A program made the position numbers and the translations under genes. From Harmothoe impar (Eukaryota; Annelida; Polychaeta; Phyllodocida; Polynoidae), in assembly GCA_947462335.1 (NCBI GenBank), contig OX381718.1, positions 39,400,976 through 39,464,975 of the forward strand: a stretch of DNA of 64,000 nt, written 5' to 3'. Shown here one piece after another: positions 1 through 64,000 of the stretch; position 1 is the first letter of the stretch; each line of letters starts with the position of its first letter. Below the pieces are notes generated by a model. That model was given only the letters and a program-made list of their open reading frames with translations, was not told the DNA's origin and searched no databases.

Positions 1-938
1 ACCACTTCCGGTTTCAGCTTTCTTGGCCAAGACACGTTGAGTCTCGGCAGTGCAATGGGTTCATTTTGCCTCATTTTTAAAGTACTATGGACATGTACAA
101 CAGCTTGTATTCTCCATTGTGGTGATTCCAAAATACAACCATCCTTAATTACAATGACAGTAGGCTTTACCACCTGCCTCTTGACTGGTGCTTCAGTCAT
201 GCATCTCAAAATTACTTGCTCCCCTTTTTCCCCTGGTGCCACAATTACACTGTTATCTAGTGGTGAAATCTTAAAAATGTGGGAAGACTTGTTCCCGGCT
301 GCAAATATTTGAATATCACAATCATCCGGTGCAAACCCATTGACCAACTGACTCTCACATGATTTAGCCAGATTCTCTACATCCGGCCAGCATACCTTGG
401 GTCTTTTTCCCAGACAATTGAGTGGTGTAAAAGAAGATTTAGTCATGGTGTGTAACACCACACTGCTCCTCCCCTGCACCACTCTCAAGTGATCATCCAC
501 CAACGGCACCGGTACATAAAACAATGAATATAAAATAAATCTGTCGGCATCAACCGCTGGTAGCACAGCTCTGAAAGCAAGGTGATCATTAGCTTCCCAC
601 ATTGGGACCACAGCCACATATTGGTAGTACCACACTGGAGGCAACGCCTCATACCCCTTCTTTTCAATATTTACAATTATGTCAGTTAATTGATTAAAAT
701 TTATAATATTTTCTGTCAACCATCCTCGCTCCACCTCTGCTCTCTTTTGGTGATAGTCTTTAACAGTCTGTATGTATGAATTAAATGCAAACTCGGCCTC
801 CTGGAGGGCCACATCCAGTGCTCTGGCCACTTTCAGTCCACTTATGGCCTCGAAGTCACTTTTCTCCGCTTGCCTGTTCATAGCCACTTGTCTTAAAGCC
901 TCTGGTGACAGATTTTGGACAGTGTCAATATGGTTCTT
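1..938 (-). CDS. Retroelement Env-like protein, partial (runs off window)
   Basis: Reading the minus strand down from 938, one frame stays open for 312 codons to base 1. It is cut by the window edge; an in-frame TGA lies at 941-939 and the first ATG is at 881. An N-terminal helical, charged region (motif QKRAEVERGWL) is followed by a pattern of aromatic, Leu and Pro residues: YYQYVAVVP, then HLAFRAVLPAV, then FILYSLFYVPVP. Next comes a Cys-spaced segment (KVCWP, KSCESQL, DDCDIQ, LRCMTE). That order resembles fusion-type Env proteins of insect errantivirus/metavirus-like LTR retroelements; this is recognition by eye, not a search. The frame may begin at a splice acceptor, since no ATG precedes the conserved-looking part. 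No LTR, protease or pol is visible nearby, so it may be an isolated fragment or a co-opted gene. The open frame argues against an old neutral relic. Confidence 0.5.
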
Positions 939-1277
939 TCAATATAGCAATCTTCATGACTTCTTATTCTAGGTTTCCCCACTCCTTCCCTCATACATAA
1001 TTATCATTCATAATCATACACATAATCATTACCCCATCTTATGTAATATTACGTAACCCTAATATGACCATGCACATACGTGCTGATCTCATTCTACACG
1101 GGGGTAGACCACTACATCAGCAAAACGTAGCCCAGGGCCTATAATAGGCTATAATAACTTTATCATCTGTAGGCCTAATTGCAGTCTATCAACAGTGCGA
1201 GTTTACATTTTCAGATAGTGTCAGGAAAGTAGGCTAGGCCTAAATGACCCACGATCCTTTACTTCTTCTTGATGCCT
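939..1277. other. No gene recognised
   Basis: AT-rich sequence upstream of the minus-strand open frame. No coding pattern, repeat or RNA gene could be supported. Confidence 0.4.
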
Positions 1278-1398
1278 AGGGAGTGTTCATTTATTATTTA
1301 CGCCTTTGACGAGGGGGGCATGAAACGTTCCACGTGCTCTCGAGGGGGGGCGTAAAAGATTTTCGTCCCTCCGCGCGAATAATGAATGAACACTCCCT
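1278..1398. repeat. 121-bp foldback element
   Basis: The two ends are inverted copies of about 20 bases (AGGGAGTGTTCATTTATTA at the left, its complement at the right with one or two changes). The centre is G-rich on one side. The right end abuts the next element directly. Probably a MITE or a solo palindrome. Confidence 0.6.
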
Positions 1399-2130
1399 CC
1401 CAGTGGGCAAACTCCAGTTGATTCAATGTTGATTCAATGTGTGTAGCGACATGATATCAGCAGTTGATACAGGGTTTGTCATTTGGTTGATATTGATGAG
1501 GTTTTGCCATGTTTTCAACCTAAATGCAGTATTCTTGTGTAGACACATTCCTTGCAATTTATATATTTTCATTACAACCTCCCCTCCACCTCATTTCTCC
1601 TAGACTAAATGCTAGTTCTAGCACCTTCCCGAGTAGGGGTATATGAATGGCCTCTGGCAATCACACTAAGAGGCTTTCATATCCGTTTCAAACTGACCTG
1701 GTCAGAACAGAGGCTTTATGTATTATTCTTAGTAACATAAAGGGTGTCTTGATGAAACCATGCATGTATTCTTGTCATTTAATTCCTATTTCCAACCAAA
1801 TGCACACACCATAGTTGTCAATGAAAATGAATGATATTTTGATCAATTATATACATTGATGACATAATATGAGCTTACAATTAGGGAAAATGGATATGGC
1901 ATGTAGATAGAAATGCCAAGAAGTAGGTTGTGGAGGCACCTAATGGGAAAGGTGGGAAACGCATGGTTGATTGAAGGTTGATATCCAAACATTGCACCAA
2001 TATTGAAATAGGTGTTGGTTGACAACGTTGAAATAGTAACATTGCATTATTGTTGAAAACAGGTTGATCTACCCTGTAACCCTATATCAACCAGTTGTCA
2101 ACGTTGAATCAATGTGTTGTGCCCACTGGG
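1399..2130. mobile_element. CCCAGTGGGCA-ended non-autonomous transposon (732 bp)
   Basis: Perfect 11-bp terminal inverted repeats CCCAGTGGGCA / TGCCCACTGGG, with a degenerate inner inverted repeat rich in TTGATTCAA and AACGTTGAA. No coding capacity. Two other elements here (7113-9274 and 47645-47727) share the ends, so this is a family with variable interiors. The target duplication could not be set with confidence. Confidence 0.7.
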
Positions 2131-2849
2131 GCTTAGGGTATCTCAATGTGTCCCAATGTCTATCTCTTGAGCTATATGGTTTGCTAGGGGATTACATATG
2201 TGGGTCCATTGACTACTATTGTCGTAGTTACTAGATGGTAGAGTCTAAAAGTTACTGATATTCAGTAGGCCTAATACTCCTTCTGACCTAACTAGTATTA
2301 ATCCAAACATACACATGAGAATCATATAGCATTTCAAATGTCTTTATTTGCTATAAAACAGGCAAGTCAATTAAATCATATTAGGCATTGGGGTTATCAC
2401 AACGCTTCAATCAGTCTTAAACATTCTATTAAGGGCTAGTAAAGAGTAGGCCTAATACCAAAGTATAGTACAGCTCAAATATATACAGTATGAGAAAGTT
2501 CTCCATAGGTTAATTTTTGAGTTTGAGTTCTGCAAACATCTGTTACATCCCTCAAAAGGAGCCAATATATCCTCATACAACACAATGAACATCATGATGA
2601 GAAAAACACCAACATCAAATATCCGACCTTCCGCAAGTAAGATACACAAAAAACACCTACATTGATCAAGATAATCGGCAGCGAAAAAGTGAACGAAAAC
2701 CAGACAAGGTACAATCAAGCTTTAATATACGGCGTCTTTATTAAAGAAAACGTTCAGTATCATTTTACTGCAGTAACCATAAGTTGTACATCCACAAGAA
2801 TTACCTCGACTTCACATTCACCATTTAAATTCACAAACAGTCGAACACC
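2131..2849. other. No gene recognised
   Basis: AT-rich DNA between the element ending at 2130 and the Gag-like remnants. Short open frames on both strands look random. Confidence 0.4.
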
Positions 2850-3110
2850 CTACGTTTTGGGGAAACCACAATGAATCTCGGGAATTACTTCATCTTCAGC
2901 AACATAGTCAGGGAAGTCATTCTCACACACATCAATATCCACATCAGTAGAATTAACACTTCTGGCATAATGTGAGACACAATCGACATTCACTGACACA
3001 GGAATATCAATGACCACGTCGTTGATGGCAATGCATTCCGCTGCGACACAAGGAATATCTACATCAATCCCCTCAATAACAGTGACCTCACTCTCTTCTT
3101 CTAGGACCAT
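2850..3110 (-). CDS. Acidic 86-aa hypothetical protein downstream of Gag-like remnant
   Basis: Minus-strand ATG frame of 86 codons, rich in Asp, Glu, Val and Ile (for example VDIPV, DVDIDV, EDEVIP). It sits 50 bp downstream of the Gag-like remnant on the same strand and may be the start of its next ORF. I recognise no domain. The acidic composition is unusual for random AT-rich DNA, which mildly supports coding origin. Confidence 0.3.
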   Translation of the reverse strand: MVLEEESEVTVIEGIDVDIPCVAAECIAINDVVIDIPVSVNVDCVSHYARSVNSTDVDIDVCENDFPDYVAEDEVIPEIHCGFPKT

Positions 3111-3160
3111 ATGCTGGTTGAGGGGGTCTACTTCAATAGACCCACCGCGGAATCACATAG

Positions 3161-3820
3161 TCAGCCTGAATTTATGACCGCCTTGTCAGTGTGTGCACAT
3201 CTTAACATACCATGAGTGCTAGCTCTACATGTAGTGCACTCGTGTTTGAACGCACACCCACCACAATCCTGGCCACTCAAGAATACAATGCATGCAGCCC
3301 TTGTCTGCTGCGATGCGCTTCCAGCCTGAGAAGCTTGGGCCCGGGACCGGTCCGATTTTTCCCCGCCCACTCCCCGGCATTTACTACTACTAGACAAGAA
3401 ATTTTTACCACTAGCACCTACTAGCCTGGCTTGTTTAGTACCCGCGTACCCAAGGTGAAAATTAGAGAGAGCGGTGTCTACCCCACGAAAGGGTCCTCCC
3501 CATCAACAACACACTTGTCTGCCTTGACCAGAATGGCCGCATCATAATTAACCAAGGCCTTGAGATCATAAATCCCCTTGCTAGACATGGTGGCAACATA
3601 AATCATAAGAGCACGAAGACCCTTAGAAGGGACACCTTTGTCAATCAATTCATCAATCAATAACGACAGTAAAACAAGAAGTTTCTGGGAAGTGTCAATG
3701 GGATTGGCTTTGTCAGGTAGAAATTTGATAATATCAAACTTACTCCACTGCTTCTCACTATGGCGGAGAAGCTGGGCAAGCAGGTCACTCCCCTGAACTC
3801 CTGTTGAGTAACAAGGGAGG
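3161..3820 (-). pseudogene. Decayed retroelement Gag-like gene
   Basis: Two minus-strand frames together make one protein-like stretch. The upstream part (about 3820-3478) contains VQGSDLLAQLL, FDIIKFLP and RALMIYVATMSS ... LVNYDAAI, a pattern like the helical Gag-like domain of YR- and DIRS-like retroelements. It hits a TAG at 3478-3480. The downstream frame, shifted, continues at once as VDTALSNFHLGYAG and ends with a Cys/His cluster (CIVFLSGQDCGGCAFKHEC, then CRASTHGMLRC), like the terminal zinc-finger region of such proteins. A single frameshift near 3480 therefore breaks the gene. No RT follows, so this is a truncated relic. Family assignment is by pattern only. Confidence 0.45.
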
Positions 3821-3829
3821 GGACTGGCA

Positions 3830-5085
3830 GGTTACTACAACAAAGGCAGTTGGTAGGGAAGCCCTGGGGAGTGTGGGAGGAACTAGACTATAGTCCATCC
3901 CCCACCACCTGACATTTGGTTATATAAATTATGTACCATTATTGGTTTCATATAATTACTCAATATTGGACACGTATTGATATAGCTGATATGACGCAAT
4001 TTGGACTTTTCAGCGATATATCAAAATGTCAATCGCTATATTAATTATTATTGTTGTGCTATGCAGTGATTTTCATTGCTTGTGGGGGCTTACATACTGA
4101 GCTTTGTGCATTTTAAACCCTTCATTCTGCAATGGGATCACACGGAAGGAACATGGCTCGCTCTATTAATGTTTCCAGTTATGTTAATTATTTTTGTTGT
4201 TGTATGTGGTATTTATCATTGGTAGTTGGGCGAGAAACGCAGTTTTCATCATGCTATTAAGATCCTGATTACCCTATTAATATTTTGCGTTATATTATTA
4301 TTATTGTTGTTGTATGTGGTATTTATCATTGCTTTAGGGGCCTTACTGACTGATCTGTAAGTTAGTACTATGGAGGAGAGACGGCGCCACCAACATCAGG
4401 GAGAATTTCTGCTGCTATACACCTAGATGGTAGCACCATTCTGCGCCTGCAGCTATTCCTGCACTGGGGAACCCCCTCGGTCTAACGGGCTGACATGTCA
4501 ACCTTCAGAGTTAACCATGCAATGACTTATTCACAACTCAAAGTAATAATTCCCCAACGGAGAGATTAAACCACACTATCTGTGTGGCACCTGGTGTTAC
4601 TTATATAATGATGTAAAGGTGTCTACTTACAGTTATTGTGTTCTAATCAGCACTTTGGTCTAAAACCTTGTACCCTCTAGCCTAAAGGATAGCTCTGCTA
4701 GCCATGAGGCCATAGAGGATTGAGTACTTAATGAGTGTACAGTTATGTTCACACCAATTATGTATTATCCACCAATGTGATATACTTCTCATTTGTTCCC
4801 TATGTAAGAGTTCTTACTCTTTAACTAGGCCTATATGCTGTGGTATCTAAAATTGTTCCTGATCCTCCCCCTCTCTAAAGCAAGCCTTCTTCCATGTTCC
4901 TTTTGCATAACTTCTTTGTCATTAAATATATAATGTGGGAGGCGGCCAAGATTGTTCTGTAAATCCTTCAACTATGCTGTATATTGCATAAATGTGGCTT
5001 GGCTGTGAGGTCATCCCGGCCCCGTCATGTATAATGTACGGGCCATTCACCGTTACAGAGTTTTCTTGAAATCCAAATCACAGTG
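3830..5085. other. No gene recognised
   Basis: AT-rich DNA. A motif like TTGTTGTTGTATGTGGTATTTATCATTG recurs in parts near 4195 and 4308, indicating a local duplication of about 110 bp. Nothing else could be supported. Confidence 0.4.
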
Positions 5086-5088
5086 TGT

Positions 5089-5215
5089 AGTCTAGTGAAT
5101 TAAGGGAACGAATTGGCATTATACTTTATTACTGGATAAAAGTGCCAAAAGTTTTTTACACATGGTTTGAACCAAGAACTTTCAATTTTTTCCTTGCTCC
5201 AAAAGAAATTTCCAT
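5089..5215 (+). repeat. Dispersed repeat, copy 1 (inverted partner at 10195-10325)
   Basis: Contains TAGTCTAGTGAATTA, CTGGATAAAAGTGCC and TTTTTCCTTGCTCCAA in this order. The same three blocks occur in reverse complement near 10,325 down to 10,195. The copies are diverged (roughly 75% by eye). They may be independent copies of one interspersed repeat or the ends of a 5.2-kb unit. Confidence 0.55.
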
Positions 5216-7112
5216 GCTATCACCGTTTTTCAGCCATTTTGAAATGTGATCACCAAAATCATTGAAATAAACAGGAAATCTTAATTTGTAGAACTTTTAT
5301 AGAAATATTTAGGGCTGAAACCATACAAGATGCTTAACTGGTAACTATAAATGTAGGTTAATATCCAAATCTAAATCATGCATTAAAAATTCAAGATGGC
5401 TGCCCTTCATAAAGATGACTGTCAGATCACATGAAACCATATTTTTCAGGTTCATTTAGCTGTTTCTTTTGATTTGAAAAAAGGCTGAATCAGGGGGAAG
5501 GGGGTGATGCAACAGGATTGCCCCCACCCCAAACACAAAAAAAGAGAGAGGAGAGGAAAGATGGAGGAAAAGGAGAGAAGGAAATGAAAAGAAAGATTGG
5601 AAAACTAGCTCTTAATTTAAGAAAAGTATTTCAGGGGAGTAGATAGTATCTTTTCCTGGAGGGGGGGATTCATATATTTCTGAGCAGGTGGGGGAAAATG
5701 TGACTGGGGGGGGGGGGGTAGTTCTAGTTTTGCCCACCAGGGGGAACAGTGATAGCCAAAGAGTGAAAAATAGGCCACAAAATGCACTAGGGTACTTTCA
5801 AAGGCATTGGCTACCTTATATTTCTCACATTCAGATCTTCCTAGCATTAAAACAGGTTGGTTATGTATTTATGGGTTATATAAAAATGACCAAAAAATAG
5901 AAGTTTACCATTTCTATATTGGCTTAAACAGAGCGTTCCTTGGCGGAGTCCATTAGAATCATTAGAAAGAACAAAAAGGTCTATAATAAACATTTAGAGG
6001 ACTGTTTCCGATAGTAGGAGCATTGGAATTATATAGGTGATGTATGTACTCATAAAAACATGCATAAACCTGGACAAATTAAGAAGAAAACTAATTAATT
6101 TGTCACCTCAAAGTCCATGTTTGCATACAAGAAATCATCTTTTATCCCACCATGAGACAATACACATTCAGATTCTCTTTAAATTTGAACTGGGTAAGGA
6201 AAGTATATTTCCTGACAACATTATAAAATAAAAAAGACCTGTTTTCATATTCAATTTTTCACAAAGGGGTTTTTCCAAAGAAAAGAAGTGGGGAAATTGT
6301 GGATTGATTTATATGAGAACTTTCGTTTTTAATACAAGATAACCCCAATATATTGGTACTCTATATCATATGCAATAACCTGGGTGGTCTTTAAACATGA
6401 TACCATGTCTGTAATATGCTTCCCATCCTTCTACATAATGCATGTTTGCGGCCACTGCCCCTGCCTGACTGCTGAGGGCCGCCTATGGTATAGCACAGGT
6501 AGCCAGTGTGTTTGCTCTGCACTATGTTACTACATGCGCGACCAGGCTGTCTGTGGGCAAAGGTAACATAGGGCTTTAATGTAGAATATTCTCTTCTAAA
6601 TAATCGTTGGTGCAAGTGTTCTCTATTTATTGTGGGACATAATGCATTTAAAGCTTATCAACTGTTTTCAGTTATACATATTAACTCATGTTTGAGAAGT
6701 GATTTTGACAAAATGTGCAGAAATATTTGCTATATTTTATATAGATCTTGTACCAGGTTATTTCCAAATTCCCCTGAGAGCAGGGGCATTGTCACGCCTT
6801 CTGCCACCCCCCCTCCCCCCATTCCTCTTCTCAGGTTTGGGAGGAGGCATGCTGGGGCTGAGGGATTTCTTGAAGATGGAGGGGGGACGTGGTCCCTCCC
6901 CTACCATACACCTCCAATATCCCTCAACCTCACCTTCCATTCCATGTCCACTCTCCTCCCCTCCAGATCCCCTCCCATGCCCTGGCCTACCCCTGTGGCC
7001 TCTCCTCCCTCTACAACCTCTGTGTACTCAACCCTAGGGAAAGGGAAGCAGTTGGAGGGAAAGGGAAGCATTAGACAAAAAGGACATTCAGGAAATAGGA
7101 TGCAAAACAAAA
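5216..7112. other. No gene recognised; includes a pyrimidine-rich tract
   Basis: Purine-rich stretch at 5540-5600 and a G12 run near 5706. C/T-rich DNA from about 6795 to 7020 (CTCCCCTCC-type) creates several overlapping proline-rich open frames that I regard as low-complexity artefacts. No RNA gene seen. Confidence 0.4.
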
Positions 7113-7430
7113 CCCAGTGGGCATGCCACCACTGATTAGTAGCTGCTCTGGTGGCTAATGACCTTGCAGGGCGTATTATCCATTCAGGCAGCACACAATA
7201 GTTGGTAACATTTAGCATGGTATTTGTACTCAATAATTAACAGAATATTAAGCTTTTAATAAGTGATGCACATGCAGGGCTATATATGCCTCCCTTATTA
7301 GGCGGGGCCATGCAGCTCTGGTTAGCTACAACGGCTGAAGGGCTACAGAAACAGGACTTATTAATGGTGGTTTTCATAATAACTAAGAAGGCCTACATTT
7401 TTAGTCCTTATTAAGCAGTGTATCAACACC

Positions 7431-7860
7431 CCCTGATAAAGGCTGCTTTTGCACTGTCTAATAACCATCACATGTAAGACCTTATTTGGGGTTATGCAGG
7501 GCTGCAAAAGTAGGGCTTATTCATAGCTGATTAACTATTGTCTTTATTATGAATATCAAGCCCTGCAAATTAAGTTCTTATCAGTCAGTGCAAGATAAGT
7601 CCTTATTAAGCAGTGAATCGACATGCCCTGATAAAGGCTGCTTTTTCACTGTCTAATAACCATCACATGTAAGACCTTATTAGAGGTTCTGCAGGGCTGC
7701 AAAAGCAGGGCTTGTTAGTAACTGATTAACCATCTTCTTTATAATGGATATTAAGCCCCGCAAATGAAGCTCTTATTAATCAGTGCATTGACATCCCTTG
7801 ATAAGGACTGTATTTGTATTGTCTAAGAACCACTTTATGTCATAACATATTAATACCCAA
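7431..7860. repeat. Degenerate tandem repeat, period about 170-195 bp
   Basis: The block CCCTGATAAAGGCTGCTTTT recurs at 7431 and 7626, and a diverged form starts near 7796. Each is followed by TGTCTAATAACCATCACATG or a relative. Internal to the 7113-9274 element. Confidence 0.6.
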
Positions 7861-7954
7861 GGGTAAGTTGTGTGATCTTTGAGAATACTTTGTGTCTCCT
7901 TGTTGTCTTCTGTTCTGGTACCTATTTGAGGGGGGAATACACCATGATTCTACA

Positions 7955-8180
7955 AGGAGATTTGGTGGCCTAATGAGTAAGTCGCTGGACTTGTGTGTGA
8001 GAGGTCCTGGGTGCGATCCCAGAAGGAGCCACGGCACCAAATTTTCCCAAGAGTTGTCCTGACAGGAGTCGCGTCTGTAAGTGTCAGTAGACAGACTGCA
8101 GTGAACCTTCGGTGTCCTGGTCTCCCATGAGACTTGCACAGATCCGCTTCAGCCCGTAAAAGCATAATACACTTGCGACT
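7955..8180 (+). repeat. tRNA-derived SINE-like sequence
   Basis: An A-box-like segment (TGGCCTAATGAGTAAGTCGC) and a B-box-like segment (GGTGCGATCCC) lie about 35 bases apart, the spacing of an internal RNA polymerase III promoter. A conserved-looking non-tRNA body follows (about 8035-8180). It does not fold as an intact tRNA, so it is a SINE or tRNA-derived repeat rather than a tRNA gene. Confidence 0.6.
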
Positions 8181-8782
8181 GGTAAAAAGATAGCAGATAT
8201 CAGTGTTGACAAAGGTGGTCCTAGCCGGGAGGGGAAAAGGCTACAATGGACCACTGGAGACTCTGAGAAAAGGTTGTGACAGCAGCCATCCCACGCTATC
8301 TGACAGTGAGTACGGTCAAGGCACATTGCACCACAGTCACCAGTTGGTTATCAGGTGTGTCAGGTTTGCCAGGGTCAGTAGCTAGGATGTGTTCACAGTG
8401 GTTGACTATGACTTGTACACTGTCAATACAAACTCAATTTTGATATAATACTTTTAATCCCACTTTTCTGTATATTGTGAGAGGTTTGATAAAACCAAAC
8501 ACTTTTTTAGAAAAACTCATCCGGACCTTTTGCTTCTGCTTTACGCAAAGAAAATGGGTGCATAGCTGAAGAGAATAATACTTCCCATCTATTTCCAAAA
8601 TGAATTGAATGGGTTTTTCATTCAATCAGATTCAAATAAGACAGTTTTTGTTTGTATCTCACTGCAAATAAAGCCCTTTTTAGCCAGTGTGTGAGTATGA
8701 TATATGAAGGGCTGCTTTTGCAGTGTACCTAGGGTATGCTAGGGGTACAGTAAGGTTTAGGACCACCACTTATCATCAGCCC

Positions 8783-8850
8783 CACTAGCTCATGCAATAG
8801 CACACTGGACTTTACATCTGGAGGTAAGGAGTTCGATTCCCATTGACAAC
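8783..8850 (+). repeat. tRNA-like SINE head
   Basis: TAGCTCATGCAATAGCAC resembles an A box and GAGTTCGATTCCC is a near-consensus B box, about 35 bases downstream. No acceptor-stem pairing was seen, so it is taken as a SINE fragment. Confidence 0.5.
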
Positions 8851-9274
8851 ATTAATTTGTACAACAATCATGAATTTCCAATGTATGTATACTGAGCTGC
8901 TTATGAATGTTATATGCTTGAATAAACAGCAGAAAGTTTCAGTGGAATTCCTTTTTAAATAGTGGCACACTTCAGCTTATTACTAATCACTGCTTTGAAG
9001 TGCTTAATAAGAACTGCAGAGCAAGTCACTTATAAGTGCTGCTTTATAGCAGTGGGGTAGTGTCACAATTATAATCTTTGAATAAATTTGACTTTTGTTG
9101 CCCTTATTAGCTGAATTATTGAACCTCTTGATAACCACTGCTTTGAAGGGCTTAATAAGTGCTGCAGATTAGCTGACTAATAGTTCTTACATTCTAGCCA
9201 CAATATAGAAGGATAATAAGCACTTCATTGGAGAGCTTATTAGTCACTTATTAAGCGTTGCTGTGCCCACTGGG

Positions 9275-10194
9275 AAGAGTGTGGATTCACAGTCTTCCTT
9301 TTTGAAAGAAAAATCAACTAGAACAACCCCTGACTGCTGGCTGCAAATGAATCTATACAGCTCTCAGAACCCACCAGAAAAAACCCGTTTGCCTCGAGAT
9401 CTCGAAAATACCCTGTGGGTACCAAGCTCGCTGTACCCTGCTTGCAACTTTATATGTGACCTTAAGTTTTTATAAAAGGTCCACAAGTTCAGTTAAGCTC
9501 TCCAACCGCACCCCTTCTTTCCCCTCAATGCCACTCCCTCCTTCTCAATGTGTTCAAATATATGTTATAGGTGGGGGGCATGCCTTCAGGTGACAAAAGT
9601 ATTTTTCCAAAGGATCTCTCCCTCCAAAAAAATCCCAAACCAAATGATAGAGGCTAGATGTAGATCAGACCTTTCATAAAGTGTGTGCAAATTCATAAGA
9701 ATGGACTATTTGAAGGCTATAAGTTCAAAATTGTCTTGAGGGGGCATGCCCCCAAACCCCCCAGTGTGACAACTGCAGTTCACTTGTGGTGGCTGCAGCC
9801 CTTCGTTTGCGGTGTTCTGCTGCAATACCCATTCCATATAGATTGATCACATATCTCCCCTAGATAATCCTACTACTACCAATTTTGTAACCTAACAGGG
9901 TATAACATACATGAAAACACATAGAATTACCCTTAAAATATATGAGCGGTTAAAAAAGTACTATTGACAGCTTGTGAAAGTAATTAAAATGAAAGCATCA
10001 AGCCACAATTAGTTTTGCCTTTCAGCTTTAATTTTGCACCCATATTGCATTTTGGGGGGGCTGATTCTTTCATATTTATGACAATCAATGTCTATTACGG
10101 CAATATTATTAGGTCTCAATGCTAGAAACCTGCAAAAGATTAACTTATGAAATTATTATTGTCATCTTTCACATTTTTCAGGAAAACGACCCAA
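9275..10194. other. No gene recognised
   Basis: AT-rich DNA with short G runs (for example near 9735 and 10055). No feature could be supported. Confidence 0.4.
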
Positions 10195-10325
10195 AAATAG
10201 TGTTGCAGGACACTTTTTGCTTGGAGCAAGGAAAAATATTCAATAACATATATTTATCTACCTATAAACCAACTTTGGTACTTTTATCCAGAAATGAAGT
10301 ATATTTCCCCTAATTCACTAGACTA
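10195..10325 (-). repeat. Dispersed repeat, copy 2 (inverted partner at 5089)
   Basis: Reverse complement carries TAGTCTAGTGAATTA, CTGGATAAAAGTACC and TTTTTCCTTGCTCCAA in the same order as the copy at 5089-5215. Confidence 0.55.
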
Positions 10326-10998
10326 GTGGGAGCTCAATGTGCTAAGCCCACAAGAGGCTTAAAGGTAAGGTGGTATATGCCTTTGGTCTTGGCAGGCCTC
10401 CTCCTACTGCAGGAGGCTTAACTGCACATTAACATTCACAGGGAAAACACAGTAACAAGTCATATAAAGTCTGGCTAAAAGTGTCATAACCACCATACCC
10501 ATTGTTAATTTGGTAACTCAACCAGTGTGAAAGTATATGGTTCTACACAGTAGCGTGTGTGACTTTAATTTGTCTATGAGCCTATTGATAGATGGTTAAT
10601 ATTGTCCAGTGAGATTCTAGCAGTGCCATTCGAGGCTTAAAAAAGTATGTATGATATGGTTTATGGTCTTTATGATTATAAATATTGCCATTCGAGGCTT
10701 CAATGTATTAGTCTCACTTCAAGGTCAATCAAACTCACTTGCTGAGAGGTACAGTTTTATAACTGCTCAGCTCTCTGTGTACTTCTCTCTCTCTGTATGT
10801 ATTGTGTGTGCCCCTCGTCACCAGGCACGGCCTGTTTTATGCCCCTCTCGATGGAGTGATCAGGTGGAGCGGTGTGGCCTTCGGTCATCGGTTAATGGAC
10901 AACATGTGAGCAGGCGTTGAGAAGGAGAGCTGTGAGGTAGTTCCATGCCCGGCATTATGAGTAGATCCATGCATCAATCTAATACACAGCCTAGCTAT

Positions 10999-11048
10999 AC
11001 GGTTAACAGAACACTGTGACTCAACCCGCACAGTGGTCTGTTAACCGT
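10999..11048. repeat. 20-bp-stem hairpin
   Basis: ACGGTTAACAGAACACTGTG is followed after a 10-base loop by its inverted copy with one mismatch. Pairing does not extend beyond the stem. It is too short for a normal animal pre-miRNA; more likely a small palindrome. Confidence 0.6.
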
Positions 11049-12213
11049 TTCAATAACTACAATAGGCTCTGTTCTACCCAGAGCAGTTCTTCCAGGCACC
11101 ACTCTGGGCCCTGTTTTACAATAATTACCAAATAAGACTGCTTTGCTTTAATACATAGTTTTGTCTACTTTCCGACCTCTTATGAGCCACCCATTGCTAA
11201 TTAACATGAACAAGTGAATTCCGCTATACTTGTAAACAGGGCATGGAGTACGGAGCTCCTATTAGTTTAACATAGAGAGAGATGTATCACCCATGTAATA
11301 AACGTACATTACTGTTCTGGGGTCTAAGCACCAATTCAATTACAAAATCTTTGTAAAATCACCAGGTGTAATAAAGATTTGCATAAACTCAAAAGTGTCT
11401 TCATGCCTGCTTATTTATCGTTTTTAAACCCTTTAAGGATGAAAGCCGGTATTCCCTCAATATTTAAAAGAAATTCAGGCCTCCTACAAAATATACTGAT
11501 CGTTCCCCACATAGTGTAGAATCCATAGTGTAAATAATAAATGGGGGTATCCATGCTCGTTTCTGTGCTGTAATAGCAAAAAAGTTTCCACACTTATGAG
11601 AAATCCCCAACTACCGGTATACATATACTATCAGACGTACTGAATACTCAGTTTAAACCTCTGTGATATACCAGTATGATCCTAATGGACAAGAAAAAAC
11701 CATCAGTGATGTTTATTGGCAATACTTTCACAGCTTTGATTTGGAGATGGTGGTGCTATAATTAGCCCAGTATGTATATATAAAATTCAGATTCAGGCTT
11801 CCTATAGTTTGGACATGCTATACCCCATAATCAGACCTTGGAAATAAGTGAAAAAGATGGTGAGTACCCATACTTCTTTCTTCCTGGAAGTGGACATGAA
11901 CGTCACACAACTCAGACAAGGGGACAAATTCAAGGATTTTACGGCAAAGCCGTAGTGGCTTTGGGTTTTATAGGATTGTTATGAACTACAGGTGAGAAAA
12001 CGAGGGGGCATAGATTTATAATTTTTGGTGTTTCTGGGGTTCTTATGCAATTCAAGTTTGATGGTTTGCACCAACACTGCATGGCCAGTCAATTACATGC
12101 ACTTAGCTAAATCTTTTTGATTTTTATTGGTTTTACTGCAGCTGGTATAACAATAAAATCCAATATGTGCCAATGGAATCAAATAGGTACCAATGCAACT
12201 CCATTGATGCCTA
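11049..12213. other. No gene recognised
   Basis: AT-rich DNA before the minisatellite. No coding, RNA or repeat signal could be supported. Confidence 0.4.
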
Positions 12214-12884
12214 TGCAAATATCATCTTGGCAGCCATCTTGAAAATTACCTGGATCAAAAATCAGAGCCTACAAATGGATTCTACACCCCAGAAAACCCT
12301 ATTATACATGTGTCATACAAGGAAATCAGACAATCTTGAGTTTTTGGTGGCCATCTTGGCAGCCATCTTGGAAATATCTCAGATTGAAAATCTGAGCCTG
12401 AAAATAGATTCTACATCCAAGAAAACCCTACTATCCATGTATCACACAAGGAAATCAGACAATCTTGAGTTTTTGGTGGCCATCTTGGCAGCCATCTTGG
12501 AAATTTCTCGGATTGAAAATCTGAGCCTGAAAATAGATTCTACATCCCAGAAAACCCTACTATCCATGTATCACACAAGGAAATCAGACAATCTTGAGTT
12601 TTTGGTGGCCATCTTGGTAGCCATCTTGGAAATTTCTCGGATTGAAAATCTGAGCCTGAAAATGGATTCTACACCCCAGAAAACCCTATTATACATGTGT
12701 CATACAAGGAAATCAGACAACCTTGAGTTTTTGGTGGCCATCTTGGCAGCCATCTTGGAAATTTCTCGGATTGAAAATCTGAGCCTGAAAATGGATTCTA
12801 CATCCCAGAAAACCCTACTATCCATGTATCACACAAGGAAATCAGACAACCTTGAGTTTTTGGTGGCCATCTTGGCAGTCAGAG
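12214..12884 (+). repeat. 129-bp minisatellite, about five units
   Basis: The word AATCAGACAATCTTGAG recurs at 12324, 12453, 12582, 12711 and 12840, exactly 129 bases apart (the last two units read AACC for AATC). Each unit contains two closely spaced CCATCTTGG words. Because 129 is a multiple of three, one frame stays open across the array (258 codons from 12167), giving a 43-residue peptide repeat. Units differ by only a few bases, some shared by alternate units, which suggests higher-order duplication. Confidence 0.9.
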
Positions 12885-12885
12885 G

Positions 12886-13155
12886 GAGGAGAAGGGGGCA
12901 GAAGGAGGGAAGGCAGAGGGAGGGCAGAGGGAGGGGAAGGTAACAGGAAGGAGGAAAATGGGGTAGAGTGGGGGGGGAGGGGTAGATGGGGTAATAGGAG
13001 GGGGCATAGGAAGGAGGAGAGGGTAGAGGGAGGAGGAGAGGGCAGAGAAAGGAGGGAGGAGGAGGAGAGGGCAGAGGCAGGAGGAGGAGAGGGCAGAGGC
13101 AGGAGGAGGAGGAGAGGGCACAGGGAGACACAGGGAGGAGGAGGGGGGCACAAGG
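12886..13155. repeat. About 270-bp polypurine tract
   Basis: Nearly uninterrupted G/A on the plus strand, built from GGGAGGAGG and GGGCAGAGG words. It follows the minisatellite directly. Long mirror-like polypurine stretches can form triplex (H-DNA). The Pro/Ser- and Gly/Arg-rich frames in it are compositional artefacts. Confidence 0.85.
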
Positions 13156-16100
13156 AGGACTTGTGATGGCCTTCCTTTAAAGACTGTAAAATATTATTTC
13201 AGGGTTGGTGCATGTGTGTGTGAGGTGGGGGAGGGGTAATTATGTTGGACTTCACAGTTTGTCTTTAGGCGGGCTTGAGTGATTTCAAGAGCCACCCTGG
13301 ACCCACTCAACTTCTAGTATAGGTCCTGTATGTGCATAGTATGGGAATTGGCATTGACATTGACAGCTTGGCTTGGCATGGGAGTCAATAGTTATTAGGC
13401 TGGTGCCTATCCTTGCCATTGACAGCAACATTAGAGAACTCAAAATATGGCTGTTCACAAGATGTCTAGGCCTTACCACAAGGCACATTGGTTCAACATG
13501 TAGTAACTGAAAGCAAGATCTAGGATAAATTAGTCTTGCACACACCTGCAAGGACACATGGGGATACCAGTCCTAGCAGGGTTTAAGTGCCAGCTAGGGC
13601 TATATCTAACAATGAACAAGGGGGCCTATGCTAGTCTTTTCTTGTCAAAAATCTAAACCCTCCTCTGTGGTGCAAATGGCTTTGGGGACAAGGTCCCAAA
13701 GCCAATAAGAGAGCGTTGGACACTCCGCCTTGTCAGCTATGAGCTGGTATGCAACATAACTATACCCTAATATAAATAATCTCATGTATATAATTTCATG
13801 TATACTTAATCATTCAAAAAATTCATACCATCATACACCTGCTACAGTGCCCTAGCACCGCCCGGTAATTTATGAGGACATTTGCTTTCCGATTAAAACA
13901 ATGCTCAATTCAATGAAAAAAATGAAGAAAAATGCAAAACACATAATCCAGAACTTGAATACAACAATCCAGCAGCGCCTGTAGTCACGCACCAGGATAT
14001 TTAAACAGAAATTATTCAAAAAACCCTGGCATTACAAGAATCTGAGAGCTGCCATTATATATCATATTGGCCATTGTACACTGGAAGCCTACAACCACGA
14101 GACAGCTCGTCTCAGTTTGTAATCAGCACTAAATAATCAAGTGTATTTTTCCCATTAGAAAATAGAGAATAGTTGATATGGTAGGCTTGTGACGTGGGCA
14201 AGTAGAAGTTTACCAGCGTGTATGTATGTATATATATATGGCAGCTGCAGGAAGACCACCATACTTGTATGGAGAACTACACCCTAGCATGTATAGTCCA
14301 TATACATGTAGTAAACTTTATGGCATTATTGTCATGAACCTTTTTGAGTTTAGGGCCCATCGTTCATAGACAGGCATATGAAGGGGAAGTATAGATTTTT
14401 TTTGGCTCAGCTCACGGTCTTCGATATGACCAGTTGGCAGGTAGAACAACGGATTTTTATCAAGACTGCCAAATAATTCACCTAAACATGTCAATGTTAA
14501 GGGAATCAAGTAAAGGGAATCAAAGGGGATCAAGTGAAATCCATGCCGTTTCTGTCAGGTTCTCCTTAGGTAGACTTGGATCATATATCAGCTATGCCTT
14601 GCCTTCATGGATACCTAGCAGATGGCTGCTGCCCTCTGGTGAGGAGCAATGACATCTTACAACATTGTTCTTAATGACACTCAGATGCACTTGTGTTAAA
14701 AAACAAAACTAATCCTTCAATATTATAGATCACATTGCCATCCCTTCAATAAATACACCCCTGTTGCCAATTTCAGCTAAAACATTTGATTTTTAACTTA
14801 AGTGTTTCCTATTAAGATAGGCTAGCTCTATCCATTGGCAGGGGTTTTGGATGGTTTTGGGTGTATGTCTTCATATAATCCATAGGACAAGTTTATGTAT
14901 ATATTTGTATTTTTATAGCAAATGCACATCATAAATGTGACATTTAAATGATATTCCCAGATGAAGACCCAACATCATTTATCCATGTCCCGCAAACAGC
15001 TAGTAAATAGATTAAATACTTTGTGATTTAGCACAGTTCTACTGCATGTCATGCTCAGTTCCTGGTTCAGGAATCCGTTCCAGTCTACCAAATTATATCA
15101 AGACTTCTCAACATCACATCATCAAATCACCAATCTACGACCAAGAAATATTATAATGGATGAAATAGGGAGAAAGTATTCATTAAGTACATTCAATTTT
15201 TATCATATTTGGTGTTTGCTAGACTCACAGTAAGTTGGATGGTTTAGCACTGTGACACCTACTAGGGAGGGGAGAAAAACAGTAGGTCAATGGTGGCATA
15301 TTCTTTATCATGGTAGATCTTTAGATATCACATTGGGAGGTATATTTACCTTTTTACATTTTGATTCTAGACCAAGTAGAACCTGAGATTTTGTCACTTG
15401 AAGATGCAACATCAGCACATTTTGTACATAAAGGCTATAGTGTGAATGGATTTAGGTTCTGTGATCTGAGGTTTATAAAGTTGGTACCATTGCCAGCCAA
15501 CAGGTGACACTACTGGGCTATGGTTCATTGAGCTTAGGCATGGCTAATACTCTTAATAGTCTTATTAAATTATCTATGACCTAGGTCTTTTTGATTTTGG
15601 GAACTTCCAATATCATTTTCTCATACCCCAGTACTAGCAATAATGTATCATTGATGGGTATTTGGTATATAGGGATAATACTTCAAGGGGGTGGAACCCT
15701 ATGGGAGAATAATGCTATACACATTTTCTTCAATGCTGATGGCTAAGGACTTCCCAGATAGCTAGGGCCCTGAAAACCGGGGAATGCACACTTTTGTTCA
15801 AATATGTTCAGATACTCATACAAATGTACTAGTAATATGCTGAAATCTTTTTTTTGATAAATGCATAGAGGTACAATATGTCTATTATAGGTGAAAATTT
15901 ACATAATGCAATCTATGCCAGGATAGGGCCTACATGTTCTTGTTACTTTTCCTGGTTCCTTGCACTTAAATCTTGAAACTAGGACAAAAATAATGTCATT
16001 GTAAGCAGCATGATTCACACAAATGAGAAATCCCTGAGAGCCATAACAGAGATCTGGACATCAATTGATCACAGTCATCTTCTGGCTGCCATATGCATGG

Positions 16101-16605
16101 TGGCCCGGCAGGCGCAACCTTGTGTATCCCCCCCGGGGTATCCCCCTCTTCTACACGTGCGACTGCGTGAATGCAGCCACTGCGGCACCTACCTACAGTT
16201 GGACCAGGTTGGGCTTTGTTGAGCTACTATTTCATAGTTCGGTTCTCTCACACTAGAGGTCGCCACATTTTGACCACCAGCCTAACCATTCCAAGCCTAA
16301 AAAACTTTGGGAACGAGTCATGAACATGTGCTTTTGGGCGCATGTCTATAATTCTGTTATGTATTTTACTGGTCCCATAAGGCCAAAAAAGGGGTGGTTT
16401 CTATTAACATGGCCTCACAAACTAGGGCCGGCGGTCGGATTTTCTTTCCCTATTATTATTTATCTTTTTGATTAGACCCGTGATAGGTCTTGTTTCAGGT
16501 CTTTTGAAAAAGGGTCCTCGGCACTGCTATGCTAGACCCAGTCGGGTGACTAGAAACAGACCTCCGTGTTTGCCTAAGCCAAACTACTGCCTGTCTTCCT
16601 GTCTG
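13156..16605. other. No gene recognised
   Basis: About 3.4 kb of AT-rich DNA with only a short TA/TGTA simple repeat near 14220-14240. The last 60 bases are CTGT-rich, which is the insertion site of the next element. Confidence 0.4.
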
Positions 16606-16611
16606 TATGTG
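16606..16611. repeat. 6-bp target-site duplication, left copy
   Basis: TATGTG immediately outside the left end of the 9.4-kb element, matching TATGTG at 25974-25979. Lies in CTGT-rich host DNA. Confidence 0.85.
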
Positions 16612-16710
16612 AGTAGTATAGTATGTATCGGAACGGGACTATAGTTAAGTACTGTTTATTACTCAATCGACCTGCAGCCAATCAGAGGCCTCCATTTGGT
16701 CACGTGACCC
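16612..16710 (+). repeat. Left terminal inverted repeat (99 bp)
   Basis: Identical to the reverse complement of 25875-25973 except one base (C at 16672). Includes a CCAATCAG box and a GGTCACGTGACC palindrome at its inner edge. Confidence 0.95.
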
Positions 16711-17100
16711 CCTCATTTGCATAATTACGTAATAGGCCACGCCCCCTCATTTGCATAATTACGTAATAGGCTACGCCCCCTTGATCACCAGCCAATCAGA
16801 GGCCACCATTTGGTCACGTGACCCCCTCATTTGCATAATAGGCCACACCCCCTTGATCACGTGACCCTTTCATTTGCATAATAAGCCACGCCCTCTTGAT
16901 CACCAGCCAATCAGAGGTCGCCATTTGGTCACGTGACCCCCTCATTTGCATAATAGGCCGCGCCCCCTTGATCACGCGACCCCTTCATTGACATGATAGA
17001 CCACAACAACATCACGTGACTATCTTTGTTTGTAAACAACACCACGTGGCTCTCTTTGTTTGTAAACAACACCACGTGGCTCTCTTGTTTGTAAATAAGA
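16675..17100. promoter_or_regulatory. Left-end array of transcription-factor-like motifs
   Basis: Degenerate tandem modules of about 70-115 bp. I count three CCAATCAG (NF-Y-like), seven CACGTG (E-box), five ATTTGCAT (POU octamer), several CCACGCCC-type GC boxes, two TACGTAAT, and three GTTTGTAAA-type forkhead sites in the inner part (17020-17100). These are classical metazoan promoter/enhancer words. Whether they drive transcription inward, outward, or bind a transposition protein is not shown. Confidence 0.65.
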
Positions 17101-17157
17101 CTTACTAAGTTTAGGCATAGGTAACAGCAGTGTTTGTAAATAACGCCTACTATGTTT

Positions 17158-18291
17158 TCAGTCATAGGTGTCTAGAGCAGCAGCAGCAGCAGCATCTTCA
17201 GCAGCAGCAGCAGCAGCAGCCGCGTCATAAGTGTCTAGAGCAGCAGCCACGTCATAGATGACTAGTGCAGCAGCAGCAGCAGCATCTTCAGCAGCAGCAG
17301 CAGCAGCAGCAGCATCATAGGTGTCTAGAGCAGGAGTAGCAGGAGTGTCATAGGTGTCTAGAGCAGTGGCAGCAGCAGCAGCAGCATCATAGGTGTCTAG
17401 AGCAGGAGTAGCAGGAGCGTCATAGGTGTCTAGAGCAGTGGCAGCAGCAGTAGCAGCAGCGGCAGCAGCAGTAGCAGCAGCAGCATCAACAGTATCTTCA
17501 GCAAAAGCAGCAGCAGCCGCGTCATAGGTGTCTAGAGCAGCGGCAGCAGCATCTTCAGCAGCAGCAGTAGCAGCAGCGGCAGCAGTATCTTCAGCAGCAG
17601 CAGCGTCATAGGTGTCTAGAGCAGCAGCGTCATAGGTGTCTAGAGCATCAGCCGCAGCAGCAGCAGCATCTTCAGCAGCAGCAGCAGCGGCAGTAGCAGC
17701 ATCATCAGCAGCAGTAGCAGCAGCAGCAGCAACATCTTGAGCATCAACAGCATCTTCAGCAAAAGCAAAAGCCCGTAACTTAGCATCATGGGCATCAGTC
17801 ATAGCCGTAACAGCGACACTGCGACTAGCATAAGCAAAACAGGCTATTTTTTTAGCAGCTGTACAAGCATTAATAGCATTAGCCCTAGCAGCAGCCGCAA
17901 CAGCGACACTTTTAGCAGACGTTGCAGCATCAGTAGCAGCAGCATCGGTAGCAAGAGCGGAAACAGTAGCAAAAAGATTAGCAGCACGAGCAGCAGCGGC
18001 GAGAGTAACAGCAACGTTGTTAGCAGCATTGGCAACTTCGTATGCAGCATGTGTAGCACGAACAGCGATACGAGCTTCACGTTTTGCACGAGCAGCAGCA
18101 TTAGCTGCAGAAGTAGCCCTCACACTTTCTAGCCACCCGTACGAATCTTGATAAAAACCAACCTCCACCTTGCTACTTGTTGACTCATCAGTAAACATGG
18201 GCGTCTCCTCATGTGGTGTTGTCGCGGCTCTGTAGTAGTGTTGGGATTGCTCACATTCGGTAGAACGTAGAGTGATTCCTGATGACGCCAT
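17158..18291 (-). CDS. Alanine-rich helical protein A (377 aa), outward-facing
   Basis: A true ATG at 18291 and TGA at 17158-17160. Residues 1-60 are ordinary sequence (MASSGITLRSTE..., with TTPHEETPMF and GFYQDSYGWLESVRA). From about 60 the chain is mostly alanine with spaced Arg, Lys, Asp and Thr. From about 200 it becomes repeats of DTYDAA and AEDAAAA. The last third is partly GCT/CAG-type repeat expansion; the first half is not a simple DNA repeat. Predicted to be almost wholly alpha-helical, soluble, without signal peptide or membrane segment. The gene ends just inside the left regulatory array, mirroring protein B at the other end. Function unknown: possible structural or DNA-condensing role, or an expanded low-complexity relic. 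No clear TATA box seen upstream. Confidence 0.55.
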   Translation of the reverse strand: MASSGITLRSTECEQSQHYYRAATTPHEETPMFTDESTSSKVEVGFYQDSYGWLESVRATSAANAAARAKREARIAVRATHAAYEVANAANNVAVTLAAAARAANLFATVSALATDAAATDAATSAKSVAVAAAARANAINACTAAKKIACFAYASRSVAVTAMTDAHDAKLRAFAFAEDAVDAQDVAAAAATAADDAATAAAAAAEDAAAAAADALDTYDAAALDTYDAAAAEDTAAAAATAAAEDAAAAALDTYDAAAAAFAEDTVDAAAATAAAAAATAAATALDTYDAPATPALDTYDAAAAAATALDTYDTPATPALDTYDAAAAAAAAEDAAAAAALVIYDVAAALDTYDAAAAAAAAEDAAAAAALDTYD

Positions 18292-18596
18292 GCTGAAGGT
18301 GGTTGAAGAAGTGTGTGGGACTCATGTTTCACTCTCGCTTATGTACTAGGCTCCGAGATAAGCTTCTTAACTCAGGAGGAAAACTCTCACTAGGAAGGCG
18401 ACCGGCTGTCTACCTGTGTAGGTGCGGGTTCGTTACATCTTTAATCCTGTTCGACCCTCCGAGGAAATACATGAAAAAAACAAAAGACTCGAATCCGCAG
18501 ACAGTAGGAAGCTATAAGGAGCTTAACTCGTGTTTGATTTAAGCTGTCTACCACACGCACGCGCTTGTAGTCACAGCTAGAGTGGCAGACTTCTGT

Positions 18597-19160
18597 CCGC
18601 CCGCTGGCGCATGACAATCGACTTTAGACACCCCCTGTAGTTTTTTTTTTGCATACACAGTTGACTAGCATCTTAAGCTCTTACTCAGCTATAAGCCCAT
18701 ATACATGTAACGTGCATTACTCTTCTTTATGGTAATTATCAGATCGATTTAAGGGTGGAAAGGGCTTAGGTGATGTAGATCCCTCTCTAGCTGAAAACAG
18801 GCTTAGGCTATAGCATGTAGGCAGCTGGCCGCGTTAAACATCCCCTGTAGTTTTTTTGTATACACTCTCGATCCCCTCTCTAGGTGAAAACAAAAGCTTA
18901 GAAGATGAGGTGATCCGGCCACTGGCTGGCGCGTCACACCTGGCGTTAATCACCCCCTGTAGGCTTTGTATACGCTCTCTAGGTGAAAACAAAAGCTCCC
19001 TCCACGGGCTGGCGCGTCACACCTGTCGTTAAAACGCCCCCTCGAGTCTTAGTATACACAGGTGCCCCGCCTTATCTATTCACCAGCTATAAGCCCATAT
19101 ACGTGTACATGCGATTTTTGATACCCTCTCTGGAATAGGGTGGGGCTCAAGGTGAAAACA
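18597..19160 (+). repeat. Degenerate promoter-proximal repeats, about four modules
   Basis: Recurring order of GCTGGCGCGTCA-like, GTTAA, CCCCCTGTAG, GTATACAC-like and AGGTGAAAACAAAAGCT words. These end about 30 bases before the TATA box at 19186. Likely an upstream control region of the plus-strand unit. Confidence 0.55.
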
Positions 19161-19185
19161 AGATTAGTCCATTCGCTCTCTCAGC

Positions 19186-19194
19186 TATATAAAG
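19186..19194 (+). promoter_or_regulatory. TATA box, plus strand
   Basis: TATATAAAG within CAGCTATATAAAGAGCC, a strong core-promoter match. Transcription would start near 19220. A 5' splice-site-like GGTGAGTA follows near 19298. Confidence 0.6.
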
Positions 19195-19217
19195 AGCCTC
19201 AATTGTTCTTGCAACAG

Positions 19218-20095
19218 CACTTCACCACCGGTACACTATCAGTCACGAGGCAGATGTTTGCGGTATGGGTCATACAGGTTACCTACTAATAGCGGTTTGG
19301 GTGAGTAGATCACTTTTTTTCCCCTAAAAAAACAAAAAAAAAAACCACTTATGACTCAGGTATGTATATGTAGCACTGTTAGTGTAAGTACACAGTAGAA
19401 TCTACTGTACTATAGACTCAGCCCTCTGAAGACGGCGGAGCGCGTTAATGCGCGGGTCTGTGGCGGCGTCACTTGTTTTTTTATTCTAACTAAAAAGTCA
19501 GAAGTCGATCTACGACCAATCAAAGACAAATTTGTGATAAGTTCAAACTAAATAAGAGACAGTTTGAGCGTCTCTTAGTCGCTGTCAAAGATGCGAATAA
19601 CGAACGCGCTGAGGGCAGGGGTTCAGGTCACGTATAGTTCCTTGCTCTTTCGTCAGATGGCGCCACAATAGGGGATTTGTACATTCCTACGATGCTCGCG
19701 AACATTTCAACGCATAATGAGCTATATAGGCAACAAAGTGTGCTTCTGAATATATTAAAATATAAAAAACAATTCAATATTGTGTATTTCTGATAGAAAT
19801 GAGGCAGTTTCTTTGAATACCAACTAAACTATAGCGAGATGAAAAATACCACACCATATCTAAGGCTTTATAAAAGATACATAGGCAGAAACTCTCGCCG
19901 AGTTGGTAATCTGAAAAACGAATCAACTCGTTGTGCCACAAGGGCCCCCATCCAACGGGGGCCTTTTGAGCTCAGTCATGTTGTTTCTCAACACTAGGTG
20001 TAATTAATAACGCCCATGTTGAGTAGCATCTACTAACCAACTGACAGTGTCAGTTGGTTGGCCCCTCTTTAGGGGCCACACAATAAATAAAGAAT
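19218..20095 (+). ncRNA. Candidate non-coding transcript with 3' hairpins
   Basis: Between the TATA box and the AATAAA signals there is no reading frame beyond a few dozen codons in any plus-strand frame. Small ATG frames occur near 19253 and 19266 and could be a short spliced 5' exon, with GTGAGT near 19299 and a CAG acceptor near 19359. The 3' part holds successive perfect hairpins. The unit may encode a structured RNA or a short spliced mRNA; no homolog is recognised. Confidence 0.35.
19940..20091 (+). terminator. Hairpin cluster and polyadenylation signals
   Basis: Three stems: GGCCCCC/GGGGGCC (19943-19963, 7-base loop, then TTTT); an 11-bp stem AACCAACTGAC with 3-base loop (about 20035-20059); and GGCCCCT/AGGGGCC with 4-base loop (20060-20077). 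Two overlapping AATAAA (20082 and 20086) follow at once. The last stem with a 4-base loop recalls, but does not match, the metazoan histone 3' stem-loop. Confidence 0.5.
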
Positions 20096-20335
20096 AGAGT
20101 CCTAAGGGAACGTTCACAAACGTCTACCCTTCCTAAGGGGTGGGTGGGTCTTTGGGTTTAGTGACAAAACAGCGACATGTCAGCTCTCTTTTTTTTTCCA
20201 AGTCTACATATTATTTATGATTAAAAAATTTTAAAAAAAAAACCACGATAATAAAGTGCGCTGATCAAAAACTGAATAGAAAAATAACCAAAAATAGGTT
20301 GGTAGCTGATCGGTCGTTGTCACACGGTGCAGAAA

Positions 20336-20341
<6 letters not shown>

Positions 20342-20383
<42 letters not shown>
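20342..20383. repeat. Poly-T, 42 bases
   Basis: Uninterrupted T run. It could be the poly-A tail of a minus-strand retroposed sequence, but no retroposon body was recognised beside it. Confidence 0.9.
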
Positions 20384-20387
<4 letters not shown>

Positions 20388-20544
20388 ATTCTATATTTAG
20401 ACCACAGACGGGGCACATGGGACACTTGTCGAATATAAGAGATACCAATGGGTCTTGTCGAATTTAAGAACTAGGTCTTGGCCATTGTCATTGACTATTT
20501 TGAGAAGTAGTCTTGCCCGTCTTGCCCCTTGTCGCCAACTCCCA

Positions 20545-22116
20545 GCACCCCCTGTGTCTCTTTGTCCATATTGGCTAAAAACAGGACATTGTTGCCTTGG
20601 CTATTTTACCCCCCGTCTGGGATCTTATTACTTAATCACCTCGTCTTGACCCTGTGGGGTAGTGGGTATATGGAATAACCATGTCCAGGTGTACTCTATC
20701 TGACACATAACCGAAGGTTACTGAGTTATGTAATAATAACTGACCTATGAGGTCGCCAGTCAGTTTGCCGTGATTATTTTGACACACTCTCAGTTACTCG
20801 TAGCACATCTAATACATAATTAGACTCAGCATCATATAAGGCAGTCTCGGCCACGCCGCGGCTGCATATCGGACCAGGGGGATAGTCTGGCAGCGACCCG
20901 CCACCCCGTTCACAAGCTGTGTACAGCACCCCGTTTCTCTTTGTCCATATTGGCTAAAAAAACAGGACATTGTTGACTTGGCTATTTTACCCGTCTGGGT
21001 CTTATTATTTAAGCACCTCGTGTTGACCCTGAGGGGCAGCGGGTACATGGAATAAACGTGTCCAAGTGCACTCTATCTAACACATAACCGAAGGTTACTG
21101 AGTTATGTAATAATAGTTATGTAATAATAACTGACCTATGAGGTCGCCAGTCAGTTTGCCGTGATTATTTTGACACACTCTCAGTTACTCGTAGCACATC
21201 TAATACATAATTAGACTCAGCATCATATAAGACAGTCTCGGCCACGCAGGCTGCATATCGGACCAGGGAGATAGTCTGGCAGTGACCCACCAGCCCGTCC
21301 ACAACCTGTGTACAGCACCCCGTGTCTCTTTGTCCATATTGGCTAAAAAAAAACAAAAAAAAAAAACAGGTCATTGTTGACTTTGGCTATTTTACCCGTC
21401 TGGGTCTTATTATTTAAATCACCTCGTCTTGACCCTGTGGGGCAGTGGGTATATGGAATAACCGTGTCCAAGTGTACTCTATCTAACACATAACCAAAGG
21501 TTACTGAGTTATGTAATAATAACCACCCTATGATCCTATGAAGTCGCCAGTCAGTTTGCCGTGATTATTTTGACATACTCTCAGTTACTCGTAGGGTATC
21601 TAATACATAGTTAGACTCAGCATCATATAAGACAGGCTCGGCCACGCCGGCTGCATATCGGACCAGGGAGATAGTCTGGCAGTGACCCACCAGCCCGTCC
21701 ACAACCTGTGTACAGCACCCCCTGTCTCTTTGTCCATATTGGCTAAAAAAAACACCAAAAAAAACAGGTCATTGTTGACTTTGGCTATTTTACCCGTCTG
21801 GGTCTTATTATTTAAATCACCTCGTCTTGACCCTGTGGGGCAGTGGGTATATGGAATAACCGTGTCCAAGTGTACTCTATCTAACACATAACCAAAGGTT
21901 ACTGAGTTATGTAATAATAACCACCCTATGATCCTATGAAGGCGCCAGTCAGTTTGCCGTGATTATTTTGACATACTCTCAGTTACTCGTAGGGTATCTA
22001 ATACATAGTTAGACTCAGCATCATATAAGACAGGCTCGGCCGCGCCAGCCGCATATCGTACCAGAGGGATAGTCTGGCAGCAACCCGCCATCCCGTCTAC
22101 AATCTGTGTACAGCAG
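20545..22116 (+). repeat. Tandem array, about 380-400 bp unit, four copies
   Basis: TTTGTCCATATTGGCTAAAA recurs at 20561, 20940, 21329 and 21729 (spacings 379, 389, 400). Units share a CTCTATCT / ACACATAACC block, a near-palindrome around GTTATGTAATAATAAC, and GTCGCCAGTCAG. Length differences lie mainly in A runs and in an added ATCCTATG. The last unit is truncated near the palindromic insertion. No coding frame is conserved between units. Confidence 0.9.
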
Positions 22117-22176
22117 TCTGGACCAGACCACCAACTCTGGGTATAGCATTCTGGATGCCTGGAGCAAGACTGGATC

Positions 22177-22355
22177 TAACCCTTTAATAGTCGCATAGCG
22201 CTTTAATGTGCAGTGCCCGTTGTCGTCATAAGTCATGAATGCAGCACTCAGAGTTCCTCACCAGGGCTGCATGCATGCATACACGGGCATATCGACAAAG
22301 GGCGTAGCGCATTAAAGCACTATTGCCGCCTTTAGCATTAAAGCGCTGAGGGTTT
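22177..22355. mobile_element. Nested-palindrome element, copy 1 (shortened)
   Basis: TAACCCTTTAA left end and TAAAGCGCT right end with an inner ATGAATGCAG / CTGCATGCAT hairpin. Inserted inside the 9.4-kb element, so it is younger than that insertion or was carried with it. Confidence 0.75.
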
Positions 22356-22616
22356 ATTTTTTGATAGTGTAGAAACCAATATCTGTCTAATTAAACCCCT
22401 TATCAGTGCTGTTTTTTTTTTTTTTCACATACAAAAAGAATTAGGTAATGGCGCTGCAGTACTCTGAAAAGCGGTGGCGGTGAATTTCCATTTAGATCCT
22501 GAAAAGGGGGGCGGTCAGATGTCGTCAAGACCCTGATAAGTAGGGCAGTTAAAATCATATGATTACATTGAGCTAATTTTCTTGCTGAAAGGAATGAATA
22601 ATTGTATTTGTATAAA

Positions 22617-22619
<3 letters not shown>

Positions 22620-22704
<85 letters not shown>
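22620..22704. repeat. (AC)n microsatellite
   Basis: About 42 perfect AC units. Confidence 0.98.
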
Positions 22705-22707
<3 letters not shown>

Positions 22708-22936
22708 ACACCTGATGATCTCCACACGATGACCTGATTGCCCTTCCTAAAAAAAAATGCCCAACTCGATCTACCTACTCAACAGGGTTTCAGTGTAGAG
22801 CGTATTAGGGGTTTTTCTGATGCGTATATTATATTGAGATTGATTTTCAACTTTTGTGATCAGTGGTTGGTCCTTAAAAGGACCGTTTGGTAGAGAGAGG
22901 GTCGCAGGGACCTTGCTGCTGAAGCGGAGGGTGTGG

Positions 22937-23349
22937 TCATAACGCGTGGCAGTCCTTCAGCAGCTCCTCCAGCACGGCGGGCGGTAGGCCTTCCTCCATG
23001 CAGACTTGCTGCTTGACCTGCTCCACGCACCGGCGGATGAGTTGATCAGCGACGTTCTCGATCAGCTCATCCACCACACCCTCTGCTTCAGCAGCAGTCC
23101 GCTGTCTCTCCTCTCTCTGTAGCGAGGCTACGAACTGCTTCTCCACGGCCGCATCGATCATAGATCGAGAAACGGCCACGAAGTTCTGTCTCTCCGCCTC
23201 CTCTCTCTGTTGCACGGCTACGAATTCCTTCTCCACGGCCGCATCGATAGAGGAGGAGGAGGAGGAGGAGGAGGAGGAGGAGATTAATTTATTTTTTTTT
23301 TTATTTTTTATTTTTTTTTGATCATTTAGGCAAAGCTCGTCGCTTTGCC
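22937..23349 (-). CDS. Coiled-coil-like ORF in -1 frame (possible frameshift extension)
   Basis: Minus-strand frame open from just after a TAG near 23364 to a TGA at 22937-22939. Order: a Lys/Asn-rich stretch from A runs, eleven Ser codons (TCC repeat, 23249-23281), then two copies of an IDAAVEK(E/Q)FVA module with REE/ERQ heptad-like charge, and a C-terminal helix ending VLEELLKDCHAL. It has no ATG, but lies exactly in the -1 frame of the gene at 23326-23976 and overlaps its end. The natural reading is a C-terminal extension made by -1 frameshifting, or a gene broken by one indel. Function unknown. Confidence 0.5.
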
Positions 23350-23976
23350 GTTTTTTTTTCTATTTCTGTGTTGTGACACGATCGTCTCGAAAAAGCAATA
23401 AGGCGTGTGAGCGCGGCGGTGACAAATACATATTGGAGCGTATGGTTTAAAATAGTGCGTCCCTATCTTCTTCAATTCGGCTGCGTTGCAATATGCGGGA
23501 TAACAAGTGACGACGTCGAAACGTTTAGAGACCGTGTTCACGTCGGCCACAAAGCGCGCCCACCGAGTGGGAGCTGCAGTCGCTCCCAAGAAACCGATCG
23601 GCTTGTCGAATCGTTTCATAGCACTTATTCTCACTTTATAAGAGGAGGCAGGGTGAGGAGAGTAGCGGCGCTCTTTCTTTTCATGAAACGCCCAACGAGT
23701 GGGGGCGCTGAGAGCGGCTGTTATGCAATAGTAGAGTAAATGCTGTTCTGAGAAGACGGCTCTCGGCCATGTCGCTACGTTTTCCTTTTCCGCTCTTGTA
23801 TAACGACGATGGCGCTCAGCTTTGCATTTCTCGAGAATTCGGTACGCTTCAAGAGAAGCGTGAACCTCAACTACGTGACGCTCTCTCCTTTGAGATAAAA
23901 AAATAGCCGGGCAGTTGAGGAGAGCACTTTGTTCGCGCGACCGTCTTTTAGAAACTCGCGCCCTCTGCAGCGCCAT
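23326..23976 (-). CDS. Basic 216-aa hypothetical protein
   Basis: The ATG at 23976 is the first on the transcript downstream of a TATA box at 24195-24203. Stop is TAA at 23326-23328. The N-terminus is strongly basic (MALQRARVSKRRSREQ), followed by an Arg/Lys/Glu helix, then two APTRWA motifs about 40 residues apart, and a Cys/His-containing tail (CICHRRAHTPYC). No family recognised; a nucleic-acid-binding role is possible from charge only. GC content is higher than in flanking DNA. An acceptor-like TTTTCACTCAG sits about 32 bases before the ATG. The end overlaps the candidate frameshift signal. Confidence 0.5.
   Translation of the reverse strand: MALQRARVSKRRSREQSALLNCPAIFLSQRRERHVVEVHASLEAYRILEKCKAERHRRYTRAEKENVATWPRAVFSEQHLLYYCITAALSAPTRWAFHEKKERRYSPHPASSYKVRISAMKRFDKPIGFLGATAAPTRWARFVADVNTVSKRFDVVTCYPAYCNAAELKKIGTHYFKPYAPICICHRRAHTPYCFFETIVSQHRNRKKNGKATSFA
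23329..23359 (-). promoter_or_regulatory. Candidate -1 frameshift signal
   Basis: On the minus strand an A9 run and C (23359-23350) contains A_AAA_AAC in the phase of the upstream gene. It is followed without a gap by a perfect 8-bp stem GGCAAAGC/GCTTTGCC with a 5-base loop, then the stop codon. Slipping back one base enters the open -1 frame of 22937-23349. The absent spacer is unusual for frameshift stimulators. On the plus strand the same DNA looks like a hairpin plus T9. Confidence 0.45.
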
Positions 23977-24194
23977 ATTTCTTTCCTCCGAAACAAAAAA
24001 GACTGAGTGAAAATAAAAATTTTTAAAAAACAAAAAGCTCAAACAAAAAAAATAAGCAATAAGCAGACTCAGCTCGAAATTCCCTGCTGGTGTGATGGCG
24101 GTGACTGCAGGCGGTGGCGGCGGTCGGCTGGCCGGCGGTGGCGGTGTCGGCGGCGATGGTAGAAGGGTGTGTGGAAAGAGAGACGCATCTCAGT

Positions 24195-24203
24195 CTTTTA
24201 TAG
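24195..24203 (-). promoter_or_regulatory. TATA box, minus strand
   Basis: CTATAAAAG on the minus strand, about 220 bases upstream of the ATG at 23976. Predicts a start near 24170. Confidence 0.6.
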
Positions 24204-24707
24204 GAGCGGCGAGTCTGACATTTTCAGCTGTCGCATGCTGACCTGCTGCTATCATAAGAGAAACAAAAGCCCTAATCACGCTTTTCAGCTGGATCCTTCC
24301 ACCCCGCCAGACATGGATCCAGATGGGAAGGTGGTTTAAAATTAAATCCGTGTACCGACTGTCATACAATAGAGTAATTAGTTGAACGCGTGTTACCTGT
24401 ATAAAGGATTAGCGGGTCATGGGCTCAGCGTGTGTATAGAAAAACAACTACAGGTAGCGTGAACAAAGCGACCCCCTCCCTTTCTGTCACTCTGTCTGTG
24501 ACTAGAGGGTGTGCGTGTGGTAAGCGGCTTAAATCTAAAGAAAAACAAATCACCCTCTCCTGTCGTCAGCAGTCAGCCGGCCGGCGGCTGGAAAATGCGA
24601 TTAGAGGGATGATGAGCCGCGTAGTAAGCGACTTAAGGCTGATCTAAAGACCTGCCGTGAGGGGGCAGCTGGCCGGTGGCTTGAAAAAAAAGGGGGGGGA
24701 GTAAGGG

Positions 24708-24715
24708 TATATAAG
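24708..24715 (+). promoter_or_regulatory. TATA box, plus strand
   Basis: TATATAAG in a G-rich context, about 120 bases before the ATG at 24829. With the minus-strand TATA at 24195 it forms a divergent pair about 500 bp apart. Confidence 0.6.
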
Positions 24716-24755
24716 GGGGAGTGAAACCGTATTCGGCATCGTCATCATCGTTCAC

Positions 24756-24756
24756 G

Positions 24757-24793
<37 letters not shown>
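24756..24793. repeat. (CTA)n microsatellite
   Basis: About 12 CTA units in the predicted 5' leader of alanine-rich protein B. Confidence 0.95.
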
Positions 24794-24801
<8 letters not shown>

Positions 24802-24828
24802 GCACCGCGCCTCAATTTGCAGATCCCC

Positions 24829-25464
24829 ATGATGGAAAGTTGCTACCGTGACATGAAGCGGAATGACGAAGCGGCGCGCGAATGTGAAGCTGATGCTGTA
24901 GCCTCTGCTACTGCTGCTGCTAGTGCTGCTCAGCGTGCTACTGCTGCATTTACTGCGGCTGTTAGTGACGCTGGTTGTGATGACGTTGTTGTTGTTGCCG
25001 CTGCGGCTGTGACTGCTGCTGTTGCTGCCGCCGATGCAGCTACTCATGCCACCGATGCCGACGCTGCTGCTGCTGATGCTGTTGCGGCTGCCGATGACGC
25101 CGCTGATAACGCTGCTAGTGCCCGCTCTGCCGCCCTTGCTACTGTCGCTGCTGCTGTTGTTGCTAATGCTCACGCTACTGCTGCTACAGCTGCTGCTACT
25201 GCTGCTACCGCTGCTGCCGAGGCTGCTGCCGCTGCTGCCGATGCTGCTGCCGATGCTGCCGATGCTGCTGCCGATGCTGATGTTAGCAGTCGCGTCGACA
25301 AAGAATCGTCATTTGTCACTCTTAAACCTCCAGTTGAACGCGCGATGAGTAGTAGGGCTACCAACGCGACGGCCGGATGGTGCAACTGGTGTCGTCGCTT
25401 CTGCTCGTGCGCTTGCTTTTCTTCCAGTCCTACCTGCTGCTGCTACGGTATGATAGTGTTATAG
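24829..25464 (+). CDS. Alanine-rich helical protein B (211 aa), outward-facing
   Basis: Start chosen at the ATG at 24829 (MMESCYRDMKRND), since upstream in-frame codons are the CTA repeat and the TATA box is at 24708. Residues about 20-175 are mostly alanine with regularly spaced Asp, Thr, Val and Asn (for example ADAVAAADDAADNAA). Alanine is written with GCT, GCC, GCG and GCA mixed, more than plain trinucleotide expansion would give. The C-terminus changes to a Cys-rich tail with WCNWCRRFC and a final CCCYG. No signal peptide at this start. Transcription runs toward the right end, as protein A runs toward the left. The N-termini of A and B are unrelated by eye. Function unknown; Ala-rich amphipathic helices suggest a structural, condensing or ice-/surface-binding-like fold, none demonstrable here. 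Confidence 0.55.
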   Translation: MMESCYRDMKRNDEAARECEADAVASATAAASAAQRATAAFTAAVSDAGCDDVVVVAAAAVTAAVAAADAATHATDADAAAADAVAAADDAADNAASARSAALATVAAAVVANAHATAATAAATAATAAAEAAAAAADAAADAADAAADADVSSRVDKESSFVTLKPPVERAMSSRATNATAGWCNWCRRFCSCACFSSSPTCCCYGMIVL

Positions 25465-25576
25465 TGTTTGAATGAGAACGCGCGTAGTTACACATAGACG
25501 CTGTAACAGATGTGCTTTTTTTTTTGAAAATATAATTTTAACATAACATGGAACTTGTTGTGTTTATTTTCTATAT

Positions 25577-25890
25577 ATAAGTTGTTTGTTTACAAACAGT
25601 CACGTGTCACGTGGTGTTGTTTACAAACAAGAGAGCCACGTGGTGTTGTTTACAAACAAACCCTAAGTAGGTCACGTTACCCTAGTTACCAGAATGCCGG
25701 CTTCTGATTGGCTGAGCCTAAGTAGGTCACGTGACGTAAGCAGGTCACGTTACCATGGTTACCAGAATGCCGGCCTCTGATTGGCTGAGAGCTTCTAAGT
25801 AGGTCAGTAGGTCACCCAGAATGCTGGCTTCTGATTGGCTGAGAGCCCTAAGTAGGTCACGTTACCATGGCAACGGGTCACGTGACCAAA
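25577..25890. promoter_or_regulatory. Right-end array of transcription-factor-like motifs
   Basis: Mirror counterpart of the left array: inner GTTTACAAAC forkhead sites with CACGTG, then repeats of GATTGGCTGAG (inverted CCAAT), AAGTAGGTCACG and CCATGGTTACCAGAATG. The module types differ from the left side although the outer 99 bp are almost identical, so the inner arrays have turned over independently. Confidence 0.6.
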
Positions 25891-25973
25891 TGGAGGCCTC
25901 TGATTGGCTGCATGTCGATTGAGTAATAAACAGTACTTAACTATAGTCCCGTTCCGATACATACTATACTACT
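25875..25973 (-). repeat. Right terminal inverted repeat (99 bp)
   Basis: Inverted match to 16612-16710 with one mismatch. Confidence 0.95.
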
Positions 25974-25979
25974 TATGTG
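25974..25979. repeat. 6-bp target-site duplication, right copy
   Basis: TATGTG, identical to 16606-16611. CTGT/TCTC-rich host DNA continues to about 26260. Confidence 0.85.
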
Positions 25980-26411
25980 TGTGTCTGTCTGGCTCACTTC
26001 CTGTCTCTCTACCTATACATATCCTTCCACCTGACTGTCTGCCATCATACCGTCTCTCTGCTTGATGTCTTTCTCCCCCCCCCCCCCCCTCACCCCACCC
26101 TGAATGTCCTACCAAGGCTTGGGGCCTCTCTCCCTGCCTCTTTGTCTCTTGTGTTTATCTATCTCTTTCTGTCTGTCTCTATCTGTCCCTGTCTGTCTCT
26201 GTATCATGACTGCCTCTGTCGCTGTAAGTCTGTCTCTGCCTGTCCCTCCCCCTCCTACTCACACCTAAGGCCGTGGGACGCGCCTTATTTCAGTAAATAC
26301 GCCGGTGTTTGGGAGTTGCTATGGTAACGGTTTCGGTCGGCGTGCAGGTCAGGAGGCATCGATCGTCACCACCTGGTGGTCGTCAGCCGAACTAAGTCGT
26401 GTCTGCCGGCC

Positions 26412-26677
26412 TTAACCCTGTAAGGGCCGCACAGTGCTTTAATGTGCTATACCCTTGGTGGTCATGATGCATCAATGCAGCGGCCATGGTGAGGGTGCGT
26501 GTCAGGGCTGCATCCATCCATCCTGCCGACTCTTTGGGAGTGTCCCAACCCAGTAGCGTCGACATGATGCTTGTGTGCAGCCCTGGTCAGTAAACTCGTA
26601 AGGTTCTCATTCATAAATCATGACAATATATTAAAGGCATAACACATCAAAGCGCTATGCGGCCCTCAAATGGTTAA
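26412..26677. mobile_element. Nested-palindrome element, copy 2 (full length, 266 bp)
   Basis: Near-complete example. TTAACCCTGTAAGGGCCGC at the left mirrors GCGGCCCTCAAATGGTTAA at the right. A TGCTTTAATGTGCTAT block pairs with AACACATCAAAGCG, and inside are two lateral hairpins built from ATGCATGAATGCAGCCCTGG. No coding capacity. Confidence 0.85.
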
Positions 26678-26989
26678 ATACCCCCATTGATGGGCTGTCA
26701 CGGCCCAATGGACACGCGTATTACGCGCACAGTAATACTCAGTTAGAACATGGGCTATTACCGGAATCTGATTAGAACATTGCTATTATAGACTTGGACT
26801 CTAATTAGAACCCATGCACGGTATAGCGCCATCAAAAGTCAGAAATGACATATCATTATCATCAATGCAACTGCTGTTAGTATAATTTAGAGGTAGGATA
26901 AAGGGAGAGAGAGGGAGATGGACAGTCACATATCGGCTGATACGATTTGCAGACCAGGTGTGCAAGCAACCAGAGGGCATCAATAATGA

Positions 26990-27219
26990 TTAACATGGCT
27001 ATAATGCTCTTTGTCGTCATGATGCATAAATGCAACCCTGCTGAGTAACTCGCCAGTGCTGCATTAATGCATCATGCCGACGATAGAGGGTTGATACACT
27101 ACAACGCGTCGTCATGATGCAAATAGTGACAGCGAGTTACTCGCTGGGGCTGCGTTGACGCATCGTGATGGCAAAAATATTGTTTTTATGGTTGACACAT
27201 GGCGTCTTATAATGGTTAA
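26990..27219. mobile_element. Nested-palindrome element, copy 3
   Basis: TTAACATGG left and ATGGTTAA right ends, two lateral hairpins around CGAGTTACTCG and GAGTAACTCG. The outer GCCGCATAG block is worn away. Confidence 0.8.
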
Positions 27220-28401
27220 TACTAACTAATAAACACTCTTATCGCCATAATAGTTCCTCACACCACAGTTGTGAATCACCTTGACGCGCCTGTCAAAATG
27301 ACATCTGCCACTGACTTGACGCCTTTGTCTAAATTCAGATCAGAATCAGTTAAAAGCGAATTTATTCTGAGGTGAAAAGTGGAAAAAGTGGCGTATTTAC
27401 TTTAAGCCAACCTGCTCCGGCTCAACACACGCGGCAACTCCCAATGATAGGTGAGTCACTGATCGATCAGCCGCCCATCTGAACTCTTCGATTATGTAAG
27501 ACTGGACTATAAAAGATGGACATGCATACTTCAGCGCACGTGCAATGCGCGGATGAGGTTGTTGGGGGGGGGGGTAGAAGGGAGGAGGGGTATTGTAAAT
27601 GGCTCAGGATCAAAAGTCCAAAACAAATAGGCAGACAGTATTACGATGACAAATACAAATGGACAAATGTACTTCAACCAAAGCCCCCTATTGAGTTGTA
27701 TGAGCGGGCAGTTAGGCCGATTCTACTCAGGCCTCATGTTCTTTAGGCATGCAAACAGAATTAACAAAACTATGGATTGTGTTGCTCTCTTAGCTAAAGG
27801 ACAGGCAATTATACTGCCTAAAGGGGTGGATGGGGGAGCCGGGGGTGACGGCCAGCCAAAGCGGGAGGGATCAAGACCCCCCCCCCCCCCTTTTATGGGG
27901 GGGGGGGGTCGGGGACTTAACGAACCTAAAACTAGGACGCATATCGATAGTGTCCATTTTGATATTTAACCGAATCGTTTCTCCCAAAAACACTTTCATC
28001 AGAATCTTTATACTTATTGCAGTTGGGGGGTGGGGGTCTTTTTGCTTATAACATAGATGGGAGGGCTAAGGGTAATGCATTTGTAAAACCAAGCCTCCCG
28101 CGCTTGACTCATCGCACACATAATGACTTGTTCCTTACACCGAGATTAAAAGATCTCTGAAAAGAAAGGAAAAAAATAGAATTGGATCGGGGTGTAACCA
28201 GACAAAAATGTTTGATTTTAATTAGTTTGTACAGTTAGACAGGTGGTGTGTGACTGAAGGTCTGTGTATTATTCACTTTGTGATATGAGACCTTGGCCTC
28301 CCTGGTCTCTGGGAGTCCTTGTAAAACCACAACCATGAGTCAGGACTGAGTCATTGCCACAGGTAATAATGGTATACAATGTTGTAATTTGGTGGGGTTT
28401 A
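27220..28401. other. No gene recognised
   Basis: G-rich runs at 27565, 27830-27910 and 28025; otherwise featureless. Open frames here reflect G/C homopolymers. Confidence 0.4.
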
Positions 28402-28645
28402 CTTAGCGGTGTAAGAGCCGCATAGTCCTTTAATGCATCAATCGCTCAATGTCGTCATATGGGTGAATGTATCCCTTGGGGCTGCATTCATGCATCATGC
28501 TGACCCTTCCGTAATCCATCGATACCCCAGGGCTGACATGATGCATGAATGCAGCTCTGGCGAGTTACTCTCCAGGGCTGTATTTAAGCATCATGACTAC
28601 AAAGTGCACCATGCATACACGCAGTATGGCGCTATTTAAGAGTTA
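28402..28645. mobile_element. Nested-palindrome element, copy 4
   Basis: Left GAGCCGCATAGTCCTTTAATG, right ATGGCGCTATTTAAGAG, with ATGCATGAATGCAG and its mirror inside. Confidence 0.8.
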
Positions 28646-28999
28646 GCGTTGAAGTTCTGACTTGTCTATCTAGATCTATGTGTGCCTGCCATTGGCCTTA
28701 TTGGGGGGGGTGGGGGTGAAGATAAAAACGTGTGCTGTTGGGAGGGAGTGGGTGCTGACACAAGTCACGATCGTTTTGTCATTGATACAATGCATTGATA
28801 AGTGCCGAGTATACATCTAAATGTAAACAAGTGTGGTTTGGGGAAGGCAGTGAGTATGCTCCAAGGTATATTTCTGTGGAAAATTTATCGTTGTATGGAT
28901 TGTTTTAAGACATATAAGATATTAACCAATGAAATAGCTCTATAGATTAATAAAAGATTTAAACTATTTATGTGTGATCATTGTGTGCATTGTTGTTAA

Positions 29000-29270
29000 T
29001 TAACCCTTTCCATATCGAACTTTTCATAGTAATGCAGTATGCCCTTTATCGTCATGATGCATTCACGAATGCAGCCCTGGCGAGTCTACCAACAAATGCT
29101 GCATGAATGCATCACGACCTCCGGAGTGTATCAAACCCATATGATTGGCATGATGCTTGAATGGAGTACTGGCGAGATACTCACCAAGGATTCATTCATG
29201 CATCATGACGACCGTTTGGGACTGCATCAACCGGGTATGGTCGGCATGATGCTTGAATGGCGAGTTTCTG
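29000..29270. mobile_element. Nested-palindrome element, copy 5 (right end eroded)
   Basis: Begins TTAACCCTTTCC. Has a left hairpin, a second hairpin ending TTCATTCATGCATCATGACGACC, then a repeated GTCGGCATGATGCTTGAATGG, suggesting an internal duplication or unequal exchange. Confidence 0.75.
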
Positions 29271-30295
29271 GGACATCTGAGGGAACCTGTGCTGTGCGAG
29301 ATGAAATGGTAAAGATAAGACTTGCCTTTATCTCGAGGGAGAATAATTAACGGTACATGTAACTTCCTTTATTCCTTAATTGATTTGCTTTGGGGAACTT
29401 GTGTAGTTGGACAATATCCTTTATATTCAAAAGTAAAGTAAATCACTTTATGATTGACAACAAGTCTATTTTCACCGCACCATTTCCTACTTATTGTCTC
29501 ATACATCCTGTTTATAATGATATAAGTGTTTTCTATTTGTTCTACCATGTTCTTGTGTCGATATCTGCAATACATTCATTAGCTTTACATGTGTTCAATA
29601 AGGAAGTATTTATCCTTAAAGGCCGACCTTTTTAAAGAAGAGGGCTGGAACTTAACTTTCAAATGTTTTGATATATTTTAAACGTGACTAGCTCCTGCGG
29701 TTCAAGAGGTAACCACCTGTCGTCTTTGGTCACGGCCAAAGATGTTGCAATCAAGTAAATATAGTTTGCATACTTATGATCTGATAACTTTGGGATATCC
29801 ATGTATTCCAATTTTAAAAAGGTCCTAGATACCTAGAACCACGTGCACTGTTTCTGTTCAGCACGGCCTATTCGGAAACGTTCAGCGCCAAACCAAGGGG
29901 TCGTTCGAAAATTATACTGCTCTTTCATAGCACGTTCGGAAAGGGTGTTTTAAGTCCATGTCCACGGAGTGCAACTTCCTTGTAAATTAAACCACGTTAA
30001 GCTCACAATAAATTCCCGTACACATTTGTACTCCTATTTATTGCCACGTGAGTGTCAATGCCATTGTTGCCCCTTCCATTCAGTGTTTTCTTTACACCGA
30101 CATGTTTGGGTTTACAACTAGCTGTATGTGTGACGTGTAACTTGGTTGTAGAGGCTATAACACAAAGCTGATCCGTAAATGGTCATCCCCTCCCCTTGAT
30201 CTTCTTACCAATAGGGATACATGTAAATTGCTTTACGCGATGTGTTGACAATGTACATACAAATTGAGGGATTATGACATAAGATCACGTGAAGG
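29271..30295. other. No gene recognised
   Basis: AT-rich DNA with no supported feature. Confidence 0.4.
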
Positions 30296-30299
30296 GAAC

Positions 30300-30510
30300 A
30301 TGCTCCTCTCCCATCTTTGCCTCCCTCCTCTCCCCATCTTCCCTCCCCTTCTCATTCCCATTCCCTCCTCTCCCCCTCCTTCGCTCCATCTCCCTGCCCC
30401 CTCCCTGCCCTCCCCTCTCCCCCTCCTCCTCCCCCCCCCCCCTCCCCTTCTCCCATCCCGCCCTCTCCACCCCCCGTAGATGCCTCCCCCTCCCCCACGC
30501 TCCACGAATA
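30300..30510. repeat. About 210-bp polypyrimidine tract
   Basis: C/T-rich (CTCCCC and CCCTCC words) with a C12-13 run near 30435. Proline-rich frames in it are compositional. Confidence 0.85.
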
Positions 30511-30891
30511 GCAAAATCTCTACTGTAGAATTCAAAGGCGCTTATTCATCTCTATTCCTTCTTTCATCCCTGTATGTAACAGAGCCATTGCTTTATTAAG
30601 TACTATTTAATGTGACTTTATACTATTGTTGGTTTGTGGCTTTGGTGTGGTTTACAGTGTTAGGGTATTTATGTAAATATTACAAAGCATTAATTCCAAC
30701 ACTTAGGGTTCGTCTAAGGAATCCCATAATCAAATAATCCTGGGCTGTTCCCAAACACAATGGGTCCCACATGAACCATAAGTCTCACACGCCCACCTTA
30801 TGTAGGGTAGATCGGCCATGAGTCGGAGTGCGTGGAGGTTAGTGTTGAGGGACTTGTCGGTACCCGTCATGTCTGCCCCTGCCGTTCCACT

Positions 30892-31125
30892 AGGGTAGAT
30901 TCACCTTGAGACGGACACACACCCTGATACAGACACTTGAATTTGTTCTTATTCAAGCATTCTAATGTCTTTATTTGTGAATAATGGTAACGTTCAAGTG
31001 TTTCCCCCAATAAATCACCTACGAGTATAAAAATCACCTATGAAATCACCTATCATACATGAATAATTAGAAATCTCAGTGTCCGTCCCAGGGTGTGTGT
31101 ACAACTCACTGTGAATCTACCCCAT
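30892..31125. repeat. Foldback element, about 45-bp arms
   Basis: GGGTAGATTCACCTTGAGAC at the left and a diverged inverted version ending GTGAATCTACCCC at the right, both next to ACACACCCTG-type words. Probably a small MITE. Confidence 0.5.
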
Positions 31126-32640
31126 AAACCTTGTGCACACTTAGATATAGCTATGTGTCGAACCCAATTCCCACTATAGTACATGTATTGGTATACCGGG
31201 TATATAATAGTAATCCCCTTTGTGTATATACATGTATATGCTGCGTCGTTGTACACAACTTCCATGAACTGTACCCTCACCTGGGAACAAGCGATTTGTA
31301 ATCTGTAAATTCTTTTTAAGATTGTTATTTATTTTTTATGAAATACGGCAGGTTTATTGATTTAACCAAAGATCGCCGTATTGCACACCCCCCGTGAAAT
31401 AACCCATCGCCGTATTTCACGGCCCTGTGACGTCATCAAAATGGCGGTTTGTTTACATTTGAACGGCGTTGAAATAAGCTATTTTAGCATATTTAGGCTC
31501 CCCCCTACCATAATTTTGGTGATTTGAATCGAAAAACATAAAAAAATAAATACAAAGGCACACTCGCAGGCCTGCTTGTGCAATAACCAGCCCTGCAGAC
31601 TGAAACTCGTGAACCTTTGTCTATAATATTATATGCTTGTCTATTGACTTGAGATGCCCAGATTCAGCCCAGGTCCCACCCACCTTGAAATACCACCATA
31701 AATAGTATACCCTTTCAATGTATTTTTAAGGATGAAATTGATGCATCTCTGTACTGTAAATACTAATACTAATCAATTTAGTGTTTCAGGTTACCCCAGC
31801 CTACCTAAAAAAACAGGGCCGACCCTAGAATTAATTTTTATCCAATTTAGTAAAAAAAAACATACCGGTATCAATTTTTAGTTTAGGTCATTTTGGGACT
31901 GTTTCACAGTCTACTTGATAATAATGATATGAGTCAAGGCTGCCGTCGATGAGTCGGCGCTGAAGTTTGCGGGTCAATTTCTGGGTGTTTTTCAGGCCTA
32001 AGTATTAAAAAAAAAGAAGTCCAACCTACCTACCCTAGAATTGCGGACCATGTAACCTGAAACATACCTTTTATTTTTTTGGACATGTAAACCAACAGTA
32101 GATTATACTGTCCATGTAGACCAATACCGTAGTATAATCCTGCACAGATAAGACATAGATGGGGCCAATTAACCAATGATGCCCCCCTCCCCTCTAGGAA
32201 TACCCCCCCCCCCCCCCCACCCCTTACCTCAGCCTTGTTAGACCAGCTCACCCCCAGATGACACCTGATGATGTCACCTGTGGGATCAACCTGAAAGACA
32301 CCTACCTGTTAGGCTCCCAGGTGACAACCTAGTGCTGAGCCAACTTAATCCCTCCAGCACCTACATAGAGTGAGTGACCACTAGCCCGGTGTCGAAGGAT
32401 ATGTTCTTTTAACTTAAGGTATTTAAGACAAATTATCCTTAATAAAAACACTTAAGGAGTACCTTGGGTTTCCATTTGCCGATTTCTAATTTTGTCACCC
32501 TATATCAGCGAGTGACTGTCAACAGTGTGTGTCCGCATGGACGGGGAAGATCAAGAGGATCAAGAGTACAATGGGACTCGATGTCAAACTCTCATACACC
32601 ATCTCCAAGACCAAGGGTTATTTTCAGGTGCTATTGTAGC
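31126..32640. other. No gene recognised
   Basis: Contains a local duplication around ATCGCCGTATT...CAC (31370-31420) and a C16 run near 32203. No gene seen. Confidence 0.4.
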
Positions 32641-32875
32641 TCCCTTTAAGGGCCGCATTATGCTTTAATGCATGACTGCAGCCCTGGGAAGAAACTCACC
32701 AGGGCTGTATTCATGCATCAGGCCGCCCATTTGGGAGTGCATCAACCCTGTAGGGTCGGCAAGGTGCTTGAATGCAGCACTTGCGAGTTACCCGCCAAGG
32801 CTGCATATCTGTATCATGAAGATAAAGGGCATACTACAAGGAAGCATTATGCGACTCTTAAACCCCCCTCTACCT
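32641..32875. mobile_element. Nested-palindrome element, copy 6
   Basis: CCCTTTAAGGGCCGCATTATG left, GCATTATGCGACTCTTAAA right, two lateral hairpins and a central GTAGGGTCGGCA. Confidence 0.85.
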
Positions 32876-34190
32876 CAAAAGGGCCGGTCCTCTGTCTACC
32901 CCGACTGTTACTTGCGGGTGGCAAGAATTGGACCTTTAGAGGGATATATACTGGTTCTTTGCATCTCACAGCATGCCTTTGACTTCCAGAGTCCCTTGAG
33001 AGGAGACGACCACCCAGACTACAATGATGTCTAGGCGAACAGGTACTTCTACAAGTACCATCTGTTAGAACCCCACTTACAACCTTATAATCCTGTTTGT
33101 ATAAGGATGTACACATGTATAATGCCAAAATAAGGATGTTCGTAGTCAGGAAATCAAAGGTGTTTAGTGTATAGATTACAATACAAATCAGTCCTTACTA
33201 GTGCAATCTCCTATGTTGTACATGTAAGTATGATTGTGGTATCTTTGATATAGATACTTAGAAGAGATAGGGTCACACAAGACGAGGGCATTCGGTTGAC
33301 AACGATGTATTTAGTAAAAATGAAATGAATTAAGATATGAAAATTATTTGAATATTTTGGGAAAAGTCATAGAGTCGTCCCTAATTTAATAAGTAGGGCC
33401 AGATTGCTTGAAAGCGTCTTTCTGCTTTGCTTTAGCATTGACAGGTATCAAACAGTGAACAATGTATATGATATAGCTATAGGAAGTGTTTAACAGGCTA
33501 TTAGCAGGTTGATGTAAAGCTCACCACTGGTGCTTTGTGAGTATGGCATCTAGATAGCCAAACCAAAGCAACCAGTCAGCATTGGTTAACCATGCTAATG
33601 GGCCCCCATATGGGTTTACCTAGGTAGGCTAGCTTGTCCACATCTGGGGTCTTGGTTATTATTTGCCTGGGCTGCCAGTGGAATCCCAGATCAGCTCAGC
33701 TCACCCACTCATCAAAAATTAAATTGCAAATAAAGTTTTCCTTCGTGACATTCTCATAATTATGTCCATATGAGACCCATTTGGCAGCTCAGGACAAAAC
33801 TGTACAAAACTGTGATGGGTCTCGTATGACAGCCCACTTTAGACCCATATGAGACCCATGAAGCAATGCTTGATGGGTACAGTCTATCAACACGGTACCA
33901 CAGATATACCGTTACATTGTACGGGTACAGCCATTATCGGTGCAAGTTCCTGAACATGATGCACATTATAATCATAATAACAGCATAGATGTACAGGTGG
34001 CATTTTATAGCCTATTGTTCATATTACATTCTATTGACAACAACCCGTCACATTGTTATGATGTATCCAACTGCAACAATTGATATTGTACATGACCTAT
34101 GACTCCCAATCCTCTATTTGAATATTTTTCAAAAGGATTCCCTGCAAACAAGATCTCAGGCAGAACTCGTGCGGTTCTTAAATCACAAAT
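32876..34190. other. No gene recognised
   Basis: Includes repeated AGACCCATATGAGACCCAT-like words at 33770-33860. No gene seen. Confidence 0.4.
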
Positions 34191-34316
34191 GGGTAGAATC
34201 CGGGTAGGTCGCGAACGTTCAATTCCCAAGTTCTGATTGTAATAGGGACATGTTCACAATTCTTGGGAATATCTCGTGCCTTTCTTGTGTCATTGTGACT
34301 GACCCGGATTCTACCC
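34191..34316. repeat. 126-bp foldback element
   Basis: GGGTAGAATCCGGGT left and ACCCGGATTCTACCC right, perfect 15-bp arms, with further pairing of CAATTCCCAAG and CTTGGGAAT. GCGAACG(T/G)TCAATTC recurs just outside the right end. Confidence 0.7.
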
Positions 34317-34572
34317 AGTTGCGAACGGTCAATTCTCAAGTTCTGTTTGGAGGGTTATGATACATTTCATTTTACAATTCATTCAAACAACCATTCTAGA
34401 TTAGCAAAACTTAGTGCTTATTATTTCAATTCACATGTATACAGTAATTAAACTAATCACCCAAACCATCGCTCAGTATTCATCCAACCCATCAGCCAGT
34501 GATTGGACCACCCACTACTCATTGTCGGGACCCAATCACCATCCCATCCTTCAGTGTACAGGTGTACAGATG

Positions 34573-34809
34573 AAAGAAACATAGTCAAAAGGAGTCCAGG
34601 CTGCCGCCAGAATAACTCCCCTTCTCTAGGAGACCTCTAGTCCTTATGTGACTCCCTTAGGTAAGCCAGGGAGCTATGTGACTCTTTGAGACAACTCCCT
34701 TAGGTGAGGCAGGGAGTTACCTAAGCTCGCTATATCAACCAGGGCTCCCCTCGAGAAGAGGGTAGTCATTCTGTAGGCAGCCTGGACTCATTTTTGACGC
34801 TGTTTCTTT
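34573..34809. mobile_element. 237-bp foldback MITE (AAAGAAAC ends)
   Basis: Left AAAGAAACATAGTCAAAAGG mirrors right GACGCTGTTTCTTT with GAGTCCAGGCTGCC in both arms. The interior repeats AACTCCCTTAGGTGAG words. A relative lies at 53270-53440. Confidence 0.7.
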
Positions 34810-35361
34810 TCTGTGTGTGTAAGGTTGATGTCACCACCTGTAATGCCTTGACCAGTGTATCCCGGCCACACAATACAGTCTCTTCTCACTAGACCCTTTC
34901 CCACCATAATTAACTTACATAATCACACGAGTAAAATCTGAGCAGACAAGCAGAAACGATCTTCTCCCTGGGGATGATCCGCGCTCGGGGTATCCTTTAT
35001 GCGTGGCTGCTATGCTGTGGAGGATCCATCACAATATAGTGCTTCTTAAAGGTGTTACCCTTTCCCCACTACAGCGCAGAGACATGCTGTCTACAAGTTG
35101 CTGTAGTGAATATGACCCTTACAAAACATATTCAATATAAACCTTTTACCTCATACTCCATTTTCAAATTCAATTTTCGATGCTCACATTTACATGTATG
35201 AAGTACAATCATAGGTGATAAACATGACTGTCTTTACAAGTTCCCAAACATTGTGACCAGTGTAATGCATGATTTGTTCACATTATTGAGTTTATCAGAT
35301 AGATATAGGGGTACATATGAAGAAAATGTTGATGAATCTTATATGTCAGTAACATAATCTT

Positions 35362-35584
35362 TGTGCCTCTACATGGGTACCCACAATTTTGACCATGTCG
35401 CTGTGTCGAATTTTAGCAGGAGGGCAGTGGCATCGCGTCGATTTTTAGGTATTATAAAAACCTCCTGTGGGCCGATTTTTATCCCCGATTTTCCCGTGTC
35501 CATTGATTTTTTAAAGGGCATAAAAGGGCCGTGTCGCCGTGTCGCTGTGTTGCCTGTGTCGATTTTTACCCATGTAGAGGCACA
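35362..35584. mobile_element. 223-bp TIR element with 4-bp TCTT duplication
   Basis: Perfect 18-bp ends TGTGCCTCTACATGGGTA and its complement, flanked on both sides by TCTT (35358-35361 and 35585-35588). Inside, GTGTCGCTGTGT and CGATTTTTA words recur in direct orientation. Confidence 0.75.
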
Positions 35585-36185
35585 TCTTTATAATACCTAT
35601 ATATATATGTAAGTTGTCAATGTAGCATTTAAATACTTTATTCGGCCTGATATGATATTATTTGCATAATTTTCAGCAATTATTGTGTATTCCGAAAGAT
35701 TAGTCCTGATCCTCTCTTATGTGCAATAAATGTGAATAGTTCAATTCCAGTTCAGTTCTGTTCTGCCAACCCACCTGGTGCACATTCCCGAACGCCCCCT
35801 CCCTACAGTGAGTTAACTGGTGGTGGCGCCGCGATGCGGGGAGTAGGCATACTAACCCACCTGCCTCCAGGTCCAGGTTGGTATCCCGCCCCTCTCACCT
35901 GCCTTAACGCAGTTACTCCAGGGTGGCCGCCACAGGTAGAGGCCGACACGTGGGTAGGAGGAGGAGGAGGCGGAGCGCCAGGTGGGCTGGTCAACTATAG
36001 GGAGGGGGCTGTTCTACCACACACACACACCTACACTACATCAGCTAATGCACACCTGTGCATGCATGCATTCACCTGCCATACTCCTGAACCTCCCCAC
36101 CCACCACCCTCCCCTGCACACCACCACTACTACCACCAACCCCCAGGGGGGAGCGGTCAGGACCCATTGACACCCACTACACACT

Positions 36186-36255
36186 GGAGGACACAGCTGG
36201 ACTCGAACCCCTGACCCCAACACCACCACCCAGGGGGCATTAACCAGTGTGCCAT
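36186..36255 (-). repeat. tRNA-like SINE head
   Basis: Minus strand reads GGCACACTGGTTAATGC (A-box-like) and GGGGTTCGAGTCC (B box, near consensus) about 35 bases apart. No acceptor stem, so a SINE or tRNA-derived fragment. Confidence 0.55.
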
Positions 36256-37401
36256 AGTGTGCCATACTCATGCAGTGAGCGCCTGGGAGCAAAGGGGAGC
36301 ACGGCATGGCTCAGTCTGGGTGTGCTCATACATGCATGCATGTCTGCCCCAGTTCCAATAGTAGTATTAGCAGTAATAAGGACTACTTGATCATATTCTG
36401 AGGATTGATGAGAGCTTTTCGACAAAAGCTGCCCCACTGGAGTTATACTAATCTACTGGCAGCACAATCTGCGGATTATATAAGGCATCCGAGGGATTAA
36501 CGATTTTAAATACAGCTTTAACTGAACCACCAAGAGGACATGTGTAACGAAAGTGCAGAAAGGAGAATTCACCAAACCTATACCAAGACTTACCAAGCAA
36601 GGGCAATCCTTCCTACTATAAAACCACCAAGCACAAGGAGATCTATACTTGAAGGCAAAAGCCACCCGACATACCAAGTGGATCTTATAGAAGTTTAATT
36701 GTACTGTGCCAAGTGCTTTCAACGTAGTCTAAACATAAGAAAAGGCACACATTGAAACAGCATTAAGAGAACCATAGCACCAAGTATCAAACACAGGACT
36801 AGTCAATGAACTGATTGGAAGACAAATATAGGAAAGGAAAAGTTAAGGAAAAACTGATGCTGCCATGGTATAAAAAGAGGTGCTGCCATTTATACTGATT
36901 TAAACAAGCTTTTACCACGAAAGTGTTTACCACATATGGTCTTTGACAGAGGAGTTAGTATTATGATATGCACAACACCTAACCACAGTCTTTACTGAAT
37001 TATAATTGCAACATTCCATTGCCAAAAGAATCTCACCAACCATGATGTGTTACCATTAGCTATAAGGCTTAACACTATCCTGGAATTCAGCCACACCTGG
37101 ATACTTGCTACAGTTCTGGGAGAAGGATCATGAGACAGAGCAGTGGAATAGCTCAAACACGTGACCTTAACCTTTGTGGATGTGACCTTGGACTTTGTCC
37201 ATGTAACCTTGAGGCTGACCTTGACCTAGATTGTGAGCAGCTCTTACCTGTGATTAGATAAAATAGTATACATCATGCCTGGAGTGAGCCCCGGGAGGGG
37301 GGTGGAGACCTCCCTCTTAATGCTCACCCTGCTGTGTCTCCTCCAGGGTGGTCAGCCAGCCGTCACACGGGCACCCACTACACCGGTGAGTACTCGGCTT
37401 C
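36256..37401. other. No gene recognised
   Basis: Around 37165-37225 TGACCTTG/TAACCTTG recurs four or five times (nuclear-receptor half-site-like), possibly chance or a short decayed tandem repeat. Confidence 0.4.
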
Positions 37402-37682
37402 AACCTTTTAATGGCAGTATACTGTTATAATGTGCAATCCCTTTTGTTACTATACTGCACTAATGCAGTCCTGATGAGTATACATGTTATAACTATTCAA
37501 TGCCACAATGCACCATCTACCCCCATTGTTATGGTGCATGCACGCAGCCCTTGCAAGTAACATGCCGACCCTACAGGGTTGAGAAATTCCCTAAGGGTCG
37601 GCATGATGCACCAATGCAGCACCTGCAAGTTATTCCCTGGGGCTGCATAGATGCAAATTGGCTACAAATGTCATCTTTTAGC
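37402..37682. mobile_element. Nested-palindrome element, copy 7 (diverged)
   Basis: AACCTTTTAATGGCAGTATAC left. Central GCCGACCCTACAGGGTTGAGA and GGGTCGGCATGATGCACCAA are well kept; the right end is worn to CATCTTTTA. Confidence 0.7.
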
Positions 37683-37784
37683 CCTCTTTGATTCTCCACC
37701 TCCCTTCCCAATTCATTATAGAATTCAAAATGCAAAATGCAATGGTTTGTGTATAGCCTAGGACTGTTTGCAAAATAATGTATC

Positions 37785-38030
37785 TTAACCATTTAACGGG
37801 TGCATAATGTGCGTTGCCCTTTGTCATCACTGTGCATGAATGCAGCCCTGGTGATGGACTCGCCATGTAGTGTTGTATCAAAGCATCATGCCAACCCAAT
37901 AGGGTTGATACACTCCCAAAGGGTGTCCATGGTGCATCCCTGATGAGTACACTCATCAGGGCTGCATTCATGCATCATGCCGACAAGGGGCAGATCACAT
38001 TAAAGCACTCTGTAGCTCTTGAAGGGTTAA
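37785..38030. mobile_element. Nested-palindrome element, copy 8
   Basis: TTAACCATTTAACGGG left, CTCTTGAAGGGTTAA right; 103 bp from copy 7 in the same orientation. Confidence 0.85.
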
Positions 38031-38565
38031 GTATCTGTGTATATGGGGAATCTATCTCAACCTTCTCACAACAGAGGACACCTATTTCAGTCTTCTTTCT
38101 GTCACTGTCTAGCCTGGTATTTATAGTACCTTATATAAAGCTAAGACTTTTGCTTTCAGCCTGTATTCACTGGCATTTCCGCTGACATTTGCAAAGATGG
38201 TAAACACAAAACAGGTGGCTCATTCTGTAATTAAATGTACAAATGAGTCGAATTTAGGAGCAAAATTTAAACTCATCCATGAATACCCTCATCATCAACA
38301 CGATATTCCACCTCTTTGCTCCAGATATTTAAGCTTCTGTATCTTGTCAATGTCAGGGAGTTATTTGCGACATCTTTTTACAAATGGATGGCCGACCTGT
38401 CACGGAATACTTGATGCTTTTAATTGCGCCAGAAGACTGATATTTGGAACATGAGTGTTCACTTACATTGAAACTATGGTGAGGTAATTTACATGTATGA
38501 GGGAGTGGTATCAAAAAAGAGGCATTTTTCATGGAATGTGGAATTTTACCATGTTTTACAATTCA

Positions 38566-38782
38566 ATCCTTTAGGGACGGAATTTATTGTCCTGATGCAC
38601 CAATGCAGCCCCGGCAAACGACTCGCTTGAGTTGCATTGGTGCATCATCCTGACCCTTTGGGGGTGTCTCAACCCCATAAAGTCTACATGATGCATTATG
38701 AGTCACTAGCCATGGCTGCATTCATGCATCATGACGACCAAGGGTATGATGCATCAATGCATTATGCTGCCTTTAGGAGCCA
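38566..38782. mobile_element. Nested-palindrome element, copy 9 (shortened)
   Basis: TCCTTTAGGGACGG left and GCTGCCTTTAGGA right, with ATGCACCAATGCAG hairpin arms. Confidence 0.75.
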
Positions 38783-39284
38783 TCAACAGGTGTCGTTTGG
38801 TTGTTGTTCAGTGGTGGAATGGGCAGACAATGCCGAGACTTTAATTAATCAGTAGCCCATGGCCGTCTGGTCATTACTGTTACTCGTAGATACAAAATTG
38901 ATACGATAATTACTACTTAAGGCATCTCACTGCTATAAATAGTACATACCAGTTAGTGTTTGGCATGTTGACATGCATGCCACAGTTCTGGAATCATGTA
39001 GTAGAGGATGCAGTCTATATAAAGGGGATGTCACGTTTTTAATGGTTTTTATACTTTTTTTTTATCGACGGAGAGGTTACCTGAAATAATCGGCTGCAAT
39101 GGTAAATTCAGGCTAAAGTTAGAGGCTTAGTTTGAGTGCTTTTCAAGTGCCTTTCAGCCGATTTTGCCTGGAATTATGTTAACATTGGGGTAAAAGGAGC
39201 TGTTTCCCAGATGCTGTTTCAGCAGATGCTACTGTTCACCTACAAAAAAAGGCAACCCACTATTAACAGTGTAGCTCTCCCCCC

Positions 39285-39330
39285 CCCCCATTCTCTCTCT
39301 CTCTCTCGCTCTCTCCCTCTCTCTTTCCCC
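39285..39330. repeat. CT-rich simple repeat
   Basis: C-run then TCTCTCTC/GCTCTC units; a low-complexity tract in DNA otherwise without features between copies 9 and 10. Confidence 0.8.
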
Positions 39331-39518
39331 CTTTCCATGCCCCGATCTCTTTACTTTACATACCCTCACCCTGTTACCAAACGCCTCTCGTCTATCAGAG
39401 TGTGAAATCAGCTAATTAGGGAATCCCCCTCCACTGCCCCTCCATCCATACATTCAGGTGTGTCAGGGGGTGTCTGGAGGATGGTGACAGGCTGGGGGTG
39501 GGAGGGGCTAGTCAGGGG

Positions 39519-39762
39519 TTAATCAGGGTTAAGGGCCGCATAGTACTTTAATGTGCTATGCACTTTGTCACCATGATATTATAATACATGGATGCAGTCT
39601 TGCATGGAGTCAACTTACTGCATCCATGCATCATGCTGACCCTGTAGCAGCGTATCAACCCAACAGGGACGAAAGCATGGTCCTTGAATGCCTCCCTGGT
39701 GAGTTACTCGCCAGGTCTGCATTCATGGCGTATTAAAGCACTATGCGGCCCTTATAGGGTTA
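39519..39762. mobile_element. Nested-palindrome element, copy 10
   Basis: TTAAGGGCCGCATAGTACTT left pairs with AAGCACTATGCGGCCCTTA right; one of the best-kept outer arms. Confidence 0.85.
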
Positions 39763-40158
39763 TTAATCAATGATGGCCGTCTGCCAGCTGCCCCTCTCCC
39801 CTCATTACTCAGATCTATATGCACAGGAGGATGTCATGTTGGCATAACAATAACATAACAGTAGCAGGGAGGGGTCTCTCATAAAACCCCTGTTCACTTA
39901 AAATGATGAAAGGAAAAGACATTGTGTTCAATTTTGAATGTAAATAGCCTTAGTGGGAGCCTTGTATTGACATGTCTAAGCAGATATGTACAAAATAGGT
40001 GCCATTTATAGCTCCATGTGATGTGGTCTGCAGTGTTAGGCTTTAAGTAATGCCTGCCTAGGGTCTGGCTAAGTCAATATGTGCATGGGAGTAGATACTG
40101 GCGTGTGGTTATACATGTAGTGGGGTGGACCCACCGAGGGGGGGCCAAGGGGGAGCTA

Positions 40159-40573
40159 CACTGAGAGAAATATGAGAAACAGGCTATGTCGCCAAAAGAA
40201 TAAGGGTCAGGTATATTGCTGTACTCACTCATTTAGCCTGAGAGGTATTGTAGGGAGGGTTATGCTATGTTGTACCTTCCATTACAAGCTGTACTCACCC
40301 AATTTGGCTCGAAGGTCTGGCTTAGCCAGAGACAATGCTGGACTCTTGGAGGCTGGAAGAGAGGGTCCCCAGAGTCCAGCATTGTCAGACCTTGGCAAGA
40401 GGATCCAGCATAGCTAGACTTTCAAGCTATTTGGGTGAGTCCAGCAATGCCTGATGGGGCCCACATTAGTAATGCCTGCCTAATGCTTGACCCTCACTAA
40501 AATGCCTGACCCTTTTAGGTGAGTGCTTTTGGCGACATAGCCAGCGTCAGGTTGACGCTCATATTTCTCTGGG
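40159..40573. mobile_element. 415-bp foldback MITE with TA duplication
   Basis: Outer arms CACTGAGAGAAATATGAG and its inverted form (CTCATATTTCTCTGGG), then GGCTATGTCGCCAAAAG mirrored by CTTTTGGCGACATAGCC. TA flanks both ends (40157-40158, 40574-40575), as in Tc1/mariner-derived MITEs. A further inverted pair around GCTGGACTC / GAGTCCAGC lies inside. Confidence 0.8.
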
Positions 40574-40809
40574 TATACACGCCCATAGAGCCTAAATAGA
40601 GTGACTAATTTGTACAATGCTAGTCTAAGAAAGTTGAAAAGGGAGGTCACTAGACAGTTAATTACGGGAAAGTGTCACAGTGTGAGTCACGGCAGATCAA
40701 AATATCCTAACATTGAATAGAGAATTTGAGAGTTTGTCTGAACATATACCTCTGTACCGTTCAATTTCACATTATGTTTGCACCAGACCTATATCTATGG
40801 ACAATTTAT

Positions 40810-42133
40810 GGTCGATTCCCACGAAAATGGATCACAAGCCTGATATAGCCCGATATGTTATAACATTGTACAGATAATACAGAAGTGTTTCTTCCCGTTC
40901 TATCCACATGGGTATTGAATGGACCTTTCCATGGGTACCTCCTCTGCCTCTCTATCTTAGATATTATGTTTTTTTGGATTACATACATACATTTTAAGGC
41001 AATTTTCGAACAGTAAAAATAAAATAATTATTTTCCAAAAAAATATTTTAGATAAAATGATTCTGTAAGGTGAAAATTATTTATACAAATATGTTCAATA
41101 GTGGATTGAGGATACCTTAGGACATTTGATGTATAGTCTGTGTAGTTATCTTATCAAAATAATAACAAATATGCAGTGGGGTAGCTTTAGCATCACCGTG
41201 CGTAGGTACACTATTAGCTGGGCATTAGGGAAGGAAAAAAAGCCTATATCAATATAAAAGGGGGGTTAATACCAAGTGCCCAATGTGATGTTAATGTAAA
41301 AAAACACAAAGACCAATTAATCCAATAAAGTTACTTTTTATCTAGTGATAACTGATGTGGGGTAGGTGTCCCATCACCGTGCGTAGGTCCATTAGGAAGG
41401 TAATATCAGAAATACCCTCTACATTTAAGAAATTATATTTATATATCTTATACTCCTATTACCAAAGAAAATAAATAACATTTCATTTAAGCATTTATAT
41501 GCATTCTCTTTATTTTATGGTTAAATAACTATTGATAGTGACCGTGCGTAGGTCCATCACCGTGCGTAGGTCCATCATAAAATATCACTGAAAAAATTGT
41601 AAAATATTGCCAATATATCCAATATTTCTGAATACACATATGAACAAACTGAGGATGAATATGTGGGAGCATTTATACCACTTAGAAATCTATTAATAAC
41701 AGACAAACAACTGTGCATAAGCCCCATCACCGTGCGTAGGTCCCATCACCGTGCGTAGGTCCCGTCACCGTGCATAGGTCCAGTAATAAAATATTTTTCC
41801 ATTGCAAAGAACATAACTGTGTTTGGAAATCCGTTGAAAATCTATAGTCAAATCATAAATCTGTTAAATAAACTGGAAGATTGTACTTAATATAGTCATA
41901 CCATTAATTTAATGGGCTCAATGCTGCCATCACCGTGCGTAGGTCCCATCACCGTGCGTAGGTCCCACTTTGAAGGGACCTAATCTCGGCATTTTATAGA
42001 TTTAATGTTCCCAACTTCATGTATGTACCCTCTTCAATGGTATTTATGACATATTAAAAAACCTAAGCGACATCTGCAATATTAGAATTTAGTCCTCTAT
42101 TGACTCTGTGATCCATTTTCGTGGGAATCGACC
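40810..42133. mobile_element. 1.32-kb TIR element carrying a motif array
   Basis: Perfect 26-bp inverted ends: GGTCGATTCCCACGAAAATG... at 40810-40835 and its complement at 42108-42133. Flanked by TTAT on both sides (40806-40809, 42134-42137), a possible 4-bp duplication. The interior is AT-rich and non-coding, but holds the array described separately. Confidence 0.85.
41191..41966 (+). repeat. Interspersed CATCACCGTGCGTAGGTCC motif, ten copies
   Basis: The core ACCGTGCGTAGGT occurs exactly at 41193, 41374, 41541, 41559, 41728, 41747, 41931 and 41951, with a one-base variant at 41767 and a degenerate copy near 41711. All face the same way. Pairs and a triplet are spaced 18-20 bases, the groups about 170-190. 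Sequence between groups is AT-rich and unrelated. Not CRISPR: irregular spacers, eukaryotic context. Confidence 0.9.
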
Positions 42134-42137
42134 TTAT

Positions 42138-43099
42138 ATCTTATACCGTCTATATCAATGTCTAAACTGTTGCACTGCCACATATACCGGGGTATGTATT
42201 GGAATGAGGGAACTTGAGGTCAGTTAGTTCTCCTCAATACTCAAATAGTGTGGAATCATTCATCATTAATAGGCCCAGCTTTTGTTCCCCTAGGGAGGGT
42301 GTCAAGACCCATAGGTGGTATGGTCATAAATATATTGACACCCTCTGTATAATTAATAGGCCTACATTCAAATTCTGCTATAACCAATTGCAAACTGTAG
42401 GTGTACATCATTATTCTGTCGTCATGATGCATGTCAAAATTGGTTGAAAAGACACTTGGCAAGCTTTCGGTTTGGGACCTCACTTTTTAACAGGATGTCG
42501 GTCGGTAGATTTTCGCAAAAATATCCAAGTGTTATCAGTGTCTTCTTGAGACACATGTCCCCCCCCCCCCCCACCCTCTAAAGCCACGTGCTCAAGCAGA
42601 GTTCGGAATGATGGTGGGCGACCCCCCTATTAGCTTAACATGCAGCGTGCTATGCTTAACATGGGGTTATCTTTTTGATTCCTCCTCAAGAGGGCTCCGA
42701 ATATTTTTAGTGCCCCCACATCCTCCCCCTCTTGTTAGATAATGTGACCACTCCCATATATTCGCCGTATGTTTATGTATTAGTGGAGGGAAAAGGGTCA
42801 GCTTTCTCCTTCACCAATCCCACACAATACTATGGTCATAGACACACATGTCATTCTGTACCATACTGTGAGGGCATGACCCTATCTCCGTAATATCATC
42901 CTATTTAATATGTAAAATAGCTGGTAACACGTGCACTGGCACTAGTAACAGACTTTCTTTGAAGTCCACAGTCGACGAATTTATACTCCTAGGGTATTTA
43001 CACGCACATATAAATAGGTGTACTCCTTAATTTAGGGGTATACTAAATATATATATACATGTACCATACCTCTGGGGTAGCATATATGACATGGGGTAC
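42138..43099. other. No gene recognised
   Basis: AT-rich with a C14 run near 42560. No supported feature. Confidence 0.4.
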
Positions 43100-43307
43100 A
43101 TGGGGCATTTCACTGATGTGATATGCCCTTTGTCGCTAAGATGCATGCAGCCCTGTGGAGTACTCACCGCGACTGCATTCATGCATCTACAGAGATGATA
43201 CACCTTACAGAGATGATACTCTCCTGATGTATCAATGCAGTGCTGCACTGGTGCATCATGACATCAGATGTAGCTGCTTTGCAGCATGCGGTCCTCAAAG
43301 TGCTAAC
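43100..43307. mobile_element. Nested-palindrome element, copy 11 (shortened)
   Basis: GATATGCCCTTTGTCGCTAAG left; GACTGCATTCATGCATC, then ATGTATCAATGCAG; ends GCATGCGGTCCTCAAAG. Confidence 0.75.
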
Positions 43308-43846
43308 TGACAATACGGATGTTACATGTGTGAGTAATGAGACTGCTGGGGGGGGGGGGTGTTCAATGTTTTATGGAAGGGGGGGGGGTATTAGTGATTG
43401 TGTGGTCAGTGCCAGATGTCCACTGTTTACACCCATACTGACCATGCCCCATTGTTTGTGGACAGACACCTGGGGGTTTAGGGGGTGAGGGATTTACCCC
43501 AGGTAATCCTCATACATGGGTTTAGTGCCATACGTTAACATGTCCACGTGCACCGCCCCTAAGGGTATTATAGTTGGAACATCAACATTTAGGAGTGTTG
43601 GTGGGGGAGGAGCAGCACATCTTCACCCCATTTTCACCTAGGCATGACTGTTGGCATGAGGAATTTACAGAATGGACCATGCAATTGGAACCCATGTGTA
43701 TTGTCCTTGGTTGAACTCGGACTAGTATATGATCATGACGTGTAATGTAGTGGACATAAACCTGATAATCTATGTTCCCTATCTCAATCACCTTTACAGA
43801 GACAACAGAAAGATGTACATGTGTTTAATATATGCCTGATATCCTA

Positions 43847-44115
43847 CACTGAAAAAAACTAACTTGTGTCCGGACTCGTCTATTAAAGTGACTATCATAA
43901 AATAAACGAGTCAAAAGTTGTCTAACCTATCAGGTTACCATCCCACAAATTGACTCTGGAGCTAGCAAATGTCGGCTTTTGGGCTGGCACATGCCAAGTG
44001 GGTCTTCTATCTCCAGCTAGAAGACCCACTTCTTTGTCACTTAGACGAGTTTTTGACTCATTTATTTTATGACCGTCACTTTGAAGAGTCTGGAGACAAG
44101 TTTACTTTTTGAGTG
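43847..44115. mobile_element. 269-bp mariner-like MITE (CACTGAAAAA ends)
   Basis: Arms of about 75 bp: ACTAACTTGTGTCC ... CATAAAATAAACGAGTCAAAA at the left, mirrored by TTTTTGACTCATTTATTTTA ... GACAAGTTTACTTTTTGAGTG at the right. TA on both flanks. A second palindrome AAGTGGGTCTTCTA/TAGAAGACCCACTT sits in the middle. Confidence 0.8.
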
Positions 44116-45556
44116 TAGTCCCTGATGTGCATTTGTATAAACAGAACATAATATCAGAGCCACATGGTGACAGCTATAACCAGGACTCCCTCGTCAGTGC
44201 TGGACACAGCCCCGTAGTGCTATTTAGTATACGCCCACAGCGATTTTGCCACACTGTAGTATTAAACTGAGATGCATGAGTCAATGTATATACAGCTTAA
44301 ATTAAAATGAATTTGTGATCATTCTTAGAAATTAGTGGAATAAACTAATGGTATAAAGTATTACATGGATATCCCTTCTAATGGCCTGTGGATGCACCTG
44401 GTTAATGTTGTGTTGCATTTTGGAGAAAATAGGAGTTAACCCCCCCCCCCCCCCCCATGTACTATATGTCCCAAGGTGTGTGTGTAAGTGTCCAGCCCCC
44501 CCCCCCCCAGCTTTCACACTCAGCAGCAGTGTACATGTGAGGGGCAGGGGGGGGGGGGTCGTGTGTCATCTCATCTTGAACTGTGACCATTTAAATGCAT
44601 GTTTAATTGTAGCTGTCATGGGAGCTGGGCAGTTTGGTCCTGAGCCAATTAAGTGTCTTTGTTATTTACCGAAAGCTGATCCTCGAATGCACCACAGAAA
44701 AGCAAAACAGAACATCGCCAAGAAGTTAACCGTTACCAACGCCTATGCCCGTGACATAACATCACTTTGGGCTTTGTCTTCATGGTGGTTGCATGCTAAT
44801 GACCCAGACAGTATTTCTACACAGCTGAATTCCCTTGGCGTCCCTTCTTACCTTGCCTGCGCTAAATTAACCTCAGACTAAATAATTTTGGACACAATTA
44901 GAGCAACTCCTTCTAGTAAGATAAACACAAATTGATAAGAGAGTCACTGGTGTGTGCAGGGCTCTGAGGGAGGATCTTTTGTCAATGGGTACCCATTTCA
45001 GACTTAAGTACCCCCTCCCCCGGGTCACAGGTGTTTGGAGGGGCTGTGGAGGGGCTTGTAGGGGTGGGTGTGACTCGAGCTCCAAGGTACATTAACAGTT
45101 AGATGTGAGTTCTTGTGTCTATGTGTTAGCCTATACAAGATACAGCACGAATAGTTGCCAAAGAAGATTGAATTTAAGCTTAAGATTAACCTTGGATATA
45201 CACTATACAACCTGGTTTGTAAAACATGTCATAAAGTTGACCCCAGAGTATTTGTGTTGAGGAATTACTTATTTTCTCTTGGTGCTCGAGGTTCCATCAC
45301 GCTATATATCTCAGAAACCTTTAAGCTGTGGAGGGTGATCCTTGGTATGATTGGATAAACATGTGTTAGCAGGTAGTAAAGTAAAATCGTGCAGGAGCTA
45401 CTGGAAAAGACTAACTTACTCTGTGTTGTGATAAAGACAGGGAAAATTGTGTATATCTCCCAGGGTTTAACCACGTACACTGTGAAACCAAAAATACCTC
45501 ATTTTATACTGTAAAACAAACTTTAGATCATACTGCCCATGCACACTTATACCATA
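44116..45556. other. No gene recognised
   Basis: C15-16, C12 and G10 homopolymers at 44440-44560. A 166-codon frame at 44381-44881 is discussed under rejected items. Confidence 0.4.
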
Positions 45557-45714
45557 CACTGTCAAAAGGAATTTTAGCTCCACAGGGAGTTATACTGTAG
45601 AATCTACAGTATAAAAGGATAACTATATTATTGATTTCAAACCAAAAATACGTCCTTTTATACTGTAAATCTACAGCATAAAGCACTGTGCAGCTACACT
45701 TACTTCTGACAGTG
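45557..45714. mobile_element. 158-bp mariner-like MITE (CACTGTCAAAAG ends)
   Basis: CACTGTCAAAAGGAATTTTAG left and TACTTCTGACAGTG right with CTGTGCAGCTACACTT / TTTTAGCTCCACAG arms; TA on both flanks. ACCAAAAATACNTC ... TTTTATACTG occurs both inside and just before it (45490), so part of the element is duplicated. Confidence 0.7.
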
Positions 45715-45934
45715 TAGCATATACTCTACAACTACAATATATTGTACTGGTCAGCTACATCTACTTCTAGCTGTGTAGACAGGTAGGGTGGTTGTAGGGG
45801 GTTTAGGGGTAGGGGGTAATATACTTGTCACTTCTCTACACTACAGACCGCTGTCACCATTGATTACGTAATTTGGTGATTTATTGATGTTCATAGATTG
45901 TAATAGAGAGCAGGTATAACAACAACACTACCGC

Positions 45935-45985
45935 CACCAACACCAACAACAGCAGCAGGAACAACAACAACAACAACAACACCAT
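45935..45985. repeat. (AAC)n-type microsatellite
   Basis: Interrupted AAC/CAC units. Confidence 0.8.
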
Positions 45986-46165
45986 AGTAAGACTGAATAT
46001 ATAATATCAGGTTGTAAGAAATAGGTTAAGTCGGTCGTGCTTATAGTTGAAATGCAAAGATCACATTTGAACATGGATACACATACGATTCTTAACGGTG
46101 TTTATGCTGATCAAATCTATGAGGTGTAATGACAGCAAAGTAGCCAGCCCAAATTAAGCATTGCA

Positions 46166-46245
46166 ACCCTGGATATTCGAATTCTCACAGTTGAAACAAT
46201 ATAGATCGAAATCCGATGCTCTGCCACCTGAGCCAATTCCCTACT
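46166..46245 (-). repeat. tRNA-like sequence (SINE head or tRNA pseudogene)
   Basis: Minus strand has TGGCTCAGGTGGCAGAGCAT, very close to a tRNA A box and D arm, and AATTCGAATATCC like a worn B box. The T-arm stem and acceptor pairing are poor, so not called a functional tRNA. Confidence 0.5.
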
Positions 46246-46702
46246 CCCAACAAGCCTAGGTTAATATGGTATAATATGTATAGGTGCATGTTAAACGGCT
46301 TCCTACACTGTGAAGATACCTCACAAAAGGTCATATCACGATTATGTTAATTAATTAGCGAAACAAGCCACAGGAATCCAAGTACTTCCTCCAGGAGGTT
46401 TACTGTCCACCCAAACTAACCCCTTACTCCAGCCACCCACACAAACAGAAGAAAAAGAAAGGACGGCATATTGTCTCAGTTTCAGCCATTGGCATTTTTA
46501 TATGGCTTCATGCACTTGAGATACCTCCCTGGAACCTGGAACCCAAGTACTATTCAGTACAATGAGTCCAGCCACTACAAAGTCATGTAGTACATTAGAG
46601 GTCAGGAGACGCCCTCCAGGGTTCCAGTCACAACACGTACCTGACTCACCCACAACCTGTGCCACTCACAGGGTGCAGGAGGACTCACAGAGTACAGCAG
46701 TA

Positions 46703-46955
46703 GTCCTTTAAGGACCGCATAGTGCTTTAATATACCATGTCCTTGGTCGTCAAGATACATGAAGGCAACCGTCGGGAATCTACTCGCCAGGGCTGATTTA
46801 ATGCATCATGCTGACCCTACGAGGTTGATTCACTCCCTAAGGGTCGGCATGATACATGTACTCAGTCATGGTGCGTAGATTCACCAAGGCTGCATTCATG
46901 TATCATGACGACAAAAGGTGCAACACATTTAAGCGATATGCTGCCCTTGAAGGTC
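46703..46955. mobile_element. Nested-palindrome element, copy 12
   Basis: TCCTTTAAGGACCGCATAGTG left, TATGCTGCCCTTGAAGG right. Confidence 0.85.
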
Positions 46956-47009
46956 TTGCTAGACTTCCATAGTCTCAGTGAAGTGGCTTACATAATCCTG
47001 CTAACACAC

Positions 47010-47217
47010 TTACCCTTTAATGGCCGCATAGTGCTTTAAATGCGTCATTATTGTATCCTTGATGCATGAATGCACTCCCTGCATGGGGGGTATCTTTCAG
47101 GGTTGGCATGCTGCCTGACAACAGCCCTGTTGAGTAACTCCCCAGGGCTGCATTCATGCACCATGTCGACCAAAGGATGTAACACATTAAAGCACTGTGC
47201 GGTAAGTAAAAGGGTTA
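47010..47217. mobile_element. Nested-palindrome element, copy 13
   Basis: TTACCCTTTAATGGCCGCAT left, AAAGGGTTA right; only about 55 bp from copy 12. Confidence 0.8.
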
Positions 47218-47644
47218 TCAAATCTCATACCACGTGGACACAAACACACACATCGACACCCATTGTCCGCGCGGCTTATAGCCACCGCGCTAATTAACCT
47301 GTAAGCCTAATCAATAATAAGGCATGCAGAGTAATTAGTTTAATACGACTCCCTGGGGAAGCTAGTGGTTGGTGGGGGGGGGGGGGTTGAGTTGGGGATG
47401 TACAAATGTGTATAGAGGCCTGGAGAGCTGCGATTTGGTGAGGGATTATTTGGTGTATATCACAGTGAGCCGAGTCGGGCGAATTAAGCTGGGCTGCCAT
47501 GGTGAATAGATCTTAAGGAAAAAGCTTTTGTAGATGTAAGGGGAGCTTTAAGGAAAGAGAGGGGAGAAGGGGAGAGGGAGGAAAGGTGAGAAGGGGAGAT
47601 GGGGAGGTAAAGGAGGGAGTGGGGAGCAGGGCAAAAGGGAGTCC

Positions 47645-47727
47645 GAGTGGGCACAGAACATTGAATCAACATTTATAAATGGATATAAATGTTGATTCTA
47701 CATTGATTCAATTTTGTTCCCACTGGG
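47645..47727. mobile_element. Minimal CCCAGTGGGCA-family element (about 83 bp)
   Basis: GAGTGGGCACAGAACATTGA left and TTTTGTTCCCACTGGGG right, with a perfect inner palindrome AACATTTATA..TATAAATGTT. Appears to be the two family ends joined with almost no interior. A purine-rich tract precedes it (47540-47640). Confidence 0.7.
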
Positions 47728-48916
47728 GTAAATGTATCGGGGGAGGGGGGGGGGGGTCCCCCATGCCCCCTGTCGTTGTTAAAGAAATACTATGTAGCCC
47801 TGTTGATTTTAAGAAAGATTTCCCACTTACACACTTTTTGTACACCTGTCTAATCATGAATTTAAATTCAGGTTCATGGTCTAACGTCTGTCACCTTTAA
47901 AGCCCCCAGAAATTTCTCAAAGTCAAATTCAAGGGTCTATAATCATCTTATTAGGCATATAAACGCATGCTAAGATATGTGGTATGTAGGAGGGGGATCG
48001 AAGCTGGGGGGGGGGGGGCGGTTAGTCATGAGAAAGGTCAAGTCATGGACGTTGGGCGTTCCACATGGGTGATTTCTAGGAACGTGTTGGTTCAATAGTG
48101 TTGCGTGGCGGCAGGTAGATCGTCTGAAAGAACAGGAGGTTTGCTTCACACAGCCTCTTTTCACACGATTTACCGACTATAAACAGGTCCAGTCTATGGA
48201 CAAAAAGAATAACTCTGGCCTTAGAATGTGCCCTGTCCCCAAGAGAGTCAACGTGAACACATCTGAAGATAGCCCTAGAACTGTGCCCAGGGCCATTTCT
48301 AGCCCTGGTTCCTTGTGATCACTGGACCAATACACTCACAACTGGCCCCCACTGGCTACTGATGTAGGGAGAGGTGGCCAGTTAAGCAAGGTTAATAGGG
48401 TCACTAGATAAGGACATGTAATTTCTTTTAGGAAAGTTAACACTAAAGACGGAGATGGGTGTTGGTGCTACTCCTTGATACATTTCACAGTAAGGGCTAT
48501 TTTATATATTGTGAAGTAGTTCTAAAAAGCTAAATAGCTTACTAAATAAATAAATGGTTATTTTTTAGATGAGAATTTAAATGCATCATTGACTCTCTAA
48601 ACCCCTTTATGTGGCCCTACCCAGGTTTAGAAATGGCCATGGTTCCACAACAAGCACTGAAGTATCACTCCTGATAAACCATCAAAGTGATAATATTTTG
48701 TTTTAATCCTCCACACATTGTTTTGGAATAGAGAAGACTTGCAGCGCCCTCTAAATACTCCTCACCTCGCCACCCTAGAACAACGTGTTCTAAGACTTGT
48801 AACGGGTATAGAGATAAGTATGGGTGGCAGCCGGTGTCTTCTTTCCCCTTTTTCTCCCCGTGTCCCCCTGGTGGACGTGACGCGACCTACCAACGTTGTA
48901 TCCGGTTGGCTCATTG
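47728..48916. other. No gene recognised
   Basis: G10-G12 runs at 47745 and 48007; otherwise featureless. Confidence 0.4.
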
Positions 48917-49181
48917 ACCTTTAAGGACCACATGATGCTTTAATGTACCGTAGCCGTTATCGCCATGATGCATGCGTACTGCCCTGGGGAATCACTCACC
49001 AGTGTTGCATTCATGCATCATGCTGAACCAATGCGGTTGATACAATACATAAGGATCGGCATGTTGCACCAATACGGTGAGTTACTCAGTGAGGTACTGC
49101 ATTGGTGCATCCGGGGTGCATCAATTCATGTCGTCAAACGAGCATGATACGTGAGGCATCATGCCGCCCAGAGAGGGTTAA
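48917..49181. mobile_element. Nested-palindrome element, copy 14
   Basis: CCTTTAAGGACCACATGATGC left, GAGAGGGTTAA right, with an extra GGGGTGCATCAATTC block before the right arm. Confidence 0.8.
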
Positions 49182-49263
49182 ACAGACGGCTGTTTACACC
49201 AATGAGGGGGATAGAAAGCAGCATCTCGTTTTAGGCTTTTAAATACTGTAGACAAGAAAGGGG

Positions 49264-49478
49264 TAACCCTTCAAGTACAGCATAGTGCGAGTAACACGCC
49301 GGTTCTGCATTCACGCATCATGGGAAGCCAGCAGGGTTGAATCAATACACTCTGAGGGACGGCTTGATGCACTAATGCAGGAAAGTGTTATGTGTATGTA
49401 CTCGCTGTCGATGCATTTGTGCATCATGCTGACTAATGAACATGAAGCACTGAGGCATCATGCTGTCCTTAAAGGGTA
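49264..49478. mobile_element. Nested-palindrome element, copy 15
   Basis: TAACCCTTCAAGTACAGCAT left, CTGTCCTTAAAGGGTAG right; the left half-hairpin is deleted. Confidence 0.75.
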
Positions 49479-49638
49479 GGGATGCTACCGATGTGTGCAT
49501 GACCTGAAATACAAGTACAGCTTCAACACTGCAGCCGAGCATTAGGCAGATGTCACTTGGTAGTCTGTGTAAAATGCCATGAAAGGGTTAGAACTCTGCT
49601 ATGTTTATAAAGTAGATAATGAAAGAAAGTTGTTCAAC

Positions 49639-49715
49639 CCGTTAAGAGCCGCATAGTGCTGCAATGCGTGATATACCTCTTATTCTTAAACGTAACGTCT
49701 CGATGCATGAATGCA
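49639..49715. mobile_element. Nested-palindrome element, copy 16 (left arm only)
   Basis: CCCGTTAAGAGCCGCATAGTG to ATGCATGAATGCACC, then unrelated DNA. Confidence 0.7.
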
Positions 49716-51904
49716 CCTATTCCGTGTTGTTAAAGAGGTGAACAACACTCTCTAAATTGAAACGTAGGATGAGACAGAAAATGGACAACATATGATAGTC
49801 AAATCTAAAACTCACTCCAACGTCATGACGTTATCCCCCCCCCCCCACACACACACACACCAACCCACACACAACCCACCTTTCCACTTACTGCCCACGT
49901 GACCCCTGACCTGACATCTGGCGGGGATGGTGGGAACTATATCGATTTTCACCATTTCGGTGACGATTAATTTCTTCATGCATGGCCTTTAGATGTTAGA
50001 GCTTATTGCATCACAACAGGTCAATAATTGAACAGCATCTCTGTCTGTTTTGGATCGATCCAAGATTGAAAAAATATAAAATGTATGTCACATTAGAATA
50101 GTTTGCAGGGTAGAGCGGAGTGAAAGTACAATGAAATGACAATAAAGCCGTTTATGCCTAAGGGCAAAGGGAGAGGTTGATGCGTTCGCCTCTTGCAGTT
50201 TTGCTGTTTTTGGAGTTTAGCCAAGGAGGTTCTAATTTACGACTGTTTTGTATCAAACAACACAGCTACGTATTTAACAAACACTCCCATATTTTATTTG
50301 GAGTCATGTAGATAACTAAGCAAAGATATCGATGATGACAACGTGGAATATTGCTGGACACAGCAGAACATATATATGTTGACTCATTATGACATCTCTT
50401 ATCCAGTTAGCCTACTGGACTGCAAATACAGAGGGTAATCCTCACTGTCCTGCTGTGTCCGAGCATCTATATATGACGGTGATGGCTCAAAGTAGTGCCC
50501 CATGGTGCGTACCATTACATCATGCTCTATGGTATTCTGTATGATCCCTTGTAATGATCCCTGTATAATATAGAGATCTGCCCTGTTTCGGTCCCATATT
50601 ATGGGCTTGCCCAAATTTGAAATGCCCAGACCCAGCCCAGATTCAATTTGTGATACAATACCATCCAGACTATACCTTAAATGACATCTTTCGGGGATAA
50701 TAAGCACAGATGAGTACACTTTATGAATATATGGGTTTGTAGATTGAGCCCATCTGGGTTGCCACTGACAGCCCTGGACAATAAAGATCAACCCCAGAAC
50801 TGGCCAAGCTCACATGATACAACCCATATGGGGCAAGACATCATATATATAAGATGCACCCTGCACTAACATCTCACCATACCATCAATTTTATATTCAG
50901 TCATGCTTCTCCTGTAAAAGAAAAAACTAAAAATACCGTGTTCCTCATGTCCTAATGTTCTGAGACATGGAATACAGGTGGATGCTACCAGTTGCCTGAC
51001 TCCCAAACCGTCCCCAGTTATTGGCAGAGTGTCCAACTCTAGTGTCCAGTGTGGGACCGTCCCTATGTGTACCAATTACATGTATGTATAGGGCATATAG
51101 CAGGGGCCATGTATCATGTAAATAGAATAGACATAGCCTACAATATCATATATAGCAGGCCAGGGGGCATATAGAAACCGATGGGTCAGCCTCTATACTC
51201 GACCCATATAAGTATATCAGGGGTGGGTCCAGGGTGCCAAAAAATGAAAGTTAGTGCAGTTTTGGGACTTATAACTGGCATACAAAGAGCATAGTTCTAT
51301 CTGATGAACACTGTTTTGAATGTTATACCAAACTCACAGAGAAGGCTGCACTCTCCTTATACATGGTGTGGAGTGCAGCATACCAAAATTGCAAGAGGCT
51401 CTGACAATCCTCTGTGAGAACAATGATGCTTAGCGATCAACAGATTTGTCTTAGTCTCAAGAACTTACACATTGGGAATTACAGGTATAATGATGAAGCT
51501 GTGTTCGTATCTGGGAAAGGGGTGGCTGGCTCAATTCTATTTCTCATAAACTCCAGAGGCGTTGTGGGAAAAGGTGGCTAGCTCCCTAATAAAAAAACTA
51601 TGGATACTACTACATATTTAACAGTTCGCCACCCCAAATAACATGTTTCCTTCATTATTGAACTACTTTAATAGCATAGCATTTGCCTTACCATTGAGTT
51701 TCCATCACTATAGCCAGACAGAATGTAATAAACAATTCCCCTGCAAATTTCCTCTCAGAATTAACTGTGTCGTACCCTATATGTACGGCTATATCTCAAG
51801 GATCACCAGGGGTGGGTGGATACAAACCGTAATACACCTCTGTATATATAACATGGGATTTAAAGCTGGGGTAGAAGTAACATTAGTGTACTCGTGAATG
51901 GAGT
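49716..51904. other. No gene recognised
   Basis: C/CA-rich run at 49836-49880. Near 51025-51110 a block CCAGTGT...GCAGGGGCCATGTATC is shared with 60745-60815, so an interspersed repeat is present but undefined. GAAATGCCCAGACCCAGCCC at 50620 resembles 31650. Confidence 0.4.
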
Positions 51905-52160
51905 TTAACCCTGTAAGGGCCGAATGATGCTTAAATACATTATACTATCGTGGACACGATGCATGAATGCAGCCTTGGTGATTGACTCACCAGTGCTGCA
52001 TTCAAGTGTCCTGCCAACCCTATGAGCCTGATACGACCCTGAAGGGTCGGTGTGATGCAATGAATGCAGCCCTGGCGTGAGTAGACTTACCAGGGCTGCA
52101 TGCATGCATCATGCCCACACAGGGCATGGCACATTTAAGCACTATCCGGCTTTAACACTG
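51905..52160. mobile_element. Nested-palindrome element, copy 17
   Basis: TTAACCCTGTAAGGGCCGAAT left, GGCTTTAACACT right; clear central GAAGGGTCGGTGTGATGC. Confidence 0.85.
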
Positions 52161-53220
52161 GGGGATAAACTTCATTAGACTGGTTTACATAGCACTGGTG
52201 TTAAGGCACATGAGAGGAGCCATTCAAGAACCATTCAAAATGACCCTTAATGCAAGTAATGCCTAGTTTTCTGTGGAAACCATTCCCCCAATCAACATTT
52301 TGTTACCCCTATTCTAGATTTTACTTGTAAAATAATATTTATGAATGCCCCCTATAATTATATATATGTAGTATCATCGTAGCCCATTGAAATCAGGGGT
52401 TCGGAATTAAGAACATGGCCACTGATTGTGTCAATAATTATCCAAAAGATTTGTGTTAGCTGAGTTTGTAGATTTGCATAATTGGTTTACTCTTAGACTT
52501 ATTCCCAGCCTGGGAACAGCTAAGGTGCTGAGCCCTTAAGTGGCTATGAGCACAAGACCTGCAAACAGCAACGATCTAAAGAAAAGGTGTGGGTGAAACA
52601 GGAGGAGGTAAAAAAGAGTTAAGATCTGATATCAATGCCATCCAGAAGAATGAAACCTCTGTAAAAAGTAGTCGCTAAAAAGATGTTCCCATCAGCGCCT
52701 GACTTCAGCATAAAGCTACAGAAATAATGAATAAGAGACATTACAGCAAGGGGGCCAGAGCGATAATTAAAGAGCGAAATGTATAGTTCTCTTTTACAAG
52801 GTGAGGGGTGGGGGGTTAGTGGGAGAAGAACTGGAATAAACAAAGGTTCGTGAGGTCCGGCTTTTAACGCCAAGTGACAATTACTTTACAAGTCAATGCT
52901 GTGCGTGCAAAGGATTGGATTAGCACGTCTATATTTAGCATAATTTTCCACATGAGTACCTGAATGGAATCTCTGTACCAGTAGACATTTTCCCTGGAAG
53001 ACTATACTTAGTCTGTTTATATCTTACTGAGGATGCTTAGATAAAATAGTGCACATTCGTATTCATATCAAGCTATAACGTTAAGGCAATGGTCGTTATC
53101 CAATACTGCTGCAAAATATAATAGAAAACTTTTGCTACCGGTACATATTCCCCCTTGTTCAGTTCTATGCAATTCTTTGCAATTCTTACCACAAAAGTCA
53201 CAATAAAGTACACTACTGTC
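52161..53220. other. No gene recognised
   Basis: AT-rich DNA, no supported feature. Confidence 0.4.
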
Positions 53221-53568
53221 CTAGGTGCTTTAATATGTGCTATTCTTTTTGTCGTCATGCTGCATGACCCAAACCCAAAACAGAGAAAAGAAACAGAGTC
53301 CAGAGGGAGTAGAGACTGCCTACAGAATGAGTATCCTCTAGTCACCTCTAGAGGGGAGTCACCTCAGGGACTCTTGCCCAAGGGAGTCACATAAGGACAG
53401 GACTGACCTAGAGAGGGGAGTCATTTTGGAGGCAGGGTGTATCAGGAGTGCATCAACTATAACCCATAGGATCAACATGGTACATGGATGCAGTTTCATG
53501 GATTCATACCGATATGCCGATACACAGGGCATAATGCATTACAGCATTATGCGGCCCTTTAAGGATTA
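53221..53568. mobile_element. Nested-palindrome element, copy 18, interrupted by another MITE
   Basis: Left arm CTAGGTGCTTTAATATGTGC to GTCGTCATGCTGCATGA stops near 53267. A relative of the 34573-34809 element (AGAAACAGAGTCCAGAGG ... GGGAGTCATTTTGGAGGCAGG) fills 53270-53440. The rest of copy 18 then resumes and ends ATGCGGCCCTTTAAGGATTA. A nested insertion is the simplest reading. Confidence 0.7.
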
Positions 53569-54236
53569 GCTGAATTCAGACAGTAAGTCTGGGTAGGATT
53601 CTACATTGTAGTACATGTAACCATGACAAGGTTCCAATCAATACCAGACTCCATTTAGTATAACCCACATGGTAGACACCCTCTATCCCAAAGACAAAAA
53701 CTCCTCAGTCATTTACAAAAATAAAAAAGGGTGCCAAAGCACAAAGTATGTCCTACTGAATTATTCACAGAGCTTCCATTTACAAAATCAAACAGGGTTC
53801 CAGGCCAATGACTCCATTTCCTTAGTGAGAGAAACAGAAAAAAAGGAGTGAAAGCTCCATTTGTGACTGCTAACATTACAAAACAAACACTATAGGGACG
53901 AGTATATTCATATATCTTGAAACAAGGGGTATTAATTAAGGGCTATTAATATAATCATACAGAGAGAAAGCCTTTAAAAATGTAATTTAAACAGTATGCA
54001 TTGTATCGTGCTCATTTTTTCCACAGCAGGGGGGGGGGGCGGGGGTGGATTGGGGGCGGGGGCGGCCCCTTGACCAGGCTGGGGGGCAAAGAATGTCAAA
54101 CCCTGGGCAGCTGCTAGAGGGGGGGGGGGCGGGGGGTTCGACCCCCTTTGGGGTGGGGGGGGGGGGGATTCAAGCGCCCGTCGAGATCTCCCATCACCCA
54201 TGCACCCTTGTTGTTAAACAATGATCATTCCCTAAT
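53569..54236. other. No gene recognised
   Basis: G-homopolymer-rich (54029-54168) left flank of the retrotransposon. Confidence 0.4.
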
Positions 54237-54524
54237 CAGTGAAGTCGGACAACAAAGTATAGTATGGAGTCTTTATCCTGTGAACTGTTGGACATAGACA
54301 AGTTGGTACATCTCAATACAATGGTACATGAAAACAATTAATATATGAATGCAGTTTTACATCTCATATGTCGTTACATCATGAAAAATACATTTGGAGT
54401 TATATCATGAAAAATACATGTTCAAAGACAGTGTTTACATGTTGAAGAAAATAATAATGTCATTTCTATGACATGACCCAGTGTCTTATAGGGTTATATG
54501 AGTGAGTCAGACAGATTTTTTAGG
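54237..54524 (-). repeat. Split direct repeat B2 (288 bp)
   Basis: Same sequence as 54771-55058 at an offset of 534, with one substitution near the inner end (A at 54512-54513 region versus C). Confidence 0.93.
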
Positions 54525-54585
54525 CGTATGATAGGAGTCTTTAAGACGAGTCTGATCTTGTAGACCTAAGGGTGGGAGGGCGTGG

Positions 54586-54770
54586 TAAATCACGTCACCA
54601 CCCCGGGGCGAGCAGCAGAGAAAAGGAGCGGGGTCCGGCGCGCAAGGGTTTATATAGGGAGTAGTTCCAATTCCGGCCACTTGGGGTGCCACCAGTAGGC
54701 GCGGACGCTGAGGGAATGTCCAGTTTGCCGCCCTCCTCTGATTACATGTAATTTACAATTACTTCACAAT
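54586..54770 (-). repeat. Split direct repeat A2 (185 bp)
   Basis: Identical by eye to 59623-59807. Adjoins B1 directly, so the internal A2/B1 junction (ACTTCACAATCAGTGAAGT) reproduces the joined ends of a circular intermediate. Confidence 0.93.
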
Positions 54771-55058
54771 CAGTGAAGTCGGACAACAAAGTATAGTATG
54801 GAGTCTTTATCCTGTGAACTGTTGGACATAGACAAGTTGGTACATCTCAATACAATGGTACATGAAAACAATTAATATATGAATGCAGTTTTACATCTCA
54901 TATGTCGTTACATCATGAAAAATACATTTGGAGTTATATCATGAAAAATACATGTTCAAAGACAGTGTTTACATGTTGAAGAAAATAATAATGTCATTTC
55001 TATGACATGACCCAGTGTCTTATAGGGTTATATGAGTGAGTCAGACCGATTTTTTAGG
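54771..55058 (-). repeat. Split direct repeat B1 (288 bp)
   Basis: Partner of B2. Contains the stop codon and last few codons of the recombinase gene. Confidence 0.93.
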
Positions 55059-56036
55059 TGCAAAGAGAGTTGCCATGGCAGTGGCGACGGAAGCTGAGGG
55101 CTGAGGAGGGACATAGGTAGACATTGGCCACTCCGAGCGCCAGGTGCCATGGACTTTGATGTCATCCCTTTTTGCCCCTGCTGACTGGGCAGCCAGAGCT
55201 CCCCCGCGACGCAGGGAATGTGATGACGTTGTGTAGGCATATGGACATTTAAGGACACTAAGGGCCTTGCGAAGCATGTTGACCATGTGAATGGTAGTCA
55301 GAGGCCTCCCATCAGAGAGGAGGAAGGCCGGCATCTCAGGAGAAGATGGGACTAAGTCAGTGTAGGTCTTCCATGCCTGAGCTGGGCAGGCTGGGGACCC
55401 AGGGATCCTTGGCAAGGCTAGGACCACAGGATGTCCGGTCACTGAGATGGTCTTAGAGGACCTCAGGATGACTACCAGCCCCGTCGGGTGCAGGAGGACG
55501 TCCCGACGTCTGAGGGTATGTGGGCCGCTCCAGAGTGTTGCAGTTGGAGACAGCAGGTTGGAGGTCCTAAGAAATCCAAAGTATCCCAAAGTAATCGCTG
55601 CTACTAGGGTTGGACCTTGGGGGACCTTAGACAGTAAGGCACAGGCCTGAACCAGGTATGTAGGTTCCAGGCCCGGTGCTGGTGAAGGTGTATAGTTAGA
55701 CAGTTTGACTGCCCCTTTTTCTACATACTTGGCCTGGCGGGAGGAGAGGGCTGAAGGGTCCCCCCCTCTATCCTGTATCCATCCCCGGGCACCACTGACG
55801 TAGTTCCTCCTGGCTTGAATGGATTCTAAGGAGTTGGCCAGAAATTGCATGTAATTGCAAGAGTCCATGATGGTAGGTTGGAGCAAGTCTATTCCATAGC
55901 ATAGGCCAAATGTGATATAGAACTGAGCCTGGCGCAGCTTGTTGAGGGCTGTGTCACCTGTGACTGCTGCCTGTAAAGACCTGTAGGCCTGAGCGCCGAG
56001 GGGAGTAGCTGAAAGACACATGTGGATTAGAGTCAT
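55041..56036 (-). CDS. Tyrosine recombinase
   Basis: Integrates the circular DNA copy of the element by site-specific recombination. About 331 aa from the ATG at 56036. That ATG overlaps the TGA of the RNase H frame (ATGA), which suggests reinitiation. An N-terminal helical core-binding region (about 20-115) precedes the catalytic domain. Visible catalytic residues: Arg in GYFGFLRTSN (about 157), the beta-hairpin Lys in RSSKTIS (about 195), His-x-x-Arg in SHSLRRGG (about 273-276), the HGTW box (about 296-299), and nucleophile Tyr in MSTYV (about 308). All expected positions are filled, so it may be active. The C-terminus lies in repeat B1. Confidence 0.92.
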   Translation of the reverse strand: MTLIHMCLSATPLGAQAYRSLQAAVTGDTALNKLRQAQFYITFGLCYGIDLLQPTIMDSCNYMQFLANSLESIQARRNYVSGARGWIQDRGGDPSALSSRQAKYVEKGAVKLSNYTPSPAPGLEPTYLVQACALLSKVPQGPTLVAAITLGYFGFLRTSNLLSPTATLWSGPHTLRRRDVLLHPTGLVVILRSSKTISVTGHPVVLALPRIPGSPACPAQAWKTYTDLVPSSPEMPAFLLSDGRPLTTIHMVNMLRKALSVLKCPYAYTTSSHSLRRGGALAAQSAGAKRDDIKVHGTWRSEWPMSTYVPPQPSASVATAMATLFAPKKSV

Positions 56037-56852
56037 ATACAAGTGAAGTAGGGATGTGGTTGGACGTGTTGGATCTTCACTAGGCCCCTCTCTCTAACCA
56101 GGGCAGTGGCCTTGAGCACCATATCTGGCATATGCTGCCTGGACAGGGCATCGGCTAGAGGGAGGTCCTTGCCATACTTGTGTACAATTTGGAGAGTATG
56201 ATCATGAATGGCCGCGTCAACCCACAGCTGCCTGGAGCACGCCGCCAGCACCTTGTCAGTTGTCTTGCCTGTGTGCAGAGCCTGTTGAGAGCCAAGGTTG
56301 TCAGTACAGATTACTACATGTAGGCCTTGGGAGACTGGTGGGAGGAGTGACCTATAGGCTATGAGGAGGTTGATAGCTTCCCGCTGGACTATGTCTTTGT
56401 AGGCCTTTTTGAAGTGTGAGTCATATGTGACGGTGTAGTAACTGGTACTAGAGTTGCCACCTCCCCCTTCCATGGAGGAATCACAGTCAATGGCGAATTC
56501 CGTCCTGGGAGGGGACAGAAGGTGGAGACCATTCGAGCGCTGCGCATATGTGTAGAACCATAGCACATCAGCCCTGAATGCATTAGACAACCAGATCTGG
56601 CCCAAGTCTGGCGCCATCCTGAGGGCATCAAGGATTCGAGACAGGAACCTGCGAGCTGGGGGAATGCACTTCCCAATGTGGACCAGCTTACCCACTAGGG
56701 ACTGGATGTCCTTCTTGGTTGCCCTCTTCCGGGTAAGCCACATTGAGCAGTGTTCAACAATGGCCGCCAGTTTAGGGGGTGGTATAGTCAGGGTGAGAGA
56801 CACTGTGTCCAATACAAAGCCGAGCCATTCCAGCCTAGTAGTGGGGGGGGGG
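56033..56852 (-). CDS. RT thumb and RNase H domain, in -1 frame to RT
   Basis: Degrades the RNA strand of the RNA:DNA hybrid. The frame has no early ATG; it continues the RT across a C10 run (56843-56852) in the -1 frame. After the run it reads into WLGFVLDT, the usual sequence after the RT palm in this group. RNase H residues: Asp in FAIDCDSS, Glu in QREAINLL, Asp in VICTDNLGSQ, and a final Asp in LADALSRQ. Ends in TGA overlapping the recombinase ATG. Either a one-base indel in the C run or a slippery frameshift site separates it from RT; in relatives RT and RNase H are normally one frame. Confidence 0.88.
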
Positions 56853-58029
56853 TGGACTTGACCTTTGACAAGGACACACCTAGTGAGTCTGCTAGCTGTA
56901 GGAAGCTGTTGTAGTCTGCTGTAGCCTTCTCCAGGGTGGGGGCCACCCCACAGTAGTCGTCAAGATATGCCAACGACCACGTGTTGCTCTTGGCCAGCAG
57001 GTAGACTAGGGCATTGGACATGCGTTGGCAGCCTGCTGCCGACAGTCTACAGCCAAAGGGGGGTGTTAGTTCGAGATATATGAGGCCTCTGTGTTGGAAC
57101 CCCAGGAGGGGAGTGTCACTTATGTCCACTCTCTGTTGTCGATAGGCCCTGGAGAGATCAGATTTCCAGAGCCAACTCCCTGGAGGAAGTGTCATGACTT
57201 TGGTACAGAGGTCTTCTATAGAAGGAAGTGTGTAGGGGCGGAGCTCCCCATCTATCACATTCTTCATTATCCCAGCATTCACCCCATGCATGTCTGGGTA
57301 TGACATGTCCAGTATTATGCGTCGGTCTGGTGTGTCCCTCTTTGGAGCAGTCATGAGGGGGGACAGCTGGGTCCAAGGGGTGAATGGGTTTTTTTTGAAG
57401 GGGCCGAGAAGGCCGCCAAGGGCCAGCTCCTTCTCCACAAAGGCATCCAGTTGCTGGCTGTACCTTGTAGCTGATGGGTGATTCTCTGAGGCCGACTGGG
57501 GTGGGGTTGGCGAGGTGTAACCCACCGGCCAGCCAAACTCAAGGTAGTCACATAATTCTGCATCGTGGTAATCAATGAGAAACTTTCTCCAGTTAGGAAT
57601 GTTAAGGGCTGATGGGAGTGGGAGTCTGGCCCCTAGTCTATTGGGGAGGCCGGTAGCTGCCACTGCTGTATAGCGTAGAGCATGCTGAGGGAAGGCCGTC
57701 CACTCATCAGCATTTACCTGAGGCCAGAACTGTTTCTTAATGGGAGCGTAAGCTTGAGGTGATAGGCCTACCTTTGTTGGGGTAGGTGGACAGAAGTTTG
57801 AGTCAAAGTCAAGTGGGACGTGTACTCCCGGTCCCAGGGAATACTTGTAGCCTAAGTCGAGCTGGAGAGGGACCTTGTCTTTAACAATGCACCCTTTAAG
57901 CATTGGATTTCCGTAGGCTGGGTTGACAGCGCCTTCTCGGAGGTTGCTAGGGGGTGCATCATTGACTGCATTGCTAGGAACTGGTGGCGGGGCTGGTAGT
58001 ACCTGGAATGATTGGTAATCGGATGCCAT
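56788..58029 (-). CDS. Reverse transcriptase (DIRS/Ngaro type)
   Basis: Copies element RNA into DNA. The frame is open from 58563, overlapping Gag by about 450 bases, but that part is not protein-like. The ATG at 58029 (MASDYQSFQVLPAPP) begins the probable protein and lies 77 bases downstream of the Gag stop's start. Motifs in order: RIILDMSYPDMHGVNAGI (fingers; typical of DIRS-order RTs), Asp in WKSDLSRAYRQ (motif A), GCRLSAAGCQRMSNAL (motif B), and YLDD (motif C, about residues 355-358). The frame ends about 20 codons after a C10 run, where the -1 frame takes over. Translation may need reinitiation or frameshifting from Gag, as the two are in different frames. Confidence 0.92.
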   Translation of the reverse strand: MASDYQSFQVLPAPPPVPSNAVNDAPPSNLREGAVNPAYGNPMLKGCIVKDKVPLQLDLGYKYSLGPGVHVPLDFDSNFCPPTPTKVGLSPQAYAPIKKQFWPQVNADEWTAFPQHALRYTAVAATGLPNRLGARLPLPSALNIPNWRKFLIDYHDAELCDYLEFGWPVGYTSPTPPQSASENHPSATRYSQQLDAFVEKELALGGLLGPFKKNPFTPWTQLSPLMTAPKRDTPDRRIILDMSYPDMHGVNAGIMKNVIDGELRPYTLPSIEDLCTKVMTLPPGSWLWKSDLSRAYRQQRVDISDTPLLGFQHRGLIYLELTPPFGCRLSAAGCQRMSNALVYLLAKSNTWSLAYLDDYCGVAPTLEKATADYNSFLQLADSLGVSLSKVKSTPPPLLGWNGSALYWTQCLSP

Positions 58030-58105
58030 GGTGCCTGGGTCCTGTAGTATGATATTATTAGCAACTGGAACAGTCTGTCCCTCCGGTAGGCCGGCGGAGG
58101 CCGGC

Positions 58106-59602
58106 CTAGGCCAGAAAGGGGAGGTGGTGGGGATCCTCCTTGATCCTACATTGGAATGCTGAATGCAGATGGATCCTCTGTAGGTTTGCGCGGCACCATG
58201 AGCAGTGATGGCCCATAGGCTTCCCAGCCTCCACGTGACTGTCAGGCTTAGTGCAGCCTGACTGAGTGTTATAGGCCGGGCAGGCTCCGTCTGCCCTATT
58301 GAGTTGAGGCTTTGGGCGGGGCTGACGAGAGGCTGACTGATTAGCCTGGGCAGCAGAGCCCTGCGCTGCTGAGTATGTAGGCCTACTTGTAGCAGTAGGC
58401 TTGCTTGTTGATGCTGCAGGGTTAGGCTGGTATGACCTGGTGCTGGGGACGTATACATAGGCAGCCGGGGGTTGAGGATAGGCCGGGGTTGTGAGATTAC
58501 CAAATCGACGGCCTGACGGATTCCGAGCAGTACCATACCGGAGAGAGTGAATTTCCAACACATCCGACCACTTCAATCGACCATCGGCTAATTTAGATAA
58601 TAGATCCTCAGACCAGGCTCTAACCTGGTCCCATTTGTATTCCAACCCGTCTTCAGCAATATGGACAATGTGACGGGCCAGCTTGGGCTTATCCAGGGCT
58701 GGTGTTTTAGGGTCTAGGAGAAGCCTATATAGGCCATACACAGATTCGAGCTCCGAGAGGGCATTGAGGGACGTCTTAGCTCTCTCAGGGCCGCGGTAGA
58801 TATAATGATGGGGATGTGTATTCCTACCTCTTATTGACGTCAGCTGGTGTGCGCTGTGAAGCAAGACCTGTACCTTCTCCCCCAGTGCTGAGTCGTCCAC
58901 TTCAGACATAGACATCGGGAGAGACGGGTGCTGAGGAGCCGGGGGCGGGACAGGTATTGCATCAGCGAAGAGATCGAAGATGTTGTCGGCGCGTGGCGGG
59001 CCGCTGGCCGTCTCATATGGGAGCGGCAGGGCGGCACGCGTAGGCTCGTGCACAGGGCGGTCTTGGGGACGCGCCACGTGGTCGTGGGGCGCGGGGGCGG
59101 ATGATGCAACAGCCGCGTCTCCAGACAGCGCGGCGCCACCCGCCACCGGCGTGGGCGTAGGCTGCGTAGGCTGAGGGTAAGGCGCGTGCCTAACCCCGGC
59201 GCGTGCCGCGGCACGTGCGGGGGCTTTGCCGAAGGCCGGAGTTTCAGCACTAGAAAGAGTGTCATTAAGGTGCGTGAGATCTACCTGTGGCGCCGGAGCT
59301 GCTGATGACGGCTTGGGAACTGGGAGAGTCAGATTAAGACGGTCCATAATCGTGGTCGTGCTCTGATCAATCTTGTTCTCCACTCCTGACACGCGCTGCT
59401 CGAGAGAGGCGACCTTCTCACCCAGCGTCAGCTCCGGGGCCGGAGCTGAGGACGTTATCGCTGGTGAAGTTGAGGCCGCCTTATTGGGGGTAGATTTGGA
59501 TGCTGATTTTGACGCAGATCTTGTAGTTTTCTTTGTAATTGGCTTTGGTGGAGGCTTGGACCCCGTTGGGGGCTTAGCCGGCTTAGGTTGTCCACGTGCC
59601 AT
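58106..59602 (-). CDS. Gag-like protein of the Ngaro-type element (498 aa)
   Basis: Presumed nucleocapsid-like protein. The ATG at 59602 (MARGQPKPAKPP) is the first after the A1 promoter. Lys/Pro/Ser-rich basic N-terminus (1-60), a short coiled-coil (about 62-95, LTLGEKVASLEQRVSGVENK), a Pro/Ala-rich linker (100-240), a helical domain (about 245-370) with a WSDVLEIHSLRYG motif, and a C-terminal Cys/His cluster (CPAYNTQSGC, HHCSWC, HSAFQC). Such a C-terminal zinc-finger region is common in DIRS/Ngaro ORF1 proteins. Full length and unbroken. Confidence 0.88.
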   Translation of the reverse strand: MARGQPKPAKPPTGSKPPPKPITKKTTRSASKSASKSTPNKAASTSPAITSSAPAPELTLGEKVASLEQRVSGVENKIDQSTTTIMDRLNLTLPVPKPSSAAPAPQVDLTHLNDTLSSAETPAFGKAPARAAARAGVRHAPYPQPTQPTPTPVAGGAALSGDAAVASSAPAPHDHVARPQDRPVHEPTRAALPLPYETASGPPRADNIFDLFADAIPVPPPAPQHPSLPMSMSEVDDSALGEKVQVLLHSAHQLTSIRGRNTHPHHYIYRGPERAKTSLNALSELESVYGLYRLLLDPKTPALDKPKLARHIVHIAEDGLEYKWDQVRAWSEDLLSKLADGRLKWSDVLEIHSLRYGTARNPSGRRFGNLTTPAYPQPPAAYVYVPSTRSYQPNPAASTSKPTATSRPTYSAAQGSAAQANQSASRQPRPKPQLNRADGACPAYNTQSGCTKPDSHVEAGKPMGHHCSWCRANLQRIHLHSAFQCRIKEDPHHLPFLA

Positions 59603-59622
59603 GATGCTAACTGTTATCTGTC

Positions 59623-59807
59623 TAAATCACGTCACCACCCCGGGGCGAGCAGCAGAGAAAAGGAGCGGGGTCCGGCGCGCAAGGGTTTATATAGGGAGTA
59701 GTTCCAATTCCGGCCACTTGGGGTGCCACCAGTAGGCGCGGACGCTGAGGGAATGTCCAGTTTGCCGCCCTCCTCTGATTACATGTAATTTACAATTACT
59801 TCACAAT
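59623..59807 (-). repeat. Split direct repeat A1 (185 bp)
   Basis: 5' end of the element on the coding strand, identical by eye to A2. Ends with ACTTCACAAT on the plus strand. Confidence 0.93.
59685..59693 (-). promoter_or_regulatory. TATA box in repeat A1
   Basis: TATATAAAC on the minus strand, about 85 bases before the Gag ATG. Because A2 carries the same box, A2 could also start transcription out through B2 into flanking DNA. Confidence 0.6.
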
Positions 59808-60009
59808 GTTAATAATTAACTGTCCTGTTTGACATGACACACTTCATCATTTATACAGTACAGGTATGTTGAACGGGTCGATCCAAAATACCTATCTATT
59901 CTAGCGTCATATGTATGATCTCTTTCTATTTATAAAATGGGGAAATTCATATTGACAATGACATCGATATGTCAAAACTGTGCTCATCGACTATCTGCCA
60001 TGGTTTAAC

Positions 60010-60171
60010 TGTCTAATACATTTAGCATTATCCTGACCCTATGGCGTTGATACGCTCCTGAATGGTTGATATGATGCATTTATGCCGCCCCAAAGAGCAG
60101 ACTCGTCAAGGCTGCATGCATGCATCATGACAACAAAGGGCACATAGCACAGTGAAGGCTAAATTGTTGAA
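60010..60171. mobile_element. Nested-palindrome element, copy 19 (right half)
   Basis: Starts in the central ATCCTGACCCTATGGCG block; the right hairpin and GGGCACATAGCAC arm remain. Confidence 0.7.
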
Positions 60172-61190
60172 ACCATGCAGTCCAGTTACAGTCTGAGTGG
60201 AGCGAGGACCGCCACTCTTGGCCTTTATAATTATGGTATAGGGAGCTGGGTTTAAAGCGTAATGCGACCAATAAAGGGCTAACTTCCCTTATCCCCACAG
60301 GACTGTCAAAAGATATATGTAGTGACAAAGTAATGATAGTGTAGGACTAGCTTTGGGAGGGGATAGGGTGCTATAGTTATTGATGGTATCTGTCTAGGTT
60401 GTACAATATTAAAGGTTATGCGGTGTATGTGTATGTATGGGATTGTGTTGATGCTGTAGAGACAGACAGATGGGGGTGGGGGGTACAGAGTGATAGACAG
60501 AGACAGAGACAGGGATAGGAAGGTTCAGGACAGGCATGCCTCAAGGTTCCTGTAACAGTTGTCATCTGGTCATGAGATGGGAGATGGACGAGAAAAGAGC
60601 ATTTACCTATAATACCCCAGATTAACATGATTACTGGAGGCAAAGCAAGTCTAGATCAAGTAAACCAAGCAAACTCAAACTGAGGTTCAAGTATTCAGAA
60701 TAAAGTATATCCAAAAACAATACTGAGGCAGAGTGTGTAACTCCAGTGTCCAGTGTGCTAACGGCCCTCGCTCGAATTATATGTATGTATAGGGTATACA
60801 GCAGGGGCCATGTATCTAAAAAGAACTACATAACAGGTTAAAGTAGTGGAGATATTTCGGTGACTTTCTAAGGCGCTGTTTGGCAATAGGCTAGGAACGG
60901 GTTACTCAAAACACACTTTCTTTATGGCTTAAAGCCGGTTTTTCACTGGCCAATGGAAGTCAATATGTTGGCCCTATCTAAAAGAAGTGTTTTATTGGAT
61001 AATTAGTACTATCAACATTAGGAGTGCAACGTGCATATATATATGCTAGGTTCAATAGTTTCTTGTATTATTTACATAATTGAAACGCTCTTTTAGACGA
61101 AAAAAGATGGCCGACAAACTCCATTCCATTGGCCATTGGAGTAAAGGAAAACATGTAAACTCGAACTGAACAGTGAAGGAGGTTAGTAGA
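60172..61190. other. No gene recognised
   Basis: Short GACAGA simple repeat at 60460-60515 and the interspersed block shared with 51025. No gene. Confidence 0.4.
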
Positions 61191-61392
61191 TTAACTCTTT
61201 AACTAATAATGCATTAATGCATCATTCCCCTGGTCGTCATGATACATAAATGCAGCCTTAGCGAGTAACTCACCAGTGCTGCATTCAAGCACCATACCAA
61301 CCCTAAAGAGCTCAGACTCTCCCGTAGAGTCGACATGATTCACCATAACGACAAATGTCATCTTTTAGCGACATGTTGTCCTTAAAGAGTTA
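61191..61392. mobile_element. Nested-palindrome element, copy 20
   Basis: TTAACTCTTTAACTAATAATGC left, TTGTCCTTAAAGAGTTA right; the second lateral hairpin is lost. Confidence 0.8.
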
Positions 61393-61588
61393 GGCATGGT
61401 ACAGGGGCCTGGTAACTCTACATCTATATGGTTATAGGTTATTTTAACCAGCCAAGGCTCACCTGACCCTCCCACCATGCGTGCTCCAGACGCCGGGTCA
61501 GCCCTCTCTTTCCCTACCTATTGATTATTTTCTTCCCACACTCTTCCCACAGGTGGCATGTAGTCAGGTCTACCTGCATGCCTCCTCC

Positions 61589-61830
61589 TTAACCCTTTAA
61601 GGTCCCCATAGTACTTTAATATGCTTTGTCCTTTATTGCCATAATGCATGAATGCAGTTCCTGGTGAGCAACTCGCCAGTGCTGGACTCATCATATTGAC
61701 CCTACACTCGTGAAAATTGGGCATGGTAAATGCATGCAGTACTGGCGAGTTACTTACCAGTGCTGCATTCATGCATCATGACGACAAGAGGTATTGTACA
61801 TTAATGCACTATGCGGTCCTTAAAGGATAA
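61589..61830. mobile_element. Nested-palindrome element, copy 21
   Basis: TTAACCCTTTAAGGTCCCCAT left, CTATGCGGTCCTTAAAGGATAA right. Near complete. Confidence 0.85.
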
Positions 61831-63136
61831 ACACTTTTTAGCCCAAGTTTTTGACTTTTTCCCCTTTTTATTACCAATCTCTCTAGATCGTGCTAACGAT
61901 TTCCAATGGCATGTTAGAAGGCAGTACGGATTAAATAGTAAGTTTAAAAGGAAATGTTTGTAGCACCAAAACATGCAAGCTCTCAAGTCGTCAACTACAG
62001 ACCATATTTTCCATAAACTGGCAGCAATTTCTGGCATGAATTAAGCAATGTTAGTTCTGAAACTGAACCTGCATGCAGTCTTAAATGAAGCTTTAAAGCA
62101 GCCATGCCATGATTCTATTTGGACGTTTACATTCTCATGATAAATAAATTACCAGATTAAGTAGCCGGAGATTAAAGGCGATATCTATAGAAAGGACTGG
62201 TTCATTGAGGACATATAGAAGATAGCGATGTAGTTTCAATGAGCACAGGGGTCTCAATTAAGCGCAGGTCTTGAATAAACTCAGGCTGAATAAGGGTTTC
62301 ATCACAAATGATAATTTAGGGCATGTTTGTATTTTCAATAAGCGTAGGGTAAATGGTCACTTAAGCCACTACGATTCATGACCAGTATGGTGAGAGATAT
62401 GGTGAAAGACCAATGTGGATACCCCAATAACAGACCCATCTTCAAGGCTAATTACAAAGCAACCTTATTGACCTCTGACATGTTAGGGAGCGGTCATTTT
62501 TTTAACAGCAGGAGAATCGGTGGATTTCAGTATGGGCACACATAGCGTTCTACTTCATTACGGCTGACACCCTAGTATAGCTAGAGTTGATAGTAACGTG
62601 CAGACTTTTTTGCATTAAAAAGTGCGATATATTTGGTTCCCTCCCATTCAGAAGGTGTCCAGTTCTGTTGGTCTTTCCCCCTGTTAAAGGAGTCCACATA
62701 TCTTTGGTCACCCCCGCCCCCTCACTAAAAATCAACCACCCATCCTCTGTGGTTAAAACAGGAACACTCTTCTACTAGAACCAGCGTCCCTAAGCATTTT
62801 TAGTGTCCAACCAAGGGGACGATTCTCTCCCCCCCATCTCCCCCAAATTGACCCCCATATCCCCTGTTAACTTAACAAATGACCACTCCCTTATCAGCCT
62901 TACTCTCCATACCTACCTCTCCCGACCACTTTACTAGGGAGCATGTATATTTGATGTGCTGGGAGTGGTAGGGGTCCCCAGAGGTCATGCTACCTCTCTA
63001 GACCCCCCCCCCCCCCCCCGCACGGACAGACAGACAGGTTTCCTTGTTTTTCCTCCAGACCGAAATAGTAAACAACAACCAGGGCTCATTAAGAGAACCA
63101 TTACTCTTGTCGTATAATTAAGTATTCTGGATGGCT
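61831..63136. other. No gene recognised
   Basis: C-rich runs at 62828-62845 and C16 near 63004. No supported feature. Confidence 0.4.
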
Positions 63137-63322
63137 TCCTTTAAGAGCTGCATAGTGCTTTAATTAATTAAATTGTACCCATTTGTCGTGCAGTCGCCAG
63201 GGCTGTACCCATGCATCATGCTGATCCTACATGGTTGATGCACTCTTGAAGGGTCGGCAAGGTTGCATTCATGCATCATGCCGACCAAGGACATAAAGTA
63301 CTATCTACATTTGCAGGGTTAG
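63137..63322. mobile_element. Nested-palindrome element, copy 22 (shortened)
   Basis: TCCTTTAAGAGCTGCATAGTG left, central TGAAGGGTCGGCAAGG, right end worn to GCAGGGTTA. Confidence 0.8.
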
Positions 63323-64000
63323 TTAAGGTATTTATTACTCTTGTAGTATAATCAAGTATTCTGGGTTTTGTGAGGGAAAGGTGCATAGCAAAGTGAGAGG
63401 ATGGCTTCCAGTCTACCTTACTAATGCATTTGTCAAGGCTCACATCACACACAGCTACAATAGAAAAAACATAGCCCATCTGGAAATAGAATAAGTATCA
63501 AACCCTCACACAAGACTACACCTAACGGTAAATGGTGCAGAAATATGCTAAGGATGCATGCCTATAGTTTTCAACTCATAAAATTACTATAACCTGCTAC
63601 TTTAGGATGTATACGCCCTACTTCTGCCTGAATGTAGTATGCAAAATAGTCCAGTGCATTCCATTATCACAAAATCATCAAGGTATCGTTATAGGTATTG
63701 CCTAAATACGTCTATGAATATAACACCTGACAAAAAGGAATTCTGCTACTCGTTTATATCAACCTCTAATCGACATTTGAATGGCCTTCAAATTACCTTA
63801 ATATGACCTCTAAGTGCACTCAAGGTGACACCACCCATGCGCATTAAACATGACCGATGATATGATCAAAGGAAACACAAATCCAGAACCTGGAATATGT
63901 TGTATCATGGGGCTTTTTACAGGAAGGGGCTGAACCAGAAAAGTGCCCTTTATTCTGGATGGCCGATCCAGTGTCATCATCCAATATTGTGCTTTATCAT
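63323..64000. other. No gene recognised
   Basis: AT-rich DNA to the window edge. GTATAATCAAGTATTCTGG at 63346 repeats 63112 in part. Confidence 0.4.

What the first reader, a model, noticed from the sequence alone, without database searches (positions are those of the whole stretch)
16606..25979. 9.4-kb element with Polinton-like ends but none of the Polinton genes
Seen: 98/99 identical terminal inverted repeats starting 5'-AG, exact 6-bp duplication TATGTG, clean insertion in CTGT-rich DNA. Known: 6-bp duplications and AG ends are Polinton/Maverick traits, and those elements normally encode pPolB, integrase, ATPase, protease and capsids. None is visible here. Instead there are two alanine-rich proteins, a basic protein with a possible frameshift and a hairpin-tailed RNA unit. 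It could be a non-autonomous derivative with its own cargo or an undescribed element class.
Basis: partly seen in the sequence, partly recalled or inferred. Interest (0 to 1): 0.9.

Follow-up and report, generated by a model that had tools for sequence, protein, structure and literature searches.

The report
Hybrid element from abundant Polinton-type family
A 9.4-kb jumping DNA element in an animal genome turns out to be a hybrid of two kinds of virus-like element, out of a family with thousands of copies that share the same ends; the one kind read almost in full carries virus-shell and integrase genes but no recognisable DNA polymerase.

Summary
In detail: 9,362 bp (16612-25973), inverted ends 98/99 identical, AGTAGT...ACTACT, exact 6-bp duplication TATGTG. 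These ends match the commonest vertebrate Maverick (Polinton) end motif. An exact 37-mer of the end occurs 10,412 times in the host's 1.51-Gb assembly (reversed control 0). Of 42 listed end pairs, 38 span 8.7-10.5 kb.

At least three interiors share these ends. Class A (~10.5 kb) encodes rve integrase, packaging-type ATPase, adenain-like protease, double-jelly-roll capsid protein, the "basic protein" and the right alanine-rich protein, with no room for a protein-primed polymerase. Class B (~9.8 kb) carries the left alanine-rich gene, structured RNA unit and 398-bp repeats. Class C (~9.4 kb) carries a Death-domain gene.

The window element is B (left) joined to A (right) at 23248|23249. One TSD flanks both halves, so it recombined before inserting. 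The "frameshift" is this junction.

Best reading: a non-autonomous recombinant of a recently active Polinton-type family, moved by class A integrase and copied by a polymerase supplied in trans. Bold reading, not excluded: a multipartite Polinton virus. Whether pPolB Polintons of this genome share the ends remains untested.

The parts
16606..16611 (.). target-site duplication TATGTG, left copy
16612..16710 (+). left terminal inverted repeat, begins AGTAGTATAGTATG
   Evidence: 98/99 to the right end; the 37-mer start occurs 10,412 times in the genome
16675..17095 (+). left subterminal repeats (CCAAT, ATTTGCAT, TCACGTGA, TTTGTAAACAA units)
   Evidence: all 12 positions of the GTCACGTGA/TCACGTGAC pattern (overlaps counted) and all 5 TTTGTAAACAA units of the window lie in the element's ends
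17158..18291 (-). class B gene: 377-aa alanine-rich protein (P0006)
   Evidence: 109 scored of 2,237 candidates, 147 matched stretches at 95-100 %
19190..20110 (+). class B RNA unit: TATA-like box about 19186, hairpin cluster 19900-20075, AATAAA 20082
   Evidence: fold z -8.4; 40 of 40 scored copies 98-100 %, of 1,399 candidates; 38 of 40 lie 895-900 bp from a P0006 gene
20577..22115 (.). class B 398-bp tandem repeats, 3.9 units
22177..22340 (.). copy of a repeat family dispersed in the flanking host DNA
   Evidence: self-comparison
22350..23248 (-). class B module with 99-aa ORF (22937-23236); last class B sequence before the junction
   Evidence: 39 of 39 other scored matches stop at window 23248
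23248..23249 (.). B|A recombination junction, beside a GGA repeat
23326..23976 (-). class A gene: 216-aa basic protein (P0001)
   Evidence: 28 of 30 copies encode an identical protein; 150 scored of 1,880 candidates about 100 %; three relatives 79-96 % in the protein collection
24832..25464 (+). class A gene: about 210-aa alanine-rich protein (P0007)
25586..25910 (-). right subterminal repeats; also found, inverted, at the left end of a class A copy
   Evidence: L090 left end matches window 25586-25973 at 99.7 %
25875..25973 (-). right terminal inverted repeat
25974..25979 (.). target-site duplication TATGTG, right copy

Best explanation
The 9,362-bp element is one insertion of a non-autonomous recombinant from a large, recently active Polinton/Maverick-type family. 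Its left 6.64 kb come from class B elements and its right 2.72 kb from class A elements. SHOWN: ends, TSD, junction, high copy number, and class A genes for integrase, packaging-type ATPase, adenain-like protease and double-jelly-roll capsid protein. INFERRED: the class A integrase recognises the shared AGTAGT ends of all classes in trans and makes the 6-bp duplication. INFERRED: replication is protein-primed from these ends (the AGT repeat suits slide-back initiation, recalled) by a polymerase made elsewhere, such as the pPolB Polintons of the same genome. INFERRED: B and A recombined while both were being copied, before integration. INFERRED: class A capsids may package all classes, which would explain the narrow size range. 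The first two rivals below are refinements of this reading, so the odds do not add up to one.
For: Ends (AGT)2//(ACT)2 with 6-bp TSD equal the commonest vertebrate Maverick end motif (PMC8097293, passages). Same ends on elements with rve integrase (PF00665, 3.5e-13), ATPase (Adeno_IVa2, 24.3 bits against a cut-off of 21) and an MCP whose model matches PBCV-1, mavirus and Sputnik capsids. 10,412 exact ends, control 0. 38 of 42 adjacent +/- end pairs listed span 8.7-10.54 kb. Class A, B and C genes each fall inside such pairs. All 39 other scored matches of the class B module stop at window 23248, and all 29 other class A loci fetched align only from about 23249-23253 rightwards. One shared TSD for both halves argues for recombination before insertion and against misassembly.
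Against: TSD was tested for the window copy only; elsewhere I read one end at a time. Trans-mobilisation and packaging are untested. The protease (20.7 against 21.3 bits) and the chromodomain (19.5 against 25.1 bits) lie under their curated cut-offs. No terminus was found in any of the 30 pPolB loci read (about 1.5 kb each side), so the polymerase donor is unproven. Class C was read for about 1.5 kb only and class B's right third for 250 bp. 16 of the 100 listed ends are not in adjacent +/- pairs, and 4 of 42 pairs span 13-94 kb. Genes broken up by introns were not looked for in the window copy.
Confidence: 0.82

Rival explanations
1. Multipartite Polinton virus: classes A, B and C are genome segments of one virus with identical termini and matched sizes, A being the virion and integration segment and others the early or host-interaction segments. 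The window copy is an inter-segment recombinant.
For: One set of near-identical ends on at least three distinct gene sets; narrow size range (mean 9.76 kb, SD 0.50 kb, n = 38); genes mostly intact and nearly identical in each class; no polymerase found in A; a B|A recombinant with a single TSD.
Against: No class with a polymerase and the same ends was found. B and C are only partly read. Satellites riding on a helper would look much the same.
Confidence: 0.3
2. Ordinary cheaters: A, B and C are independent deletion or capture derivatives of an undetected autonomous Polinton with pPolB and the same ends.
For: Many intact pPolB ORFs occur in the genome; non-autonomous derivatives are common in DNA transposons generally (recalled).
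Against: Class A keeps a virion gene set, and its first-look candidates (1,880) outnumber those of pPolB (695); no pPolB locus read showed the ends (limited reach); the sizes do not scatter as deletion derivatives usually do.
Confidence: 0.45
3. Assembly chimera: the B|A junction at the GGA repeat is a misassembly of two neighbouring insertions.
For: Junction beside a simple repeat; no second B|A copy seen by eye in the scored lists, which are capped (150 of 1,880 and 109 of 2,237 candidates).
Against: The same hexamer TATGTG flanks both ends (chance about 1 in 4,096); the total length fits the family range.
Confidence: 0.04
4. Another 6-bp-TSD transposon superfamily (IS3EU/GingerRoot) or an unrelated new class.
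For: 6-bp TSD; no transposase recognised in the window copy.
Against: IS3EU ends are TA..TA and GingerRoot ends mostly TA..TA (PMC10045372, passages), here AG..CT; same-ended relatives carry Polinton virion genes.
Confidence: 0.02

Closest known systems
Polinton/Maverick (polintovirus) elements
   Same: (AGT)2//(ACT)2 ends, 6-bp TSD; class A relatives carry rve integrase with a weak chromodomain match, packaging ATPase, adenain-like protease, DJR capsid protein
   Different: Window copy has none of these genes; class A lacks a recognisable pPolB and is about 10.5 kb instead of 12.7-24.6 kb (PMC8097293) or 15-20 kb (PMC4028283); ends in the thousands, against at most 38 intact copies per vertebrate genome (PMC8097293, which also mentions hundreds of defective copies in two genomes). 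How many copies here are intact throughout was not established
Adintoviruses / meldviruses (PMC11071296, passages)
   Same: Adenovirus-like virion proteins with rve integrase and chromodomain; that survey also reports genomes with adenovirus-class virion proteins that lack recognisable PolB and Integrase
   Different: Here the integrase is kept without PolB, and several classes share the same ends
Bidnaviruses (segmented; pPolB of adintovirus/Polinton kind)
   Same: Would be the model for a multipartite relative of Polintons
   Different: ssDNA viruses with a parvovirus-type capsid protein (PMC4061559, abstract start in a listing; PMC11071296, passages); here DJR capsid genes and integrated copies

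Membership tests
Polinton/Maverick | 5'-AG (here AGTAGT) inverted termini | tested here: met
Polinton/Maverick | 6-bp target-site duplication | tested here: met
   TATGTG both sides in the window copy; other copies not tested on both sides
Polinton/Maverick | protein-primed DNA polymerase B in the element | tested here: not met
   none among the four ORFs of the element scanned; class A has no space for it in the pieces read; separate pPolB loci exist
Polinton/Maverick | rve integrase in the element | tested here: not met
   none among the four ORFs of the window copy scanned; present in class A with the same ends
Polinton/Maverick | packaging ATPase, cysteine protease, DJR capsid protein | tested here: not met
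   none among the four ORFs of the window copy scanned; class A: ATPase over cut-off, protease 20.7 against 21.3 bits, MCP fold matches mavirus, Sputnik and PBCV-1
Polinton/Maverick | mobilised by Polinton integrase and pPolB | not testable with these tools
   needs biochemistry
IS3EU/GingerRoot | TA..TA termini with 6-bp TSD | tested here: not met
   termini are AG..CT; definition from PMC10045372
Multipartite virus | complementary gene sets on segments with common ends | tested here: inconclusive
   three gene sets with common ends found; replicase segment not found

The most novel reading that the evidence does not exclude
A multipartite Polinton: a virus-like system whose genes are spread over at least three segment types (A virion + integrase ~10.5 kb, B alanine-rich protein + structured RNA ~9.8 kb, C Death-domain protein ~9.4 kb) with identical protein-primed-type ends and packaging-limited sizes, integrated as about 5,200 recent copies (roughly 3 % of the genome, extrapolated), with inter-segment recombinants such as the window element.
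Probability: 0.3. Interest if true: 0.95.

Novelty: new variant of a known kind. Interest (0 to 1): 0.8.

Why it matters
Polintons are usually described as single elements that carry both replication and virion genes. Here the one class read almost in full keeps integrase and virion genes without a recognisable polymerase, and shares its ends with two other abundant gene sets. That makes division of labour, helper dependence or a multipartite life cycle in Polintons directly testable. The copies look recent enough for active movement to be plausible. A structured RNA and a Death-domain gene spread by virus-like ends would also be new routes of host interaction.

Tried and rejected
Folding the 216-aa basic protein with 4 sequences gave no usable model (pLDDT 32.6). 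IMG/VR held neither an exact 21-base end core nor a relative of the basic protein (the tool notes that records of this or very near genomes may be left out). Rfam gave nothing at gathering scores and ARAGORN no tRNA. I noted that the hairpin GGCCCCTCTTTAGGGGCC resembles a histone-type 3' stem-loop (recalled), but its stem is 7 bp, not 6, and no family matched, so I do not claim it. A protein search with the first 190 residues of the left alanine-rich protein gave nothing at 1e-3 among the 8,000 candidates scored; low-complexity words make this uninformative. The 40 main TIR hits all begin with TATGTG. I read this as a seed effect (the tool skips common words), because none of 20 copies picked by their gene is followed by that hexamer. 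A sequence search of the capsid profile against PDB chains found nothing; the fold search did. The capsid alignment used 36 of the 37 relatives (the 734-aa rve-bearing one was left out). A divergent-end query (L007) meant to find larger Polintons did not complete. Literature: none of the phrases non-autonomous/nonautonomous/defective Polinton or non-autonomous Maverick occurred in the 15 of 128 papers listed. The listings showed no title on a multipartite Polinton. This covers the open-licence library only; the adintovirus founding paper was not held.
Full report
OBSERVATION. The window holds one element of 9,362 bp (16612-25973). Its 99-bp ends differ at one position, it begins AGTAGT and ends ACTACT, and TATGTG flanks it on both sides. 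A 21-bp core of the end occurs nowhere else in the window. The host assembly could be searched: 1.51 Gb, 736 contigs, unnamed. An exact 37-base start of the TIR occurs 5,195 times on one strand and 5,217 on the other; the reversed control has 0. The first 100 places listed (C1, up to 5.26 Mb) give 42 adjacent plus/minus pairs, of which 38 span 8,728-10,537 bp (mean 9,760, SD 499); 4 span 13-94 kb, and 16 ends are in no such pair. The 38 lengths fall into 8,728 (1), 9,208-9,601 (20), 9,692-9,881 (6) and 10,344-10,537 (11). If that sample is typical there are about 5,200 elements, roughly 3 % of the genome (inference).

CLASS A. The 216-aa basic protein of the window gave 1,880 first-look candidates; the 150 scored all match over the full length at about 100 % without stops. 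Of the 30 loci fetched, 28 encode one identical protein. In the 29 loci other than the window, the match to the window runs only from about 23249-23253 to the right, at about 94.5-99.6 % identity. On the other side lies a gene for a P-loop ATPase (Adeno_IVa2 24.3 bits against a cut-off of 21; Pox_A32 20.6, just under 22.8). The next 6 kb of one copy encode, on the same strand, an rve integrase with a weak chromodomain match (PF00665 3.5e-13; Chromo 19.5 bits against 25.1; chromobox chains in PDB at E 0.003-0.01), a protease (Peptidase_C5, 20.7 bits against 21.3), a 434-aa protein, a basic 147-aa frame, a 382-aa frame and a frame of at least 370 aa. The 434-aa protein has 37 relatives, among them 'F54H12.2-like' of the sea urchin Lytechinus variegatus and an rve-bearing protein of the sea cucumber Holothuria leucospilota. 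Its model (pLDDT 86.4) matches PBCV-1, mavirus and Sputnik major capsid proteins (E down to 1e-16, probability 1.00; TM by query 0.46-0.67 in the 50 rows shown, at about 8-14 % identity). It is therefore a double-jelly-roll capsid protein by fold. Both ends were located in four copies: about 10,539 bp for the C4 copy (L090 and L071) and 10,537, 10,457 and 10,508 bp. The parts read leave no space for a polymerase of the size seen in this genome (most intact frames about 1,100-1,570 aa). At 20 of 20 copies the right end is exact and the following host DNA differs. The left end of the C4 copy matches the window's right end, inverted, over at least 388 bp at 99.7 %.

CLASS B. The left alanine-rich protein gave 2,237 candidates; 109 scored, 147 matched stretches, 95-100 %, one place with a stop. 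The RNA unit (window 19190-20110) gave 1,399 candidates; 40 scored, 98-100 %. In 38 of 40 it lies 895-900 bp from the alanine-rich gene, in divergent orientation; the other two had no such gene in the list used. The hairpin cluster at its 3' end folds with z = -8.4 against dinucleotide shuffles and is followed by AATAAA. Window 22350-23250 gave 1,871 candidates; 40 scored; all 39 others stop at query base 899, which is window 23248 (36 of them from base 1), and many lie in the same B copies. One B copy with both ends located is 9,822 bp. A 250-base probe in a B copy equals window 19572-19821 exactly; another, beyond the module, is not in the window.

CLASS C. One TIR hit (L008) leads into a Death-domain gene (PF00531 22.7 bits against 22.6). 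Its protein gave 3,866 candidates; 150 scored, 99-100 %. Of five such hits in the C1 stretch, four lie in end pairs of 9,391-9,533 bp, and one lies by an end without an exact partner. From the length distribution this is probably the commonest class (inference). Other TIR hits (L004-L007) share only 344-397 bp with the window's left end and lead into DNA without long frames.

THE WINDOW ELEMENT is therefore B on the left (6.64 kb) and A on the right (2.72 kb). The junction ...CGCATCGAT|AGAGGAGG... sits at the GGA repeat of class A. The TIR is only 99 bp long because the B and A ends share just that much, and the 'frameshift' is the junction. Since one TSD flanks both halves, the recombinant existed before it was inserted, so A and B were probably copied in the same cell (inference).

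HOW IT PROBABLY WORKS. Shown: ends, duplication, and an integrase gene in A. Inferred: integrase acts in trans; replication starts from the protein-primed-type AGT-repeat ends with a polymerase made elsewhere; A capsids may package all classes. The pPolB search gave 695 candidates, 83 scored, with many intact frames. None of the 30 pPolB loci fetched shows the end within the stretch held, but those loci reach only about 1.5 kb to each side of the match, so this is not a test.

COMPARISON. (AGT)2//(ACT)2 ends with 6-bp TSD are the commonest arrangement of vertebrate Mavericks, whose intact forms are 12.7-24.6 kb with at most 38 intact copies per genome; hundreds of defective copies are mentioned for two genomes (PMC8097293, passages). 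Polintons are described as 15-20 kb with pPolB, integrase, ATPase and protease; that study reports nine elements without MCP, protease and ATPase (PMC4028283, passages), that is, loss of virion genes, whereas class A here lacks the polymerase. Genomes with adenovirus-class virion proteins but lacking recognisable PolB and Integrase have been reported (PMC11071296, passages). PLVs mostly lack pPolB and rve integrase and encode other replication proteins (PMC11071308, passages). IS3EU ends are TA..TA (PMC10045372, passages). I saw no report of several gene sets sharing one set of Polinton ends, within the listings.

Noticed in passing
window 54234-59807: DIRS-like retroelement: reverse transcriptase (PF00078, 27.7 bits against a cut-off of 29.6), a tyrosine-recombinase-like frame (by eye) and split direct repeats of 291 and 185 bp at 99.7-100 %.
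   Followed up: partly
window 3-938 (-): 312-aa open frame that by eye resembles a retroelement or baculovirus-type envelope protein; no Pfam match over a cut-off.
   Followed up: no
window 22912-23111: Strongest predicted fold of the element's scan, on both strands (z -8.6 and -6.7), over the 99-aa class B ORF.
   Followed up: no
window 22177-22340, 26411-26680, 37815-38031, 46705-46953, 51905-52155, 61594-61826: Dispersed, partly palindromic repeat family of about 250 bp (possible MITE), with one copy inside the element.
   Followed up: partly
L084 (C1:121971634): A class A element inserted into the RNA unit of another copy: the host side reads, by eye, as window 19234-19263.
   Followed up: partly
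G000 C18:56736415-56739226: Three Death-domain genes in tandem about 1.1 kb apart.
   Followed up: no
G000 C19:16984708 and 16995218: Two class B copies in the same orientation 10,510 bp apart.
   Followed up: no
G000, loci L039-L068: Two recent pPolB subfamilies (about 1,189 and 1,177 aa, about 98-99.7 % within each among the loci compared) and a diverse 1,400-1,567-aa group; their ends are unread.
   Followed up: partly
window 20577-22115: The distance from the P0006 gene to the 22350 module differs between class B copies by about one 398-bp unit (for example 4,792 against 5,189 bp), suggesting unit-number variation.
   Followed up: partly
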